A DNA stretch of 64,000 nucleotides. It comes from an uncultured Acidimicrobiales bacterium. Its GTDB lineage: Bacteria; Actinomycetota; Acidimicrobiia; Acidimicrobiales; SZUA-35. The notes under the pieces were generated by a model that made no database searches, had not been told where the DNA came from, and saw nothing but the letters and a program-made list of their open reading frames with translations. The stretch covers positions 62,001 to 126,000 of the forward strand of contig CALAJQ010000013.1 of assembly GCA_937922785.1 (NCBI GenBank), given 5' to 3'. Below are positions 1 through 64,000 of this stretch, one piece after another. Made by a program: the position numbers and the translations under genes. Each line of letters opens with the position of its first letter. Positions within the stretch are counted from its first letter, which is position 1.

Positions 1-357
1 ATTTACGATCGCTCTGAAGCTGACACCATGAGCTACGACGTTCGTTACATCTACCAAAAGGCAGAGATCCTCGCGATTGATAAGCGACTGACCGCTGACC
101 TCGGCGAGACTGCCGGTGAAGCAGCTGCGGAGGGCAACGGTGGCATGATCACGATGGCCGTTCCACCTGAAGCGCTACAGATCATCCTGGGCATCGGTAA
201 GGAAAACCTTTACCTATCACTCGTTCCTCAGGACTACGTGCCTTACCCAATCCCGCCGATCGACCTTCGTAGCGAGGGAGCACTGCTTCCTGCCGAGGAC
301 GCAACCCGTTTGACCCCATACGTATCCGGTGAGGACGCCTCTACAGAGGCGCCTTAA
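1..357 (+). CDS. cpaB: CpaB/RcpC-like Flp pilus assembly protein (3' part only)
   Basis: The reading frame is open to the left edge, so only the last 118 residues are present; the first Met, at position 28, need not be the true start. The fragment resembles the C-terminal half of the SAF-domain Flp pilus protein CpaB/RcpC, which in Tad systems sits in the periplasm or cell wall next to the secretion channel. A stretch near residues 50-75 (ITMAVPPEALQIILG, then YLSLVPQD) matches the usual end of this family, followed by an acidic Pro-rich tail. It lies 28 bp upstream of the cpaE-like gene and is followed by the full cpaE-tadA-tadB-tadC order, which supports the call. The identity is inferred mainly from context. 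Confidence 0.7.
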   Translation: MYDRSEADTMSYDVRYIYQKAEILAIDKRLTADLGETAGEAAAEGNGGMITMAVPPEALQIILGIGKENLYLSLVPQDYVPYPIPPIDLRSEGALLPAEDATRLTPYVSGEDASTEAP

Positions 358-385
358 GGACTCGTAGGAACTAGGAGAAGAAAAT

Positions 386-1714
386 ATGATCGAGAACGAC
401 TTCAGCGAATTCGGCCTCGATGACTTCTCTGCTGGGGAGTCATTCGGAGCAGCAGACACCGACACACAGGATTTTGAATCAAGCGAATCTGCCCCTGAGG
501 GTTTCGACCCTCGACTGCCTAACGGCGCAGGTATTGCAGTTGTTGATTCGGACCAGTCAGTCCGTGAATATCTCGCAGCTCAGCTTGGAGAGGGTGCTGC
601 TTCGGCAGGGTCACTCGAAGAGCTCGAGCCACGCCTAGGAATGAGCCCGGTAGTAGTAGTGCTTGGACCGTCTTGTACTGATCCTTCAGATCTTGCTCGC
701 ATTGAGTCATGGAGTCGAACCAATCCTGAAGTTGGTTCGGTCCTGGTCACCAATGAGATGTCAACGGATCTGTTGCGTTCAGCGCTTCGAGCCGGCGTCA
801 AGGACGTACTTTCTGCTCCTATTGATCAAATGCAGCTGATCGACACGGTTAACCGTGTCGCCGAGGGTCTATCAACTCACAACCCTGGGCTTGGCGGCGG
901 CTTTGATTCCACTCCACTCGAAGAGCTAGACGGTGATCCGGGCCGAGTTGTAACGATCTTCTCCACCAAGGGCGGATCGGGCAAGTCGGTTACTGCATCA
1001 AACGTTGCTGTTGCCCTGGCCAAGCGGTCAGATCGCCCCGTCGTCCTGATCGATGGACACCTGCAATTTGGCGACATGGCTGTGATGTTGAAGTTACAAC
1101 CGAGACATACCGTCGTGGATGCCGTTTCCCAGGTTGACAGGCTTGACTCACAACTTGTCCAGCAGCTTATGACAACTCACGAGCCAAGCGGCCTGCTGGT
1201 TTTGCCTGCACCGCTTGAGCCAACCTTTGCTGATCAGATCACCGGCCAGCAGATGGTTGGGCTGATTGAGATCATCAAGAGCTTTGCCGGACATGTCATT
1301 GTTGACCTGCCAGCGTTCTTCAACGACGTTGTAATCAGCATTCTCGAATGCTCTGACGATGTAGTAATGGTTGCCGGTCTCGACATTCCGAATATCAAGA
1401 ACGTGAAGATCGGTCTAGCCACTTTGGCGATGCTGAACATCAATTCTGAAAAGGTTCACCTGGTTCTCAACCGAGCCGATTCGAAGGTGAAGCTAGACGT
1501 TGGTGAAGTTGAGAAAACTCTCGGCATCACCGCAGCGGCCCATGTTCCATCTGATGTGGTTGTACCCATCTCTGTGAACAAAGGCAGTCCCGTAGTTCTT
1601 TCTGCGGCTAAGTCGGGCGTTGCCCGTGCGTTTGAACAACTTGCTGGTCGATTCCTTGATGGAGTCGAAAGCGAACCGGTGGCTGCTCCCAGCCGTCGCA
1701 AATTCTTTGGATAA
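386..1714 (+). CDS. cpaE: CpaE/TadZ-like pilus localisation ATPase
   Basis: This 442-residue protein has an acidic N-terminus, a receiver-like domain (about residues 48-160) and a MinD/ParA-type ATPase domain from about residue 185. The deviant Walker A KGGSGKS lies at about 195-201. In the Tad family this protein recruits the assembly machine to a cell position. The receiver-like part has no obvious phosphorylatable Asp in the expected strand (VVVLGPS), so it is probably structural, as in other TadZ proteins. After the second strand, where a DxDLQFGD pattern is usual, it reads DGHLQFGD. A GGAG-type ribosome site (aggagaag) precedes the ATG. The gene lies between cpaB and tadA in one operon. 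Confidence 0.88.
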   Translation: MIENDFSEFGLDDFSAGESFGAADTDTQDFESSESAPEGFDPRLPNGAGIAVVDSDQSVREYLAAQLGEGAASAGSLEELEPRLGMSPVVVVLGPSCTDPSDLARIESWSRTNPEVGSVLVTNEMSTDLLRSALRAGVKDVLSAPIDQMQLIDTVNRVAEGLSTHNPGLGGGFDSTPLEELDGDPGRVVTIFSTKGGSGKSVTASNVAVALAKRSDRPVVLIDGHLQFGDMAVMLKLQPRHTVVDAVSQVDRLDSQLVQQLMTTHEPSGLLVLPAPLEPTFADQITGQQMVGLIEIIKSFAGHVIVDLPAFFNDVVISILECSDDVVMVAGLDIPNIKNVKIGLATLAMLNINSEKVHLVLNRADSKVKLDVGEVEKTLGITAAAHVPSDVVVPISVNKGSPVVLSAAKSGVARAFEQLAGRFLDGVESEPVAAPSRRKFFG

Positions 1715-1730
1715 GTGAGAGGTACCGGCG

Positions 1731-3137
1731 ATGTCCCTGTATAAGCGATTGCACGATAGTGAAGAAGCAGAGGCTGCGGCAGCAGCCGCAGCTGGCGGTA
1801 CGACACCACCAGTCAAGGCGTCAGGTCGAAGAGACCCGGCGTTGGATGAGCTGCGCCACCGGGTGCACTCTTCTCTGATCGAAGAACTCGGCCCGATCCT
1901 CTACGACAAGCGTCTAACTGAGGATGACCTTCGCAAGAAGGTGCACGACGCACTTCACGCAGCAATTGCTGCCGAGCGCACCCCTCTGTCGGCTGCGGAC
2001 AAGGCCCAGCTTATTCAGGACGTCTCCGATGACATCCTCGGCTACGGCCCAATCGACAAGTTGCTCCGAGACGACGCCGTTTCGGAAATCATGTGCAACG
2101 GTCCCAAGATGATCTACGTGGAGCGCAGCGGCAAGCTGACGCTCAGCGATGTGACATTTGTAGATGAACTGCATCTTCGCAGGATCATCGACAAGATCGT
2201 TGCCCAGATCGGTCGTCGTATCGATGAGAGCTCGCCATTGTGTGACGCTCGTCTTCCCGATGGTTCCCGCGTTAACGCAGTGATCTCGCCGCTCTCGGTT
2301 GGCGGACCTTTCCTCACAATTCGTAAGTTCTCAGCTGATCCGCTGCGCATCGATGACCTCATCCGCTTCGGCACATTGAGTGTGCACTCGGCTCGATTCC
2401 TGCAGGCCTGCATTGTTGGCAAGCTCAACGTAATCGTGGCCGGCGGTACTGGTACTGGTAAGACAACAACTCTTAACGTGTTGTCTTCATTCATTCCTTC
2501 TGACGAGCGAATCATCACGGTGGAAGATGCCAAGGAGCTTCAGCTCGCGCAGGATCACGTTTTATCTCTTGAAACCCGACCACCAAACGTGGAAGGCAAG
2601 GGCGAAGTTTCCATTCGCGACCTTGTGAAGAACACGCTTCGTATGCGTCCTGACCGCATTGTTGTAGGCGAGTGCCGTTCTGGCGAAGCACTCGACATGT
2701 TGCAGGCTATGAACACGGGTCACGATGGCTCGCTGACAACTTTGCACGCCAACAACCCACGAGACACCTTGAGCCGTCTAGAGACTCTGGTCTTGATGGC
2801 CGGTTATGACCTTCCGGTTCGAGCCATTCGAGAGCAGATTGCCTCTGCTGTTGACATGATCGTTCAGCTGCAGCGTCTCCGTGACGGCAGCCGTCGAATC
2901 ACTCACATCACCGAAGTTGCTGGCATGGAAGGTGAAGTTGTTACTTTGCAAGACGTCTTCCTGTTTGACTTCTCCGCTGGTGTTGATGAGTCCGGTCGAT
3001 TTAAGGGTCAGCTCAAAGCAACTGGTGTTCGACCCAAGTTCTCTCAGAAGCTTGCTGATCACGGCATCCGCCTCGGCCCAGAAATGTTCTCTACGCCAGC
3101 AGATGCAGCTCCTCCAGCCCCGAAGGGTCGACGATGA
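1731..3137 (+). CDS. tadA: TadA/CpaF secretion ATPase
   Basis: This 468-residue hexameric ATPase would power Flp pilus assembly at the inner face of the membrane. An N-terminal Ala-rich linker (about residues 12-22) and helical domain precede the core. Walker [10 protein letters not shown] is at about residues 238-246, the acidic Walker B segment follows ([13 protein letters not shown]), and the His box [16 protein letters not shown] is near 337-352. These features place it in the CpaF branch of type II/IV secretion ATPases. It starts 17 bp after cpaE, and its last codons overlap the start of the next gene by 4 bp, so tadA and tadB are probably translationally coupled. A second, divergent TadA homologue lies near the right end of the window. 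Confidence 0.95.
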
Positions 3138-5056
3138 TTAAGCCTTCCAGAGCCATTGCATTGGTTCTGGGTCTACTGCTAGCGCTGATGGCGCCAGCCG
3201 TATCGGCTCAGACCGACACGAACTCTGACACCCTTCAGGTTCACCAAGTGGACGCCACCGGTGATGTTGTCGAATTGACAGTATTGTCCAGCACGTATCA
3301 GGCTTCAGCGTCTGACGTCTCTGTTGTTGAAAACGGAGCGGACGTTGCTGTTGCGTCGGTGACCACCGCTTCGGCGCTTGGTCGTCCTCACGACATGGTG
3401 TTCGTAATCGACCCGAGCACACGGCTGCTTAGAGGCGAAGTCTTCTCGAAGATTCTCGCCACCGTCTCTAGCGAGATTGAACAGCTTCCAGCTAACACCA
3501 GCGTGGCTGTCATATCCGCTGGTGAGGCTTCGACAATTGTCTCGGGCCTCAGCTCTGATCTGCCAAAAGTTGCAGAGGATGTTCGGGGCATGGCTAACTC
3601 GCCCGAAGCATCGTTTTACAACGGCATCGAGCGCGCAGCTTCATTGCTAAGCAACGAAGCTGGCCGCACTCGCACCGTCGTGGTAGTTGCCGGTGGTGCA
3701 GATACTGCTTCGACCATCGCTGAAGACTCAGCCCGCAGCCGGCTTGTCCAAAAGGGCATCCAGCTGGTTTCAGTCTCATTCGACGGCGGTGACCCTTCAG
3801 TAGACGCAATGCCAGTGGCTGCTGGTGGTTATGTAGTCTCTACGTCCGACGACTCGCAGATCGGTCCAGCAATCGCATCGGCTGTAGCTGTTGCGAGTGA
3901 CCGCCTCGTTGTTTCTTACGACGGCGTAAGTGCAAATGACCGCACCATCCGTGGTGACGTTGTTCTGAGTGTCGGCGACCTGAGCACAAACTTCTCACAC
4001 GCTGGCGGCGTGTTCGAAGATCACTTCGTAGCTCTCGCTCCGGTCACAATCGTTGAACCTACCGGCTTGGCATTCTTCCGCTCGCAGAACGGTCTTTACA
4101 CAGCGATTGGTCTTTCATTCATCGCTGCAGCCATGTTGATCTGGGCTCTCGGCAACTTGTTTGCCGTCGGCGACACCAGCCTCGAATCTATGCTGGACCG
4201 CTACTCACAGGGCGGCGAAGCTGCTCTCGAAGAGGGCGAGTCAAACATTGTTCAAACCGCACTCGTACAAAAGGCAGTGCAGCTGTCGGAGACCTTTGCT
4301 GAAGACAAAGGATTCCTGATCAAGATCGAGGCATCTCTCGAGCGGGCTCGCCTGCCACTGCGAGCCGGTGAAGCCATGGGCATCTTTGGCGCCGTCGTGT
4401 TTCTTGCAGCAGTGCTGGGCCTCTTCCTGACCGGTGGAATCATCGGTGCACTTATCTTTGCTGTGTTGGTTGGCGCAATCATGGTCTTTGGCGTTCGTCA
4501 CAAGGCCCGCAAGCGCATGCGCAACTTCGAGAAGCAGCTTCCTGACACCCTCCAGTTGCTAGCGGGTACGTTGCGTGCCGGTTACTCACTGCCTCAGGGC
4601 CTTGAAGCCGTTTCAAAGGAAATCACGGACCCAATGGGTTACGAACTAACTCGTGTTATGACTGAGGCCCGTCTTGGTCGAGAGCTTGAAGACTCGCTTA
4701 ACTCAACTGCGGAACGTCTCGAAAGTGACGACTTTGCGTGGGCTGTTATGGCTATCTCAATCCAGCGCGAAGTGGGCGGTAACTTGAACGAACTGCTCAT
4801 GACCGTGTCTGACACAATGGTGGCTCGTGAGCGTTTGCACGGCGAGGTTGCGGCACTTACTGCTGAAGGCAAGCTTTCGGCAGTAATTCTCGGAATGTTG
4901 CCTCCTGGTCTGGGCTGCGTCATGTACGTGATGAACCCGGACTACATCAACCCGCTCTTCACCACCACTATGGGCAAAGTACTCATCGGCATTGCACTCA
5001 CTTTGATGTGCATTGGTATGGGTTGGATGAAAAAGGTGATCACGATCAATGTCTGA
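3134..5056 (+). CDS. tadB: VWA-domain/TadB fusion, Flp pilus membrane platform protein
   Basis: This 640-residue protein has a signal peptide (about 1-25, ending VSAQ), then a von Willebrand A-like domain (about 75-250) with a partial MIDAS motif (DPSTR). A transmembrane helix near 318-340 follows, then a C-terminal T2SSF domain (about 440-600) with further membrane helices. The T2SSF part (LPDTLQLLAGTLRAGYSLPQGL at about 467) is the TadB platform that contacts TadA. TadB proteins are often about 300 residues, so the extracytoplasmic VWA module is an N-terminal addition, possibly a sensor or adhesin-like element of the pilus base. It overlaps tadA by 4 bp and tadC by 8 bp. Confidence 0.9.
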   Translation: MIKPSRAIALVLGLLLALMAPAVSAQTDTNSDTLQVHQVDATGDVVELTVLSSTYQASASDVSVVENGADVAVASVTTASALGRPHDMVFVIDPSTRLLRGEVFSKILATVSSEIEQLPANTSVAVISAGEASTIVSGLSSDLPKVAEDVRGMANSPEASFYNGIERAASLLSNEAGRTRTVVVVAGGADTASTIAEDSARSRLVQKGIQLVSVSFDGGDPSVDAMPVAAGGYVVSTSDDSQIGPAIASAVAVASDRLVVSYDGVSANDRTIRGDVVLSVGDLSTNFSHAGGVFEDHFVALAPVTIVEPTGLAFFRSQNGLYTAIGLSFIAAAMLIWALGNLFAVGDTSLESMLDRYSQGGEAALEEGESNIVQTALVQKAVQLSETFAEDKGFLIKIEASLERARLPLRAGEAMGIFGAVVFLAAVLGLFLTGGIIGALIFAVLVGAIMVFGVRHKARKRMRNFEKQLPDTLQLLAGTLRAGYSLPQGLEAVSKEITDPMGYELTRVMTEARLGRELEDSLNSTAERLESDDFAWAVMAISIQREVGGNLNELLMTVSDTMVARERLHGEVAALTAEGKLSAVILGMLPPGLGCVMYVMNPDYINPLFTTTMGKVLIGIALTLMCIGMGWMKKVITINV

Positions 5057-6002
5057 TCTAATCGAACTCTTTACCGAGAACCAGACTGCGACGCTCTTTG
5101 CAGGCGGAATTGGCCTGTCTCTTGCGTTGATCGTCTGGGCCGTCTTGGCTCAGCTCGACGAACGAGAGTCAGTCCGGGAGACCTTGCGTCAGCTTGACGA
5201 CTACGAGGTCGAGAACGTTCGTGACCAAGAGCTTCTAGCCCCGTTGCAAGAACGCATCTTCGCTCCTTTCGTTGGCATCATGTCTCGCTTTGGCGGGCGC
5301 CTGAACCCACCTGACTACGTTGAGTCAGTACGTAAGAAGCACGTTCAGGCTGGTATCTCTTCGCCTGATGCCGTTGAGCGCTTCCTTGCACTTCGCATCT
5401 TGGGCTTCGTGTTCATCCCGGTCTTCCTCGTAGTTATGTTGGTGTTCAACCCGCTTGGTGTCGGCGGCATCGTAAAGTGGGGCTTCATCGGCCTTGGCGT
5501 GTTCATCGGTGCAACCGGTCCAGCGTCAACTCTGAATAAGAAGATTCAGACTCGTCAGACCGCGATTCAGCGAGCGCTTCCAGACATTCTCGACCTGCTA
5601 GTTATTTCGGTTGAAGCTGGTCTCGGATTCGAACAGGCTCTTGACCGTGTGATCGCCAGTGTTCCCGGAGAACTAAGCGACGAGTTCGCACGAGTTCTTG
5701 GTGAAACCCGAGCCGGAGCGAACCGTGCCGACGCATTGCGCTCGATGGATGCCCGTTGTGACACGCCAGAGGTTCGCTCGTTCGTCCTCTCCATGATCCA
5801 GGCTGACACTTTTGGTGTGAGTATTGGTCGAGTGCTTCGCTCTCAAGCCGACGAGATGCGAATCAAGCGTCGCCAGCGTGCCCAAGAGACCGCACAGAAG
5901 GCACCAGTGAAGATGATGCTTCCCATGGTGTTCTGTATCTTCCCATCGCTGTTCGTAGTTGTTCTTGGCCCCGCCATGATCAACATTATTAAGAACTTCT
6001 AA
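5049..6002 (+). CDS. tadC: TadC, Flp pilus membrane platform protein
   Basis: This 317-residue membrane protein has one N-terminal helix, two helices in the middle, a T2SSF domain (about 170-300, with LPDILDLLVISVEAGLGFEQAL) and a C-terminal membrane anchor. That is the standard layout of TadC, which pairs with TadB in the inner membrane. Its start overlaps tadB by 8 bp. Its stop codon overlaps the next ATG by one base (TAATG), so the following membrane protein is likely co-translated with the pilus genes. Confidence 0.93.
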   Translation: MSDLIELFTENQTATLFAGGIGLSLALIVWAVLAQLDERESVRETLRQLDDYEVENVRDQELLAPLQERIFAPFVGIMSRFGGRLNPPDYVESVRKKHVQAGISSPDAVERFLALRILGFVFIPVFLVVMLVFNPLGVGGIVKWGFIGLGVFIGATGPASTLNKKIQTRQTAIQRALPDILDLLVISVEAGLGFEQALDRVIASVPGELSDEFARVLGETRAGANRADALRSMDARCDTPEVRSFVLSMIQADTFGVSIGRVLRSQADEMRIKRRQRAQETAQKAPVKMMLPMVFCIFPSLFVVVLGPAMINIIKNF

Positions 6003-7477
6003 TGCTTACCGCAGCCACGAAGGTGGCGGCGGAAGACAAACCGGCGGATCGGTCAGAATCTGAACCTGCATCAGGAGCCCCGCGCCTAGGCGCGGTGCTC
6101 GGGGTTTGGATGGCTGCCATCGGGTTTGTCATCGGAAGCCGAGTCATAAGCGACAACAGCTTCCTAACTCATCTAGCGACCGGGCGCTTGATCCTCGACG
6201 AAGGTTCGATCCCTCGGGTTGATCCGTACTCTTTCACTGCTGCCGGCGAACCTTGGGTTGTCCAAAGTTGGCTGGTAAGTGTGATCTACGCCGCCGGCCT
6301 TGATTTGGGCGAGTGGACGCTTCGAGTCATGCACGGCCTGCTGGCTGCTGTTGCGGCGTTTAACATCTGGCGCCTTAGCGAGCCCGCAAAGAATCTCATC
6401 GTTCGATTTGTCTTGGTAGGGCTGGTGATGGTTCTTGCCGCCAGCCTTTGGTTCCCTAGACCGCTTCTGTTCGCAGTTGTGTGTTTTGTGGCGGTCCAGT
6501 TAGCGCTTGAGGGCAAGCTGGCGCCTGCGCTGCTGGTGCCGATCATGTGGGTTTGGGTGAACAGTCATGGGTCGTTTCCAATGGCCGGCGTTCTGGCTGG
6601 CACCACCATGGTTGGTGCATATCTAGATACTCGAAAGATGCCAGCTCTCGAAGTGAGCGTTCTCGGCTATGTAACTCTCGGAACGGTCCTAGGGGCAATC
6701 AATCCGCTTGGTCCAAAGCTGCTGTGGTTCCCGGTGCAGTTGTTAAGAGAAGGCAATGAGAAGCTCCACAATGTGGTTGAGTGGCAGCCGCTGGGGTTTG
6801 AACACACGATGGTTCTTTGGCCGCTCGTGGCGTTGTCAGCGCTGCTGGCACTGGCCATGTTCCGTGGGGCTCGCTGGCGTTCTATCGTTCCCTCTGCGGT
6901 GTTTGTTCTTGCGGCGCTGCTTGCGGTCCGTAACGCAGGCATGGCTGGTTTGGTGTTAAGTGTCGCCGTCGCCGCGTGGCTACCCGATCCTGGTGGAACT
7001 TTGCGAGCCGACACTCGCTCGTTGATGACCAAGGCCCTCGGCGTTACAGCAGTAACCTTCGCCGTAGTGGGGCTGGCCGTAGCTCTCACCCAAGGTGCGT
7101 TCGGCCTCAAGTCTTATCCACTGGATGAGTTGGCTTGGCTGGACGAACGAGACTTAGTTGCCAACCCAGATGTTCGGGTAATTCACGAGGTTCCGACTGG
7201 GAACTTGTTAGGCCTCCAACACGGGCGAGACGCAAACGTGTTCTTTGATGACCGGTTTGACATGTACCCGTTGGAGCTAAACCAGGCCTATGACACCTTG
7301 GTTGCTGACAACGAGGATGACTTCGCCCAGACATTGGCCACTTATGAGGCTGACGTTGTGGTCTGGAGTATCGATAACCCGTTTTCGGACTGGATCGTCG
7401 CAGACCCGAATTGGGACTTGGTTCTGACCGGCGAGGACTTCGTTGTTGCTTGCCGGGCCGACTTCGACTGCAGCTGA
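6002..7477 (+). CDS. Polytopic membrane protein, GT-C glycosyltransferase-like
   Basis: This 491-residue protein has about ten hydrophobic helices and a soluble C-terminal domain of about 110 residues. After the first helix comes a loop with an acidic/Arg pattern (HLATGRLILDEGSIPRVDPYSF, then PWVVQSWL). I know this pattern from lipid-linked-sugar GT-C-type proteins of unknown substrate. It is joined to tadC by a one-base overlap, so it may act on the pilus, for example in pilin glycosylation, but this is inferred only from position. No catalytic residue can be named with certainty. It runs convergent to uvrB, with 3 bp between them. Confidence 0.6.
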   Translation: MLTAATKVAAEDKPADRSESEPASGAPRLGAVLGVWMAAIGFVIGSRVISDNSFLTHLATGRLILDEGSIPRVDPYSFTAAGEPWVVQSWLVSVIYAAGLDLGEWTLRVMHGLLAAVAAFNIWRLSEPAKNLIVRFVLVGLVMVLAASLWFPRPLLFAVVCFVAVQLALEGKLAPALLVPIMWVWVNSHGSFPMAGVLAGTTMVGAYLDTRKMPALEVSVLGYVTLGTVLGAINPLGPKLLWFPVQLLREGNEKLHNVVEWQPLGFEHTMVLWPLVALSALLALAMFRGARWRSIVPSAVFVLAALLAVRNAGMAGLVLSVAVAAWLPDPGGTLRADTRSLMTKALGVTAVTFAVVGLAVALTQGAFGLKSYPLDELAWLDERDLVANPDVRVIHEVPTGNLLGLQHGRDANVFFDDRFDMYPLELNQAYDTLVADNEDDFAQTLATYEADVVVWSIDNPFSDWIVADPNWDLVLTGEDFVVACRADFDCS

Positions 7478-7480
7478 TTC

Positions 7481-9562
7481 CTAAGGCATGTCTCGAAGCT
7501 CACGCTTGAGATCTTTGATCTCATCACGTAAGCGGGCCGCATACTCAAACTTGAGTTCTGAAGATGCCTCGTGCATTTCTTCTTCCAACGTTTGAATCAG
7601 GCGACTCAGCTCGTCCTCGGGGAGCGCAGACAGTTCTTGTATCTTCTTGACCTCCTCGGGGCGGCGCTTGCGTTTGCCTTTGCCCGGCATCGGGGCAGTT
7701 TCAGCCGCGGGCCTGATCATCGCGAGAATGTCAGTGACCGCCTTGCGAATAGTCTTGGGCTCGATGCCGTGCTCTTCGTTGTAGGCAAGTTGTAGCCCTC
7801 GCCTGCGGTTAGTTTCTGAAATCGCCTGCTGCATCGAGTTGGTGATCTTGTCGGCATACATGATGACTTTGCCGTCGATGTTTCGAGCGGCCCGGCCGAT
7901 GGTTTGAATCAACGCGGTTTCTGAACGCAGGAATCCTTCCTTGTCGGCATCAAGAATGCAAACAAGTTGAACTTCGGGAAGGTCAAGACCCTCCCGCAAG
8001 AGGTTGATACCGACAAGAACGTCGAACTCGCCGAGGCGAAGGCCACGTAAGGTCTCAATTCGCTGGATGGTGTCGATCTCCGAATGTAGGTATCGAACTC
8101 TGAGGCCCTGTTCGAGAAGGTACTCGGTCAGATCTTCCGACATCTTCTTTGTAAGTGTCGTAACCAAGACACGGCCGTCTGCCTCGATCACTCCGTTGAT
8201 CTCGTTTAGCAGATCGTCGATCTGGCCTTTGGTTGGCCTGATCATGACCTCAGGGTCAATCAGGCCCGTTGGTCTAACGATCTGCTCGACCACTTGGCTG
8301 GAATGCTCAAGCTCATAAGGGCCCGGGGTGGCGCTTAGAAACACGGTTTGGCCCCGGTTCTCAACCCACTCCTCAAATCGAAGCGGCCGGTTGTCTGCCG
8401 CCGATGGCAGGCGGAAGCCATGTTCGATCAAGGTGTCTTTACGACTGCGGTCGCCGGCGTATTGCCCGTGGAGCTGGGGGATAGCGACGTGGCTTTCATC
8501 GATAACAGTGAGGTAGTCATCCGGGAAGAAGTCCAACAGGGTGTAGGGCGCTTCGCCGGGCTGGCGGCCGTCGATGTGGCGGCTGTAGTTCTCGATGCCG
8601 TTGCAGAAGCCCATCTCAGCCATCATCTCGAGGTCATAAGAGGTTCTCATTCGCAGACGTTGAGCTTCAAGCAACTTGTTCTCAGACTCGAGCAGTGTGA
8701 GCCGTTCCTGGAGTTCTTGTTCGATGCTGCTGATTGCCCGCAGCATCCCTTCATCTGATGCGGCGTAATGGGTAGCTGGGAACACGACTAGCTCGGGCAG
8801 ACTGGCGATCTTCTCCCCAGTTAAGGGATCGAAACTGGTGATGGCCTCTACCTCGTCGCCGAAGAGTTCGATCCTGATGGCAACTTCTTCATACGCAGGG
8901 TGAAGTTCGATGGTGTCGCCCCGCACGCGGAAGTTACCGCGAACCAGGTTCATATCGTTGCGCTCGTACCGCATGTCAACCAACTTGGCCAAGATGTCGC
9001 GCTGGTCATAACTCTCGCCCGCTCGGACCATCAGCAGCTTCTTGGTGTATTCAATGGGGGAGCCGAGACCGTAGATACAGCTGACCGATGCCACCACAAT
9101 TACGTCACGACGGGTCAGAAGCGCCGAGGTTGCGGCGTGTCGAAGCCGGTCGATCTCGTCATTTACCGAGCTGTCCTTTTCGATGTAGGTGTCGCTACTA
9201 GGCATGTAAGCCTCGGGCTGGTAGTAGTCGTAGTAGCTAACGAAATACTCAACTCGATTGTCCGGGAAGAATTCTCGAAACTCATTGGCAAGCTGGGCAG
9301 CCAAAGACTTGTTGGGCGCAATGACCAGCGTTGGTTTCTGCACCGCTTCGATAGTCCAGGCAATTGTTGCGGACTTGCCCGATCCCGTGATGCCAAGAAG
9401 TGTCTGAGTTTCCTGTCCTTTGTTGATTCCGTCGACTAGGCCCGCGATTGCTTGTGGCTGATGGCCCGCCGGCTCGAATTCACTAACGAGCTTGAACGGT
9501 GTGGCATGAGAAACCTTCACCGAGAGATGGCTTGATTCTGGAAGTCCACTGAGGTCTGTCAC
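7481..9562 (-). CDS. uvrB: UvrB, excinuclease ABC subunit B
   Basis: UvrB is the damage-verifying helicase subunit of nucleotide excision repair, loaded by UvrA and cut upon by UvrC. At 693 residues it has normal length. Walker A is GITGSGKS (57-64), where many homologues have Thr in place of the last Ser. The Tyr-rich beta-hairpin ([16 protein letters not shown]) that clamps one DNA strand is intact. DESHVAIPQ forms the Walker B region, helicase motifs V/VI are present ([23 protein letters not shown]), and a UVR coiled coil (about 655-690) closes the protein. It overlaps coaE by 4 bp and is transcribed with it. Confidence 0.98.
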
Positions 9563-10233
9563 TTTGTTTCTCCCTTGTTCTCTACCTGCTTGTTCTCTAC
9601 CTGGGTTTCGTCTGGCCCGTCAGTTTTTGGCAGGTCGGTCTGAGGCAGACTTTCTGACCATTGCCAACACTGTTCAACTTGTTCATCTAGCTCTGCGATT
9701 GAACCCGAGTTGTCAACGATCCAATCCGCCATGGTGAGTCGAACATGGCGTTTCGCCTGAGCGGCAATTCTGGCCTTGGCATCGTCGACTTCAAAGTTTC
9801 GGTGGGCGACCAGACGGTCAATTGCAATGTCTGCAGGGCAGTCCACAACAATTGTTGCGCTCGCTCCACGAAGGTTGTCTTTGGTGAGCAGCGGAATGTC
9901 CAGAATCACCACGTCAGTAGTGTCAGCGGCCGCGTCGATTCTTCGCTGCATTTCTATGCCGACTTCGGGGTGAACAATCTTGTTAAGCGCCTTCAGTTCG
10001 TCGCTGTCAGCGAAGACGATCTTGGCCACTTCGGGTCGGTCAAGTTCACCTTCAGCGTTTACTATCTTGTTGCCCCAGCGCTCAACCATGGCAACAAATA
10101 CAGGCTGGTCTGGACGTTGGAGTTCGGCAACGATCACGTCTGCATCGATCAAGCGAGCGCCTCGTGCTACCAAGCGTTCTGATACCGACGATTTCCCGGA
10201 TCCGATTCCACCAGTGAGGGCAACCAAGCGCAT
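9559..10233 (-). CDS. coaE: Dephospho-CoA kinase
   Basis: CoaE phosphorylates dephospho-CoA in the last step of coenzyme A synthesis. The P-loop GGIGSGKSS lies at residues 8-16, followed by the family's conserved DADVI segment. The lid region ([13 protein letters not shown]) and [10 protein letters not shown] match the family. At 224 residues it is longer than usual because of a hydrophilic C-terminal tail in which the unit QVENK occurs twice in tandem; in the DNA this is a duplicated short repeat around 9580-9605. The tail is probably dispensable. coaE leads a two-gene operon with uvrB (4 bp overlap), a common actinobacterial arrangement. It is transcribed away from the two-component system at 10304. 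Confidence 0.96.
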
Positions 10234-10303
10234 GTATCAAGGCTAGATCGGCGAACTCTCGCCCCCTCAATTTCGACGCGTATAGGCCGATTGGCACATA
10301 GCA

Positions 10304-12022
10304 GTGACTACTACCTCGCCTTCCTCCGGTATGCATTCCGCGTCGCGGCCGACTTTCTCGTTGGGCCCAGACGACTTTGAATCGCGCAAGTTCCTGGGCA
10401 CAAACGACGAATTGGCAACGTTCAGGCCAGCAATATTGGGTGTGAGGTGGGCAACAACAGCGGTTTCGGCAGTGCTGGCAGCCTCCGAAATCATCGATGG
10501 CAATCTGGCTGTGATCAGCTGGATTGTTGCGGTTGTGGCTAACGCCTCCTACCGAAGCCTCATTCCGCTTCGGTTTAATGGATCGAGGTCAACGCTGGCT
10601 CAGCTGCTGGCCGAGGTTGTCCTCGCGGTGGCGGCGGTGGGCCTAACCGGGTTCTGGGACTCGCCACTTGTATTTACCCCTCTTTGTGCGGTGATTATTG
10701 CTGGCTTCGCTCGGGGATTTGGCTTCGCTACTCAGGTAGGAGGGGGAGCCGGAGTGGCCATTTCATTGCCCTACGTGCAAGCTGCCGAATGGGCTGCTCC
10801 TGAGGTATATCGATCCGCTCAGTGGATGGCGATTTTGGCGCTAGTCGGCATTGTGGCTGGCTACAGCCGGCGAATAAGTGGAGAAGCAGACATAAAGCAC
10901 TCGTTGGCCATTGATCGCCTCAGTCGGCTCAGCGATGCGAACTCTCTTCTGTTTAACCTGCACCGGGTCGCTCAAACGCTGCCTGCGTCGTTGGACTACA
11001 CCGAGGTGCTCGAATCGAGCCTCTCCCGCCTTCGTGGGCTGGTCGATCTTGACGCGGCTGCAATCTTGGTTCGTGAGGAGATTGACGGCACATGGGTAGT
11101 CGCAAGGCGCCAATCGGTGGGCATCAAGGGCGTTGTTTTGACCGAAGACCTGCCCTATTCAGCCCAAAGAGCCATCGCCAGTGGACGAATGGTAGTGGTG
11201 GATGAACTAGGGGACAGGGGCGGATTCTCATCGAAGGCAGTCTCAGCCATTTACGCCCCACTTATGGCCCGAGGATCTCTGATCGGGCTTCTGGGTGTGG
11301 AAGCCAACTCGATTGGCCGGTTCACGGGAAGAGACAGAGAAGTAGTTGAAGGGTTCGTAGAGCCGGTTGCGCTAGCAATTGACAATGCGAAGTGGTTCAG
11401 TCGTCTGAAGACGGCTTCAGCTGATGAAGAACGGTCCAGAATCGCTCGAGATCTGCACGACAGAATTGGCCAATCGTTGGCCTACTTGGGGTTCGAATTG
11501 GATCGGGTAGTTCGTCAAAACGGCCATGGTGCTCCGGTCGGAGACATGTTGGAGGACCTCAGAGCAGACCTCAGAGGCGTAATTGGCGAAGTTAGAGACA
11601 CGCTGTATGACCTACGTACCGACGTCGGGTCAGACAAAGATTTTGCCGCAACAATCGGCGAATTTTCCGCTCGTGTAGCGGATCGTGCCGGTTTTGAGGT
11701 GGTTCTGGACTGTGACACTGGGTCGCGAATACCAATTCTGCAAGAACGAGAAATGTGGCGAATTGCCCAAGAAGCGCTAATCAATGTGGAACGTCACGCC
11801 GATGCTAAAAGGGTGGAAATTACCTGGCGCTGCGATGGCAGCCAAGCAATGTTAGAAGTGGCCGACAACGGCAACGGCTTCGTCATTGATTCGGCTGGTC
11901 GTCTGGACTCCTACGGGATTCTGGGCATGCGGGAGCGCGCATCGAGTATTGGTGCTTCCTTTCAAGTCAAATCGGCGCCTTCAGAAGGGACGACAGTACG
12001 ATGCTTCCTAACCCAGGATTGA
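10304..12022 (+). CDS. Membrane sensor histidine kinase (GAF, HisKA_3, HATPase)
   Basis: This 572-residue sensor kinase has about six N-terminal membrane helices (roughly 45-200), a GAF domain (about 225-365), a HisKA_3 dimerisation domain with phospho-acceptor His385 (ARDLHDRIGQ), and a NarL-partner type ATPase domain (N box EALINVERHA; G boxes ADNGNGF and GILGMRERA). It would autophosphorylate and pass phosphate to the response regulator that follows with a 22 bp overlap. The two Flp pilin genes lie directly downstream, so it probably controls pilin expression; the signal sensed is unknown. Confidence 0.9.
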   Translation: MTTTSPSSGMHSASRPTFSLGPDDFESRKFLGTNDELATFRPAILGVRWATTAVSAVLAASEIIDGNLAVISWIVAVVANASYRSLIPLRFNGSRSTLAQLLAEVVLAVAAVGLTGFWDSPLVFTPLCAVIIAGFARGFGFATQVGGGAGVAISLPYVQAAEWAAPEVYRSAQWMAILALVGIVAGYSRRISGEADIKHSLAIDRLSRLSDANSLLFNLHRVAQTLPASLDYTEVLESSLSRLRGLVDLDAAAILVREEIDGTWVVARRQSVGIKGVVLTEDLPYSAQRAIASGRMVVVDELGDRGGFSSKAVSAIYAPLMARGSLIGLLGVEANSIGRFTGRDREVVEGFVEPVALAIDNAKWFSRLKTASADEERSRIARDLHDRIGQSLAYLGFELDRVVRQNGHGAPVGDMLEDLRADLRGVIGEVRDTLYDLRTDVGSDKDFAATIGEFSARVADRAGFEVVLDCDTGSRIPILQEREMWRIAQEALINVERHADAKRVEITWRCDGSQAMLEVADNGNGFVIDSAGRLDSYGILGMRERASSIGASFQVKSAPSEGTTVRCFLTQD

Positions 12023-12702
12023 CCCAACACTCTGAGGAGGTCGTTGCGCCCAATGGGCCCAAAGGCATCCGACTGATGCTGGCAGATGACCACAAGATGT
12101 TACGAGAGGGTCTCCGACGGTCAATGACCGAACGTGGATTCGACGTAGTGGGCGAGGCTCGAAATGGAGCCGAAGCAGTTGAGCTAGCAGCGGCACTCCG
12201 GCCCGACGTCTTGCTGATGGACGTCACCATGCCTGAACTCGACGGTGTTGAAGCCGCTCGCCAGATTAAGGCTCGGCTACCTGAACTTCGCATCGTGATG
12301 TTGACTATGCACGCAGATCAGGACGTTCTTGCTGAGGCCATTCGAGCTGGCGCAAACGGCTATCTAGTTAAGGACTGCAGCACCGACGAAATCGCTGAAG
12401 CAATCGAGTGTGTAGCCGACGGTGAGACTGCGTTGTCACCTCGTTTGGCCGCATCAATGTTGGCCGAAGTACGCAAGGGCTCAGGCTCACACGAGCAAGA
12501 GCGTGTAATAACCAAGCGCGAGGAAGAAGTGCTTCAGCTAATCGCTGATGGCTGCTCAACCCCCGAAGTGGCCGAACGCCTCTTTATCAGCCAAAAAACC
12601 GTCAAGAACCATCTGGCTTCCATCTATCAAAAGCTAGACGCCAGAGACCGCACACAGGCCGTCCTACAAGCGGTTCGAATGGGCATCGTCACCCTCGATT
12701 AA
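12001..12702 (+). CDS. NarL/FixJ-family response regulator
   Basis: This 233-residue protein has a receiver domain (about 22-140) with an acidic pocket (ADDHKM), predicted phospho-acceptor Asp74 (LLMDVTMP), conserved Thr (VMLTMH) and Lys (YLVKD). A LuxR-type helix-turn-helix is at about 170-233 (ITKREEEVLQLIADG; SQKTVKNHLASIYQKL). The listed ATG overlaps the kinase gene; an internal ATG at 12076 would still keep the whole receiver domain. It is cognate to the upstream kinase by position. Its closest downstream target is the first Flp pilin gene, 96 bp away, where a perfect palindrome lies at 12713-12726. Confidence 0.93.
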   Translation: MLPNPGLTQHSEEVVAPNGPKGIRLMLADDHKMLREGLRRSMTERGFDVVGEARNGAEAVELAAALRPDVLLMDVTMPELDGVEAARQIKARLPELRIVMLTMHADQDVLAEAIRAGANGYLVKDCSTDEIAEAIECVADGETALSPRLAASMLAEVRKGSGSHEQERVITKREEEVLQLIADGCSTPEVAERLFISQKTVKNHLASIYQKLDARDRTQAVLQAVRMGIVTLD

Positions 12703-12712
12703 TGGCGCTTTC

Positions 12713-12726
12713 GACCTATGTAGGTC
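12713..12726. promoter_or_regulatory. Candidate response-regulator operator upstream of the first Flp pilin gene
   Basis: The sequence GACCTATGTAGGTC is a perfect palindrome with 6-base arms around TG. It lies 10 bp after the response regulator stop and about 73 bp upstream of the pilin ATG. NarL-type regulators bind short inverted repeats, so this is a reasonable binding site, but no second copy was found to support it. Confidence 0.4.
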
Positions 12727-12798
12727 AGCGGGTATCGGGCCGATCTTTTTTGGGACAGCCCACACGGGTCCAAATAACAAACACGGAGAAAATCCAAA

Positions 12799-12996
12799 AT
12801 GCTTCATTTCGAATTCATCAAGAGCTTCCTAACTGCTCAGGCAAAGACCGAGCGAGGCGCAACCCTCGTTGAGTACGCACTTCTAGTAGCACTCATCGCT
12901 GTTGTATGCATCGCAGCTGTAACCGTTCTTGGTCAGTCAGCTTCTGCGAAGTTCTCAGACGTGAACTCAAACATCAACGGCGCATCAAGCAGCTAA
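12799..12996 (+). CDS. flp: Flp/Fap-type pilin, first copy
   Basis: This 65-residue pilin has a short basic leader followed by ERGATLVEYALLVALIAVV, where the Flp signature places Glu five residues after the prepilin peptidase cleavage point and the hydrophobic helix packs the pilus core. Cleavage would fall in the RGA region after the positive segment KTERGA, leaving a mature pilin of about 45-50 residues with a Ser-rich end. The ribosome site is ggagaaa, nine bases before the ATG. A strong terminator follows at 13010, so this copy is expected to be the abundant major pilin. Its assembly proteins are encoded at 1-6002. Confidence 0.93.
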   Translation: MLHFEFIKSFLTAQAKTERGATLVEYALLVALIAVVCIAAVTVLGQSASAKFSDVNSNINGASSS

Positions 12997-13009
12997 TTGA
13001 TTTGAGGTG

Positions 13010-13050
13010 GGTGGCAGCGGCTTCGGCTGCTGCCACCTATCCATTTTTCT
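13010..13050 (+). terminator. Intrinsic terminator between the two pilin genes
   Basis: A 12-bp GC-rich stem (13010-13021 pairing with 13026-13037, one G-U pair) closes on a UUCG tetraloop and is followed by a U-rich stretch from 13044. This is a very stable factor-independent terminator. It would separate high expression of the first pilin gene from the second. Confidence 0.9.
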
Positions 13051-13076
13051 AGCCCCTTCTAAAGACAGGGTCAGCA

Positions 13077-13280
13077 ATGGTTAATGCAATTGTTAACGCA
13101 GAAGCTGAAACTGAAGAAGGTTCCCGGCAACGACGAAATCAACGTGGCGCGACGCTGGTCGAGTATGCACTATTAGTTGCACTCTTGGCATTAGTTATGG
13201 CTACAGCGGTTGAGTTTCTCGGCGAAGGCACCAGCGCTCGGTTTCAAAGCGTGAACGTTCCCTTCGAGGATTCGCCTTAA
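13077..13280 (+). CDS. Flp-type pilin, second copy
   Basis: This 67-residue paralogue of the upstream pilin has a longer hydrophilic leader (about 25 residues, with RQRRNQ) and the same core RGATLVEYALLVALLALV. Its C-terminus is acidic (VPFEDSP) instead of Ser-rich. It lies behind the terminator at 13010, so it is probably made at a lower level, perhaps as a minor or tip pilin. The long Glu-rich leader is unusual, because Flp leaders are usually short. Confidence 0.88.
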   Translation: MVNAIVNAEAETEEGSRQRRNQRGATLVEYALLVALLALVMATAVEFLGEGTSARFQSVNVPFEDSP

Positions 13281-13328
13281 CGGCTGGGTCGGCATTCACA
13301 ATGTGAGTGTCAAACCCGATAGGAACCA

Positions 13329-15098
13329 ATGGTTCTTATCGCCCCCGAAGAGAATTCTGGCGGGAAGCCCACCGACGCTAGTTCGGTACAAGACCAACTC
13401 AGTAAAGGTGGGCTTCTAAGCCAAGCTCAACTCAGATCTCCGATAGCACTAGCTATCGGACTTCTTGCTTTTTACTGCCTGATTTCACTGTTTATGGATC
13501 CGGGCGGCTACCTAAGCACCGACACAGGCGGCAAGACGGCCACGGTTGCGGGGATGTCAGACCGGAACGACTGGACACCTGACGTGGGCTACTGGGCGTC
13601 AGAGTGGGACTCTTCAGGCGAACTCCACCCTTATTGGGGCACTGAGCGCCAGGGGGACATCTGGGTGAACGTCACTTCGCTGCCGATGATTTTGGCGGCC
13701 CGCCCTCTGTGGGATCTCGGGGGTGAGCGAGCCGTATTGCTGCTGCCGATGCTGGGATCGATCTTTGCTGCGCTAGCGGCGGGGCGTCTTAGTTTGCAGT
13801 TCGGAGCTCGGGAGTCTTGGCCCACTGTGCTGGTTGTGGGTCTTGCCTCGCCGGTTGCGGTCTACGCGCTGGACTTCTGGGAACACAGTATTGGTCTGGC
13901 CCTTATGGGCTGGGGCTTCTCATGGTCGCTTGACGCTGTAGGAGCGTCGGTGGCGGGCCGGTCCTTGCGCTTTGCGTTGGGCTCGTCGGCTGGGGCTGGG
14001 TTGGCCTTCGGGTTCGCAGCAAACCTAAGGCAAGAGGCTTTGATTTATGGCTTCGTAACGGGACTCTATTTAGTCTGGAGCACTTGGCGGCTGCGCTCTG
14101 ATGGCGACTATTTCCGGTGGGCACTTCCGGCGGTCAGCATGGCCGCTGGAACAATGGTGATGTTGGGGGCCAACGTTGCCCTTGAACGTGTGATCTTTGG
14201 TGGATCGGCACGAGCCGGCCGGTCTGTAGCCACGGTGTCAGGTGTTGGCCAAGCGGGAACGCAGCTGCGGCTAACGGAGGCGGGAATCACCTTTGCTTCG
14301 CCGGTCAACACCGACCACTGGACCGCAGTGTTGCTAGGGGCCATCTTGGTGTGCGGTCTTGTGTGGACCACCGTCGGCCACCTTCGGAGTACTGAGATGC
14401 GGCGACCTTTGGCTTTGGTGGGCATGAGTGTCCTGGTGATCCTGATTCGGTTGGTCACCTTCGGCCCCACCTTCATCTCGGGAATGTTGGCCGCCGCACC
14501 ACTGGCCGGCGCAGGCATGGCATTGGCTTGGATCCAGAAACGGCACACACCGCTGATCTTGGCAGTGGCACCCTTGCCTCTGGTTTGGTTCTTCCAGTTT
14601 CCCGGAGCCGCTGCGCCTCAATGGGGCGGTCGGTACATCTTGGCCACTGGCCTCCTGCTGACGGCATACGCGATGGGGCAGTGGCAGAAGTTTGGCAACA
14701 CCTTCGCGCAGTGGTCCAAGGCTCTTGTTGTTGCAAGCGGACTGGTCACAATGATCGGACTAGCGTTCTTGAGCCAACGATCTCACGGATTTGCCGAAGG
14801 TACTCAAGCGCTGGCAGACAGGCCAGAACCAGTGATGATTTTCGACAACCCTTTCCTGCCCCGCGAGTCGGGCCCGGTGGGGGTTGATGAACGGTGGTTA
14901 GCGGCGTGGAACCGTGAGACTAGAGACGATGCAGCCCAGGTGGTGCTGGACGCCGGATTTTCCAGTTTTGCCTATGTTGGCTCGCCTGATGAAAACTATG
15001 TGCGTTTCGAAGGTTTCGAGCCAACCGCTCGTGTCGCAATCGTTCTGATTGAGGGCGCTGAGACTGTGTTTGTCACTACGTATGAGCGAGTGTCATAG
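13329..15098 (+). CDS. Polytopic membrane protein, GT-C-like, next to pilin genes
   Basis: This 589-residue protein has about eleven hydrophobic helices. A long first extracytoplasmic loop (about residues 60-115) is rich in Asp, Trp and Tyr, including DPGGYLSTDTGGKTA and an ELHPYWGTERQGD segment, as in GT-C glycosyltransferases that use polyprenyl-phosphate sugars. The C-terminal 100 residues form a soluble domain. It starts 48 bp after the second pilin gene and may be transcribed with it. Together with the protein at 6002 this makes two large GT-C-like proteins each adjacent to pilus genes. Substrate and reaction are unknown. Confidence 0.55.
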   Translation: MVLIAPEENSGGKPTDASSVQDQLSKGGLLSQAQLRSPIALAIGLLAFYCLISLFMDPGGYLSTDTGGKTATVAGMSDRNDWTPDVGYWASEWDSSGELHPYWGTERQGDIWVNVTSLPMILAARPLWDLGGERAVLLLPMLGSIFAALAAGRLSLQFGARESWPTVLVVGLASPVAVYALDFWEHSIGLALMGWGFSWSLDAVGASVAGRSLRFALGSSAGAGLAFGFAANLRQEALIYGFVTGLYLVWSTWRLRSDGDYFRWALPAVSMAAGTMVMLGANVALERVIFGGSARAGRSVATVSGVGQAGTQLRLTEAGITFASPVNTDHWTAVLLGAILVCGLVWTTVGHLRSTEMRRPLALVGMSVLVILIRLVTFGPTFISGMLAAAPLAGAGMALAWIQKRHTPLILAVAPLPLVWFFQFPGAAAPQWGGRYILATGLLLTAYAMGQWQKFGNTFAQWSKALVVASGLVTMIGLAFLSQRSHGFAEGTQALADRPEPVMIFDNPFLPRESGPVGVDERWLAAWNRETRDDAAQVVLDAGFSSFAYVGSPDENYVRFEGFEPTARVAIVLIEGAETVFVTTYERVS

Positions 15099-15119
15099 GT
15101 CGCCAATAGGCTCGCCTTA

Positions 15120-17990
15120 GTGGGCAACAAGATCATCATCAAAGGTGCCAGAGAGCACAACCTTCAGAACATCGACCTCGAACTTCCTCGTGACAAGCTA
15201 ATCGTGCTGACCGGCCTATCAGGCTCTGGCAAGAGCTCGTTGGCATTCGACACCGTCTATGCAGAGGGGCAGCGCCGCTACGTCGAGTCGTTGTCGGCCT
15301 ATGCCCGTCAGTTCCTCGGGCAGATGGACAAGCCGGACGTCGACTTCATCGAGGGCTTGTCACCGGCAATCTCGATAGACCAAAAGACCGCCAGTCGAAA
15401 CCCTCGCTCCACCGTTGGCACCGTCACCGAAATCTATGACTATCTGCGGCTGCTGTTCGCTCGCGTTGGCGTCCCGCACGACCCCGACACTGGTGAGCGG
15501 CTCGAACGCCAGACCCCGCAGCAAATTGTTGACAAGGTATTGAGGCTTGAAGACGGCACCCGGTTCCAGGTCCTGGCACCGGTGGTCAAGGGTCGCAAGG
15601 GAACCTATGAAACCTTGCTTGGTGATCTAGCCCAACAGGGTTTCGCCCGGGCGATCGTTGACGGGGAACTGATTGAGCTGTCTGGTGATCTCCCCGAGCT
15701 TGAACGTTATGAGACCCACGACATCAAAGTCGTGGTTGATCGTTTGGTTCGTCGTGACGGCATCGACCGACGCTTGACCGAGTCCATGGAAACCGCGTTG
15801 ACTTTGGCCGACGGCGTTGCCGAGATTGAAATTGTTCCGCCAAGAGACGCCGAGGTTGATGCAGAGGCCGAGCCTGAGATATTGGTGTTCTCCCAGCACC
15901 TGGCCAGACCGAGTGACGGCAAAAGCTTCGACGATCTGGCGCCCAGGAACTTCTCGTTCAACTCTCCCTATGGCGCGTGTACTGCTTGTGATGGTTTAGG
16001 TAATGCTTATGAGGTTGACGCCGAACTGGTTGTTCCCAATCCCGAACTAACGCTGGAAGAAGGAGCGATCCATCCGTGGGCCGGAGGGCGCAGCCGCTAC
16101 TTCGGCCGCCTGGTTGAGTCAGTTTGTGAGCAAAACAAGATCCCCACGAACAAGCCCTGGGAGAAGCTAACCGCGAAGCAGAAGGATCTGCTGCTTTACG
16201 GCGGCAACACCGACAAGGTCGTGGTGCGTTACAAGAACCGATACGGACGGGTACGCACCTACAACGCGAACTACGAAGGCGCCTTGCCTTATCTTCGTCG
16301 CCGCCATTCCGAATCTGAAAGTGATAGCGCCCGGGATCAGATCGAGGGCTACATGAGGCAGGTCAACTGCAACACGTGCCATGGGGCCCGGCTGAATCCG
16401 CTAACCCTGGCGTGCACTATTGACGGGCATTCAATCGCTGACATCACGATGCTGTCCATTCGCGATGCGGCTGAGGTCTTGTTGGGACTTGAGCTGAGCG
16501 ATCGGGAAATGCTTATCGCCGAACGGGTAGTGAAGGAGATCAACGCCCGCCTAAGTTTCCTTCTCAACGTGGGTCTGGGTTACCTGTCGATGAGTCGGGC
16601 TGCCAACACACTTTCTGGAGGCGAGGCGCAACGCATCCGGCTGGCCAGTCAGATCGGGTCGGGCCTGGTTGGTGTGCTGTACGTTCTTGATGAGCCTTCC
16701 ATTGGCTTGCATCAGCGTGACAACGCCAAGCTGATCGAGACGCTCCAACATCTGCGCGAGTTGGGCAACACCGTGATGGTTGTCGAGCACGACGAAGAGA
16801 CCATCAAAGTTGCAGACCATGTTGTGGACATTGGTCCTGGCGCGGGTGAGCATGGCGGCGAAGTTGTTTACAGCGGCCCAGTAAAGGGTTTGTTGAAGCG
16901 GCGCGCCTCAGTAACTGGCCAATACCTAAGTGGCAAGAAGTCAATCCCGGTTCCGGAGATGCGACGGGAGCCAACCGACAAGTCGCTGGTCCTCAAGGGC
17001 GCCCGCGAGCACAACTTGAAGAACCTCGACGTTGAGATTCCGCTAGGACTTTTTGTTGCGGTCACCGGCGTTTCGGGTTCTGGCAAGTCAACCATGGTCA
17101 ATGGCATCTTGCTGAAGGCTTTGATGCAGAAGATCTACAAGTCAAAGGTGCCGCCTGGTCTTCACAAGTCGCTTACGGGCCTGGACAACTTGGACAAGGT
17201 CATCAACATTGACCAAAGCCCAATCGGGCGCACGCCAAGGTCTAACCCGGCCACCTACACCGGTGTTTGGGATCATGTGCGGAAGCTGTTCGCCCAGACG
17301 AATGAGTCAAAGGTTCGTGGCTATCAACCGGGCCGGTTCAGCTTCAACGTTTCCGGCGGCCGCTGCGAGGCTTGCAGCGGTGACGGCACCATCAAAATCG
17401 AGATGCACTTCTTGCCCGACGTCTACGTCCCGTGTGAGATTTGTAAGGGCGCCCGATACAACCGGGACACTTTGGAGATCACCTTCAAAGGCAAGACCGT
17501 GGCCGACATCTTGCACATGCCGATTGCCGAAGGTTTGGAGTTCTTCGCGAATCAACCGCCCATCGCCCGTCACCTGCAAACGTTGGTTGATGTTGGCCTT
17601 GGTTACGTCCGGTTGGGTCAGCCTGCTCCGACTCTTTCCGGCGGTGAAGCCCAACGAGTGAAGCTGGCATCAGAGTTGGCGAAGCGATCGACAGGGCACA
17701 CGATCTATCTGCTGGACGAGCCAACCACCGGGCTTCACTTCGAGGACATTAGGCGGTTGCTTACTGTGCTGACTCGTCTGGTTGATCAGGGCAACACGGT
17801 GTTGGTGATCGAACACAACCTTGACGTCATCAAGACTGCCGACTGGATCATCGACCTTGGTCCCGAAGGCGGGGATGGCGGCGGAACAATCGTGGCCGAG
17901 GGCTCGCCAGAAACTGTGGCGAAGGTGAAAGCCAGTCACACCGGGTTCTTCCTAAAGGAGATCCTAAAGGGCCGCTCAGCCCCCAAATAG
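15120..17990 (+). CDS. uvrA: UvrA, excinuclease ABC subunit A
   Basis: UvrA is the DNA-damage sensor ATPase of nucleotide excision repair and hands the lesion to UvrB. At 956 residues it has normal length and is complete: first Walker [10 protein letters not shown] (about 32-40), first zinc module (CTACDGLG and CNTCHGARL), first ABC signature LSGGEAQRI, second Walker [10 protein letters not shown] (about 655), second zinc module ([17 protein letters not shown]) and second signature LSGGEAQRV. The start codon is GTG at 15120; no closer in-frame ATG keeps the conserved [15 protein letters not shown] opening. uvrA, uvrB and uvrC are all in this window but in three separate transcription units. 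Confidence 0.98.
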
Positions 17991-18006
17991 GTAGAAATGA
18001 CCGGCG

Positions 18007-19329
18007 TTAGCGGCCAGTTGCTCTTACTACGGTCCTCACGGTTCTAACCAAGATGCCGAGGTCGAGAACTAGTGACTGACGTCGTAGGTAGTACAGGTCA
18101 TATTGGAGCTTCTCGCGGGCGTCTTCTTCATCAGCGCCGTAGGGATACATGATCTGGGCCCAACCGGTAACACCCGGCCGGACTAGGTGGCGAACGTCAT
18201 AAAACGGGATCTTCTCACGAAGACGCTCCACATAGTGAAGCTGTTCGGGCCGAGGCCCAACTATGGACAGATCGCCGCGCAAGATGTTCCACGCCTGGGG
18301 GAGCTCATCGATGTGGGTCTTGCGGAGGAAGGTGCCCAGCGGAGTTACACGTGGATCGTTAGAGACTGTCCATTCGGCCGGGCCGTCGGATCCGACCATC
18401 GAGCGGAACTTGTAGATCTTGAACGGGTCGCCATCTTTGCCAACTCGGGTTTGGGTGTAGAGGAGCGGACCCTTGTTGGCGAACATGTTGCCAACAAAGA
18501 TTGCGAGTCCGACTGGTAGCAACACACCTACCGCGATGATCCCCACAAAGATGTCAACTATTCGCTTGGCCCGAACGTATTGGGCGCGGTGAATCTCGCC
18601 TATGTCAAACAGCAGAGAGACTCTCTCAAGATCAGCGATCGGAATCTTGCCGAGATACTCCTCGGTGAAAAGTGAGATCGTTCTGACGCGCACGCCTCCA
18701 TGGTGCAGCGTCGCCGCCTGGCTAACCACTTCAGAATCAGCCAGCGAAGCAGAATCCAACACAAGTAGATCAGGGTTGGTTGCTCGAGCCGCGCTGACAA
18801 GGGGTTGCTCGCCCGGACTGACTGGCGAGATGCTGCCAGCGTCAATGTGGCCTACCAAAATCGCACGGCTCTTGTGGTCGTTCGAAAGTTCAGTGGCGAA
18901 GGCGGCTCGGTCTTCGCTGCGGCCCACAAAGAAAACACGGGTTGCAGCGAAGCCGGTCAAATCTCGCTGCAGATTCCAAGCCGTTAGTGCGATGGGAACA
19001 AACGTGAGCGAGATTCCAGTTACGACAGCACGGGGGAGCAGCGGCGAGCCCAGGACAAGTTGTGTCATTGAGATTGCGACTACGGCTACACCGACGCTAG
19101 AGATGGCTGCTGTTGTGGCTGAGCTTCGGGTCTTGGGTAACCCCGGTAGGCCAGCAGCGTAGGAGGCGGCCAGTAGCACCGACACGAAGGCCACGATCCA
19201 AGGGAAGCGCCAGTTAGCAACTGGGTCATAAAGCTCTGGAGCCCAGCTCCGAGCGTGGGCAACGGTGAAGAAGCCGCTAAGCGCGAGAGTTCCTCCCACA
19301 AGTGTCAACTTTGCTAGTTGACGTCTCAC
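18007..19329 (-). CDS. Polyprenyl-phosphate sugar-1-phosphate transferase (WbaP/CpsE family)
   Basis: This 440-residue membrane enzyme would start exopolysaccharide or glycan repeat-unit assembly by moving a sugar-1-phosphate onto undecaprenyl phosphate. The N-terminal 110 residues form about four helices, then comes a Rossmann-like domain (about 120-230). The catalytic C-terminal domain (about 245-440) has the membrane re-entrant start RAKRIVDIFVG, then FKIYKFRSM, the DELPQAWNILRGDLSIVGPRP core and PGVTGWAQI. All key motifs are intact. It stands alone, convergent to uvrA (16 bp between them), without neighbouring glycosyltransferases. Confidence 0.93.
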   Translation of the reverse strand: MRRQLAKLTLVGGTLALSGFFTVAHARSWAPELYDPVANWRFPWIVAFVSVLLAASYAAGLPGLPKTRSSATTAAISSVGVAVVAISMTQLVLGSPLLPRAVVTGISLTFVPIALTAWNLQRDLTGFAATRVFFVGRSEDRAAFATELSNDHKSRAILVGHIDAGSISPVSPGEQPLVSAARATNPDLLVLDSASLADSEVVSQAATLHHGGVRVRTISLFTEEYLGKIPIADLERVSLLFDIGEIHRAQYVRAKRIVDIFVGIIAVGVLLPVGLAIFVGNMFANKGPLLYTQTRVGKDGDPFKIYKFRSMVGSDGPAEWTVSNDPRVTPLGTFLRKTHIDELPQAWNILRGDLSIVGPRPEQLHYVERLREKIPFYDVRHLVRPGVTGWAQIMYPYGADEEDAREKLQYDLYYLRRQSLVLDLGILVRTVRTVVRATGR

Positions 19330-19452
19330 CTATGTACCGACCTGGCGCACATGTGGTTCCAATCGGCATGTTGGCAATGTGTTGTTAGGGGTCGTGATAT
19401 TAGCCATCCTGACAATGAGGCACTGGGGCCAAAATCGGCCTAATGTCCGCTT

Positions 19453-20280
19453 ATGCAGCTAGAAAACCAAGTAGCAGTCATCACCGGTGGGGCCAACGGA
19501 ATCGGCAGGGCGATCGCGCAGCGATACGGAAACGAGGGCGCCAAGATCGTCATTGGAGACTTGTTGGCAGAACACGGCGAAGCCACTGTCGCCGAGCTAA
19601 AGACTGCGGGAATCGAGGTCACATTTGGCCAGCTGGAAGCTTCAAGCAAGGAGTCAAACGAGGCCTTAGCCGACCTGGCCGTGAGCACATATGGCGGGTA
19701 TGACGTTCTAGTCACCGCAGCTGGAATCAGCCACAGTGAATACGTGTCGGGCGACCGCGAGGGCTACCTCAAGTACATGGGGGCCGTCGGCGAAATGGCG
19801 TTGGCCCCTGCACACGCTTTCGCTCAGCTCGAGGTTGAGGCGTGGTCGAAAGTGATCGACGTAAACCTGACCGGAACTTTCTACGCGATGCAGGCTGCCA
19901 CAACCCGCATGCTTGATGCTGGCACGCACGGGCGGATCGTCACCATTGCATCAATCGCTGCCAAGAACCCCGATGCGGGCCCGGTTGCCTACACAGTCTC
20001 CAAGGCCGGCGTTTGGATGCTGACCAAGAAGGCGGCACGGCAGTTGGCGCCTGCGAACATTCGGGTTAACTCGATCGGCCCTGGCTATATAAACACAAAC
20101 ATGACCAACGTCTTTGATGAGATCGACGAAGTCCGTGAACGGCTGATGGCCCAGGTCCCGATGGGGCGCAAAGGCAACCCCGAAGAGATCGCTAGTGCAG
20201 CTTTGTTTCTAGTAAGCAGCGAGTCGAGCTACATGACCGGGGAGATATTGCACCCCGATGGTGGCTACTTCACCGAGTGA
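19453..20280 (+). CDS. SDR-family oxidoreductase
   Basis: This 275-residue NAD(P)-dependent short-chain dehydrogenase has the cofactor motif GGANGIGRA (about 12-20), Asp at the end of the second strand (IVIGDLL) suggesting NAD preference, a catalytic Ser in the IVTIASIA strand, and YTVSKAG with the catalytic Tyr and Lys. The usual NNAG is replaced by TAAG. An insert of about 25 residues after it (SGDREGYLKYMG region) is longer than in typical FabG-like enzymes and may shape the substrate pocket. The substrate is unknown. The 3' end overlaps the convergent gene at 20265 by 16 bp. Confidence 0.88.
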   Translation: MQLENQVAVITGGANGIGRAIAQRYGNEGAKIVIGDLLAEHGEATVAELKTAGIEVTFGQLEASSKESNEALADLAVSTYGGYDVLVTAAGISHSEYVSGDREGYLKYMGAVGEMALAPAHAFAQLEVEAWSKVIDVNLTGTFYAMQAATTRMLDAGTHGRIVTIASIAAKNPDAGPVAYTVSKAGVWMLTKKAARQLAPANIRVNSIGPGYINTNMTNVFDEIDEVRERLMAQVPMGRKGNPEEIASAALFLVSSESSYMTGEILHPDGGYFTE

Positions 20281-20969
20281 TCCGCACTGGTCCGAAACCG
20301 CATTGCCAACCACAGTTCGGCTGCCGCTGCATTAATCATCAGGCCGGGCCAGAAGGCGATGCCAAAGGCCTCGTCGGAAACAAACAGATCTAGGTTCTCG
20401 CCCAGCACCAGGATGACGCGAATGGTGGCAACACCCAGAGAAACGGCAAAGGCCCGAATCATCCAGCGCCGGTGGGCGGCGACATTACGGGCTTTCACGT
20501 TACGTACCGCCAGCACTAAAGCGACAGCCATGTATCCGCCGAACACAAGCGAAGCCAACGCTTCGGCCCGTCCGCCCCACGGATAGAGGAGCCCAAAGAC
20601 AACTGCAAACACTGCAGATATCAGTCCGGCAACAACCGCGATGCGTCCCATCATGCGGTGGGCATTCAGGTGTCGGCGACGAAATCCTTTCCACAACTGG
20701 AAAGGCGCCAGGCCAATAAAGATCAGCCCGGGAATGATGTGGGCGTAGGCCGGCACCGGATGTTCGGCGTATCGCTTGTTAAAGTCGTTGTCGCCCAGAA
20801 CTGCGCCAGAGCTGATGTTGTCGGTGTCGGTTATCAACCGAACTATTGCAAAACCGAACAGCGACAGAACAAAAAAGATGGAGATTGCCCATCCGCCGGC
20901 AACGAGCGTTCGCTGGCTCGCCATTGGCAGCAGGTCTTGTCGTGGTGTGCTCTGTGGCGATGAGGCCAT
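20265..20969 (-). CDS. DUF2306-type membrane protein
   Basis: This 234-residue protein has about six membrane helices. The AYAHIIPGLIFIGLAPFQL segment followed by LNAHRMMGRIAVV is the signature region of the DUF2306 family of unknown function. An AHRRWMIRAFAVSLG segment in the second half repeats the His-Arg pattern. The conserved His residues could bind haem or metal, but this is only a guess. It overlaps the SDR gene tail-to-tail. Confidence 0.75.
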   Translation of the reverse strand: MASSPQSTPRQDLLPMASQRTLVAGGWAISIFFVLSLFGFAIVRLITDTDNISSGAVLGDNDFNKRYAEHPVPAYAHIIPGLIFIGLAPFQLWKGFRRRHLNAHRMMGRIAVVAGLISAVFAVVFGLLYPWGGRAEALASLVFGGYMAVALVLAVRNVKARNVAAHRRWMIRAFAVSLGVATIRVILVLGENLDLFVSDEAFGIAFWPGLMINAAAAELWLAMRFRTSADHSVK

Positions 20970-21029
20970 GGGGCGACAATAGCACCGCGTTTATTGTTGG
21001 CCCAGTGTGTGGCTCGCTTGTGGGAGCTA

Positions 21030-21743
21030 CTAGCTGTTCGCCTCGGCAAGAGCCTTGGCTTGTTTGCGACCGCTGACCACAACAGAGCGGATCAGGTCTG
21101 CAGCTGAACTTACCGACCACGAAGCCAACGCAAGGACGCCCATGAACTTGGCGCCATCTTCGACGATCACTTTGATGCCGGTGTCGGCGGCGACCCAAAG
21201 TGCTTCGGTTCCCAGCGAAACGGCAAAGGCTGCGCTTGCGGCTAGCAGGAGTTCCCAACGAGTTCGGAGGATCTCAGCCTGAGCCGAGACCAGCCACGCA
21301 CAGCCCAACCCGGCGTAGGCGCCAAGGACGATCAGCTTGGGTAGTCCCAAAGTATTTGGCAGAAGTCCGGAGTGGAAGAGAAACAGGTCGTCCAACAACA
21401 GCAACGTAAAGAGCATCGCGCCAGCCCGGAAAGCAGAGGCGGCCCGTGGTCGATCTCCTAGCTTTGAAACGTAGGAGGCGGCGACGCAGCCACAGACTGA
21501 AACGGCCCACGCCAAGATGCCCAAAGCAGCAACCATGCCCACGTACCAGGCTCTGCCCCCTAAGAAGGTGGCGTCCATGAAGAGGTCCTGAGCCGGGGAA
21601 CCTTGTTGTAAGGACACTCCGGCAATAACCACAGACCCGACCACCCAAACCAAAGCTAGGGGTCGGAGTGAGCGGAGTCGTTCTGATCGGGTTGCGTAGC
21701 TGCGACGCTCGCTACCGAGTTCTAGCCAGCTTGGTTTAGCCAC
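21030..21743 (-). CDS. Polytopic membrane protein of unknown function
   Basis: This protein is 237 residues from a GTG at 21743. A longer reading frame exists, but its extra 39 residues lie inside the upstream gene; the GTG overlaps that gene's stop by 8 bp, a typical coupling arrangement. After a basic N-terminus there are about six helices, with a conserved-looking LLLDDLFLFHSGLLP motif (acidic pair and His inside a helix) and a WVAADTG segment. I recognise no family. The His/Asp residues inside membrane helices suggest an enzyme or ion-binding protein. Confidence 0.6.
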   Translation of the reverse strand: MAKPSWLELGSERRSYATRSERLRSLRPLALVWVVGSVVIAGVSLQQGSPAQDLFMDATFLGGRAWYVGMVAALGILAWAVSVCGCVAASYVSKLGDRPRAASAFRAGAMLFTLLLLDDLFLFHSGLLPNTLGLPKLIVLGAYAGLGCAWLVSAQAEILRTRWELLLAASAAFAVSLGTEALWVAADTGIKVIVEDGAKFMGVLALASWSVSSAADLIRSVVVSGRKQAKALAEANS

Positions 21744-22767
21744 ATTCGTTTGACAGGTTCTGGGGATCGACTCGGAATTGGCCGATTGCAGAGCGGATGT
21801 CCTCGGCTGGTTGAAGAGTTCCTTCACCGTCAACAACGCCCAGGATCGTTGCAAACTCATTCAGAGCCACAGATCCGCCCCGAAGCGAAGTCTCATCGAA
21901 TTCGAATCCGACAATGAGTCCGTTTCTAGTGTTGATCTCAGAGATCAAAGCGCTGCGACCTGTCACTTGGTCTTGGAAGGGTTCGATAATTGCCACTTCA
22001 CTGCCAACCTTCAGCCGGCGAGAGCTGCCCCATGTGAGCCCTGATGGAATCTGCGATTCGGTGGTCAGAACTGCGATGTCCAGCTCAGAACTCCAGCCGA
22101 TCACCTCAGCGTTAACCACGGTTCCGTCGGTCAATGTGACCACAGGAGTTGTGTCTCGAAGTACTGCAGTTCGGCTTGTGACAATTAGTGAGTTCTCGGT
22201 AACGAAGCCGTGTGTCTTGGTCCGTGTGCCGCAGCCTGTCAGAGTGATTTGGACAATTGAGGAACTTGCGACATCGGCTACTCCGACAGCATCGATGTTG
22301 AATTCGCTTTGGTCCGAAAGGGGAAGGGTTGACGGGGTGGGAAGGTCGGTTGCGGGAGCTGCGGTCTCGTCGCTGGAGTAGCCGAGCAACGCTCCGGCTA
22401 TCAGTGCAACCACGGCCAGGACAGATGCGCCGATAGAGAATGCGGAGTGGTTTGACGTTGGGCCAATTTGTATGTTGGCTTCGATCCGGCTGGAAGCGGC
22501 AAGTACTTTGCGGGCCTCCGCGCTCATCTCCGAAGGGGTCTCCCGGGAGACTGTGCGAGGGCCGTCAGTTTCGCCAGGCGTTAGTTCTGGTTCTGGAAGC
22601 GGTTGACTTTTACGCAACCGCGAAGTTGCCCCTGACGCCCAACCCGGACCACTGTCAGCCGCTGGCGCAGCCTGTTCAGGTTGCTCGGCAACGACCGCCT
22701 GGCCACACACTGGGCAGCGATCAACAGTGCGGGGCAAAATGTTTTGGCAATTGCCACAACGCTCCAT
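21736..22767 (-). CDS. Zinc-ribbon membrane protein with degenerate trypsin-like domain
   Basis: This 343-residue protein starts with a zinc ribbon (CGNC at 4-7, CPVCG at 18-22), followed by a polar linker, one transmembrane helix (about 107-127) and an extracytoplasmic trypsin/HtrA-like fold (about 160-335). Of the catalytic triad only the Asp seems kept (SSELDIAVL). The His strand reads VTSRTAVL instead of the usual VTNAHV, and the Ser loop reads TSLRGGSV instead of GNSGGP. It is therefore probably an inactive protease used for binding or sensing. The membrane protein at 21030 is coupled to it, so the two may form a complex. Confidence 0.7.
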   Translation of the reverse strand: MERCGNCQNILPRTVDRCPVCGQAVVAEQPEQAAPAADSGPGWASGATSRLRKSQPLPEPELTPGETDGPRTVSRETPSEMSAEARKVLAASSRIEANIQIGPTSNHSAFSIGASVLAVVALIAGALLGYSSDETAAPATDLPTPSTLPLSDQSEFNIDAVGVADVASSSIVQITLTGCGTRTKTHGFVTENSLIVTSRTAVLRDTTPVVTLTDGTVVNAEVIGWSSELDIAVLTTESQIPSGLTWGSSRRLKVGSEVAIIEPFQDQVTGRSALISEINTRNGLIVGFEFDETSLRGGSVALNEFATILGVVDGEGTLQPAEDIRSAIGQFRVDPQNLSNECG

Positions 22768-22903
22768 CTAGTAAAGATCGGCACTTTTGTGGGCGACTAA
22801 AGCCGAAAATGGGCCAAAATGGCGGATTCAAGTTTCGCTGACGTAAGCATTCGCACCGCAATCTGGCCAGTTGAAGCACCAGTTGAAGCAATAGCCTAAA
22901 ACT

Positions 22904-24769
22904 GTGGTAACTCGGCCGCCTGCGGGCACCCTTCCTGACGCTCCTGGGAGCTACCAGTTCTTGGATTCTTCTGGCCGCGTTATCTACGTGGGTAAGGCAA
23001 AAAATCTGAAATCCAGGGTTGGTAGCTACTTTCAGAACCCTCACGCTCTGCATCCTCGAACCGCCCAGATGGTGGCCAGCGCCGACACTGTCGAGTGGAT
23101 TCAGGTTCGAAATGACGTTGAAGCTCTGATGTTGGAATACAACCTCATCAAGCGGCATCGCCCCCGATTCAACGTTCGCCTCATCGACGACAAGTCGTAT
23201 CCCTATCTGGCTGTTTCGGTTAAGGAGGAATGGCCGCGACCACGGGTTATGCGAGGTACCAAGCGTAAAGACATCCGCTACTTCGGGCCTTATGGGCATG
23301 CCTATGCCATTCGCGAGACGCTCGATCAGTTGCTACGAACTTTCCCGGTGCGTACCTGTACCGACGGCAAGTTTGACCGCCACAAGAAGCTAGGCAAGCC
23401 GTGTCTGCTCTTTCACATTGAAAAGTGCAGCGGACCTTGTGTTGGGGAAGTCAGCCCTGAGGTCTACAAGGGCTACGTCGACGATCTTTGTGAGTTCTTG
23501 GGTGGCGACACCGAACCAGTATTGGATCGTCTTGAACTAGAGATGCGCAAGGCAGCTGAAGAGCTGGAGTTCGAACAGGCCGCCCGACTGCGAGACCGGC
23601 TAAGCACGGTGCGCAAGGCTGTTGAAAAACAGCAGATGGTCGCAGAGCGCAGTGAAGATCTTGATGTTGTTGGCCTGGCCGAAGACGATCTTGAAGCGGC
23701 CGTCTTTGTTCTTATGGTTCGCAAGGGCAGAGTGATGGGGCGGCGTAGCTTCATCATGGACAAGGTCGAGCACCTGGCTGAAAGCGAAGTGATCGACAAA
23801 CTTCTCGAGGGTCTCTATTACGAGGCGCCGGTTCTGGGCATGCCCAAGGTCGTGATTTTGCCGCGTGAAAGTAGTGACCCCGAGCTCTATTCCGAGTGGC
23901 TTGCCGAGTTCCGAGGGTCCCAAGTGGAGTTAAGGGTTCCCCAGCGAGGTCCAAAGGTCGAGCTGCTGGAGACCGTCAATCAGAACGCTAATGAGGAATT
24001 CCGGCGACATCGACTTAAGCGAGCGACTGACCACAACAGTCGAGCCCGAGCTCTGAACGAGCTTCAGACTTGGCTTGAGTTGCCCGAGGCGCCGCTGCGA
24101 ATTGAGTGTTACGACATGAGCCATCTCCAAGGCAGCGACTATGTCGGTTCGATGGTTGTTGTTGAAGATGGGCTACCGGCAAAGCGCGAGTATCGCCGCT
24201 TCAAAATCAAGACGGTCGAGGGAAGCGATGACTACGCAGCGATGGAGGAAGTGTTGACCCGCCGGTTGACCGCCTACCAGGTAGACAAGACGAAGCCCGT
24301 TTCAGAGCGAGGCAAGTTCCAGTACCCACCGCAGCTAATTGTTGTGGACGGCGGTAAGGGTCAGCTGAGTTCGGCCGTGCGTGTGCTGGAGGAACTTGGG
24401 CTTAGTGATGAGATCCCGGTTGCGTCTTTGGCCAAGAGGTTCGAAGAGGTCTATCTCCCGTATCGGTCTGAGCCGGTGCAGATTCCTAGACAGTCCGAAG
24501 CGCTGTACTTGCTTCAGCGGCTTCGAGACGAGAGCCACCGGTTCGCTATTACCTATCACCGCAAGTTGCGAGACAAGCGAATGACCAAGTCGGTCTTGGA
24601 TGATATTCCGGGCCTCGGCCCAGCTCGTAAGAAGCGGCTGGTTGCCGAACTCGGGGGAGTCAACAACGTAAAGCGGGCAAGCCTCGAGTCGATGATGGCG
24701 CTGAAGTGGCTTCCCGATGCTGTGGCCCAAGCCGTGTTCGACAAAACCCACAGTGCCCGCAGCACCTAA
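22904..24769 (+). CDS. uvrC: UvrC, excinuclease ABC subunit C
   Basis: UvrC makes both incisions around a lesion bound by UvrB. In its 621 residues it has an N-terminal GIY-YIG nuclease domain (GSYQFLDSSGRVIYVGKAKNL), a Cys cluster (CLLFHIEKCSGPC), a UVR motif (LEFEQAARLRDRL), the RNase H-like second nuclease (IECYDMSHLQGSDYVGSM, then IVVDGGKGQL) and C-terminal helix-hairpin-helix motifs (LDDIPGLGPARKKRL). The start codon is GTG at 22904, which is the only start that keeps the whole nuclease fold. It faces the aldo/keto reductase gene with a shared palindromic terminator between them. Confidence 0.98.
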   Translation: MVTRPPAGTLPDAPGSYQFLDSSGRVIYVGKAKNLKSRVGSYFQNPHALHPRTAQMVASADTVEWIQVRNDVEALMLEYNLIKRHRPRFNVRLIDDKSYPYLAVSVKEEWPRPRVMRGTKRKDIRYFGPYGHAYAIRETLDQLLRTFPVRTCTDGKFDRHKKLGKPCLLFHIEKCSGPCVGEVSPEVYKGYVDDLCEFLGGDTEPVLDRLELEMRKAAEELEFEQAARLRDRLSTVRKAVEKQQMVAERSEDLDVVGLAEDDLEAAVFVLMVRKGRVMGRRSFIMDKVEHLAESEVIDKLLEGLYYEAPVLGMPKVVILPRESSDPELYSEWLAEFRGSQVELRVPQRGPKVELLETVNQNANEEFRRHRLKRATDHNSRARALNELQTWLELPEAPLRIECYDMSHLQGSDYVGSMVVVEDGLPAKREYRRFKIKTVEGSDDYAAMEEVLTRRLTAYQVDKTKPVSERGKFQYPPQLIVVDGGKGQLSSAVRVLEELGLSDEIPVASLAKRFEEVYLPYRSEPVQIPRQSEALYLLQRLRDESHRFAITYHRKLRDKRMTKSVLDDIPGLGPARKKRLVAELGGVNNVKRASLESMMALKWLPDAVAQAVFDKTHSARST

Positions 24770-24801
24770 CCCCAACACCCAAACCCGCTTCTTGCTTCCC
24801 T

Positions 24802-24849
24802 TTCTGTCAGAGGTTTATCGGGCTATAGCCCGATAAACCTCTGACAGAA
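24802..24849. terminator. Bidirectional terminator: 48-bp perfect palindrome
   Basis: Positions 24802-24825 and 24826-24849 are exact reverse complements of each other, so the RNA forms a hairpin of about 22 bp with a tiny TATA loop. It lies between the convergent uvrC and aldo/keto reductase genes and is flanked by pyrimidine-rich DNA on both sides, so it can act in both directions. The stem is longer than in most intrinsic terminators. Confidence 0.85.
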
Positions 24850-24859
24850 GCATGTTTTG

Positions 24860-25912
24860 TTAGGTTTCTAGCGAAGCTCGGCTGCGGCGGAAGTCGCTGA
24901 CCTCATCAAGCTTGGCAATGCCTTCGGCCGATAACGGATTGTCCAGTCCTGTAATCGTGGCCCGCAATTGCTCGGGAGTGTTGGCTCCCACAATTGGAGA
25001 GCTAACCCAGGGCTTGGACCGCAGCCAGTTGACTGCGGCTTGGGCTGGTGTTTGCCCCTCAACCTCAGCCACCTGTACCAGCGTTTCGATAATGTCCCAG
25101 TTCTTGTCTGTGAATCGGTCGGCGTTTTCACCCGCACGAACACTGTCGGGCAATGCCTCGTCCCTCCGATACTTGCCCGTCAGCAAGCCGCCGCCCAATG
25201 GGCTGTATGGAACCATGCCGATTCCGTAGCGCTCACACATCGGAGCTAGATCCATTTCAACATCAGACCGAACCGGGTCAAGCATGCTGTAGAGAGGCTG
25301 GATGGAGACGAAGGACTCCAGGTTGTTCTTGTCCGATTGCCACAGCGCTTCCATCAGACGCCAAGCGCTGAAGTTCGAGCAACCGATGTATCGCACCTTG
25401 CCCTGGCGAACAAGGTCAGTCATGGCTCCGAGCGTTTCCTCGATTGGAACCAAGGGGTCAATGAAGTGAGCCTGGTAGAGATCAATGTGGTCTACACCGA
25501 GGCGCCGCAGTGAGTCTTCACATGCCCGCATTATCCATTGGCGTGAAAGGCCTTCGCGTTGGAAACGGGTACCTCGGTGTTCGGAGAAGTTGCGTCCCAT
25601 CGCCGCCCGGGCCTTAGTGGCTACGACGATCTCGTCTCGGTTACCGCGTGCCTTCAGCCAACGGCCGACGATCTCTTCCGACACGCCACCATCGTTCGGA
25701 GGCCCGCCCATCGTGCCGGCCCAGGAGCTGTAGCAGTCGGCGGTGTCGATGAAGTTGCCCCCGGCTTCTGCGTAAGCATCCATGACGTCGAAGGATCCGG
25801 CCTCATCAACCGACCAGCCAAATTGCATGGTTCCCAAACCGACTCGATAAACGAACAAACCGCTTTTGCCAACCTGCACATAAGGCTCAGTTGTTTCTGC
25901 TCCAAAACTCAC
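24860..25912 (-). CDS. Aldo/keto reductase
   Basis: This 350-residue NADPH-dependent oxidoreductase has a TIM barrel. The catalytic Asp-Tyr pair is in [10 protein letters not shown], the Lys in VVATKARA, and the position usually held by His lies in LYQAHFIDP. The barrel end holds an SNFSAW segment and a coenzyme-binding [14 protein letters not shown]. These fit the AKR group that includes YajO/Tas-like enzymes. The substrate is unknown. It follows the MerR regulator with a 4 bp overlap and is probably induced by the signal that regulator senses, such as a reactive carbonyl or a drug. Confidence 0.92.
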
Positions 25913-26277
25913 GATGACGACTCCTCGTAGTAGCTCAGTTTGTGGTCGATAAGTTTTAGTGCTTCTTTGCGAGCCGCGATTTGTTCCTCAACCTTGGCCC
26001 GATGCTCAGTTAGAAGGCGCTTACGCTCTGGGGCGGTGTGGTCGCCCTGGGCTCCAAGGTCGCAGTAGTGGCGCAGTTGTTCCATGGTCATGCCGGTGTC
26101 TCGAAGGCATCGGAGTACTTCAACCCATAGAACGTCTTCGTCGCTGTAGCGGCGGTGTCCGCTTTCAGACCGTCCAACGTTTTGGATGAGCCCTTCTTTT
26201 TCGTAGTAACGGAGCGTGTCGATTGACACTCCGGTGCGGTCAGTCATTTCCGCCGGGGTTAGTGCTGTTGCTGTCAT
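25909..26277 (-). CDS. MerR-family transcriptional regulator
   Basis: This 122-residue activator has an N-terminal winged helix ([21 protein letters not shown]) and a long C-terminal dimerisation coiled coil (about 85-120). No Cys cluster is visible, so metal sensing of the MerR/CueR kind is unlikely; small organic effectors are more likely. It overlaps the aldo/keto reductase gene by 4 bp. A MerR-type operator lies immediately upstream at 26293-26315, and the gene's ATG is so close to it that the transcript may be leaderless. Confidence 0.92.
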
Positions 26278-26292
26278 GCACCCAAGTGAACA

Positions 26293-26315
26293 ACCTGGAG
26301 CGCACTCCAGGTCAA
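26293..26315 (-). promoter_or_regulatory. MerR-type operator and promoter
   Basis: Read on the minus strand, TTGACCTGGAGTGCGCTCC starts with a -35-like TTGACC (26310-26315). It contains the inverted repeat ACCTGGAG (26305-26312 and 26293-26300, four bases between). This is the classic MerR-family pattern. A 19-bp spacer would put a weak -10 (TTCACT) at 26285-26290, ending 8 bp before the merR ATG. Autoregulation of the merR-reductase operon is the likely meaning. Confidence 0.75.
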
Positions 26316-26450
26316 CCAGAAATCGACAAAATTCTCAAATTGTGGCTTACCTAGCTGATTCTCACGCTGTGTGAGGACGGTAGAAACCCTCGATGTCATG
26401 TATGTATCGGTTTCGCAGATACCGAGTGCATAACCATTCAAAAGTTGTGA

Positions 26451-27206
26451 ATGAAATCAGGGCAGCTGGGTGGCGGTACGGTTGCGGCGATGTGGGAAGA
26501 CGCTGAGGTTTCGCTGTGGTGGCAACGTGAGTTCACAGACGGCGCCGACACCGAATACAACGACCAGATCTTGCCGCTGATAGCCGACGGGTTGGCTGGC
26601 TATAACCGAGTTCTCGATATTGGAACGGGCGAAGGTCAGGTGGCCCGAATGCTCCAGGCCAACGGTGCATCGGTTGTTGGCAACGACCCGTTTGTGGCTC
26701 AAGTTGGCGAAGCTAAGCGGCGGGGCGGCGGTCCCCAATACTTGCTGGCCGAAGCTGGAGCCCAACCCTTTGCCGATGAATCGTTTGACGCCGTAGTTGC
26801 GTGCCTGGTGTTCGAGCACATCACGTCAGTTGATGATGCAATTGCCGAAGTCGCCCGTGTGCTGCGGCCTGGTGGCAAGTTCTTGTTCTTGCTGAACCAC
26901 CCGCTGCTCCAAACACCCGATTCGGGCTGGATTGATGACCACATGGTCGATCCGCCCGAGCACTATTGGCGGCTTGGTCCCTATTTGGTTGAATGCCACA
27001 CAACCGAAGAGGTTCACAAAGATGTCTTTATCGAATTCATTCACCGGCCACTTTCGCGTTATCTGAACGCCTTGGCCCGAAACGGCTTGTTGCTTGAGCA
27101 AATGGACGAACCGCCGCCGCCCGAATCATTCCTGGCCAAAGGGCCTACCCGGCCTGGTGGTGGGGCGATCCCTCGGCTGCTGGCGCTACATCTTCACAAG
27201 CATTAG
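26451..27206 (+). CDS. Class I SAM-dependent methyltransferase
   Basis: This 251-residue methyltransferase has motif I VLDIGTGEGQVARML (about residues 48-62), an acidic residue after the second strand (VVGNDPF), motif IV DAVVACLVFEHI and post-motif ARVLRPGGKFLFLLNHPLL. These place it in the UbiE/Methyltransf_11 group of small-molecule methyltransferases. An internal Met at residue 14 (AAMWEDAEV) could also be the start. The acceptor is unknown. It stands alone 40 bp before rapZ. Confidence 0.85.
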   Translation: MKSGQLGGGTVAAMWEDAEVSLWWQREFTDGADTEYNDQILPLIADGLAGYNRVLDIGTGEGQVARMLQANGASVVGNDPFVAQVGEAKRRGGGPQYLLAEAGAQPFADESFDAVVACLVFEHITSVDDAIAEVARVLRPGGKFLFLLNHPLLQTPDSGWIDDHMVDPPEHYWRLGPYLVECHTTEEVHKDVFIEFIHRPLSRYLNALARNGLLLEQMDEPPPPESFLAKGPTRPGGGAIPRLLALHLHKH

Positions 27207-27246
27207 AGACCTGGGATCCGCAATGGCGATGTGAGACAATAAAAGG

Positions 27247-28095
27247 GTGACTCACGTTCTCGTTATTACGGGCCTCTCTGGCGGGGGGCGCTCTACGGCG
27301 GCAGATGCCTTTGAAGATCAAGGCTGGTTTGTTGTCGACAACTTACCTCCAGCTTTGCTTCCCAAGATCGGTGACCTTGCGTCGCTAGTTCAAGGCCCGT
27401 ACGAGCGGGTTGTCCTAGCGATGGCTGGTTATGAGTCTGAGGTGGTGGTGCAGCTTCAGGCCCTTCGAGACCGGGTAGATAACCTGACGGTGGTCTTTTT
27501 GGAAGCCAGTGACCCGGTGCTGGTTCGTCGCTACGAGAGCACAAAACGTAGGCACCCGTTGGTCAGTGGCGAACTGTCTTTGATCGAAGCTATTCAGACT
27601 GAGCGAAAACAGCTGGCAACAGCTAGGGCAGATGCGGACGTCGTTATCGACACCTCAGATATGAATCCACATCAGCTGACTGAACGCATTGTTGACCAGT
27701 TTTTGGATATTTCAGACTCCAAAGACATGCGCATAACCGTTAGCTCCTTTGGATTCAAACACGGGCTTCCACTTGACGTAGACATGGTGTTTGACTGCCG
27801 GTTCCTGCCTAACCCGCATTGGGAGCCGGAGCTTCGGCCAAAAACCGGCCAGGACAGCGATGTGGCCGAGTACGTGCTTGAACGTGAAGTTACCGAGGAT
27901 TTTTTGGCCAAACTTGATGACATGCTGGCTCTTCTGATTCCGGCCTATGAAAACGAAGGAAAGAGCTACTTGGGAGTGGCTTTTGGCTGCACTGGTGGAC
28001 GTCACCGGTCTGTGGCGGTTGCAGAACGAATTGCACGGATGCTCAATGATCGAGGCTGGCAGCCGAGAGTGACACATCGAGATGTCACAAAATAG
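27247..28095 (+). CDS. rapZ: RapZ/YvcJ-family nucleotide-binding adapter
   Basis: This 282-residue P-loop protein has GLSGGGRST (about 9-17), with Arg in the Lys position as is usual in actinobacterial members, then WFVVDNLPPALLP. The C-terminal domain contains the conserved SFGFKHGLP, FLPNPHWEPELRPKTGQD and GCTGGRHRSVA segments. In E. coli RapZ steers decay of a small RNA that controls amino-sugar synthesis; in actinobacteria the role is unclear. The start is GTG at 27247. It overlaps yvcK by 14 bp, as in most Gram-positive genomes. Confidence 0.95.
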   Translation: MTHVLVITGLSGGGRSTAADAFEDQGWFVVDNLPPALLPKIGDLASLVQGPYERVVLAMAGYESEVVVQLQALRDRVDNLTVVFLEASDPVLVRRYESTKRRHPLVSGELSLIEAIQTERKQLATARADADVVIDTSDMNPHQLTERIVDQFLDISDSKDMRITVSSFGFKHGLPLDVDMVFDCRFLPNPHWEPELRPKTGQDSDVAEYVLEREVTEDFLAKLDDMLALLIPAYENEGKSYLGVAFGCTGGRHRSVAVAERIARMLNDRGWQPRVTHRDVTK

Positions 28096-28966
28096 GCCAC
28101 TAAATAGAGACATCGGCCCACGCGTCGTCGCCCTTGGAGGCGGCCACGGTCTGGCTGCCTTACTTCGTGCTGCGCGCCCTTTCGCTGATGAATTAGTAGG
28201 CATTGTTTCTGTAGCCGACGACGGCGGTTCTTCCGGTCGGCTTAGGCGCGAGTTGGGACTTCCGGCCCCGGGCGATCTTCGCCGTTGTCTGTCAGCTTTG
28301 GCCGACGATGACAGCATTTTGTCTGAGGCCCTCGAATACCGGTTTGAGTCGGGCCCGTTGGAAGGCCACGCTGTTGGCAATCTTCTAATCGCTGGGCTTG
28401 CTGGCTCTTGTGGTGACTTTGGGGCAGCAATCGACGAGGTTTCGCGTTTAGTTGGAGTTCGTGGCGAGATTTATCCGGCAACTGTTGGTCCTGTCACCCT
28501 TATGGCCGATTCGGACGCGGGCTTGTTGCGGGGTCAGGTGACAATCGAACGGGCGGCCGGCATCCGCAATCTCCGTTTCGACCCGCCTAACCCTGAGGCG
28601 TCACCGCTGGCAGTGAAGGCATTGCTTGAGGCTGATCAGGTCTATCTCGGTCCTGGTTCTCTGTTTACCTCTGTCTTAGCCACGGTGATGGTGCCCGAAC
28701 TCAAGCAGGCTTTCCTTTCGACTAAGGCAAAGCGAATCTTTGTTGCCAACATTGCCAATGACAAGGCCGAAGCCAAGGGTTTCAACTTGGCATCGCACGT
28801 GCAAGCTTTAGAAGATCACGGGATTTCGCCCGATCTGATTGTTGCACCGGCGGGCTCGGAAAAGCTGGGGACTTATGCTCCACCGGTGGCCTATGGCGAC
28901 TTTGCCGCCGACGATGGCTGGGGTCATGACCCTGAGGCTCTCGGCCTATTTCTTGGTGCTCTCTGA
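28082..28966 (+). CDS. yvcK: YvcK/CofD-like gluconeogenesis factor
   Basis: This 294-residue protein begins with the Rossmann-like VVALGGGHGLAALLRA, then SVADDGGSSGRLR and the GDLRRCLSALAD segment typical of YvcK. It ends with a VYLGPGSLFTSVLA region. YvcK binds UDP-GlcNAc and is needed for cell-wall synthesis on gluconeogenic carbon sources. It sits between rapZ and the glycolytic genes. In many actinobacteria whiA follows yvcK, but here only 99 bp separate yvcK from gap and no whiA is present. Confidence 0.95.
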   Translation: MSQNRPLNRDIGPRVVALGGGHGLAALLRAARPFADELVGIVSVADDGGSSGRLRRELGLPAPGDLRRCLSALADDDSILSEALEYRFESGPLEGHAVGNLLIAGLAGSCGDFGAAIDEVSRLVGVRGEIYPATVGPVTLMADSDAGLLRGQVTIERAAGIRNLRFDPPNPEASPLAVKALLEADQVYLGPGSLFTSVLATVMVPELKQAFLSTKAKRIFVANIANDKAEAKGFNLASHVQALEDHGISPDLIVAPAGSEKLGTYAPPVAYGDFAADDGWGHDPEALGLFLGAL

Positions 28967-29065
28967 GCCGATAGTCTAGAAGAGGCTGTTGTGACAGCTT
29001 CTTTACCTGAGTCACTTCTCGCTCCGTGTTTCGACGGAGGGAGTCTCTACTAATAAGGACACTAA

Positions 29066-30076
29066 ATGACCGTTCGTGTAGGCATCAATGGGTTTGGCCG
29101 TATTGGGCGCAACTTCTTCCGAGCAGCAAAGAAGGCCGGTGCTGACATCGATTTCGTTGCAGTAAACGACCTTGGTTCGCTTGACACCATGGCTCACCTC
29201 CTCAAGTACGACTCAGTACTTGGCCAGCTTCCGAACGAAATCAAAGCTGTTGACGGTGGCATCTCAGTTGACGGCGACGTCTTGAAGGTCCTTTCAGAGC
29301 GCAACCCCGCAGACCTTGGCTGGGGCGAGCTTGGTGTTGACGTAGTCATTGAGTCCACCGGCATTTTCAACAACCGAGCTGCGGCTTCTGGCCACCTTGA
29401 CGCCGGCGCACCTTATGTAATCGTGTCCGCACCGTGTGGTGAGGCCGACAACACTTTCGTAATCGGTGCAAACGAAGACACCTTCAACCCAGAGACTGAC
29501 AAGGTTGTTTCGAACGCTTCTTGTACCACTAACTGCTTCGTGCCGATGGTGAAGGTTCTTGACGACGCTTTCGGAGTTCAGCAGGGTCTGATGACAACCG
29601 TCCACGCATACACCGGTGACCAGGCTTTGGTTGACGGTCCTCACAAGGACCTTCGTCGTGCCCGCGCTGCGGCCATCAACATCATCCCAACTTCAACCGG
29701 CGCTGCCCGGGCAACTGGCCTTGTTATGCAGTCGATGCAGGGCAAGCTTGACGGCATGGCGCTTCGTGTTCCAGTACCAACTGGTTCACTGACCGACTTC
29801 ACTGCAATCGTTAACGGCGAGCCTTCGGTTGATGAAGTAAACGCAGCGTTTAAGGCCGCTTCTGAAAGCGGTTCGTTAGCGAACGTTCTTGAGTTCACCA
29901 TGGACCCAATCGTTTCGTCAGACATCGTTACTTCGCCGGCCTCTTGCACCCTTGATGGTGGCATGACCATGGCTCAGGGCAGTCTGGTAAAGATTGCCGG
30001 CTGGTATGACAACGAGTGGGGCTACTCAAACCGCCTTGTTGACCTGTCGCTAATCGTCGGCGCAGCCAACCAGTAA
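29066..30076 (+). CDS. gap: Glyceraldehyde-3-phosphate dehydrogenase
   Basis: This 336-residue enzyme oxidises and phosphorylates glyceraldehyde-3-phosphate with NAD. The Rossmann motif GINGFGRIGRNFFRA opens the protein, the catalytic Cys153 lies in SNASCTTNC, and the C-terminal WYDNEWGYSNRLVDL is intact. A ribosome site aagga lies 9 bases before the ATG. Its codon use favours C-ending codons more than the neighbours, as expected for a highly expressed gene. It heads the gap-pgk-tpiA series; a short inverted repeat (GCTCCGT...ACGGAGGGAG, 29021-29043) in the leader could be a regulatory hairpin. Confidence 0.98.
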   Translation: MTVRVGINGFGRIGRNFFRAAKKAGADIDFVAVNDLGSLDTMAHLLKYDSVLGQLPNEIKAVDGGISVDGDVLKVLSERNPADLGWGELGVDVVIESTGIFNNRAAASGHLDAGAPYVIVSAPCGEADNTFVIGANEDTFNPETDKVVSNASCTTNCFVPMVKVLDDAFGVQQGLMTTVHAYTGDQALVDGPHKDLRRARAAAINIIPTSTGAARATGLVMQSMQGKLDGMALRVPVPTGSLTDFTAIVNGEPSVDEVNAAFKAASESGSLANVLEFTMDPIVSSDIVTSPASCTLDGGMTMAQGSLVKIAGWYDNEWGYSNRLVDLSLIVGAANQ

Positions 30077-30082
30077 TAACCA

Positions 30083-31201
30083 GTGGCAGTATTTGGGGTT
30101 CCAGAACTGGAGGACCTCGGGGATGTCTCGGGGAAATCTGTATTAGTCCGCGTCGATTTCAACGTGCCAATTCGGGACGGCGTTATCACTGACGACCTTC
30201 GTATCCGTGCTGCGTTACCAACTTTGAATTGGTTAACGAGCAACGGGGCGAAGGTCACTGCGTGTTCGCACCGCGGCCGGCCTAAGGGCGAAGTGAAGCC
30301 CGAGTACTCACTTGATTTGGTGCGAGAGCACCTGAAGACCCTGGCGCCAGAGGTGACTCTTTTGGAGAACCTTCGGTTTAACCCAGGGGAGGAAGCCAAC
30401 GATCCGGCCTTTGTGGCCGAGCTAGTTGCCGGGCACGACATGTACGTGAACGACGCGTTCGGTGCTTCGCACCGTTCGCATGCTTCCATTGTTGGACCTC
30501 CTCAAACTTTGCCTTCGGCCGCTGGCCGGCTGTTGGCTAAAGAGGTTGAGGTTTTGCTTGGTGTGCGCAACCAACCCAGGCGACCATTTGTTGCCGTCAT
30601 GGGCGGTGCCAAAGTTTCAGACAAGCTAAGCGTCATCGAAGCGTTGTTGGAATCAGTCGATTCCATCATCGTTGGTGGCGGCATGGCTTTCACATTCTTG
30701 AAGGCTCAGGGTCATGAAATTGGTGATTCGCTGTGCGAAGACGACATGGTCGAGACTTGTGCCCGCTTGCTTGCGAGCGACAGCACCATTCACCTTCCTC
30801 ACGACGTGACAGCGTTTAAGGGTGGCAAGTTGTTTGAACCTGAAGCTGGGGGAGAGGTGCGCCAAGCTGGCGTGAACCTTGGCCCAGGCTGGATGGGCGT
30901 AGACATCGGCCCTGGCACTGCGGCTGCTTTCACTGACGTGATCTTGGACGCTGGCACTGTGTTGTGGAACGGCCCGATGGGTGTGTTCGAAGACGAACGT
31001 TTCGCGGCCGGCACCGCGGTGGTGGCTGAAGCGATCGGTGAAACCAGCGCCTACACCGTGGTTGGCGGCGGCGACTCTGCAGCGGCCGCCAAGCAGTTTG
31101 GCGTTGATACTGAGGTAGACCACGTTTCTACCGGTGGCGGCGCTTCGCTGGAACTAATTGAACAAGGTGACCTGCCGGGCTTAGCCGCCTTGCGTGCCTG
31201 A
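30083..31201 (+). CDS. pgk: Phosphoglycerate kinase
   Basis: Pgk transfers phosphate from 1,3-bisphosphoglycerate to ADP. Visible motifs are VLVRVDFNVPI, the substrate-site SHRGRPKG, the LLENLRF segment, YVNDAFGASHRSHAS, and GGGDSAAAAKQFG near the end. At 372 residues it is slightly shorter than the usual 390-400. The start codon is GTG at 30083, 6 bp after the gap stop codon, so the two are in one operon. Confidence 0.97.
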   Translation: MAVFGVPELEDLGDVSGKSVLVRVDFNVPIRDGVITDDLRIRAALPTLNWLTSNGAKVTACSHRGRPKGEVKPEYSLDLVREHLKTLAPEVTLLENLRFNPGEEANDPAFVAELVAGHDMYVNDAFGASHRSHASIVGPPQTLPSAAGRLLAKEVEVLLGVRNQPRRPFVAVMGGAKVSDKLSVIEALLESVDSIIVGGGMAFTFLKAQGHEIGDSLCEDDMVETCARLLASDSTIHLPHDVTAFKGGKLFEPEAGGEVRQAGVNLGPGWMGVDIGPGTAAAFTDVILDAGTVLWNGPMGVFEDERFAAGTAVVAEAIGETSAYTVVGGGDSAAAAKQFGVDTEVDHVSTGGGASLELIEQGDLPGLAALRA

Positions 31202-31206
31202 TAGTT

Positions 31207-31236
31207 GCCTCGCTGCCTAGCGGGGCGAAGATTTTT
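31207..31236 (+). terminator. Possible weak terminator or attenuator between pgk and tpiA
   Basis: An 8-bp stem (31207-31214 with 31219-31226, one G-U pair) and 4-base loop is followed by GAAGATTTTTA. The U-run is short and interrupted, so partial termination is more likely than a full stop. It would lower tpiA-secG expression relative to gap-pgk. Confidence 0.4.
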
Positions 31237-31262
31237 AGAACAACACAAACGGGGAGTTTGTA

Positions 31263-32054
31263 ATGAGTGATCGCAAGCCGCTGATTAGCGGTAACTGGAA
31301 GATGAACCTCAACCACTTTGAGGCCCTAAAGCTGATTCAAGAGTTGAGCTATCAGGTGACCGTTGACGACATGGAAGTGGTCGACATTTCGGTGCATCCG
31401 CCGTTCACAGACATTCGCTCGGTCCAAACCGTGTTGGACGCCGACAAGCTGCCTTTCGACCTCGGTGCCCAGCACTGTCACTTCGAGCCCAGCGGTGCCT
31501 TCACCGGCGAAGTTGCTCCGTCGATGCTGGCCAAGCTGAACGTGCTTTACGTGATTGTCGGTCACAGCGAACGGCGTGAGATCTTTGGTGAAACCGACGA
31601 GATGGTTAACGCGAAAGTGAAAGCAATCTTGGCGAACGAGATGACTCCAATCTTGTGCTGTGGTGAAACTCTGGATGAGCGTGAAGCTGGCGACGCGAAG
31701 ACAAAGGTTGGCAACCAAATCGTGGCCGGCCTATCTGGTCTAAGCCCGGAACAGGTTGGCGGTTTGGTGATTGCGTATGAACCCATCTGGGCGATTGGAA
31801 CTGGCAAGACCGCCTCCGCCGACGACGCACAAGAGATGTGTGCGCACGTGAGGTCGGTTGTAGCCGAAACCTTCGGCGAAGAAGCCGGGCAGTCGGTGCG
31901 AATTCAGTACGGCGGTTCTGTAAAGCCAACAAATGCAAACGAGCTGCTAACCCAGCCCGACATAGACGGAGCCTTAGTAGGCGGCGCTGCCCTAGAAGCG
32001 GAAAGCTTCGCCCGCATCGCCCAATACCGACTGTCCGGCCCCGACGCCGGGTAA
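31263..32054 (+). CDS. tpiA: Triose-phosphate isomerase
   Basis: This 263-residue TIM barrel interconverts dihydroxyacetone phosphate and glyceraldehyde-3-phosphate. Substrate Lys is in SGNWKMN, catalytic His in VGHSERR, catalytic Glu in AYEPIWAIGTGKTAS, and the phosphate-binding loop QYGGSV/VGGAAL closes the protein. The ribosome site ggggag precedes the ATG. It is the third glycolytic gene in a row with gap and pgk. Confidence 0.98.
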   Translation: MSDRKPLISGNWKMNLNHFEALKLIQELSYQVTVDDMEVVDISVHPPFTDIRSVQTVLDADKLPFDLGAQHCHFEPSGAFTGEVAPSMLAKLNVLYVIVGHSERREIFGETDEMVNAKVKAILANEMTPILCCGETLDEREAGDAKTKVGNQIVAGLSGLSPEQVGGLVIAYEPIWAIGTGKTASADDAQEMCAHVRSVVAETFGEEAGQSVRIQYGGSVKPTNANELLTQPDIDGALVGGAALEAESFARIAQYRLSGPDAG

Positions 32055-32189
32055 CGCCCCCTCCCCGTTCTGGCTGCGCTCAGAACCGAATGCGGGCCTG
32101 GGCGCCGCCAGAAGCAGGAATGAAGGGCCTGAGTTCAGCCGAAAGCTTGGGTTCAGCGGCGTAGTTTGGTGGGCCGAATGGGCTAGCCT

Positions 32190-32423
32190 GTGGAGATGGT
32201 TTGGTTTCTAGGCGCTGTCTATCTCATCAACGCGGGAATCCTTTTGACGTTGATCCTGCTGCAAAGCGGCCGGGGCGGTGGTCTGAGTGACATGTTCGGT
32301 GGCGGTATGTCCTCAGCAGCATCTGGTTCAACAACCATGGAAAAGAACTTGACCCGTCTGACAGTGGTGTTTGCCCTGATCTTCGGATTTTTGACGCTCT
32401 CCATGAGCTTCGTGCTCAGCTAA
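32190..32423 (+). CDS. secG: SecG, protein-export membrane protein
   Basis: This 77-residue protein has two membrane helices separated by a Gly/Ser-rich cytoplasmic loop (QSGRGGGLSDMFGGGMSS), the SecG signature. SecG helps SecA-driven transport through SecYEG. The start is GTG at 32190, or ATG at 32196, which would remove two residues. tpiA followed by secG is a common actinobacterial order. Confidence 0.95.
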   Translation: MEMVWFLGAVYLINAGILLTLILLQSGRGGGLSDMFGGGMSSAASGSTTMEKNLTRLTVVFALIFGFLTLSMSFVLS

Positions 32424-32447
32424 GACTTACACCCTAAATGCCGATGG

Positions 32448-33959
32448 GTGTTGGTGAATTGTTTGCGCGGAATGGCTGTGGCCTTAAGCCTTTGCCTTTT
32501 TGTAGCGGCCTGTTCACATTCGGGCAGCGCCGAGCTAATTGATCCATCGCCGTTAGAAAATGTCGATGGAGACGATCGCCCGGCGACCCTCCCGTTCGAA
32601 GGTGTAGATGTTGGCGGTGAGGTCCTTCGCCTGGCTCTTAAAAAGCCGGAGACGATTGATCCCGCCAAGGTCTCGCTTGTTGACCAGAGTGCAGTGATTG
32701 TTTCTGACCTGATTTATGACGGGTTGGTTGAGGCGGTTGGAACTGAGGGGCGCCTGCGGCCGCAGCTGGCAACCGAATGGGAACACGCAGGCAACTTCAG
32801 CACGTGGACGTTCAAGATCGATACGACAAGAATTACCCCCGAGCAGGTGAAGGCGAGCTTCGAACGCCTGGTGGCGAACAACCCGAACTCTGCGTCTGTT
32901 GCGATGCTGGATGAGATCTTTGGGGCTGCCGATGTGCGTGCCGGGTTTGTATCGAAAATCACTGGGATCACCGTGATTGACGAATCGACATTGGCGATAA
33001 GGCTGGTGCGACCTGACGCTGCGTTTCCGTGGTTGATGAGCGGGGTGAACTATTCGATAGTTGGCCCCGACGCCGCACCCACTGGCCGGTATTCGGTGGC
33101 TGCAGACAACGGGTCAACCCTGTTACTTGCGTCTGACGACTTGCCAGACGTTGGTATCACTTGGACTGCAGACGATCAGACGGCCCAGCAGTTGTTGGAC
33201 GACGGGACAGTCGATGGCGCTGTGATTGCCGACAACAACGATGGTAGGCCGCTTTCGATCACCCGTTTCCTAGTACTGAATGCCCAAGCTCCGGACCTGA
33301 AGTCAGTTGACACGCGCAAGGCTGTACTTGCTGCTATCGACACCGGCGCGGTTCTATCCGAGGCGGCCTCGACCCTGTTGCCCGTTGACGGGGTGGCGGT
33401 CTCGAGCTTGGCCGGATGGCAAGCCGAAGCATGTGGAAAGGCTTGTGCGTTCGATCCCGAATTCTCCGAAGCCCGGCTTGAGGCAATTGGTTCTGAAATC
33501 GAGCTGACCATTGGCTATTCGGGACTGAATGACGCCGAGCTGGCTGACGCAATTGCGGGCGACTTGGACGCTGTAGGTTTCAAGACTGAGGTAGTGCGTT
33601 ACACGGCTGAAGAACTAGCAACGGGCATTGCCCAAGGCGAAGCCGAGATCTTTGCGTTCGGTTGGGCCGCACCCGGCCACTCGGTTGACTCGGTAGTTGA
33701 CGCATTGTTCAATACGAGAAGTGAGCTGAACGTGGCCCGATTCTCTAGCAACGACGTGGACGAGTTACTGGCGGCCGCCTCGGGCTTGGCTGATGACACG
33801 CTTCGGTGGGCGTTGCTGCAGCAGGCTCACAGCAAGGCTCTCAGCCAGGCGGTTCTACTGCCGATCGGGGCGGCCAGAAACCACCTGGTTCTGCCTGAAG
33901 TGGCCAGCAACTTCGCGGTGCGAGCCGATGGATCACTAGAGGTAAAAGCGGACCGCTAA
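32448..33959 (+). CDS. Family 5 solute-binding lipoprotein
   Basis: This 503-residue extracellular protein has a lipoprotein signal peptide ending LFVAAC with the lipid-attached Cys22, an acidic linker, and an SBP_bac_5 fold (LKKPETIDPAKVSLVDQSA, then IVSDLIYDGLVE and WTFKI). Family members bind oligopeptides, nickel or other solutes for ABC importers. No permease or ATPase gene lies next to it. Three starts are possible (GTG 32448, GTG 32454, ATG 32472); all keep the signal peptide core. Confidence 0.85.
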   Translation: MLVNCLRGMAVALSLCLFVAACSHSGSAELIDPSPLENVDGDDRPATLPFEGVDVGGEVLRLALKKPETIDPAKVSLVDQSAVIVSDLIYDGLVEAVGTEGRLRPQLATEWEHAGNFSTWTFKIDTTRITPEQVKASFERLVANNPNSASVAMLDEIFGAADVRAGFVSKITGITVIDESTLAIRLVRPDAAFPWLMSGVNYSIVGPDAAPTGRYSVAADNGSTLLLASDDLPDVGITWTADDQTAQQLLDDGTVDGAVIADNNDGRPLSITRFLVLNAQAPDLKSVDTRKAVLAAIDTGAVLSEAASTLLPVDGVAVSSLAGWQAEACGKACAFDPEFSEARLEAIGSEIELTIGYSGLNDAELADAIAGDLDAVGFKTEVVRYTAEELATGIAQGEAEIFAFGWAAPGHSVDSVVDALFNTRSELNVARFSSNDVDELLAAASGLADDTLRWALLQQAHSKALSQAVLLPIGAARNHLVLPEVASNFAVRADGSLEVKADR

Positions 33960-34003
33960 CGGGTAATCCCGGGCTAGGATTGCTCAGTCGCAAGACAAGT
34001 CAC

Positions 34004-34087
34004 GTCGGAGTGGCGGAATTGGCAGACGCGCTAGCTTGAGGGGCTAGTGAGAGAAATCTCGTGCGGGTTCAAGTCCCGCCTCCGACA
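34004..34087 (+). tRNA. tRNA-Leu (anticodon GAG)
   Basis: A full class II cloverleaf can be folded: acceptor GTCGGAG with CTCCGAC, anticodon stem CTAGC/GCTAG with loop TTGAGGG (anticodon GAG), long variable arm GAGAGAAATCTC, T arm GCGGG-TTCAAGT-CCCGC and discriminator A. CCA is not encoded. It is the attachment site of the element that follows: bases 34035-34049, around the anticodon, recur at 44229-44243. Confidence 0.96.
34035..34049 (+). repeat. attL core inside tRNA-Leu
   Basis: CTTGAGGGGCTAGTG covers the anticodon loop and the 3' strand of the anticodon stem, and is repeated exactly at 44229-44243. Tyrosine integrases commonly cross over in the anticodon loop. The similarity returns in the T loop and acceptor, but the variable arm between differs between the two copies. 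Confidence 0.75.
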
Positions 34088-34190
34088 CCGCCTTGACCAG
34101 GGGAAACACCGGTTTACCGTCACTAAACCCTTAAGTCACTAAGAGCCGAACCACAGCAGAAACCACAGTTTCCGTCTACCCTAGCCAACC

Positions 34191-35294
34191 ATGGCTTCAT
34201 ATCGTCTTGTAAATGGTCAGTGGGAAGCTCGGGTAAGCCTCGGGTTCTCGCCCGATGGTAAGCGTCGCACGATCTCGAAACGTTTCCCCTTGAAGCGGGA
34301 GGCTAGAGAGTGGGCCAACAAAACAGAGGTTAAGACTTCGAAGAATCTGTCACTAACCAAGACCGTGGCGGATCTCAGTAATGAACGGATGGCTTACCGT
34401 GCCGATGAAGGAATGTCTTCCGAACACCTGGCCAATGTCGAACGGTTCCACACAAACTGGATTGTGCCTTACTTGGGTCACCTCAAACTTTCGAAGGTCA
34501 CCACAACAACTTTACGCAAATGGTCGCAGTCAATGAAACAGGAGGGCCTCTCAGATAATCAGCGTAGGAAAGTAATCAATGAGCTTAAGGCCACGTTCAA
34601 ACAGGCCGAGGCAGAGGGTCAGCTAGCGACGGACCCTGCACGTCACCTCAAGCCGCCTCGTGAACCCAAGCGTCCAGCCGAAGCACTCAACCCCGCTTAC
34701 CTACCGGCTCTCTTAGGTTCTGAGGATGCACTTATGGCTCTTGCAGTAAGGATCTCCGTCGATACTGGCATGCGACGTAGTAACTTACTTGGCTTGAGGT
34801 TCTGTGACCTCGAAGGGCAGACGCTAAGGCTGGCGCTGAAAGTGGTTGAGGACAACGGCGCCAAAGTGTTACCTGGCTCTAAGACAGGCCAAGGGGTTCA
34901 CTCTGTAATCGTTTCTGAGGACACCTCCGCAGCTATCGAAGCTTTCAGAAAGCAGCGGGAGCAGCTAGCGAACGGCGAGGGCGTAGAGCTTCACCGTGAA
35001 GCATTCATCATCTCCAATTCGCTCGATCACGGCGAGCCTATGAGGCCTAGCGTGTTTTTCAATCGTTGGAGGCGGACGCTCAAGGCGTTGGACCTTCCGC
35101 CGCTGCAATTCAAGTCAATTCGTCATCTGACAGCGAGTAGGTTGCTCCAGGCTGGGATTGATCCAGCGACTATTGCGGAGAGGCTCGGCCACAGTGTTGA
35201 TGTCCTTTTATCGACTTATGCGCACGTCCTACCGGGCCGTGAGAGCGAAGCAGCCTCAATTATGAGTGATCTTATGAAGCCGGATGCTGTTTAA
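34191..35294 (+). CDS. int: Tyrosine recombinase (integrase)
   Basis: This 367-residue phage-type integrase has an N-terminal arm-binding domain (about 1-55), a SAM-like core-binding domain (about 60-155) and a C-terminal catalytic domain. The first Arg is in DTGMRRSNLLGLR, a Lys in the GSKTG turn, the second Arg box reads KSIRHLTASRLL (Lys in place of the usual first His), then AERLGHS and the nucleophile Tyr in LLSTYAHV. It begins 103 bp after the tRNA-Leu gene, as expected for the enzyme that inserted the element there. Confidence 0.95.
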   Translation: MASYRLVNGQWEARVSLGFSPDGKRRTISKRFPLKREAREWANKTEVKTSKNLSLTKTVADLSNERMAYRADEGMSSEHLANVERFHTNWIVPYLGHLKLSKVTTTTLRKWSQSMKQEGLSDNQRRKVINELKATFKQAEAEGQLATDPARHLKPPREPKRPAEALNPAYLPALLGSEDALMALAVRISVDTGMRRSNLLGLRFCDLEGQTLRLALKVVEDNGAKVLPGSKTGQGVHSVIVSEDTSAAIEAFRKQREQLANGEGVELHREAFIISNSLDHGEPMRPSVFFNRWRRTLKALDLPPLQFKSIRHLTASRLLQAGIDPATIAERLGHSVDVLLSTYAHVLPGRESEAASIMSDLMKPDAV

Positions 35295-35514
35295 CGAAAC
35301 GCTCCAACTCGCTCTTGGTGAACTGTGTTCGCTTCAAACCATGGCCATTGAAGGGTTTTAGTTTCTTGTCGCTAACTAGTCGGTGAATGCTTGGCTCTGA
35401 GAGGTTCAACACTTGAGCCGCTTCACTCACGCTGTACAGCAACGGCTCTCGAAGCTCCGCAGCGATTAGCACCGCTAAATCCTTTTTGTCTCGATCCGAG
35501 AGTGAAAGCTCCAT
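35272..35514 (-). CDS. Excisionase-like helix-turn-helix protein
   Basis: This 80-residue protein has an acidic helical N-terminus and a MerR/excisionase-type winged helix (YSVSEAAQVLNLSEPSIHRLVSDKKLKPF) at about 27-58, followed by FTKSELERFV. Such small proteins direct the integrase toward excision or act as repressors. Its 3' end overlaps the convergent integrase gene by 23 bp, so antisense transcription could balance the two. Confidence 0.8.
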   Translation of the reverse strand: MELSLSDRDKKDLAVLIAAELREPLLYSVSEAAQVLNLSEPSIHRLVSDKKLKPFNGHGLKRTQFTKSELERFVKQHPAS

Positions 35515-35519
35515 GGCGC

Positions 35520-36053
35520 TTATGCGGCTTCGCTTTGCACTGGGATATTTTGCGGCTCAAACCAGCTCCATTTGCGGCCGATCTGGATTTCCGAGATGGT
35601 CGCTTGATCAACGCCGAACGTCTCGGCAAGTTTCTGTTGAGTCTGGACACCTCGCAGATCACGAATCGCTCTCACATTGTCTTCGGTGAGTTTGTTGGCG
35701 CCGTTTCGCTCGCCCCGGTTAGTCGTCCCATGTTCGATTTTGTCGGCATGGTTTTCCGCACTCGTGGCCCACCTCAGATGACGCTTATTAACGCACGCTC
35801 TAACGCCGCACGAGTGCGCCGCATCTGTCTTGTCCGGTGGGCAAGGCCCGTGCGCTTTCTCACAAATCCAGCGATGGCCCCTGACCACCTTGCCACCCAC
35901 CTGCACGTGGGCATAGCCTGGACTGTCCAAACCGAACGGCCAAATAATACACTCGTCACGCTCCCAAAAAAGCACCTCATAGAGAAAGCCAATAGCCTCA
36001 CCGTGCTTTGCCCGTCGTTTCTTCGATCTGATTTTCTCTGCCATGTAGGCCAT
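35520..36053 (-). CDS. HNH-family protein, first copy
   Basis: This 177-residue protein has an HNH nuclease-like core (about 75-130: HRWICEKAHGP, AAHSCGVRACVNKRHLRWAT, ENHADKIEHG), as in phage HNH homing or packaging-associated nucleases. The C-terminal helix-turn-helix (about 125-165: LTEDNVRAIRDLRGVQTQQKLAETFGVDQATISEIQ) resembles the NUMOD-like DNA-binding tails of homing endonucleases. A close homologue is encoded at 40598-41212 in the opposite orientation; their 3' ends are nearly 90% identical in DNA. It is 5 bp upstream of the excisionase-like gene. Confidence 0.85.
   Translation of the reverse strand: MAYMAEKIRSKKRRAKHGEAIGFLYEVLFWERDECIIWPFGLDSPGYAHVQVGGKVVRGHRWICEKAHGPCPPDKTDAAHSCGVRACVNKRHLRWATSAENHADKIEHGTTNRGERNGANKLTEDNVRAIRDLRGVQTQQKLAETFGVDQATISEIQIGRKWSWFEPQNIPVQSEAA
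35523..35660 (-). repeat. Inverted repeat, left copy (3' end of first HNH gene)
   Basis: About 136 bp here match 40971-41106 in opposite orientation with roughly 17 differences by eye, including two exact blocks of about 31 and 33 bp. The segment encodes the C-terminal helix-turn-helix of each HNH protein. Confidence 0.85.
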
Positions 36054-36279
36054 CGTTAACAGGGCACTTGTCAGAAACGCTCAGTACGAATTCTTGTGGA
36101 ACCTGGGCAGTCACGCCCAAGCCACTAGGCCTTTTTGAACCAGTTGACCGGCTTTAAGGCCCTGCACGAAAGTGGCCTAATGTGTGCCGCTAAATCCGTT
36201 GGGAAGCTCTCAGAATGGCTTAGATCGGCTCTAGTGGCACATTCTGCAGCATTCTGGATGCTGGATTAGCAAGGATGGC

Positions 36280-36564
36280 CTAGGAGTGAGCCTCGACAAA
36301 GATCGTTGCGCCCGATGGCGAGGATGTAAACGAAATCTCTGGGTTGTCCGAAGCCCACGGTAAGTAGATCGTCCTCTGCTCGTAGTGCCCAAGGCAGATG
36401 GTTGATGAGTCGTTACCGAGGCGGTCCACTGGCTCATTCACTGAGAGAAAGACCATCGACATGTCGAGATTGGTCACGACCAACTTTTTGCACCTGGCCA
36501 TTTGGAAGGTGGCTGTAACTACGGCATCGGTTTCGGCTTCTAAGCGTTTCGACTGAATCGCCAT
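36280..36564 (-). CDS. Small beta-rich protein, possible capsid decoration protein (b)
   Basis: This 94-residue protein has no membrane helix or signal peptide, and alternating hydrophobic residues that predict a beta-sandwich. It lies 2 bp downstream of a similar-sized protein and ends with the related pattern GATIFVEAHS versus GYVFIEVE, so the two look like diverged paralogues. Position after a prohead protease suggests a head decoration or fibre-anchoring role. That role is inferred from context only. Confidence 0.55.
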   Translation of the reverse strand: MAIQSKRLEAETDAVVTATFQMARCKKLVVTNLDMSMVFLSVNEPVDRLGNDSSTICLGHYEQRTIYLPWASDNPEISFTSSPSGATIFVEAHS

Positions 36565-36566
36565 GG

Positions 36567-36848
36567 TTACTCGACCTCAATAAAGACGTAGCCGACTGGA
36601 CCGCTTGTGTCCGAGACGACCTTAAACGTAAGCCGGTTGGTAGTGGGGATCTTTATAGTGCGCCCCTGGCCCGAAGTGATCATGTAAGACCTTCCCGCCC
36701 CGAACGCCTCGGGATCGGAGCCATCAACAGTAAAAAATGTTCCGGCCCCTGAGAGGCAAGTCACGGTTACTCGATCAAATCCGGTGCCCTCGATAACTTC
36801 TGTAGCGATCTCGCCTTTTTCTAGTAAGGGAATTCTTTGTGAGCGCAT
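36567..36848 (-). CDS. Small beta-rich protein, possible capsid decoration protein (a)
   Basis: This 93-residue protein is predicted mostly beta (VTVTCLSGAGTFFTVDG, SYMITSGQGRTIKIP, LTFKVVSDTSGPVGYVFIEVE). It is 4 bp downstream of the protease gene and 2 bp upstream of its likely paralogue, so the three are one operon. HK97-like phages encode small decoration proteins near protease and capsid genes. I do not recognise a specific family. Confidence 0.55.
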   Translation of the reverse strand: MRSQRIPLLEKGEIATEVIEGTGFDRVTVTCLSGAGTFFTVDGSDPEAFGAGRSYMITSGQGRTIKIPTTNRLTFKVVSDTSGPVGYVFIEVE

Positions 36849-36852
36849 GGCC

Positions 36853-37476
36853 TTACCGACCCAACAAAAGTAAGGCCGCTGTGCTTAACGAGCTTGGAAT
36901 CTCAGAACGGATCGCAGCCGCAAGCTTGGAACGCAGCCCCACGTCAGTTTGCGGATAGGCCGCAAACGTGACAGCGCTAACGTCATACAAGCGGCCAATC
37001 TTCTTGATCTTACGAAGATCCATTCCCTTGAAGTCTCCGTCATCTTTAATCACTGACCAGGACTCCTCGGCAATACTGAAACTAAAACTCATGGCGTTAA
37101 CGTCCCCTCGCCTTACTAGTTCCATGAGGTCGTTACCTGCAGTCGTGTTAGCGATACTTGCGTCAAACCGGAGGCCCCGCTCATCGACTGAAAGGGTGAG
37201 CGTGTTACTTGAGGTCCTGGCCATGGGTGATCCTTTATGGTCCATAAGAAAAACCACGTCGTCTTGAAGGCAGTTTTCGAAGGCGCCGAATTCGACTACT
37301 TCAACAAAGCTGTTTGGCCCTTCCCCGATGATGGTGGGTTGACCGATGACTGCAGCGTGACCGGCTAGGCGCCTGTTGGCGCTTGAAGCGTCTGTTGCGA
37401 CCGCTGGCTTACTTTCATTACTGAAGGCAAAAGCTCGTTGTAAGCGTTCTGTGGTTCTTAAATCTGTTGTGTTCAT
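36853..37476 (-). CDS. HK97-type prohead protease
   Basis: This 207-residue protein from ATG 37476 is preceded by aaggaattccgag; an upstream ATG at 37512 adds 12 residues but has no such site. The order LAGHAAVIGQPT, VEFGAFEN, DVVFLMDHKG (catalytic His region), SVDERGLRFDASI, VRRGDVNAMSFSFSI (catalytic Ser) and YDVSAVTFAAYPQT is that of the Peptidase_U35/S78 prohead protease family, which trims capsid scaffold during head maturation. The matching major capsid protein is 5 kb away on the other strand, an unusual separation. Confidence 0.9.
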   Translation of the reverse strand: MNTTDLRTTERLQRAFAFSNESKPAVATDASSANRRLAGHAAVIGQPTIIGEGPNSFVEVVEFGAFENCLQDDVVFLMDHKGSPMARTSSNTLTLSVDERGLRFDASIANTTAGNDLMELVRRGDVNAMSFSFSIAEESWSVIKDDGDFKGMDLRKIKKIGRLYDVSAVTFAAYPQTDVGLRSKLAAAIRSEIPSSLSTAALLLLGR

Positions 37477-37594
37477 CTCGGAATTCCTTGTTTGGGAGGT
37501 GTTAAACCCCATTGTAGCACTGCAACAACAAGCAGATAACAGCGTGTGGTACGATTACGCTAGTGGCGGTGTTGTTGAATGATCTACTGTCACC

Positions 37595-37613
37595 AACTAA
37601 CAGGTTGTTAGTT
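37595..37613. promoter_or_regulatory. Inverted repeat operator between protease and HTH genes
   Basis: AACTAAC (37595-37601) and GTTAGTT (37607-37613) are exact inverted repeats separated by 5 bases, 25 bp upstream of the HTH gene ATG and in the only divergent intergenic region of the element. It is the natural binding site for the adjacent HTH protein and could switch between the capsid-related genes and the replication genes. Confidence 0.5.
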
Positions 37614-37637
37614 GTTTTAGCAGTAAGGAAATTCATA

Positions 37638-37928
37638 ATGAAAAAGTTGTACAAGCAGCCGATTTGCCAAGTACTTGAAAACCAAGGGATCGGTCTTACC
37701 GAACTAGCCCGTGCGCTAGGTGTCACGATTGACACGATCCAAAATTGGGCATACTCCAAGTGCACAATCACGGATCTTGACGCAAGGCTTTTGTCTGAGT
37801 ATCTAGAGGTGCCCGTGCCCGCATTGTTCGAAGCGGGCGCCATCCGTAAGGCCACAAAAATCGATCCCGAGACCATGAGGGCCGCTAAGGCCGCTCGCCT
37901 TGCTCGTGCAGAGAGTGAGGCCGCATAA
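37638..37928 (+). CDS. Small helix-turn-helix regulator
   Basis: This 96-residue protein from ATG 37638 has a taaggaa ribosome site; a longer GTG frame from 37563 would cross the operator and is unlikely. A helix-turn-helix of the XRE or Cro type is at about 18-45 (LTELARALGVTIDTIQNWA), followed by helices rich in Ala, Arg and Lys. It is coupled to the primase-helicase gene by TAATG overlap. It probably regulates the element's own promoters. Confidence 0.75.
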   Translation: MKKLYKQPICQVLENQGIGLTELARALGVTIDTIQNWAYSKCTITDLDARLLSEYLEVPVPALFEAGAIRKATKIDPETMRAAKAARLARAESEAA

Positions 37929-40309
37929 TGGCTGGCCCCGAAAAAGATGAAAACCCCCCAAATTGGGGGGCTTTCACAAAGGAAGTTGCGGATGAAGACA
38001 CAACACGGAGCGAGTCAAGCAAAACAAGCTCTTCTGTTAGTCTAGCACAGTCCTCAACAGATATCGACAACCCTGGCCAAGAAGCCTCTGGGGCGATTTA
38101 CTCGGAAGCATGGCGGAACGCAAAATCCATGGCTCACGGCCCCGAACTGACCGTTTTTCCAGTGCACTACCCGGTCGGTTCGGAGCTAGAGCACTGCTCG
38201 TGCAGAAAGAAAAACTGCCCCAACATCGGCAAACATCCCGCTGTCCAAAGCTGGAAAAAAGACGCATCGGCCGACCTAGGGCAGATCTCGGAATGGGCTT
38301 ACAGCCACCAATACCACAACTACGGAGTAGCACTAGAAGGCCACACGGTTCTCGACGTAGACGCACGCAACGGTGGCTTGGAGTCTTGGGAACGCCTCAA
38401 AACCGAGGTTGCCATCCCCGAAACCTTCACCGTGAGGACTGGCGGCACCGACGCTGAAGGGCGGCACGGTTTCCATGCCTACTTCAAGGGTGAGATGTCC
38501 GGCAAAGAGCTAGACGGCTTCCCAGGTGTCGACATCAAGTCCGGTGCTGGCGCATACGTAGTCGGCCCAGGTTCGACGCACGCTAGCGGCAACCTCTATG
38601 AGGTAATCCTCAACAGCGATGGCCAGACGAAACTACCTGCAGAGCTTCCCGAGGCCATAAGGGCCTTGCAAGGCTCAAGCCGTAACGGCTCAATCCCCAG
38701 CGTTACTTCTGGCTCCGCCTCGGTCGGTGTTGTTTGGGACGGTGACCCCGAATTTGATGAAGCCGAATTTCTGGCAAGGATTCAGCCCGTCGGTAAAGGC
38801 GAACGAGACATACACCTAACCCGGATGGTTGGCGCCTGGTGGTCGAACACAACCAAAACGGACCGGGCCGACATAGAAAACGTCATCTGGCAAATGGCCA
38901 CCATCATTTGGGGTGATGGAGTCCACAAAGAGATAACCGACGAAATAGTTTCAGGCAAAGCCGCACAAGTCGCGAAATGGCCCAAGACCACGCCTGGCGA
39001 CACAACGGACAGAATCCATGAACGCATACCGAACCTTCCCGATTCAGTTTGGGAGGCAACCCCAGTTCTTCGACAGATCAAAAACTTTGCTCGAAGCCGG
39101 TTGGTATCGGCCGATTCCGTTCTCGGAGCTGTACTCGCCCGTGTCGCCTACCTAACACCTCCCGAGTATCAAACACCGCCATATGTTGGGGGTAACGGTT
39201 CATACAACTACATCGTCGGAATGGTCGGACCTCCTGGCGCCGGGAAAAGCGGAACGCTTAACGCAGCCCGCGATTTCATGTCCAATGTCGATGACGAACC
39301 CAACGGGATCGCCGGGCTTTCACCATCCACTGGCCAAGGGCAGATGGAGGCATATCTCGGCCCTATAGAGACCATAGAAACAATTTACGGTCCTAAAGAG
39401 GTGCGGAAAATGGCGTACGAGCGAGTCCTATTCCAAGCCGACGAAGGCCAAACTTTGGATAAGCTCAGTTCTCAACCCGGATCTATTCTTCTAGAAACAA
39501 TCCGGTCGTTCTGGTCCGGTGGTGACGTAGGAACGCAGAACGCAAGCAAGGATCGTAACCGTTTCATTGAGGCGCACACATACCGCTATGCGTTGATCGT
39601 CGGATTCCAGCCACTTAAAGCATCGGCCATAATCGCAGATGTCGATGCGGGAACGCCGCAACGGTTTACGTGGTTCGCAGCAAGCGACCCCAAAATGAGG
39701 GGTCACGTAAGTGACGGCCCGGACGGCATCCTTGAAGGCTGGGTTCCGCCACCTCGCAGGGCCGTCCCGGTAGTTCTCACTTATCCAACAAAAGTTGGCG
39801 AGCTAGTGAAGGCGCAACGCATCGACTCAGGAACAGGGGATGTTTGGTTAGATAACTTCGAAGCGCACCGGTTGATGATGCGGATCAAGACAGCGGGGCT
39901 GTTGGCCTTGCTGCACTGTGAAACGACCGTTTCGGATGAGCTTTGGGATCTGTCCGGCGTGATTATTGAGAACAGTTTCCAGATTCTCAAATACATGCTG
40001 AAGGTCCAAGGCGCCGACCGTAAACGTTCCGAAGAGGCGACCATCGGGCGTAAAGCCCGTGAGGCCGTAGCACTGGAGGACGCCTTAGAAGAGCGTCAAA
40101 TCTCGAAGCATGAAAAGGCGTGCGCCAGCATGGCCAAACATATCGCCGAAAGATCCAAGAAGCTGGGCCGGGCGCTCGACCCCACAGAATGTAAAAACGC
40201 CACCTCTTCCCGTGACCGGAAACACGCCAAGATCGGCCAAGCCCGTGAGTGGGGTTTAGCTAACGGTGTTTTGGTCAAAGAAAAGGGGAAGTTCCGTGCC
40301 GCAGCTTAG
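37928..40309 (+). CDS. Primase-polymerase/helicase replication protein
   Basis: This 793-residue protein has a polar N-terminus (1-70), then a bifunctional primase-polymerase domain (about 75-250) with a small Cys cluster (CSCRKKNC), the metal-binding acidic pair in VLDVDARNGG and GRHGFHAYF. After a linker comes a DUF3987-like helicase/ATPase domain (about 390-690) with Walker A GPPGAGKS (about 434-441) and an acidic Walker B region (VLFQADEGQTL). The last 100 residues are basic and helical. Proteins of this type start replication of satellites, plasmids and small phages, usually at a nearby repeat-rich origin. It is the largest gene of the element. Confidence 0.85.
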   Translation: MAGPEKDENPPNWGAFTKEVADEDTTRSESSKTSSSVSLAQSSTDIDNPGQEASGAIYSEAWRNAKSMAHGPELTVFPVHYPVGSELEHCSCRKKNCPNIGKHPAVQSWKKDASADLGQISEWAYSHQYHNYGVALEGHTVLDVDARNGGLESWERLKTEVAIPETFTVRTGGTDAEGRHGFHAYFKGEMSGKELDGFPGVDIKSGAGAYVVGPGSTHASGNLYEVILNSDGQTKLPAELPEAIRALQGSSRNGSIPSVTSGSASVGVVWDGDPEFDEAEFLARIQPVGKGERDIHLTRMVGAWWSNTTKTDRADIENVIWQMATIIWGDGVHKEITDEIVSGKAAQVAKWPKTTPGDTTDRIHERIPNLPDSVWEATPVLRQIKNFARSRLVSADSVLGAVLARVAYLTPPEYQTPPYVGGNGSYNYIVGMVGPPGAGKSGTLNAARDFMSNVDDEPNGIAGLSPSTGQGQMEAYLGPIETIETIYGPKEVRKMAYERVLFQADEGQTLDKLSSQPGSILLETIRSFWSGGDVGTQNASKDRNRFIEAHTYRYALIVGFQPLKASAIIADVDAGTPQRFTWFAASDPKMRGHVSDGPDGILEGWVPPPRRAVPVVLTYPTKVGELVKAQRIDSGTGDVWLDNFEAHRLMMRIKTAGLLALLHCETTVSDELWDLSGVIIENSFQILKYMLKVQGADRKRSEEATIGRKAREAVALEDALEERQISKHEKACASMAKHIAERSKKLGRALDPTECKNATSSRDRKHAKIGQAREWGLANGVLVKEKGKFRAAA

Positions 40310-40480
40310 GGGGACAAAACGGACTCTAGGGGGGACACTTTTGGGGGGACGTCCCCCCTGGGCTGTTTCTGAAATTGGGTGGCGTCTAAACTATATTTTC
40401 ACCCTTTTTAGTGGGTTTTTCGGGGGTCGGTTTTTTACAGCGGGGGGGACGGCCGTCCCCCCTAGCTTTTTTGTCCCCCC
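40307..40480. repeat. G-tract palindromes and repeats between primase and HNH genes
   Basis: The unit GGGGGGAC or its complement occurs about seven times. Two copies pair into a perfect 16-bp palindrome at 40343-40358 (GGGGGGAC then GTCCCCCC). Another pair forms a perfect 20-bp palindrome at 40443-40462. Outer copies near 40308 and 40470 also form a larger inverted repeat. The open frames that cross this stretch have no credible protein sequence. Possible roles are transcription termination after the primase gene, G-quadruplex structure, or a replication or packaging site. Confidence 0.8.
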
Positions 40481-40597
40481 TAACTCTTGGCCTCTTCGGT
40501 TTGGGCCAAACGACCCACAAACAGGGCATTACAACCCAGGGCCTCAAGGAATTCAAACAGCTCGGAATTGACAAGTCATGTTTTACAACTTGTTGGT

Positions 40598-41212
40598 ATG
40601 GCAGATTTACGAGAGAACAAAAAACCAGCGGCGCCGGGTGCCACCAAACGACTAATAGACCGGATACTTGCGTACGAGCACTTGAATGAAGACTGGTGCA
40701 TCAACTGGCCGTATGGCACGAACAGTAGTGGCTACGGGAAAGCGAATTATCCGGGCTTCAAGACCACCAGGGCGCACCGCATCATCTGCGAGCTATGGCA
40801 CGGTCCACCGCCTAGCCCGAAACATGAAGCGGCGCACTCTTGTGGCCGTCGTATCTGCGTTAATCCGTTACATCTGCGTTGGGCGACTCCAGCTCAGAAT
40901 TGCGCTGACAAGATCGAACATGGCACGAACAGTAGAAAGCTCACAGAATCAGATGTGAGGGCCATCCGCAATCTGCGAGGTGTCCAGACTCAACAGAAAC
41001 TCGGCGAGATGTTCGGCGTTGATCAAGCGACCATCTCGGAAATACAGACCGGCCGCATTTGGTCGTGGTTTGAGAAAGAGAATATCCCAGCGCAAAGCGA
41101 AGCAGCCGTACTCGTGGCCACCCGAGAAGGCTCCACCGGGATTGAGCAGCGCCACTGGCTCTTGGCCGGTGAGATGGTTGCCGAAAGCGAAAGATGTCAG
41201 CAAGCCGCATGA
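40598..41212 (+). CDS. HNH-family protein, second copy
   Basis: This 204-residue protein starts at ATG 40598; the upstream part of the longer frame crosses the G-rich repeat region. The HNH core is AHRIICELWHGP, AAHSCGRRICVNPLHLRWAT, NCADKIEHG. The C-terminal helix-turn-helix is LTESDVRAIRNLRGVQTQQKLGEMFGVDQATISEIQ. It differs from the copy at 35520 mainly in the N-terminus and in a 35-residue C-terminal extension. HNH proteins next to capsid genes can take part in DNA packaging in HK97-type phages; they can also be homing nucleases. Confidence 0.85.
   Translation: MADLRENKKPAAPGATKRLIDRILAYEHLNEDWCINWPYGTNSSGYGKANYPGFKTTRAHRIICELWHGPPPSPKHEAAHSCGRRICVNPLHLRWATPAQNCADKIEHGTNSRKLTESDVRAIRNLRGVQTQQKLGEMFGVDQATISEIQTGRIWSWFEKENIPAQSEAAVLVATREGSTGIEQRHWLLAGEMVAESERCQQAA
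40971..41106 (+). repeat. Inverted repeat, right copy (3' region of second HNH gene)
   Basis: This is the partner of 35523-35660 in opposite orientation. Recombination between the two copies would invert the 5.3 kb between them, which carries the protease, both beta-rich proteins, the regulator and the primase. Confidence 0.85.
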
Positions 41213-41544
41213 TCGCCAAATTTGAACTAAGCCGAAATGTACTGTACGTCGATCCAGAACGAGAAGGGCATGCAGCCCTTGGAGCGGCCCTAACCGAAAT
41301 CGCAAAGATAGTTGACCTCTCAGTAGTTCAATTCGAAACCGGGCCAGCCATGGACCTCGCAGCCGAAGCCAAACACGGTGGAGACCAGGCCCTCATGAAC
41401 CTCTGGGCCGAACTAGCCGCATTACTGGCGCTGCTAGACGGCACAAACAAGGTCACTAGCCCGAACATGATCACGGCAAGCCACCTGGCCCGTTTGAGCC
41501 TCAAGAACGAGGTTTTATGGGAGCAACAGCAAACCGCAGCCTAA
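41194..41544 (+). CDS. Small protein of unknown function
   Basis: This 116-residue protein could also begin at ATG 41209 (MIAKFELS). It is mostly helical, acidic, with no membrane segment, and overlaps the second HNH gene by 19 bp. An EIAKIVDLSVVQFETG stretch and a Leu/Ala-rich helix (LWAELAALLALLDG) are the clearest parts. I recognise no family. Coupling to the HNH gene suggests a phage-type accessory protein. Confidence 0.5.
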   Translation: MSASRMIAKFELSRNVLYVDPEREGHAALGAALTEIAKIVDLSVVQFETGPAMDLAAEAKHGGDQALMNLWAELAALLALLDGTNKVTSPNMITASHLARLSLKNEVLWEQQQTAA

Positions 41545-42600
41545 GGCGTGGGAGGCCCTGCAGGCTCTCTGTCGAACCAGGGCGGTGGGTTACCCATCCT
41601 TGTGGCTAGGACGGCCTCACAGAGGCTTACAGCGGCTCTCACGGGCACTCCTGAAACAAGCACCTAACACGAGCACCACCCAGAACCACGGGGGCCAAGA
41701 CGAGAGCAGCCGAAGGGGCCACAAACAAAGCAAGCACCACAGTGCAGCCACCAAAGGCAAGGGCTGCAGGCTCTAACACAAACACCCCAATGGCCAGTAA
41801 AAAGTAATGGGCCTGAGCGTCGGGGCCAAGGTCCAAGTAAGGGCAGGGCCTAAGGCAGGCCCCAAGTAAGACGCAAGTAACGAACGCTTTATGAGTAAGG
41901 CCGAGATCTTGGCTAATTAGCTCAAGTAACGCTTGAACGGCTCAAGTAAGTGACGTTTTGGCTAGCAAGTAAGAAGCAAAGTAAGGGCCTAAAGGAGCAG
42001 CCAGCAACAACTAAGTTTTTGTGGTCAAATTACATCTTTTCGTAGGCCCAACGAACTAGGAAAAACCCCTTGCAATAAGCGAAATACGGAACCAATGGCC
42101 CCTCGGTGAGCAATGCCAGAACCTAGAAAAAGTAAGGGGTAGCCTCGACCCTGTTTCGCTCGCGTGCTGGAGGGCTTACATTGCGCTTTCGGTCACACAT
42201 TTGGGCCTAAATGTATGGATTTGGGGGCCTGAGTGGGGCCAGAAGTAACGATTTAGGGTCGTTTGATGGGATTAGCCGACCAAAGTAAGCCAAAGTAAGC
42301 CCCGAAAGTAAGGGGGCCTTACTTGAAGCCGCCTTACTGCGCAGACGTGGGGCTTTAGTTGCCTTGCTTTCCTTACTTGAGGGCCTTACTTGCCAGCGAC
42401 CGAGGCCAAAGCTCCCGCCAAAGGTCTAGCGACACAACCTAAACCAATGGTCAATAGGTAACCCTCTCGCAGCGGGTAGGCCCTATGGCCCCCTCCCTTG
42501 CCAGCAACATGCGTGTTGATGCTTGTGCTAGACTGGAGTCATAACGAAAATGGCGGTGAAACAAAGATCCGCCAAAGAACCTCTAAAGGAATTACTAGCG
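41545..42600. other. Non-coding region of about 1 kb with iteron-like repeats
   Basis: No credible coding frame is present. The region is dominated by AAGTAA repeats (41802-42391) and reads as a series of short GC-rich and AG-rich pieces. It separates the replication and HNH genes from the capsid gene. The last 60 bp must contain the promoter and leader of the capsid gene. Confidence 0.8.
41802..42391. repeat. AAGTAA iteron-like array with strand switch
   Basis: AAGTAA occurs on the plus strand at 41802, 41835, 41864, 41875, 41924, 41944, 41967, 41979, 42130, 42243, 42283, 42293 and 42306, often continuing as AAGTAAG, with near copies at 41796 and 41892. After that it occurs only in reverse as TTACTT at 42319, 42373 and 42386, with a near copy at 42333. 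The switch point is a perfect inverted repeat, AAGTAAGG-GGG-CCTTACTT, at 42306-42324. Such arrays bind initiator, terminase or partition proteins. Confidence 0.85.
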
Positions 42601-43806
42601 ATGACCATTACAGCACTAAAGAACAGAATTTCAGAACTAGACGGAGAGCGAGAAGACATCCTTCTACGTTCCACCGAGGGCGAAAAGCTCGACAGTGACC
42701 GGATCCGTGAGATCCGCTCCGAAGTGGCCACCCTCGAAACTGAGCTAGCCGATAAGCAAGCCGAACGAGACAACGCAACCGTTGTTGTTAGTGTTGGCTC
42801 CACCTCTGAGGCTCGCTACGCAGCCCCAGGAACCGTTGTTGACCGCAACACCGACCTAGACGGACTGTTTGGCACTCCAAGCGCTGCCGAGATCGCTGAA
42901 GCACGCTCGAAGTTCAACGCCACGTTGAAGGGTGAACGTGAAGAGCGCGCACCGCAAGGCGTAAGCGTTCCCGCGGAGGGCGGGCACACGGCGCCAATTC
43001 ACACAGCGAACGAAGTTTTTCGGCTTGTTTCTGGCCGTTTGGTCTGTGCTCAGGCTGGCGCACGGATTGTGCTTTACCAGGAAGGCTCGGGCCAGAAGTG
43101 GATCTTGCCTAAGCTCGACAGCCGCCCCGAGGCGACGTGGCGTGACGAACACGCCGTCATTACTGAGGACAGCGCAACGTTCTCAACCGAAACTCTTACA
43201 CCTAAGAGCCTCGCCTCGCTTACTAAGGTTTCTTGGGAACTAGCCCAGGACAGCAACGTCGATATGGGATCTCTCGTTATCGCAGAGACAGCAACCAACA
43301 TGGCCTTGACGCTCGATAGGGCGGCTCTTGCAGGTTCTGGCGTCGATCCAGAACCAAGCGGAATCCTTACTAACGGTGGTATTCAGACTATTGACCTGGC
43401 TGGCGCTGTTCTTGACCATGATGCAGTGGCCTCAGGCTTCCTCGCAGTCCAAGAACTGGACTACAGCCCGACCGCAATGCTTGTCTCGCACAAGCGTTAC
43501 GCTCAACTTGTTAACGAGAAAGCCTCTGGCTCAGGGGAATGGATCGGCCGTAGCCCGCTCTTGGGTGAAGCCGGTAAGAAGGGCTTCCAGATTCTTGCAA
43601 GCTCACAGCTTGATGACGACGAAATCTTGATTGGTGACTTCTCCAACTTGGTGATCGGTTACCGACAGAACATCACCGCGAAGGTTCTCGATCAGTTGTT
43701 CGCAGCAAACGGACAGATTGGTTACATCGTCGCAGCTCGTGCCGATGTTGCGATCATGCGGCCCGATGCTTTCGTGCAGCTAACCAACCCTGCAGCCATC
43801 GTCTAA
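42601..43806 (+). CDS. HK97-fold major capsid protein
   Basis: This 401-residue protein from ATG 42601 has an aaagga site ten bases upstream; the frame also extends to an ATG at 42550. An N-terminal helical stretch of about 75 residues (ALKNRISELDGEREDIL; ETELADKQAERD) resembles the scaffolding delta domain that the prohead protease removes. The remainder follows the phage capsid family pattern: WILPKLDSRPEATW, LTPKSLASLTKVSWELAQDS, DRAALAGSG-EPSGIL, SGEWIGRSPLLGEAGKKGFQIL and the end VAIMRPDAFVQLTNP. It appears complete. Confidence 0.92.
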   Translation: MTITALKNRISELDGEREDILLRSTEGEKLDSDRIREIRSEVATLETELADKQAERDNATVVVSVGSTSEARYAAPGTVVDRNTDLDGLFGTPSAAEIAEARSKFNATLKGEREERAPQGVSVPAEGGHTAPIHTANEVFRLVSGRLVCAQAGARIVLYQEGSGQKWILPKLDSRPEATWRDEHAVITEDSATFSTETLTPKSLASLTKVSWELAQDSNVDMGSLVIAETATNMALTLDRAALAGSGVDPEPSGILTNGGIQTIDLAGAVLDHDAVASGFLAVQELDYSPTAMLVSHKRYAQLVNEKASGSGEWIGRSPLLGEAGKKGFQILASSQLDDDEILIGDFSNLVIGYRQNITAKVLDQLFAANGQIGYIVAARADVAIMRPDAFVQLTNPAAIV

Positions 43807-44228
43807 TCGTTAATTTCCTCCTGGCTTACGCACCGCCAATTTGTAAGTCCGGGAATAGGAAACATTTGCCAGCGCATTGTTTCTGCTCAGGTCAAGGTTT
43901 TTCTTCTTTCCCTTGGCTTGAGCCGCTCCTAGCGGGAGCGGGTTACCTCCTTCAGTGCCGCCAAAGGTTCAGAAGGCTCCAAATAAGGGTTTTCATATTT
44001 TCTGTTTGGACCCGCTCCCGCAAAAGAGTTTCTTTCTTCTTTAGCCGCCTCCCGTGAATTTGTCCATGGTTCACCGAGGGCAGTAAGCAAGCCAGCCTTT
44101 TCTCTTGGGGCTGGCTTGTTTGCTTTTTGAGTCACCGGAAACCACAACCGCACCGCACAATGGCCAAGTCTGTGCCTATCTGGAGCTTGCAGCCGTTACT
44201 TGACCAGGGGTTTTAGTGTTCAAGAGAT
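43807..44228. other. Non-coding right end of the element
   Basis: No gene is supported in these 422 bp. They hold a hairpin at 43924-43942 (CCGCTCC and GGAGCGG) and pyrimidine-rich runs, then the terminator at 44086. Portal, terminase or connector genes that would normally neighbour a capsid gene are absent. Confidence 0.75.
44086..44128 (+). terminator. Intrinsic terminator downstream of the capsid gene
   Basis: CAAGCCAGCC (44088-44097) pairs perfectly with GGCTGGCTTG (44109-44118) around an 11-base loop and is followed by TTTGCTTTTT. This would end transcription coming from the capsid gene before the attachment site. Confidence 0.8.
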
Positions 44229-44281
44229 CTTGAGGGGCTAGTGTCCGAAAGGACGTGGGGGTTCAAGTCCCCCCTCCGACA
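44229..44281 (+). repeat. attR: 3' half of a different tRNA-Leu
   Basis: The fragment starts with the 15 bases shared with attL, then has its own variable arm (GTCC-GAAA-GGAC) and T arm (GGGGG-TTCAAGT-CCCCC) and ends CTCCGACA. Each stem is internally complementary, so it is a genuine tRNA-Leu 3' half and not a decayed copy of the one at 34004. It lacks the 5' half and cannot be a functional tRNA. Confidence 0.85.
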
Positions 44282-45909
44282 CACTTATTAGTACACGCGT
44301 CGGGTCCCGCTGAGACCTGCATGCGTCCGTCGTCGTGGTAGACGACGGCGAGGTTGAGTGCGCTGTAGACGGCTTTGCGGTCTGCGGGTTCGGCGGTGGC
44401 CAGGATGGCGACGATACCTTTGAGCTGGCCGACGAGGTCTTTGATCTCTGCGGAGGTCAGTCGACCGTTTGACGTTTTGGGTCGGAGTGCGATCTCGGCT
44501 GCCTTGCGGGCCAGTTTCACTTCGGTGATCCATTCAGCTACGATTGTTGGGTCGGTGCCGGCTTCGAGGGCTTGGCGATATTTGGCGAGTTTGTCGTCGC
44601 ACTCGGCAAGCCTTTTGCGTGCCGCCGTGAGTCGGTTCTGCTCTGCCGGATCCGGGCCGAAGCCATCCTGCAGCGTGGCGCAGGTTTGGTCGATGTTGTC
44701 GTCGTCGAAGAGTTGGGCGAGCCACCCATCGATGGCGGGAGTGAGTGCGTCTTCTCGGACGTAGATGGTTTTTGGGTGCTTGTCGGTGGCGATAGCGTAC
44801 TCGGCAGGGAACTTGCATCGGTAGTAGGCGCGCTTGTGGTTCCAAGAACCTTGCATGCGCCGTCCGCACTTAGCGCATTGAACGTGTCCGCTGAGGAGGT
44901 ATGTGTGTTTGGTTCGCTCTCGACGGACCTTGGCTCTCTTCGCTCCGGTGAAGACGGCTTGGGCTTCCGTGAACTGTTCGAGGGTGACGAGGGCCTCGTG
45001 GGTGGGGTTTTCGGACCAGATCCAGTCGGATCGGTCGTTCCATCGCATCTTGGATTGGTGGCCGAGGGCTACGTCGTCGACGTCGAGGAGTTCTTCGTGG
45101 CGTTGTTGACGGTTCCACACTTGGAAGCCGGTGTAGCGAGGATTCTGCAATATCGAGCGAACGGCAATCTTGCTCCAAACGCCTTGGCTGGAAGCCCGGT
45201 GTCGGTTCCGAGATCGGTCGTATCCGGAAGGGGACAGGATTCCGTCTCGGGTCAGCCCCTCAGCGATCGAATAGAGCCCCGATCCGGCAACAAACTCCTC
45301 GAAGATACGCTTCACGTTTCCCGCGGTTTCAGAATCGGGTTCCAGTACTTGGAGTCGTTGCCCGAAAGCGGCCTTGCTCGGGTTGGGGTGCGCTCCTGCG
45401 TCGCCCAGCCTGTACCCGTAGGGCGGGCGGCCTCCGAGGAAGCGGCCTTCGATTGCGGCTTGTGACGCCATAGCGGCACGGACTCGGGTCTTGATTCGGT
45501 TTCGCTCGCCCTTGCTCATTCCGCCATACAGCGACATGACGAGGTCGTGGGCGTCGCTTCCCGGGTCGATCGGTCCGCCGACCTCAGGCACCCAGAGCGT
45601 GACGTCGTAGTGAACGAACACTGGGAACGTTAGGCCAAACTGGTTTCCGTAGAACGCTCGTTGTGGCTCGCCGATTACGACGGCGTCGAAGCCGCGGCTG
45701 GGATCCGCTAGGCGGTCGAGTAGGCGGTTCCCTTCAGGCCGTCGCTTCCAAGGAATTGATCGGGATTGGCCGATGTCGAAGAATTCTTCGACGATCTCCC
45801 CACCGGGCTCGATCAGCTGCCGGGAGCGTGCAAGCTGCCAGTTTCGTGACGATGTCGGGTCTTGTTGGTCTTCAGTACTGACCCGACCGTAGAAGGCGAA
45901 GTTCCCCAT
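44263..45909 (-). CDS. Large serine recombinase
   Basis: This 548-residue protein has a catalytic resolvase domain with nucleophile Ser11 (YGRVSTEDQ), then the recombinase domain starting near YGGMSKGERNRIKTRVRAAM and GRPPYGYRL, a zinc ribbon (CAKCGRRM, YYRC) and a C-terminal coiled-coil segment (about 440-515). These are the parts of phiC31-type integrases and related transposases. The last several codons lie inside the tRNA-Leu attR fragment, so its present C-terminus was created or altered by the insertion of the neighbouring element. It is the third gene of a short minus-strand operon. Confidence 0.93.
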   Translation of the reverse strand: MGNFAFYGRVSTEDQQDPTSSRNWQLARSRQLIEPGGEIVEEFFDIGQSRSIPWKRRPEGNRLLDRLADPSRGFDAVVIGEPQRAFYGNQFGLTFPVFVHYDVTLWVPEVGGPIDPGSDAHDLVMSLYGGMSKGERNRIKTRVRAAMASQAAIEGRFLGGRPPYGYRLGDAGAHPNPSKAAFGQRLQVLEPDSETAGNVKRIFEEFVAGSGLYSIAEGLTRDGILSPSGYDRSRNRHRASSQGVWSKIAVRSILQNPRYTGFQVWNRQQRHEELLDVDDVALGHQSKMRWNDRSDWIWSENPTHEALVTLEQFTEAQAVFTGAKRAKVRRERTKHTYLLSGHVQCAKCGRRMQGSWNHKRAYYRCKFPAEYAIATDKHPKTIYVREDALTPAIDGWLAQLFDDDNIDQTCATLQDGFGPDPAEQNRLTAARKRLAECDDKLAKYRQALEAGTDPTIVAEWITEVKLARKAAEIALRPKTSNGRLTSAEIKDLVGQLKGIVAILATAEPADRKAVYSALNLAVVYHDDGRMQVSAGPDACTNKCVGGGT

Positions 45910-45912
45910 GAC

Positions 45913-46128
45913 TCACGATGCTAGAGCCCGAGGGTGACGCTCGCTTCCGATCCCGACCACCTCAGCCGTTCTTTGGCTCGGGCTGTTGTAGATCAACTTA
46001 GCGAGCGCTCGTACGAGACCTGGCGTGAGCAATGGCGGTCCTGTCGGCATCGAGATGACGTCCAGGGCCTCGGCGGACATATCGGCGCTGGATGTCCCGA
46101 CTGGGCCACTGGACGAAACCACTGTCAC
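45913..46128 (-). CDS. Small protein upstream of the serine recombinase
   Basis: This 71-residue protein starts from a GTG that overlaps the preceding gene's stop (GTGA). Its own stop is 3 bp before the recombinase ATG. The core LLTPGLVRALAKLIYNSP resembles short helical proteins that often precede large serine recombinases in actinobacteria. The function is unknown. The tight coupling on both sides is the main support. Confidence 0.55.
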   Translation of the reverse strand: MTVVSSSGPVGTSSADMSAEALDVISMPTGPPLLTPGLVRALAKLIYNSPSQRTAEVVGIGSERHPRALAS

Positions 46129-46376
46129 GAGCCCAAGTTCAGCACAACGATCTCCTCTGGCGACAAGGGAGGTCCGCTGACCGGAATGGTGTTGCGGTAT
46201 ATCCAATCCTTGAGCTCCTCAAGGTCGAAACAGAGCTCTCCGTCTACCGTCTCGTGAGGAATGTCGGTCGTGTCGATCAGCTCGAGGACATCGCCATGGG
46301 TGAGGCCGCCGAGAATCAGACCGACCTGACTTGTGGTCACCGTCGGCGCATGCTCGTCCTCAATTGTGTAGTCCAT
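46125..46376 (-). CDS. Small HTH/excisionase-like protein
   Basis: This protein is 83 residues from ATG 46376. The frame stays open to 46481, but that extension is antisense to a tRNA fragment and is not credible as protein. The part THGDVLELIDTTDIPHETVDGELCFDLEELKDWI has the layout of an excisionase-type winged helix. It heads the operon with the 71-residue protein and the serine recombinase, and may control its direction. Confidence 0.55.
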   Translation of the reverse strand: MDYTIEDEHAPTVTTSQVGLILGGLTHGDVLELIDTTDIPHETVDGELCFDLEELKDWIYRNTIPVSGPPLSPEEIVVLNLGS

Positions 46377-46442
46377 GCCCACCTGTGGGCCGTCATTGAC
46401 CAGGAATGGGACAACCTCGCGCGAGAAATTAGCGAGAATCCT

Positions 46443-46496
<54 letters not shown>

Positions 46497-47081
46497 CTGG
46501 CCCGGAACCAATACGGTTTCGCGCCTTTACGTTGTTGAAGGGCAAGCAGCAAATGCCATAGATGTACTAAGGATGTACCTTGACAGATGTACCGTGAACG
46601 GATGTATCTCAACGGTACTTGTCTGAACCTGCGGGTTCGGTCGAAGGAGTCGGCCGCAACATCGAGTCCGCCGAGTCGCACGGCTACCAAACCAATATTG
46701 AACGGACCCACGAGGCCTGAGTGTGAACGGCTGCGAATCAGTAGGCGTTCAGCGTCTGAATCGCAACTTGCCCGTCAGCCGGCGTGCAGCCAGCTTTGCT
46801 CACCTACGGATGAGTCGGTGAGACTCAGCGAACTTTCGACTGGCGACCTCTCGCTGAGCGCTCGGAGGGCGGAGCGTTGTCCGTGAAATTGGCGCTAGTC
46901 AGCGGCCGACCGTCCACACGAAGCAATCGAGCGTGCACATTATCAGTTGCACTCGACGGAACGAGGTGGTGGCTTCGGAAAGCACTGGTTGCTTGGTTCC
47001 GATTGGATATCGCCCAACAAATCCTGTTCAACTGCGTTGCCTGTGCGACGCGCGCGATTTAGTCGAGAATCCAGCGTCTTG
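46497..47081. other. Non-coding leader region upstream of the ten-gene operon
   Basis: No convincing coding sequence is present; the frames here have no domain-like composition. Near the left end are four GATGTA repeats (46561, 46572, 46586, 46601) and a promoter-like pair, TTGACA (46580-46585) and TGTATC (46603-46608) with a 17-bp spacer. Transcription from there would give a leader of about 470 bases before the first gene, so another promoter may exist closer to it. Confidence 0.6.
46561..46608 (+). promoter_or_regulatory. Candidate promoter with GATGTA repeats
   Basis: GATGTAC or GATGTAT occurs four times with start spacing of 11, 14 and 15 bases, overlapping a TTGACA-N17-TGTATC promoter. 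The repeats may be regulator-binding sites for the downstream operon. No regulator gene is found in that operon, so the controlling protein would be encoded elsewhere. Confidence 0.4.
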
Positions 47082-47954
47082 ATGTGCGACGATGGCCTAG
47101 TGACCAACGAAAGTCCCGACTGCCAACTGCCGGACGCCAGCCAAATGCTGTTGGTGAACATAGGCGGGTCGAGAATCAGGATCGCACGCAGATCAATCTC
47201 AACTGGTCTGTTGGAAGTTGTTGTCGATGAACGGGCTTCCGACCGTCTCGCAGACCTCCTAGCTCTAGTCGGCGGCGTCGTGCACAGCGGTGGCGACGTC
47301 GATCTGGTCGCTGTGGCGTGTCCAGGTCTCGTAAGCTCTGATGGGACGGTTGCGGCAGCGCTACATAGCGCCGTGGCCCATACTGACCTCAAAGCGGAGA
47401 TCGAGGCGGTTTGTGACGCCGAGGCATTCGTAGCGAACGACGCAAGTGTCCAGGCAGCCGGACTTGCTGCTGGACGCTCCGATGCGCTCTTCGTGGCGCT
47501 CGGGACATCGGTCGGCGGGGCGGTGCTAAGATGTGGCACAGTCCTGGACGGGGGATTGGGTCACAGTGGTGAGATTGGCCACTTGGGGTCTGTCTATGCC
47601 GAAGGGCGCTGCAGGTGCGGACTGGAACGGTGCCTTGACCTGGTGGCATCCGGCTGGTCAATTGAGGACGACCTAGGGTCGGACTGGTGGCGTTCCGCCG
47701 AGTCAACCTGGAGGGCCCGGATCGAACTGGCTGGATTGGCCGTCGGAGCCGTCGGAGCCGATCTACAGCCGCTCCTAAGTAATGAGATCCTTATCGTGGG
47801 TGGGCACTTGGCCAGCCTGGAGGTGTTCAGGCAATCAGTCCAGTCGTCGTTTTCTGTGCCTGCGACGTGGGGAGAGCCTAAGGTGGAGTTCGTGAGCGAC
47901 CTCGACCAGTTGACATGGAAAGGCCTAATAGCCGTTACCGGAAGGAAGAATTGA
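47082..47954 (+). CDS. ROK-family sugar kinase-like protein
   Basis: This protein is 290 residues from ATG 47082; the frame is open from 46947 and an inner ATG at 47145 is also possible. The ROK signature is clear: a phosphate loop LLVNIGGSRIRIARR (Asn replaces the usual Asp), the catalytic-base region FVANDASVQAAG, FVALGTSVGGAV, and the zinc site with His in GHSGEIGHLG and Cys in CRCGLERC (about 177-183). ROK members phosphorylate glucose, N-acetylglucosamine or N-acetylmannosamine, or act as regulators; no DNA-binding domain is present here. It opens an operon with an epimerase and a deacetylase, which points to an amino sugar. Confidence 0.8.
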   Translation: MCDDGLVTNESPDCQLPDASQMLLVNIGGSRIRIARRSISTGLLEVVVDERASDRLADLLALVGGVVHSGGDVDLVAVACPGLVSSDGTVAAALHSAVAHTDLKAEIEAVCDAEAFVANDASVQAAGLAAGRSDALFVALGTSVGGAVLRCGTVLDGGLGHSGEIGHLGSVYAEGRCRCGLERCLDLVASGWSIEDDLGSDWWRSAESTWRARIELAGLAVGAVGADLQPLLSNEILIVGGHLASLEVFRQSVQSSFSVPATWGEPKVEFVSDLDQLTWKGLIAVTGRKN

Positions 47955-47958
47955 CTCA

Positions 47959-48768
47959 ATGACGGATTTAACCACATTCCCAACTCTTTGTTGGTCAGTC
48001 GCCGCCAATCCCAGCCCCCTAGGGGTTAAAATGCACAACGCAGGGTACGAGGCTGCGGGGCTGGACTTCACGTACGTCGCTACTGGAGCTTCAGAGATCG
48101 GGCCCGTAGTTGACCTTGTTCGACGGGCAGGAGTACGCGGCTTGGGTGTCTCGATGCCTCATAAGCAGACTGTGATTCCCGAGCTGGACGACGTGTCCGA
48201 GGCAGTGACAGCTATTGGTGCCTGCAACACTGTAGTCAACGACGCGGGACGGCTAACTGCGCATAACACCGACCATTTGGGCGCATGGCGGGCGATTGAA
48301 GAGGCTGGCTTAGACAGTGTCGAAAATGCTCTGGTTGTTGGTTCCGGTGGTGTCGCTAGAGCCATTACTTACGCCCTCACGACTCATGGAATCGACGTGA
48401 AGATAGTTGCTCGCAATGAGCAAGTAGGCGAGACTCTGGCTGAAGACTTGGGAGCAGAGTTCGTAGGTTCTCCGGGCAGATCAGCGATCCACGCGGCGCA
48501 ACTCGTAGTCAATGCAACTCCAGTTACGGAGGTGGATGAGTGGCCGCTGGACCTTGAACAGTTTCCGAAAGCGCGCGGGCTTCTGGACGTGCACTTCGGC
48601 TCACTGAATCCGCCCCTTTGCTTGGCGGCTGAGGCGCGTGGATGGGATGCAGCTCGCGGGTGGCGAATGCTCCTGCACCAGGGCGTCGGTCAATTCGAGC
48701 TGTACACCGGAGTCTCCGGTCCAGTAGATGCGATGGCCAGCGTTCTAGAGACGGCTCTCGGAGGCTAG
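47959..48768 (+). CDS. Shikimate dehydrogenase-like oxidoreductase
   Basis: This 269-residue protein has an N-terminal substrate domain with SPLGVKMHNAGY and VSMPHKQTVIPELD (catalytic Lys69), an AHNTDHLG motif (catalytic Asp105), and an NADP-binding domain with VVGSGGVARAITYAL. It resembles AroE and the YdiB/RifI-type quinate or aminoshikimate enzymes. Because it sits in an accessory operon, a specialised role is more likely than the core shikimate pathway. It starts 4 bp after the ROK gene. Confidence 0.85.
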   Translation: MTDLTTFPTLCWSVAANPSPLGVKMHNAGYEAAGLDFTYVATGASEIGPVVDLVRRAGVRGLGVSMPHKQTVIPELDDVSEAVTAIGACNTVVNDAGRLTAHNTDHLGAWRAIEEAGLDSVENALVVGSGGVARAITYALTTHGIDVKIVARNEQVGETLAEDLGAEFVGSPGRSAIHAAQLVVNATPVTEVDEWPLDLEQFPKARGLLDVHFGSLNPPLCLAAEARGWDAARGWRMLLHQGVGQFELYTGVSGPVDAMASVLETALGG

Positions 48769-48790
48769 CGTCATCAGCGGCGGCGCAGCG

Positions 48791-49528
48791 ATGCTTATCG
48801 GCGATGACGGCGGAGTCTCGCCGGAGATTGACGCGGCGCTGATCGAGTTGCTGAGCAAAGGCGTATTGAAGTCAGCTGACGCCATTGTGAATGGCCGAGC
48901 GTCCACGGAGTTGGTGCGTGAGCTTTCTCTGCACGACCCAATTCTCGGGTTACATCTCAATCTGAGCACTGGCGCGCCGGTACACACGGAACCAGCGTCA
49001 AACCTTGCGCCGGGTGGTCGATTTCTTACACCGTCGGCTTGGGTTGGACCGCACTCTGGTGTCGATGAAGCGCTAGCGGCTCTTGTCGAGCGAGCATCAA
49101 CTTGGCCGCGATCGGAGATAGTTGCCGAAATCGCACAGCAGATCGCTCGATTCGAGGCAGTGGCTTGTCGACCCCCTGCTCGGATCAGTGTTCATCACGA
49201 TTTGGATCAAGTCGATGTCGTAGCTGAGGCAGTCGCCCAGTGCACCGACGTGCAGACTCGAAGAATGCAAGTCGACTCGGGCAGCATTGCGTCCTACGGA
49301 TACGGCTTCGCGCCGGATCAGTCGACGCCCGAAGACTGGCGAGACGGGATACTGAGACGGATTGAGCGTGCGCGCGTTAGTTCGGGTCGACATCTCATAG
49401 CCTGTCACCCAGCGAAGTCAGCTCATGGTTACGAGGACTTTTCGGCGTATTCGAACGGTCGAGTCATCGAATATCAGGGCCTACTTCTACTTGGTCAGGG
49501 ACGTACGAATGGGGTCGAAATTGTCTGA
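48791..49528 (+). CDS. YdjC/ChbG-like carbohydrate deacetylase
   Basis: This 245-residue protein opens with LIGDDGGVSPEIDAAL, the metal-binding Asp pair (5-6) of the YdjC family, then GLHLNLSTG (His55) and ISVHHDLDQVDVVAEAV (His135-136). The family removes N-acetyl groups from chitooligosaccharides, hopanoid precursors and other acetylated sugars. Metal ligands are intact, so activity is likely. It overlaps the next gene by 20 bp. Confidence 0.8.
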   Translation: MLIGDDGGVSPEIDAALIELLSKGVLKSADAIVNGRASTELVRELSLHDPILGLHLNLSTGAPVHTEPASNLAPGGRFLTPSAWVGPHSGVDEALAALVERASTWPRSEIVAEIAQQIARFEAVACRPPARISVHHDLDQVDVVAEAVAQCTDVQTRRMQVDSGSIASYGYGFAPDQSTPEDWRDGILRRIERARVSSGRHLIACHPAKSAHGYEDFSAYSNGRVIEYQGLLLLGQGRTNGVEIV

Positions 49529-51854
49529 TGAACTGGTGGCAGTAGAATTCTCTGGCGAAGAGAGCGCCCGATTTACTCGGTTCGCAGTGCTAGCACTGGA
49601 CGCTGGTTGTGGCCTATCCGTTGATGTCCTTGGTCGTGAGCCGCTGACGAGCCGGGTAGTGAGAATTGCAGGACGGCTCGTTGAGGCGAGACTGGACGGC
49701 TACATGCGATATGTGGTCGTAGAGGACGTTGGAGCGGTCCGAGTAAAGAACTGGGTTGGGGGAAGCAATAGCACCCGGAGTATAGCGGCGCAGCGAGTCA
49801 CCTATTTCCTGACGGATGAGGATGTTGCAGCGTGTCTGACTCAGGCTGAGGAACAGGAAGTGCTCCTGCCCGGAATCTCGCAAATCGACACTGAGCTAGG
49901 GCAAGTGAGTTCCGAGGCAGTGGCGATAGATAATGCATTGACTGACCGTGATCTCAAAGCCCTGGACGCTGTGCTCGCCTTCGTCGAACCAGGGATCTTA
50001 GACGGGCCGACTAAGCGCGAAGCGGCGTTAGGACTCAGATCCTTTGCGGAACTTGCATCGGACGGGATAAGCATTCAACGCCGAATCGAACGGTCAATCC
50101 TAACCGCCTTGGAGCAAACATCTGACCGCGACACACGGATCGCGCTCGTCGAGAATCTTGGGTACTTCGGTACCGAGGACTCGGTTCCAGTACTCACTGA
50201 AAAGGCAATTGACGATGCTGACCCCCACACGCGGTGGGCAGCTATTGTTGCCCTTGGACGTGTACCTGCGGCGGTTGAGATCCAGGTTCTCCTCGATGCC
50301 TTCGAGGTAGGTAGCGCGCCGCTTGAAGAAAATTGGCCGACTGCTGCAACCCTTCTGAGCATCGCGCGTCGCGTCGAGGAGTCCGAGCTTGAATTGGTGC
50401 AGCCGTTGCTTGGGCGTGTTGTGGGAGGCGGGGAGCCGACGCTTGCGCGCTATGCATGTCTTGCTCTTTCTCGTTTCACAGCTGTTAATGACGAGGTTGT
50501 GTCAGCTCTTATGTCTTTGCTCGGGGATTCTACCGCAGTGGCAAGCACCCGCGGGTATGCAGCGCTTGCGATATCAGGCTTGCTGCGCTCTCTGAGGGAC
50601 GATCAACTTGAAGGAGTTGAGGCACTCGTAGAGTCGTTGCATCAGGAACAGGTGCTAGGCGTCGAAGAACCAGAAGACGTATGGGCGACGGAGTTTCTCG
50701 CGGAGCTCGCTTCATTGCTTGAGATGGAGGCCGTCTCGGCACAACTAAACCGCACGCTTTCCGATGCTTACACCGATTGGCGAGCAGACTACTACTACGC
50801 TCTTGCAAGCTACGCCGAGGCTGAGCTCCAAGTGCGGAACGAAGCGCCGGCCGATGCGGCGAGGAATTTCCAGGATGCCGTTCGGCGGTTGGAAGGGATG
50901 GAGAAAGCGATCCGTGCGGAGGATGGACTTCATCGAGCCACGGCTACCTTTCGACTCGACATCACGAGGGCCCGCTTGCGTCTGCACAATCTCTTGGAAG
51001 CATGGCCAGATGCAATGGCTAGTCAGAGGCTCGACACGCTTATCGAGGAGGCCGATGAGGTGGCGGCGATCTACCGGCGGTATTCGTCGCACGAGACTCA
51101 GCTTGTTGGACCAAAGCACTTGAGTGAACGGGAACTTGAGTATGTCGTTAGTACTTGTCGACTTGTAGAACTTCTACGCCTCTTGCTCGACCTCGACCGC
51201 GCGACTCGTGCACCCGGTGATGACAAGAGCGTTGAGATTATCGACCGAGTCCACGACGCGGCCCGCGTGTTGGCAAAGCTTGGCGATCGCTTCGAAGCCA
51301 GCCTCGCTCGCGGGCTAGGCGGTTTGGTTAGCAGCCTGCAGAAGCGAATCGGCGACTTGGAAGCGGTACTTGCTGTGGATGCTGCCACCCTCCGAACAAA
51401 GCAGGATGCGGTTCGCGACGAACTGGATGCGGTCAGGTTTGCGTTCGGCCGTGCGAACTGGCCGATGCCTGCGAGGGCCTGTCCCGTTGGCGGACTCGGC
51501 CGCGGCGAAGTGTCGGTAATAACGGAAGGTTTGTCGGGAGACGGATCCCGAAACGAACCGCTCGAGTATAAGCTCGATGGCCCGGTGGTAGTCAACGTCG
51601 CAATCAAGATTCAGGAGATGGCTCCAGGTGGTTCGACGCGAGCTGCAGTGAGGCTCCGAGTCGGTCAAGAGGACCACGTGGAACCGGTTCACGCCGTGGA
51701 GGGACCGACGACTGTCTCAATCTCTCTGAGAGTCGACGTGCCACAGACTCAATGGCAACGGGCCGAACTCAGTCTTGAATTCACATCCCGTGACTGTGAG
51801 CAGACTGCTGCGCGGTCGGTCTTCTTTCTCAAGCGATCGGGTGGTGCAACTTGA
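49509..51854 (+). CDS. Large HEAT-repeat protein of unknown function
   Basis: This protein is 781 residues from ATG 49509 (frame open from 49425, but that part overlaps the deacetylase gene). Layout: an N-terminal mixed domain (about 1-120), HEAT-type repeats (about 180-380, with DTRIALVENLGYFGTEDSVPVL and PHTRWAAIVALGRV as clear units), a helical region with TPR-like and coiled-coil stretches (about 400-660), and a C-terminal beta-rich domain (about 685-781). No enzyme motif is visible. It is the largest protein of the operon and would serve as a scaffold or sensor for the others. Confidence 0.65.
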   Translation: MGSKLSDELVAVEFSGEESARFTRFAVLALDAGCGLSVDVLGREPLTSRVVRIAGRLVEARLDGYMRYVVVEDVGAVRVKNWVGGSNSTRSIAAQRVTYFLTDEDVAACLTQAEEQEVLLPGISQIDTELGQVSSEAVAIDNALTDRDLKALDAVLAFVEPGILDGPTKREAALGLRSFAELASDGISIQRRIERSILTALEQTSDRDTRIALVENLGYFGTEDSVPVLTEKAIDDADPHTRWAAIVALGRVPAAVEIQVLLDAFEVGSAPLEENWPTAATLLSIARRVEESELELVQPLLGRVVGGGEPTLARYACLALSRFTAVNDEVVSALMSLLGDSTAVASTRGYAALAISGLLRSLRDDQLEGVEALVESLHQEQVLGVEEPEDVWATEFLAELASLLEMEAVSAQLNRTLSDAYTDWRADYYYALASYAEAELQVRNEAPADAARNFQDAVRRLEGMEKAIRAEDGLHRATATFRLDITRARLRLHNLLEAWPDAMASQRLDTLIEEADEVAAIYRRYSSHETQLVGPKHLSERELEYVVSTCRLVELLRLLLDLDRATRAPGDDKSVEIIDRVHDAARVLAKLGDRFEASLARGLGGLVSSLQKRIGDLEAVLAVDAATLRTKQDAVRDELDAVRFAFGRANWPMPARACPVGGLGRGEVSVITEGLSGDGSRNEPLEYKLDGPVVVNVAIKIQEMAPGGSTRAAVRLRVGQEDHVEPVHAVEGPTTVSISLRVDVPQTQWQRAELSLEFTSRDCEQTAARSVFFLKRSGGAT

Positions 51855-52594
51855 AGATTCTTCAGCTGAACCTGTGGAACACAAACGAACCAGTGGCCGA
51901 ACGCATGCAGACTATTAAGGCCGGGGTTGAGGTTCTCGCACCGGACTTCATCACCTTCCAAGAAGTGAGTCCCCAAAACGGGCGTCCGCAGATTGAGGGT
52001 ATGGCCATCGACCTCGACTACAGGATGTACTACGCAGACGCGGGTGCGTTTAGGGGGCGCAGGGAGGGCAATGCGATCCTTAGCAAACGTTCGGCGGTGC
52101 AAGTCGAGACCCTCAATCTCTCAGACCCCGACGTGGACCTGCAACGAGTCGCGCTTTGTTGCTTCTTTGACGGATCTAGTGGCGGGCGATTTGCGATACT
52201 CTCCACTCATCTTGCGTATCCGATTGACGCTGACGCCGCGAGGTCGAATCAGGCTGCGGAACTGGTGTCGTTTATCGAGGCGAGCGGGGCCAGAGCCGCC
52301 TTCGCCCTCGGGGCGGACTTGAACGCAGTTCCATCCAGCGAAGCCGTTGGCAAGCTTCTGACCCTGGAGGGAGCGAAGGACGCTTGGGATCTCGTCCCGC
52401 CAGGTGGACCCAAGTTCACGTTTTCAGCTGACAACCCGCTCGTTGAGGAGCGACTATGGCCGGATCGCAGGATCGATTACATCATTGCGGGTGGTCAGCT
52501 GAAAATTGAGTCTTGTGAGGCTGTGTTCACGAAAGCAAACCATGGCATCGCGTCCGACCACTATGGAGTGCTGGCCGAAATCGTGGAGCTTTAA
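51851..52594 (+). CDS. Endonuclease/exonuclease/phosphatase-family hydrolase
   Basis: This 247-residue protein starts from a TTG that overlaps the upstream stop by 4 bp (TTGA). All catalytic motifs of the EEP fold are intact: LQLNLWN, FQEVS (Glu38), EGNAILSK, STHLAY, GADLNAVPSS, RIDYIIAG and ASDHYGV. The fold cuts DNA or RNA, inositol phosphates, sphingomyelin or other phosphodiesters; the substrate cannot be told from sequence. Neither signal peptide nor membrane anchor is present, so it acts in the cytoplasm. Confidence 0.85.
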   Translation: MKILQLNLWNTNEPVAERMQTIKAGVEVLAPDFITFQEVSPQNGRPQIEGMAIDLDYRMYYADAGAFRGRREGNAILSKRSAVQVETLNLSDPDVDLQRVALCCFFDGSSGGRFAILSTHLAYPIDADAARSNQAAELVSFIEASGARAAFALGADLNAVPSSEAVGKLLTLEGAKDAWDLVPPGGPKFTFSADNPLVEERLWPDRRIDYIIAGGQLKIESCEAVFTKANHGIASDHYGVLAEIVEL

Positions 52595-53613
52595 TGGTTT
52601 CGGTAGCACTCGTCTTCGGAACTCAGGCAGAGCTAACAAAGACCATCGGGCTTGTCGCGTCCGTCCCGGCCGATATCGATCTTGGTGTCTGTTGGACTGG
52701 ACAGCACCCTGACCTCGTTCCTGACGCTGCCACCGATCTCGGGCAGCCGGTGATGATCAAGGACTCGCTGGTCGAACTGAGCGACAGCCAGCTGAGGGCT
52801 TGGCTCGATCGGGCGGCCCCCAACCTCGTAGTCGTCCAAGGTGATACTCGGTCAGCTCTCCTTGGAGCTCGCGCAGCCTCTTCCCTCGGCATCAGGGTCC
52901 TGCATCTCGAGGCAGGACTTCGGCTGTCCGCAGTGTTAGAACCGGAAGAAGCGCACCGCCGAGAGATAACTGCCTTGGCTGACTTTCATGTATCCAGCGA
53001 TGATAGGTCAACGTCAAATCTTCGCCGCGAGGGTGTTCCCTTGGCGAAGATCCGCACGGGCGTCCCGCTCGCTTCGATCTATCTAGGCTACCTTTCGACC
53101 GTGGCAAGGTCTCGCCTCGCCGAAGGGAGCTCCGGGGCAATCGTCGTCACTATTCACCGGGCTTCGGCAATCGATCGTCAGCCCATTCTCTCCTCGGTTC
53201 TTAAGGAACTAGGTGGTCGCCTCGAGGGCGAGAAGATCGTGCTTATTCGTCGACCCGACGCTCGTTGGCGTCCGTTATATGACGAGCTTGCCGAGGTTCC
53301 GAATATTGACCTAGTTGATGAGCTTTTGCCGAGCGCGTTCAATGACCTGATCAGGCGTGCCAAAGCAGTATTGACAGATTCGGCCGGAGTGCACCAGGAA
53401 TGCGAGATCCTTGGAATTCCACATGTCGTGTTGCGACCTGAGTCCGAGCTTCCAGGTAGAGCTAGACATGTCCCTATTCTCGATGCTGGGTTCATTTACG
53501 AGATGATTGTGCTGGCTATGAAGGAAGGACGTTGTGCCCAAAGCTCTGCGCCGAGTCAGTGGCGAAGCGACGCCGACCGGTTTTGGGAGTGGGTGGCTGA
53601 GTGGGCAGCGTAG
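52594..53613 (+). CDS. UDP-N-acetylglucosamine 2-epimerase-like protein
   Basis: This 339-residue protein is coupled to the previous gene by TAATG. It has the WecB/NeuC fold: VFGTQAELTK in place of the usual GTRPE, VVVQGDTRSALLGA, LHLEAGLR, EEAHRREITALADFHVSS, VVTIHRAS and LTDSAGVHQECEILGIPHVVLR. The Asp, Glu and His residues expected in the active site are mostly in place. It is slightly shorter than the usual 370-380. The hydrolysing type makes N-acetylmannosamine plus UDP, which would fit a neighbouring ROK kinase. Confidence 0.85.
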   Translation: MVSVALVFGTQAELTKTIGLVASVPADIDLGVCWTGQHPDLVPDAATDLGQPVMIKDSLVELSDSQLRAWLDRAAPNLVVVQGDTRSALLGARAASSLGIRVLHLEAGLRLSAVLEPEEAHRREITALADFHVSSDDRSTSNLRREGVPLAKIRTGVPLASIYLGYLSTVARSRLAEGSSGAIVVTIHRASAIDRQPILSSVLKELGGRLEGEKIVLIRRPDARWRPLYDELAEVPNIDLVDELLPSAFNDLIRRAKAVLTDSAGVHQECEILGIPHVVLRPESELPGRARHVPILDAGFIYEMIVLAMKEGRCAQSSAPSQWRSDADRFWEWVAEWAA

Positions 53614-54230
53614 CGCAAGAAGAGCAAGTGCCATCCGAGCCGGCGGCGGAGCTGGAGACGGCTGTGCCCGCCGAATGGTATGAAGTCCTGGCGGAAACAA
53701 TTCAATCCTTTTCCGAGGTCGTTGCTGTGCTTATTGGCGCTGGGCTCACTATCTGGTTGAGCCGTCGCGAGCATGAACGGCAGCGAACAGCCGCCCGTGA
53801 TGAGCGTCGCCTCGACGCTGGAACGAGTGTGATCGAGAGTATGGATCGACTTATCGATGCGGTTGAACTGACGAAGCAGTCGGCAACCAGCGTTGTCGAT
53901 ACGGACGGGTTAGCGGCGGGTGCGTTGAAAGTTGCTCGCATCGAGGCGCTGGTTCCTCAACTTGCGCAGACAGTGCCTGAGATGCTTAGCGCAACCAAAG
54001 ATCTGCGGACATCCCTTTTAAGGTATGAACTCGTAGCAAGCAAGAAGGTAGCGGCTTCATCAACGCTGCTTGAGTCTGCTGCTGCATTCGCGGCCTCAGC
54101 TAAGTCGGCCTCAGAAAGCACCGGCGACGATGCGATCTCCCATTCCGCAGCCGTATCGGACCTGTTTGAGAGTGTGCGGGCTGGCCTCGATTCATTGGAG
54201 AGTGAGGTGTGGGATGACCTCGCGGAGTGA
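53601..54230 (+). CDS. Single-pass membrane protein with cytoplasmic coiled coil
   Basis: This 209-residue protein starts from GTG 53601, overlapping the epimerase gene by 13 bp. A Glu-rich N-terminus of about 30 residues precedes one membrane helix (about 38-54, VVAVLIGAGLTIWLSRR), after which come long Ala/Ser-rich helices suggesting a coiled coil. No enzymatic motif is seen. It may anchor the operon's other products at the membrane. Confidence 0.6.
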   Translation: MGSVAQEEQVPSEPAAELETAVPAEWYEVLAETIQSFSEVVAVLIGAGLTIWLSRREHERQRTAARDERRLDAGTSVIESMDRLIDAVELTKQSATSVVDTDGLAAGALKVARIEALVPQLAQTVPEMLSATKDLRTSLLRYELVASKKVAASSTLLESAAAFAASAKSASESTGDDAISHSAAVSDLFESVRAGLDSLESEVWDDLAE

Positions 54231-54933
54231 TTTCTCATCGGCGGTGGTTGATACCTTCGCTCGGCGGGCTGTGCAGTATGATGGAGAGTCGGTCTGGATG
54301 CGGGATAGCCGAGCGCTGCAACCGCTCGCTCCGGAGCCCTTCGGGAACCGAGTTGCCCTGGATCTTGCCGCCGGAACGGGACTCGTTGGAGCGGTCCTCG
54401 CGGAGAGAGGGTGGAGCGTTGTCCATCTTGACATCAGCGCGGAAATGCTCCGAAGTGCGGGTGGCAGCAGAGTCGTCGGGGACAGTCAGTTCTTGCCGAT
54501 TCGAGAATCGAGTGTTGACCTGATCGTTTGCAGACAGGCTCTGCACTACTTCTTGCTCCCTGCGGTGGCGAGGGAGATACGTCGGGTAGGGGCCGCCGAG
54601 ATTAGGTTGGGTCAGATCGTTGCTCCGAACGAGGTAGCTGCGAAGTGGTGGAATGAGCTCTTCCAGGTCCTTGCGCCTGGTCGACGCCGTGTTTTCTTGC
54701 CTGGCGAGGTTGAAGACTTCGCTAGGTCAGTAGCAGCAGGCTGGACGGCATCCACCGAGCGCTTCGCGCTAAGGGATGACTTCCGCTCGAACTTCGCTCA
54801 TCTCGAGGAACCCAGTAGACAGGTTGCAGATTCGATTGTCTCGTCCATGCCAGCCGAGGTGTCGGCTGCCATCGATTTCCGTGATGGAACGTACCGTCAG
54901 GACTGGGAGATCGTGAAGGCTGGTCGGAAGTGA
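54214..54933 (+). CDS. SAM-dependent methyltransferase
   Basis: This protein is 239 residues from ATG 54214 (the frame is open further upstream but lies inside the previous gene). Motif I is VALDLAAGTGLVGAVL, with Asp after strand 2 (VVHLDIS), then VVGDSQFLPIRESSVDLIVCRQALHY. It belongs to the Methyltransf_11/25 group acting on small molecules. It overlaps the membrane-protein gene by 17 bp. The GTG of the following 36-residue frame overlaps its stop codon (GTGA). Confidence 0.82.
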   Translation: MTSRSDFSSAVVDTFARRAVQYDGESVWMRDSRALQPLAPEPFGNRVALDLAAGTGLVGAVLAERGWSVVHLDISAEMLRSAGGSRVVGDSQFLPIRESSVDLIVCRQALHYFLLPAVAREIRRVGAAEIRLGQIVAPNEVAAKWWNELFQVLAPGRRRVFLPGEVEDFARSVAAGWTASTERFALRDDFRSNFAHLEEPSRQVADSIVSSMPAEVSAAIDFRDGTYRQDWEIVKAGRK

Positions 54934-55040
54934 GCGAGGCGAAGGACCACCTTGTGAGCCGTGCCCCCGCTGATGACAAGAAGAGCGTTTACGGCGTTGT
55001 CCCGTATCTGGCGACGTGCTTCAATCGGTACGGATCATGA
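54930..55040 (+). CDS. Predicted 36-residue peptide between methyltransferase and DHPS-like genes
   Basis: The frame starts with GTG overlapping the methyltransferase stop (GTGA) and ends in ATGA overlapping the next ATG, so it is coupled on both sides, as are most genes of this operon. It encodes a charged N-terminal half (SEAKDHLVSRAPADDKKS) and an uncharged, aromatic C-terminal half (VYGVVPYLATCFNRYGS) with a single Cys. That leader-plus-core look is reminiscent of precursor peptides, but it could also be a non-functional spacer. I do not recognise it. Confidence 0.4.
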   Translation: MSEAKDHLVSRAPADDKKSVYGVVPYLATCFNRYGS

Positions 55041-55798
55041 AGGTTTTCGGGATCATCAACGCATCTCCTGACTCTGCCGCAAAGATGTCGGTTGTGTCGG
55101 GTCCCGAAGAGGCTTTAGGCCGAGGCCAAGCACTGCTGGACGAAGGAGCTTTCGCGCTCGACCTTGGTGGTCAGAGCTCTGGTGAACAAGCGACAGTCGT
55201 GTCCCCTGAGGCGGAATGGAACCGTCTCGCGCCGTCGCTCGAGGCCCTATTAGATCTCGGTTGTCCTGTTTCCATCGACACGTGGAGGCCAACTGTTGCA
55301 CGTCGAGCATTCGAGATGGGGGCAACAATTCTCAACGCTGCCGACGGACTTCAGGCTCCAGGTATGGCGCAGTTGGCCGCAGAGTATGACTGCCAGATCG
55401 TCCTCCCGTTTTTGTCTGGCCCGGACCCGAAAAACCTGGCGATGGTGACCGGACACCCGCTTGACACAATGGTCGCATGGTTCGAGCAACGGCTCGCGGA
55501 CGCCGACACCCTCGGTATTCGTGAGAATATCGTTGTTGACCCAGGCACCGGATTTGGGCCGGCGAATTGGGATTGGCCTGACCGTTTTCGGTATGTGCTA
55601 GAGACTTACCAAGGTCTGGAACGCTTGCGAGTCTTCGGCCTCCCGCTCTACATCTCTGCGCCGTGGGTGGTCTCTGAGGAGCGGCGACTGCTGCTAGACA
55701 CCTTTCTCTCCCACGACGTCGAGTTCGTCAGATCTCACTTCCCTGGGCGGGTCATCGATCGTCGACGGGAGCTGATGGAGGCGGATGACTCGGGCTGA
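55037..55798 (+). CDS. Dihydropteroate synthase-like TIM-barrel protein
   Basis: This protein is 253 residues from ATG 55037. It matches the pterin-binding family at FGIINASPDS, ALDLGGQSSG (Asp42), VSIDTWRPTVARRAFEMGA (Asp81), ILNAADGLQ (Asn100) and VVDPGTGFGP. The C-terminal Ser-Arg-Lys motif that holds para-aminobenzoate in true FolP is missing; PLYISAPWVVSEERR occupies that place. A different second substrate is therefore likely. It is the last gene of the operon, and its end overlaps the broken integrase gene on the other strand by 47 bp. Confidence 0.75.
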   Translation: MKVFGIINASPDSAAKMSVVSGPEEALGRGQALLDEGAFALDLGGQSSGEQATVVSPEAEWNRLAPSLEALLDLGCPVSIDTWRPTVARRAFEMGATILNAADGLQAPGMAQLAAEYDCQIVLPFLSGPDPKNLAMVTGHPLDTMVAWFEQRLADADTLGIRENIVVDPGTGFGPANWDWPDRFRYVLETYQGLERLRVFGLPLYISAPWVVSEERRLLLDTFLSHDVEFVRSHFPGRVIDRRRELMEADDSG

Positions 55799-56932
55799 CA
55801 TTGCGGTACGCAATCTCGTGCAGTTGGTCGAGCTGTTCATCGAGGGCGGCCTCTAGTCCTGGGAAGAGGTGGCCGTAGGTGTCTAGTGTGACTGTGCTCG
55901 TGCTGTGGCCGAGGCGCTCCACAATTGAACGGGGGTGAGCACCTTTCGAGATCAGTAGGGCAGCGTAGGAATGGCGGAGGTCGTGGAATCGGGTTCTGTC
56001 GGAAAGCCTGCCCGAACAACTGCAGGCTTAAAGTGGCGCTTGAACCAGTTGCCATATCGAAACAGTCCGCCTTCTGGAGAGCGCCAAACGAAGTCAGCGT
56101 CGTGCACCCCACCAATGTGCTCCTGGAGTTCGACGACGAGAGAGGCGGGCTCAGGTACTGAGCAATGCTCGTAGGTCTTGGTTGGAACGATCTGTAACTC
56201 GCCACGTGCTTCCGGCGCCGACTCTCGTACATAGATGCGCTTGCCCTCGAGGTCGATCGCTTTTCGACGACGAGCCACCAACTCACCGGCTCGGAGGCCT
56301 GTGAATGCGGCTGTGCGGACTAGCAAGCCGTACTCCGGGTAACCAGGCTGGCGACGCTCGCCTCGGCGATAGCGCTGTGGTGGTCGGCTGACCTCTTCGG
56401 CCAGCCGGATGATCTGATCGGGTTCGAGGAAGATCACCTCCCTGCGTCGTGACTTGGCGACCTTTACGCCGACGACTGTATTGGACCTTAGCGCTTCTGA
56501 TCGGACGGCGAGCTGAAGCACGAGCCGGAGTACATCTCTGATGTTGCGGATCGTTCCCGCTCCGAGCCCGCTCGCCTGCAAATGGCTGATGAAGGTGAGC
56601 ACCGTTGGGTACTCAATCGCACCGATCGGCCAGGTCCCGAATCGCTGGGGAAGGTGTTTCCGCACGATGGACTCGTAGCTTCCTGCAGTCTTCGGCTTCT
56701 CGTCACCGAGCGTTGTAAGCCAACGCGCTACCCAGATCTCGAAAGGCTCCTTGCCCTTGTTTGGATCAATCCAGTCGCCACGGAGGAGGTCGGCCTCAAC
56801 GGTGTTGGCGAACCTAGGGGCGTCGATCTTGCGATCGAACGTCTTCTTTCGTTGTCGCCGCCCTTCGTCGCGGTAGCGGACGTCCCACTTCATGGCCCCA
56901 GTTGACGTCTTACGTTTTTGTATGTCAGCCAT
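55752..56932 (-). pseudogene. int: Tyrosine integrase broken by a one-base frameshift
   Basis: From ATG 56932 the frame encodes an arm-binding domain, a core-binding domain and most of the catalytic domain (FTGLRAGELVARRRK with the first Arg). It then reaches AGFPTEP and runs into a stop near 55950. One base earlier or later at about 55999-56004 restores DRTRFHDLRHSYAALLISKG, AHPRSIVERLGHST and TLDTYGHLF with the His-Arg, His and Tyr catalytic residues, continuing to a stop at 55752. The loss of one base is thus the only defect. It may be a recent mutation, a sequencing error, or less likely a programmed shift. Confidence 0.85.
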
Positions 56933-56982
56933 TGGATGCTCCTCTCGATCGCGGCATTGTCAACTGGGTGTGTGACACGAAC

Positions 56983-57156
56983 TCAGTTCGGGTTCGCTTG
57001 GACGACACGCTGGCTTTCGATCCAGTGTTTGGAATCGGAGCGATCGAAGCGAGCGTGTCGGCCGATCTTCAAGAACGTGATCCGGCGTTCTTCTAATAGC
57101 CGACGGACAAATCGGGGTGAGACCGATAGGCGCTCGGCCAGGTCATCGATATCCAT
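56983..57156 (-). CDS. xis: Excisionase-like 57-residue HTH protein
   Basis: ATG 57156 opens a frame of 57 residues: DIDDLAERLSVSPRFVRRLL, then RITFLKIGRHARFDRSD and WIESQRVV. This is the MerR/excisionase winged-helix layout, with the wing Lys-x-Gly-Arg-His and Arg-Phe strand. It lies 51 bp upstream of the integrase gene in the same direction, the usual xis-int order. Confidence 0.85.
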   Translation of the reverse strand: MDIDDLAERLSVSPRFVRRLLEERRITFLKIGRHARFDRSDSKHWIESQRVVQANPN

Positions 57157-57192
57157 CAGCGCCGTCGTCCACGGACGAAGTGGTAGCCGTCA

Positions 57193-58575
57193 TCACGCGC
57201 GTCCCGTGGGAACAGGAGCGATCTGGGATAGCCACGCTGCCCAATCGGTGCCGGCTTTGCCGCTTATGCAGCCGCTCGTTGGTGCCGCAGCGGGTGGGAT
57301 CGGCGTGTGGCGGATGATCCCAAGGAGCATCGGTTGCGGGCACACCGCCTGGCCGTAGGCACGTACCGAAAGATGCAGGTGAGGGCCAGTGGTGTTGCCA
57401 GCGCCTGGTGTGCCGGGCTGTCCTCCGCTTAGACCCAGAAGCTCACCGGCAGCGACTTGGTCGCCGACGTTCACGTTGACGAGTGACAGGTGGCAGTACG
57501 TGTAGCGTGTCCCGTGGATTCCCTCGATGATCACCGTGTTTCCGCATCGCCCCGACCCGCCGGGCACATAGATGTCTGCGTTGCTGATGGCGACTGAAAT
57601 TACGCCGTCAGCTATGGCAAATAGCGACGTACCCACCGGGAGAGCGATGTCCGCTGCTGGGTAGTCGTGGTGGGGGCGGGTGGCGATCGCCTCGGTCGCA
57701 TATCCCAGTGGAACTGGGTATGCGTATCCACCGACCAGCGGTCCGACGGCCGAAAGCGGCCCGGTGTAGGTTGCCGCCCATTCCAAGACCAGCTCGACAT
57801 ATTCGGTTGAGCGGTTGTAGGCGAAGATGGCGGCCTCGATGTCGGTCACAGATCCGTGGGGGCAGAGGTGAGCAACCGCGGCACGCACTGCGTCGAAGAT
57901 GTTCTGCGGATCGCGAGTCCCATCGCCGTTTCCGTCCCGCCCGTAGATCGTCCATGATGTCGGGATGAATTGAAACGGCCCTACGGCCCGATCCCACACG
58001 GTGTCGGTGTCGTAGATTCCGCTGTCTGTGTCCGGAATGGCGGCGGTCCCGTTAGTGCCATCGAGAGCTATCCCGATGATCGGCGGAGCGGCCACGCCAT
58101 CTGCTCCGATTGAAGCGCCGCCAAATCGGCCATGGTTGCTTTCGACTTTCCCGATCGCGGCGACTACTTGCCATGGGAGTCCGGGACATGCCGCGGATTG
58201 TGCGGCGTAAACGCGCAACAGCGCGGCTGGGATGTCGGCGACTGCCTCGTCGGAGGGTGCAAACACTGCTTGTCCCGCAGCAGCTGAGCCTGACATCGTC
58301 GCAGAGACTATGACAACGAGCCCAGAAAGTGCGGCGAGGGGTATTGCCAGAACCACTACGCCGGCAGCCGCGAGCTTCGAAATCACAGGCGTGCACTCCG
58401 TCGACTGCCGAATCTTGACCCAAAGCCGAAGTGCCACGTCGTCGCTGACAGTTGAGCGTTTGCGAGTGTCATGCCTTCCTGTGGGCCCCTGTGTGCCAGT
58501 ACTGGGACAGTTCAGGCGATTCTGTCTGTGTCCCGCTGGCGCTGATCGTGCGGCCCACAGATGTGTGGTTCGCAT
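57193..58575 (-). CDS. Lytic transglycosylase/M23 peptidase, cell-wall hydrolase
   Basis: This 460-residue protein may alternatively begin at a GTG around residue 47. A membrane helix (about 65-90) is followed by a transglycosylase domain (about 120-275: AAIGKVESNHGRFGG with catalytic Glu, VGPFQFIPTSW, AIFAYNRS) and an M23 metallopeptidase domain (about 300-425: HHDYPAADIALPVGT, TRYTYCHLS, GNTTGPHLHLS). Two-domain proteins of this type open the peptidoglycan for conjugation or secretion machines. The neighbouring integrase, excisionase and Tad-like genes support a role in element transfer or pilus passage through the wall. Confidence 0.9.
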   Translation of the reverse strand: MRTTHLWAARSAPAGHRQNRLNCPSTGTQGPTGRHDTRKRSTVSDDVALRLWVKIRQSTECTPVISKLAAAGVVVLAIPLAALSGLVVIVSATMSGSAAAGQAVFAPSDEAVADIPAALLRVYAAQSAACPGLPWQVVAAIGKVESNHGRFGGASIGADGVAAPPIIGIALDGTNGTAAIPDTDSGIYDTDTVWDRAVGPFQFIPTSWTIYGRDGNGDGTRDPQNIFDAVRAAVAHLCPHGSVTDIEAAIFAYNRSTEYVELVLEWAATYTGPLSAVGPLVGGYAYPVPLGYATEAIATRPHHDYPAADIALPVGTSLFAIADGVISVAISNADIYVPGGSGRCGNTVIIEGIHGTRYTYCHLSLVNVNVGDQVAAGELLGLSGGQPGTPGAGNTTGPHLHLSVRAYGQAVCPQPMLLGIIRHTPIPPAAAPTSGCISGKAGTDWAAWLSQIAPVPTGRA

Positions 58576-58824
58576 GGGTAAATCGCCCCAAAGCTGTGGA
58601 CAGTATACGAATTAGTTGCTAATAGTAACGCTTAGAAAGTAATAAACGTAATTAAGCGTAAACGAACAAATTCAACCAGAAACGAGTTTTGCCTCAATGA
58701 TTACGACCTGTTGCTGCGCCGATCCGACGTGCTCAGCAAAAGCTAGCTTGCGCCACCCTGAGATCTTTCGTGACACACCCAATAGAGACACTGGAGTTAC
58801 TCGACTCAAAAGGAGGATTCTGCG

Positions 58825-59811
58825 ATGCACCGCCCACATCTCTCCTCAGTCCTAGTGACAGGTGCTCTCCTCACCGCTGCGTGCAGTTCGCCGCCCAGCG
58901 ATAGTGCGAGTCCTGCAGGAGGGCAGCCCGAAACTACGTCCATCACTACTCCGGCTACAGAATCCACGGCCGAAGTGATGGTGACCGCTCTGCCACTAGA
59001 ACCTGCGGGCGCAATCAAGACCTGGGAGGCAATGTGGGACGGCGTCGAGCTAGTCGTTACCGACCCAGGTGAGGCGAGAGAAAGGATCGGTGACGTAGCG
59101 ACGGACCAGGTGCTCGATCAACTGGACAGAATCTACAACCCGAAAGTCGAGTCCGAAGTTGCCAACAGTGCCCGCCTGTTTGACAACAACCCCGTGCTGG
59201 TCGAGCTGCTAGATGGAACGGTAACGATCAATGACTGCATGTTTGTGGCCCCCAAGTTTGGCAACGCCACAATTTGGTATTCCGGGCGCCTTACCGAAGT
59301 TGGAGGCGAATGGCAGGTGCAGGCGGTCAACCTGGAATCTGAGATTGGATGCGTCCCGTCTCAACTCGCCGAAGCTGCTATCGCAGGTTACGAGAACTAC
59401 TGGGACGCCCGAGTGCAGTTCTGGGATCCACCGGATCCCGCGAGTCCACTCGTCGACGCAACACTCACCGGTCCGCAATTAGAACTAGTCAATTCGCTGC
59501 TCACCGACCATCAGCGTCGCGGGTTAGCGCTACGCGGCCGTGCCGAGAATCACCCGGAGGTGATCGAGGTCAGGTCGCCTGACGAGATAGCGATCTTGGA
59601 CTGCAAGTTCCAAGACCCAGGTCGGGGATTGTTCGATATCGATAGCGGGGCCCGCCTTGCTGGCATCCCCGCAATAGCTGAAGGTCAGAGGGATCTTACG
59701 TCTGCGGTGATGATTCTGGAGGGCGGGGTCTGGAAGGTCTCCGATGTACAAGGAAAGGCGGACGTGTCATGCGATATCGCACCGACCACCCAAGGGCTTC
59801 CGCTCGTTTAG
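58825..59811 (+). CDS. Lipoprotein of unknown function
   Basis: This 328-residue protein has a strong ribosome site (aaaggagg) and a lipoprotein signal ending LLTAAC with Cys20. A Thr/Ser/Pro-rich linker (about 22-55) is followed by two repeats of a domain that looks alike: each has an NPKVES/NHPEVIEV-type segment, a strand with IxDCxF (TINDCMFVAP; AILDCKFQDP), and a strand with GGEWQVQAV / GGVWKVSDV. The pair suggests an NTF2/SnoaL-like fold duplicated. The first gene of the rightward operon, preceded by a 249-bp divergent AT-rich region. Confidence 0.7.
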   Translation: MHRPHLSSVLVTGALLTAACSSPPSDSASPAGGQPETTSITTPATESTAEVMVTALPLEPAGAIKTWEAMWDGVELVVTDPGEARERIGDVATDQVLDQLDRIYNPKVESEVANSARLFDNNPVLVELLDGTVTINDCMFVAPKFGNATIWYSGRLTEVGGEWQVQAVNLESEIGCVPSQLAEAAIAGYENYWDARVQFWDPPDPASPLVDATLTGPQLELVNSLLTDHQRRGLALRGRAENHPEVIEVRSPDEIAILDCKFQDPGRGLFDIDSGARLAGIPAIAEGQRDLTSAVMILEGGVWKVSDVQGKADVSCDIAPTTQGLPLV

Positions 59812-60761
59812 CAGCCGCGTTCGCGGCGACATTGGCGCTTCACATAGCAATGATCTTGCCTGCTCAGGCACAAGGCACGCCTCCGCCTCCCGAGACACCA
59901 GGTCTCGTCAATCCGGTTCCCATTACACCAGCATGTCCCGACACTGGTAGAGGTGGGACATCAATAGATGAGCTCGGCGGATCGGTCTTGGGTACGTGCT
60001 GGGGGAAAGGAGCAGCGGGTCCGAACCGTGAGGTCTCCTCTGAACTGGTTTGGCAATGGTATGGCTGTGACCAGTGGCTACCGTTCTTGCCGGGCTCCAA
60101 CGTCAGCGCCGTTGTGCCGCAGGCAGAACTGTTTCTTGAGGACGTCGTAGCCCGGGGTCTCGACCCGACCGTTACCTATTTCTGGCACACCGTCGAATGC
60201 ACCCACGTCCAGCAGGGTGGCGCTGCCGACGGAGGCGACATCGTCCAAACCTGGGGATGGGGTCTGCTGGTGATCGGCACAACAACACCTGTCGACCCAA
60301 CAGTCCTGAGGGACATCGCCGCAGCCCGGATAGACCCGGAACCGCCCACCCCGGCAAGCTCGCCAATGTGGTCCGAAATCCCTTCGGTAGTGCGGCTTCG
60401 GACATGGCTCTGGGTTGCCGACGACTGGGTACCGATTGAGGAGCAGGAATCTCAGGGCTTTGTGACCGTCGTTGTTCAGGCTCGACCTGTTGAAACAGTT
60501 TGGGCAATGGGGGACGGCACGGATGTCATCTGTCCGAACGGACCCGGCGTCGAGTGGGCCGCTGGACTCGATGACTCTGACACGTACTGCTCGCACACCT
60601 TCGAATCTGCGGCGTCCGGTCTGGATGGCACCGCAACATTGCGGTGGACCTTCCGGTGGTGGCTCAACGGCAACGACATGGGGGACTTCGGTGACTTCGT
60701 CCGAGCGACTTCAATGACCTTCGACATCACAGAAATCCAAGCAATCGAGAGCGGAGACTGA
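59769..60761 (+). CDS. Secreted protein of unknown function
   Basis: This 330-residue protein has a signal peptide (about 1-35, ending AQAQ) and a Pro-rich start of the mature part. It has a high Trp content (WQWYGCDQW, VWAMGDGTDV, LRWTFRWWLN) and several Cys that could form disulfides. It overlaps the lipoprotein gene by 43 bp and is 3 bp before the SAF protein gene, so it is co-expressed with the Tad-like set. It could be an extracytoplasmic component of that apparatus. Confidence 0.6.
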   Translation: MRYRTDHPRASARLAAAFAATLALHIAMILPAQAQGTPPPPETPGLVNPVPITPACPDTGRGGTSIDELGGSVLGTCWGKGAAGPNREVSSELVWQWYGCDQWLPFLPGSNVSAVVPQAELFLEDVVARGLDPTVTYFWHTVECTHVQQGGAADGGDIVQTWGWGLLVIGTTTPVDPTVLRDIAAARIDPEPPTPASSPMWSEIPSVVRLRTWLWVADDWVPIEEQESQGFVTVVVQARPVETVWAMGDGTDVICPNGPGVEWAAGLDDSDTYCSHTFESAASGLDGTATLRWTFRWWLNGNDMGDFGDFVRATSMTFDITEIQAIESGD

Positions 60762-60764
60762 GTA

Positions 60765-61430
60765 ATGAAGACGACCTTGAGACCGCGAGGCAACGGTGCC
60801 AAAGCGCCCCGAATTGATGGCGCCTACTTCGAACTTGAGCCGCCATCGGGAGGTGGTCGTAGCCGTTGGCCGGAGATTACCGTGGGCCTGCTTGTTATTG
60901 GCATCTTCGCCCTTGCTGGTGGGTGGATCTACTCGAACGCATCTACGACCGAGCCGGTCGTTGTGTTGCGGGCCGACATGGAACGTGGGCAGCAAGTAAC
61001 CAGCAACGACCTGAGGGTCGTCGAAGTCGGCTCGGAGGAGGCGTTGAACCTCGTGGGCGCCGGCCAAACAGATGCGCTCATTGGTCAAATAGCACTCGTC
61101 GACCTGGACGCAGGGACTTTGGTCAACCACAACCTGTTCGCGAACGGCGCAGCCATCGCCAACGGAGACGGCATTGTAGGCATGGCGCTCGACCCCGGCG
61201 AGTATCCAACACTCTCGATGAGGCCGGGGGACCGTGTACGTGTTCTGGCGACGAGCAGCGACGAAGGGCAGCAAGTGTTGGCCGAGAGTGCTGAGATCAT
61301 CGACGTCGCTCCAATTGGTGTGCAAAGCCAGCTATTCGTATCGGTCGCAGTGCCGACGGCCCAAGCCGACGCAATCGCATCAGCGAGCGCCGAAGACCGG
61401 GTGCGCCTCATCCAAGTCGGAGGCGAGTGA
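60765..61430 (+). CDS. CpaB/RcpC-like SAF-domain protein (second Tad set)
   Basis: This 221-residue protein has one N-terminal membrane helix (about 36-60, EITVGLLVIGIFALAGGWIY) and then a SAF domain (VVVLRADMERGQQVTSNDLRVVEV; LIGQIALVDLDAGTLVNHNL) followed by a CpaB-like C-terminal part ending RVRLIQVGGE. It is the counterpart of the gene at 1-357 but clearly diverged. It is the first of four genes ordered as in Tad loci. Confidence 0.8.
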   Translation: MKTTLRPRGNGAKAPRIDGAYFELEPPSGGGRSRWPEITVGLLVIGIFALAGGWIYSNASTTEPVVVLRADMERGQQVTSNDLRVVEVGSEEALNLVGAGQTDALIGQIALVDLDAGTLVNHNLFANGAAIANGDGIVGMALDPGEYPTLSMRPGDRVRVLATSSDEGQQVLAESAEIIDVAPIGVQSQLFVSVAVPTAQADAIASASAEDRVRLIQVGGE

Positions 61431-61431
61431 G

Positions 61432-62184
61432 ATGACACTGATCTGTTTCACGTCTCAGAAGGGCGCACCTGGTACCACGCTCACGACTCTGACGGTCGCT
61501 GCTTGCTGGCCGGGCAGCCATTCAGAACGTCGAGTGTTCCTCGAAGCCGACAGAGCGGGCGGCTCGGTTGCGCTTCGCTATGGCATCGGAACCGACCCCG
61601 GCCTCTTGACCCTCGGTACCTCGGTGCGCTCCGACAGCGGAACCGACCTTTGGGCCCACGCACAGCCGCTCCCCGGCGGACTCCCGGGAATTCTTGCGCC
61701 GGACGCGCCATCACAGGTGGCGGGAACGCTCGCTCTGGCCAGCCGATCGCTTGGGCAATGGCTAGATGAACGACACACCGCTGTGCTGGCCGATCTAGGG
61801 CGTCTTGATGCCGGAGGTAACCCGCATCCACTCATCCACGAAGCATCGATGGTCGCGGTTGTTGCGCGGCCCGTGGCTGAACAACTTCAACCTGCCGTCC
61901 ACGCCGTTCGCTCTTCGGGACTGGACCTTGGCCGAGTCGGCTGGGTCCTGATTGGAGATCAACCCCACGCTGCATCAGAAGTCGAAGCCACATTCGGAAT
62001 CCCCGTTCTTGGCGTCATTGCGAACGACGGACGGACGGCACTGGCGCTGTCAGAAGGCTCGAGCAGCCGTCGAATAGCGAAATCTGCGCTCGTTCGTAGC
62101 GCATCATCCTTGGCTGACCGCATAGCCAAGGAATTACTGCGAGCCGGAGTCAAGAGCGAGCCAGACAACGGAGTCGCCGCATGA
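61432..62184 (+). CDS. MinD/CpaE-like ATPase with altered P-loop (second Tad set)
   Basis: This protein is 250 residues from ATG 61432, 1 bp after the SAF gene; the longer frame upstream is inside that gene. It opens TLICFTSQKGAPGTTLTTLTV, aligned with the KGGxGKT/S Walker A of MinD/CpaE, but the second Lys is Thr, so nucleotide hydrolysis may be lost or weak. VFLEADRAGGSVALRYG matches the second strand. No receiver domain is present, so it is shorter than CpaE at 386-1714. Confidence 0.75.
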   Translation: MTLICFTSQKGAPGTTLTTLTVAACWPGSHSERRVFLEADRAGGSVALRYGIGTDPGLLTLGTSVRSDSGTDLWAHAQPLPGGLPGILAPDAPSQVAGTLALASRSLGQWLDERHTAVLADLGRLDAGGNPHPLIHEASMVAVVARPVAEQLQPAVHAVRSSGLDLGRVGWVLIGDQPHAASEVEATFGIPVLGVIANDGRTALALSEGSSSRRIAKSALVRSASSLADRIAKELLRAGVKSEPDNGVAA

Positions 62185-63494
62185 CGGCGCAACGATCAGT
62201 CACCAAGAAAGTGCGCCGAGCTGTGGGCGAACGCCTAACGGAGGTAGTCGCACAGGCGGAGCTGGACGAAGGCCGCTCGATCACGGGTGAGAACAGACGA
62301 ATGCTCGCTCGCAAACTTATTGGCGATCAGCTGCAACAGCACGACGCAGACCTTGTGAGGAAAGGTCACCAACCACTCGCTGATTCCGAACGAGAGAACA
62401 TCACACGGTCCATTCTCGACGAGCTGTTTGCTTTGGGTCGGGTGCAGCAGTACATCGACGACCCACAAATCTCAGACATCGTCATCAACGGATGCGACAC
62501 TGTCTGGTTGACCTACAGAACGGGTCTCAAGGTTCAGGGCGAACCCGTAGCCGATAGCGATGAACATCTCATCGAGCTCGTTCAAACGGCGGCTCGACGA
62601 GGCCGCTCCGAGCATCGATGGGACCCAGCCAGTCCACGCCTCGACCTTCAGCTTCCTTCGGGCGACCGTCTCAATGCTGTGGCCTGGGTTTCGGGGCGGC
62701 CCTCGATATCGATCAGGCGTCATGACTTCGACATCCATCGACTGAAACAACTCATCGACCTCGGAACGATTCAAGAACCGCTGATGCACCTGTTGAAAGC
62801 AATGGTGCTTGCTCGATTCAACATCATCATCGCCGGAGGCACCGGCGCCGGAAAGACAACCTTCATGCGGTGCCTCATCAACGAGATTCCACCCGAAGAA
62901 CGCCTTGTCACCGTTGAGGACTCACTCGAACTCGGCATCGACCGGTTCGCTCATCTTCACCCTGACCATGTGGACCTCGAAGCTCGAACCGCAAACGTCG
63001 AAGGCGTTGGCGAACTGGGCATGAACGAACTGGCGATCAATGCGCTCCGAATGAACCCCGACCGCCTGATCGTTGGCGAAGTGCGAGGCAACGAGGCACT
63101 CACTTTGCTGCTCGCCTGTACTCAGGGCAACGACGGGGCGATGTGCACGATCCACGCTGATTCGTCTGAAGGTGTGTTCGGTCGGCTCCAGATGTACCTG
63201 GCGATGACCCGCGAACGATTCGAACCAGCTGCTGCCAATCTTCTTGTCTCGCAAGGAATCGACGTCGTCGTCCATATTGCCCAGCTCAGCAACCATCAGC
63301 GAGTCGTAACTTCGGTGCGCGAGATCGTCGGCTCTGAGGGCGAGGTTGTTTCGTCAAACGAGATCTACGGGCCCGACAGCACCGGCCGTGCGGAACCGAG
63401 ATACGGGTTTACAGCCAGTCGGTTGGCTCGGCTCGAAGAAGTTGGGTTCGACAAGCGTTGGCTCGCAACTCCCGGCGAGTGGAGAGTGCGATGA
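62181..63494 (+). CDS. TadA/CpaF-type secretion ATPase (second Tad set)
   Basis: This 437-residue ATPase overlaps the preceding gene by 4 bp. Walker A is IIIAGGTGAGKTTFMR (about residues 213-228). LDLQLPSGDRLNAVAW, DRLIVGEVRGNEAL (Walker B) and CTIHADSSEGVFGRLQ (His box) follow. It is intact and about 30 residues shorter at the N-terminus than the chromosomal TadA at 1731. The two differ enough to rule out a recent duplication. Related ATPases drive pili or, in actinobacterial elements, secretion or conjugation. Confidence 0.93.
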   Translation: MTAQRSVTKKVRRAVGERLTEVVAQAELDEGRSITGENRRMLARKLIGDQLQQHDADLVRKGHQPLADSERENITRSILDELFALGRVQQYIDDPQISDIVINGCDTVWLTYRTGLKVQGEPVADSDEHLIELVQTAARRGRSEHRWDPASPRLDLQLPSGDRLNAVAWVSGRPSISIRRHDFDIHRLKQLIDLGTIQEPLMHLLKAMVLARFNIIIAGGTGAGKTTFMRCLINEIPPEERLVTVEDSLELGIDRFAHLHPDHVDLEARTANVEGVGELGMNELAINALRMNPDRLIVGEVRGNEALTLLLACTQGNDGAMCTIHADSSEGVFGRLQMYLAMTRERFEPAAANLLVSQGIDVVVHIAQLSNHQRVVTSVREIVGSEGEVVSSNEIYGPDSTGRAEPRYGFTASRLARLEEVGFDKRWLATPGEWRVR

Positions 63495-64000
63495 CCTCGC
63501 TGGCGTTCGTCGCTGTAAGCATGGGGGTGGGTCTTGGAATCCTTCTCGTGGTGCAAGGCATCCGAGGAAAGCAGATTCTCCCCGATTCGAGCCCGACGCA
63601 ACGCGAGACCTTGCGAACAAGGGCAGCGTGGATTGCTGGAGCCGGGCTCGCGGCCATTGTCACCTTGGCGGCCACGGGGTGGCCAGCGGCATCAGCGGCT
63701 GCCGCGATCGGCGTATTGGTTGCCTCAACTCGACGCGGGCACCGGCAAGACAATGTCGACGGAGTCGCACGCACAGAGGCAATCGCGGCGTGGACCGAGA
63801 TGATTCGGGACAACATGGCTGGCGCTGCCGGACTCGAACAGGCATTGATTGCGGCCAGTAGTGTTGCGCCCGCTGCGATACGAGTCGAGGTTCGACGGTT
63901 CGCGCGACGGCTCGATGATGTGTCGCTCGCCGAGGCCTTGGCGATGCTCGGCGATGACCTACAGCATCCGTCCGCTGACCTCGTAGTTGCTGCACTTGTG
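63491..64000 (+). CDS. TadB-like membrane protein (second Tad set, 5' part)
   Basis: The gene starts at ATG 63491, overlapping tadA by 4 bp, and runs off the window after 170 residues. There are N-terminal membrane helices (about 5-22 and 45-78) and then the beginning of a T2SSF domain (AWTEMIRDNMAGAAGLEQALIAA). It lacks the VWA domain of the TadB at 3134. TadC and pilin genes are expected beyond the right edge. Confidence 0.8.
   Translation, partial: MTSLAFVAVSMGVGLGILLVVQGIRGKQILPDSSPTQRETLRTRAAWIAGAGLAAIVTLAATGWPAASAAAAIGVLVASTRRGHRQDNVDGVARTEAIAAWTEMIRDNMAGAAGLEQALIAASSVAPAAIRVEVRRFARRLDDVSLAEALAMLGDDLQHPSADLVVAALV

Follow-up and report, generated by a model that had tools for sequence, protein, structure and literature searches.

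A compact ten-gene operon with a divergent dihydropteroate-synthase-like enzyme among integrative elements of an uncultured Acidimicrobiales bacterium

The window analysed here, a stretch of 64,000 nt from an uncultured Acidimicrobiales bacterium (assembly GCA_937922785.1, contig CALAJQ010000013.1), holds a run of ten (+)-strand genes at 47082-55798, as is evident from the ORF calls and the sequence. Our leading, though tentative, reading is that of a mobile operon for specialised metabolism which brings together amino-sugar, shikimate-like and pterin-type enzymes; we put its probability at about 45%. Six of the ten proteins (ROK, SDH, YdjC, epimerase, methyltransferase and DHPS-like) belong to small-molecule enzyme families, and we know of no case in which the enzyme types of this operon act together. 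If it encodes a working pathway, it would represent a compact mobile metabolic operon from a little-studied class. The DHPS-like gene is the only one of the ten that could be traced to a lineage, and this lineage is the part of the operon that is directly testable. The genes are, in order:

47082..47954 (+), ROK-family sugar kinase-like protein, 290 aa (PF00480, 3e-23)
47959..48768 (+), shikimate-dehydrogenase-like (SDH-like) oxidoreductase, 269 aa (PF08501, PF18317)
48791..49528 (+), YdjC/ChbG-like deacetylase, 245 aa (PF04794, 1e-23)
49509..51854 (+), large HEAT-repeat protein, 781 aa (PF13646, 9.9e-15)
51851..52594 (+), endonuclease/exonuclease/phosphatase (EEP) family hydrolase, 247 aa (PF03372, 9e-17)
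52594..53613 (+), UDP-GlcNAc 2-epimerase-like protein of the WecB type, 339 aa (PF02350, 1.6e-39)
53601..54230 (+), small protein, 209 aa, with a single hydrophobic stretch (seen by eye) and a charged tail that is probably helical (from the sequence)
54214..54933 (+), SAM-dependent methyltransferase-like protein, 239 aa (PF08241, 3e-13)
54930..55040 (+), predicted 36-aa ORF, with stop/start overlaps at both ends (GTGA and ATGA junctions)
55037..55798 (+), divergent dihydropteroate-synthase-like (DHPS-like) protein, 253 aa (PF00809, 1.5e-36)

The spacings between consecutive genes are +4, +22, -20, -4, -1, -13, -17, -4 and -4 bp, where negative values denote overlap and the HEAT gene is taken to start at 49509. 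This agrees with a previous sequence-only reading of the locus, which had described ten tightly packed, mostly overlapping genes on one strand: seven of the nine junctions overlap and the largest gap is 22 bp. All frames are intact, and the codon-position composition shows GC1 above GC2 in ten out of ten genes. The HEAT frame is open from 49425, but an ATG at 49509, located behind the motif AGGGACG, yields the protein of 781 aa and a 20-bp overlap with ydjC and is the likelier start as judged from the sequence. We infer that 47082-55798 yields a single transcript and that this one transcription unit is cargo of an island. Promoter and terminator patterns were not in excess over shuffled sequence, and a scan for regulatory RNAs returned nothing but tRNA matches. 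The gene families named earlier hold up as well, seven of them together with a methyltransferase fold by Pfam, and the supposed membrane coiled coil in part, as its hydrophobic segment can be seen by eye but no significant family was found in Pfam, NCBIfam or PHROGs. Among the NCBIfam matches listed for the operon proteins none reached its curated cut-off. Neither Pfam nor NCBIfam recognised a transporter, glycosyltransferase, ligase, carrier-protein or regulator family in the operon, and the 36-aa ORF had no match in PHROGs.

Mobile elements flank the operon on both sides, as had been claimed before: a serine recombinase and a satellite-like element on the left and a tyrosine integrase on the right. 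The nearest features are:

44263..45909 (-), large serine recombinase, upstream of the operon (PF07508, PF00239, PF13408)
46434..46497 (+), 3' part of a tRNA-Met, an att-like remnant at the left border (partial RF00005; Rfam 46434-46488, end at 46497 by eye)
55837..56932 (-), frameshifted tyrosine integrase beside the 3' end of the operon (sequence in two frames; phrog_1, 4e-37, for 55952-56932)

An intact tRNA-Met is present on another contig of the genome. The element to the left resembles a phage satellite, with capsid, protease and primase genes, and is closed by a tRNA-Leu repeat. Recombinases and tRNA-derived repeats thus lie near the operon, on both sides or on one. No right end matching the tRNA-Leu repeat or the tRNA-Met remnant was found, nor could the boundaries of the element that carries the operon be located. 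The right-hand integrase is frameshifted in this assembly.

The DHPS-like protein scores 134.5-135.1 bits against TIGR01496, below the cut-off of 162.6. Its structural model (pLDDT 86) adopts the TIM-barrel fold of DHPS: the nearest fold is Sul2 (PDB 7s2k, TM 0.86), and all 50 Foldseek matches listed are DHPS or Sul enzymes. Besides the fold, it shares with canonical DHPS/Sul enzymes seven residues, Asn8, Asp42, Asp81, Asn100, Asp168, Arg232 and His234, which are common to 15 rows of an Acidimicrobiia lineage of DHPS-like proteins and to eight canonical rows. However, it has Val211 where Lys, presumably K221 of E. coli, stands in 15/15 lineage and 8/8 canonical rows. Since this conserved lysine is missing, the protein could be inactive. 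Another difference extends to the lineage as a whole: the stretch reading STRPG in five of the eight canonical rows and KAGPG in the other three is replaced throughout.

For this lineage 114 loci were confirmed, of which 80 were kept. The window copy is 42-53% identical to its members. In a tree, 81 rows including the window copy are separated from seven canonical rows by a 100/100 split (an eighth canonical FolP, L092, is in the alignment and absent from the tree), and within the lineage the window copy forms a very long, unplaced branch. FolB-HPPK genes occur in 51 of the 80 loci (Desertimonas flava is one example), in 46 of them within 1 kb, and a GT2 gene in 48, but none of the remaining genes of the window was detected in these 80 loci at E 1e-4. 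Whereas many members of the lineage thus adjoin folB-folK, the window copy does not, and neither does any of the 24 rows of its nearest clade (0/24 loci), so that its link to folate is indirect. In the family, six of the seven genomes carrying a lineage member lack a canonical FolP that exceeds the cut-off (Fisher p 0.0005). Part of the lineage may therefore replace canonical folP as the working DHPS. The genome of the window itself encodes two canonical FolP above the cut-off, hence the DHPS-like copy is probably not needed there for folate. The lineage, which in some genomes seems to take the place of canonical FolP and from which one member would have been recruited here, bears on the variation of folate synthesis and on how DHPS-type enzymes gain new partners.

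Residue conservation was compared against sets of relatives for the SDH-like protein, the epimerase and the EEP protein. The nearest solved relative of the SDH-like protein is HI0607 (1npy, E 4e-36). K69 and D105, which we take to be the catalytic Lys and Asp, are retained, are fixed in 29/29 relatives and align with a Lys and an Asp of HI0607. In the segment that precedes the first helix, both proteins depart from ordinary AroE. At three positions where 29/29 relatives show S, P and Y, the SDH-like protein has G22, V23 and F213. Its top NCBIfam score is 182.7 bits against a cut-off of 252, and the best 25 of 30 families all remain below their cut-offs, which for the curated AroE models among those listed are at least 196 bits. 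The epimerase has D84, E106, E118 and H188, fixed in 29/29 relatives and presumably the catalytic Asp, Glu, Glu and His also found in WecB, the non-hydrolysing UDP-GlcNAc 2-epimerase. It differs from WecB at other fixed positions, with R220 in place of the H and A264 in place of the G found in 29/29 relatives, has H267 instead of Q, and reaches 113.8 bits against WecB TIGR00236 (cut-off 210.15) and 31.4 bits against the hydrolysing NeuC TIGR03568 (cut-off 235.9). The EEP protein retains D156 and D209 (22/22 relatives), H120 and N158 (20/22) and D236 and H237 (19/22), one of these relatives being a paralogue from the window's own genome. Retained catalytic residues together with changes at otherwise fixed positions in SDH, epimerase and EEP point to altered substrates, as far as sequence comparison can tell.

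Among solved structures, the ROK protein is related to ROK regulators, to glucokinases and to ManNAc kinases. It retains the Cys cluster CRCGLERC; ROK kinases have a DxGGT motif at the N-terminus, where this protein reads NIGGS, and without the aspartate it could be inactive. Against the NanK models it scores 43.1 and 37.2 bits (cut-offs 283 and 450). The YdjC protein passes the PF04794 gathering score (85 bits against 29.7) but not the equivalog cut-off for chitin disaccharide deacetylase (48.4 bits against 227). Of a route from UDP-GlcNAc via ManNAc to ManNAc-6-P, as proposed earlier, the families hold, but the scores point neither to the hydrolysing NeuC type nor to NanK. As the epimerase is of the WecB and not the NeuC type, free ManNAc would be an unexpected product, and a ManNAc route is only weakly suggested by these comparisons. 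The HEAT protein is modelled with low confidence (pLDDT 47) as a beta N-terminal part, the HEAT region, long helices and a C-terminal beta part. To our knowledge, a HEAT protein of 781 aa is unusual in clusters for specialised metabolism.

The sequence-only reading had set beforehand, as a test against itself, whether the genes occur together in other genomes. In the samples searched they are not conserved together: among 227 loci compared, two or more operon genes were found only in loci that belong to the contig of the window itself. Full-length relatives of the HEAT protein turned up neither in plasmids, viral contigs, phages or, by close-match patterns, genome contigs nor in 13 genomes of the family, 394 others of the class and 365 others of the phylum (in the latter two scans two first-look candidates were scored per genome). 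A joined HEAT and TM query gave two matches of about 65-80 residues in the 365 phylum genomes, both to the HEAT repeat only. Counting the own genome, the EEP protein had matches in 20 and the epimerase in 158 of 396 genomes. Flanks of about 1.5 kb around all 22 further EEP loci, one of them the paralogue in the window's genome, and around 29 epimerase loci out of many contained no second operon gene; such flanks are so short that a scattered gene set would escape detection. For a joined SDH and YdjC query in 377 genomes of the order, none of 29 loci checked had a second operon gene, and the matches listed outside the window's genome all begin in the SDH part.

SDH and EEP relatives exist on plasmids; of their neighbourhoods one, an SDH region which looks catabolic, is annotated and three others carry no annotation. 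On plasmids no relatives of the YdjC protein (E 1e-5) or the TM/coiled-coil protein (E 0.01) were detected. Viral contigs contained no close relatives of epimerase, SDH or EEP, and none were found via the DHPS-like alignment. DHPS relatives occur in 19 and epimerase relatives in 16 phage records, those listed at 34.5% identity or less, and PHROGs includes families for both. Neither PADLOC nor the literature matches listed, among which was no published work on this gene set, contradict the earlier statement that no such system has been described. The operon is an orphan, but its absence elsewhere does not make it unreal. With no second copy in anything searched, conservation cannot back a joint function, and because the set is absent from the other genomes sampled, what the operon makes is a guess.

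Four other explanations have to be weighed. The enzymes might produce a signal, a modified nucleotide or sugar, with the HEAT, EEP and membrane proteins as sensor and effector of a defence or signalling system. Integrative and satellite elements are a common home of defence cargo, and the operon sits among integrative elements and next to the satellite-like element; this location makes a defence role possible. The EEP family includes nucleases, the active-site residues of this member are retained, and in PADLOC the methyltransferase matches mads_2 (37 bits, E 4e-10) and the EEP protein matches SspE (E 0.006), these being the only two hits; below the Pfam threshold, a HepT-like match lies within the HEAT protein (E 0.012). 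However, both PADLOC matches concern generic domains without partner genes, and no component set was complete among the nine operon proteins scanned (all except the 36-aa ORF). EEP aside, the scans recognised no nuclease, NTPase, TIR, nucleotide-cyclase or toxin family, the set does not recur in the relatives, phages, viral contigs and plasmids searched, and the defence systems known to us need fewer than six metabolic enzymes. We regard this explanation as unlikely. A conserved defence module is not our leading reading, given that there is no PADLOC set and no full-length HEAT relative in the samples searched. Rather unlikely, too, is that the cargo genes were stacked by chance, share no function and are decaying within a mobile island. 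The lack of conservation in the samples searched, the frameshift of the adjoining integrase and odd key residues in two enzymes would fit such a stack, but ten intact frames with coding composition and seven overlapping junctions, hard to reach by independent insertions, argue against it.

Doubtful to a similar degree is the amino-sugar route of the sequence-only reading, taken as a cell-surface or storage pathway with a glycan or glycoconjugate as its end product. The epimerase, ROK and YdjC do belong to amino-sugar families. Yet the unit has no glycosyltransferase, flippase or polymerase family, the epimerase is WecB rather than NeuC, the specificity models listed are all below cut-off, and SDH, DHPS-like protein, methyltransferase and EEP would be left without use. 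In a natural-product cluster the DHPS-like protein could finally be an insensitive target copy shielding the producer from an antifolate that the remaining genes would make. Target-copy self-resistance is a known pattern, according to PMC9113183. The family carriers without canonical FolP are consistent with working DHPS enzymes in part of the lineage. Nevertheless, the loss of the conserved lysine, the very long branch, the nearest clade devoid of folB-folK and the lack of evident pABA-like chemistry make this explanation very improbable.

In the specialised-metabolism reading preferred here, the pathway would make or tailor one small molecule, with the island of stacked integrative elements as its carrier. 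The epimerase would act on an NDP-amino sugar, YdjC would deacetylate and ROK phosphorylate, while the SDH-like enzyme may reduce a ketone that resembles shikimate or a cyclitol. The methyltransferase would decorate the product, EEP would remove a phosphoester, and the HEAT and membrane proteins might tether the enzymes together at the membrane. Aminoshikimate clusters of the AHBA/kanosamine type, we assume, likewise combine a ROK kinase and an SDH-like enzyme, but no aminoDHQ-synthase, aminoDAHP-synthase or AHBA-synthase family is present in the operon. The DHPS-like protein would either join a dihydropterin to a nucleophile other than pABA or be an altered copy of the folate synthase. A more specific version, a mobile pterin-amino sugar or aminocyclitol pathway in which the DHPS-like protein couples dihydropterin pyrophosphate to a non-pABA amine supplied by epimerase, YdjC, ROK and the SDH-like enzyme, appears quite improbable. 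The dihydropterin pyrophosphate would in that version be drawn from folate synthesis.

The operon brings together known enzyme families in a combination for which no match was found, and its setting is mobile. ORF calls and sequence of the window place its ten genes on one strand at 47082–55798, with junctions of +4, +22, -20, -4, -1, -13, -17, -4 and -4 bp (negative values are overlaps), when the HEAT gene is started at 49509. Seven of nine junctions overlap and the largest gap is 22 bp, which bears out the tight same-strand packing claimed in the sequence-only reading. For the HEAT gene, ATG 49509 is the likely start rather than 49425, because an AGGGACG motif directly precedes it. GC1 exceeds GC2 in all ten genes, matching the expectation for coding sequence at such composition. 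The interval between the methyltransferase and DHPS-like genes is exactly occupied by a small putative ORF, with GTGA and ATGA stop/start overlaps with its neighbours and no match in PHROGs:

54930–55040, operon strand, putative 36-aa ORF (MSEAKDHLVSR...), from the sequence

The claim that mobile elements lie on both sides of the operon also held. The following features are located to its left:

34004–34089, tRNA-Leu
after tRNA-Leu, integrase, prohead protease (opposite strand), primase-polymerase, HNH endonuclease and capsid gene
44229–44282, 54-base repeat of the tRNA-Leu 3' part, 85% identity
44263–45909, large serine recombinase, after the satellite-like element
46434–46497, tRNA-Met 3' part (remnant), between serine recombinase and operon

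Given the repeat of the tRNA-Leu 3' part, the region from 34 to 44.3 kb (34004–44282) reads as a satellite-like integrative element; terminase and tail families were absent among nine of its proteins scanned against PHROGs. At its right end the operon borders a minus-strand tyrosine integrase gene that is frameshifted in the assembly. The ends of the element that delivered the operon were looked for and not found. From the flanking features we infer that the operon is cargo within an island of stacked elements. Another contig of the same genome holds an intact tRNA-Met and, about 7.8 kb further on, a second 3' copy of it (loci L029 and L030); this pair marks another integrated element, whose kind may have left the remnant at 46434–46497. 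Past the broken integrase, 57193–63494 contains a gene for an M23/transglycosylase protein (minus strand), followed by plus-strand SAF-domain and T2SSE ATPase genes, a set which we take to resemble a Tad-type pilus locus.

No full-length relative of the HEAT protein was found in 13 genomes of the family, 394 other genomes of the class, 365 other genomes of the phylum, 84,980 species (close-match patterns), 72,556 plasmids, 50,697 phage records or among viral contigs. These searches share some sampled genomes, and the window's own genome served as positive control in the class and phylum searches only. None of 29 SDH, 29 epimerase and 22 EEP loci had another gene of the operon within about 1.5 kb. 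Co-occurrence elsewhere had been named beforehand as a check: of 227 loci examined, two or more operon genes occurred together in nine, and each of these nine lies on the window's own contig. This absence of a second operon holds for the sample, not for nature.

The family assignments were confirmed by Pfam (ROK, shikimate-dehydrogenase, YdjC, HEAT, EEP, Epimerase_2, methyltransferase and pterin-binding). The suggested route from UDP-GlcNAc to ManNAc is no more than partly supported; none of the nine proteins scanned reached an NCBIfam cut-off among the matches listed. The ROK protein reads NIGGS where DxGGT is the usual ROK kinase motif. Residues were compared for three enzymes, and we assume catalytic roles for the kept positions from family knowledge. 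The SDH, whose nearest solved structure is HI0607 (1npy), keeps K69 and D105, as do 29/29 relatives, and has G22, V23 and F213 where all 29 show S, P and Y. In the epimerase D84, E106, E118 and H188 are kept, as in 29/29 relatives, and R220 and A264 replace an H and a G, each fixed in all 29. The EEP protein retains H120, D156, N158, D209, D236 and H237 (19 to 22 of 22 relatives), with A155 replacing a G found in 21 of 22. Since the relatives were the best-scoring of each search, these changes show a departure from the common form and say nothing on what the proteins bind. We read all three as probable working enzymes with altered substrates.

The DHPS-like gene is the sole member of the operon with a traceable history. 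Since two canonical FolP score above cut-off in the window's genome, this copy is an extra one. It shares Asn8, Asp42, Asp81, Asn100, Asp168, Arg232 and His234 with 15/15 lineage and 8/8 canonical sequences aligned; its Val211 stands in place of a Lys found in all 23. Its predicted structure (pLDDT 86) best matches DHPS and Sul enzymes. Its terminal branch measures 1 versus a median of 0.092, its placement within the lineage being unsettled. Relatives of about 50% identity occur in 7 of 38 other genomes of the family. A scan with alignment A1 of DHPS-like proteins confirmed 114 loci, of which 80 were kept (L114–L193), carrying with few exceptions an Acidimicrobiia or other Actinomycetota label; L019, L020, L021, L023 and L024 are further loci of this divergent lineage. 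A FolB-HPPK fusion is near the gene in 51 of the 80 (within 1 kb in 46) and a family-2 glycosyltransferase (GT2) accompanies it in 48; other operon genes were found at none of the 80 (E 1e-4). Only some of the lineage shows the FolB-HPPK linkage: one clade of 24 loci has neither this neighbour nor GT2 (L114–L117, L119–L121, L124–L126, L130, L132, L134–L136, L142, L144, L146, L147, L151, L156, L161, L170, L186), and by tree path the sequences nearest to the window copy, L125, L136 and L116, all belong to it. A PLP enzyme of Cys/Met metabolism and a hydrolase lie upstream in some members (L121), and a dihydroxy-acid dehydratase occurs with others (L144). L118, on a contig labelled Rhabdochlamydiaceae, shows the same set of DHPS-like, FolBK and GT2 genes, either by transfer into Chlamydiota or as a misbinned contig.

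Canonical FolP was called in 1/7 family carriers of the DHPS-like gene, hence missing above cut-off in six, versus 27/31 non-carriers (Fisher p 0.0005), in draft genomes, with just 3 of the 27 calls confirmed with a DHPS model and the carriers not independent because they are confined to three genera. Because of this rarity and the folate-gene linkage, the folB-folK-linked part of the lineage probably comprises functional DHPS enzymes; the same reading applies less directly to the window copy.

A specialised metabolic pathway is our tentative reading of the operon, at a probability of roughly 45%, based on tight packing, intact frames, three enzymes that keep their catalytic cores and differ at other positions, and the extra DHPS-type protein. 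Such a pathway would comprise epimerisation of an NDP-amino sugar, deacetylation, phosphorylation, reduction of a shikimate-like ketone, methylation, removal of a phosphoester and a pterin-type condensation, with the HEAT and membrane proteins as a possible scaffold. A recognised transporter, glycosyltransferase or regulator was not found in the operon with Pfam and NCBIfam, which counts against a classic antibiotic cluster. A defence system would suit the location, and the EEP family includes nucleases; we consider it unlikely. That the DHPS-like gene is instead a target copy seems very improbable, as the lysine conserved in the aligned sequences is lost and its nearest kin have no folB-folK neighbour.
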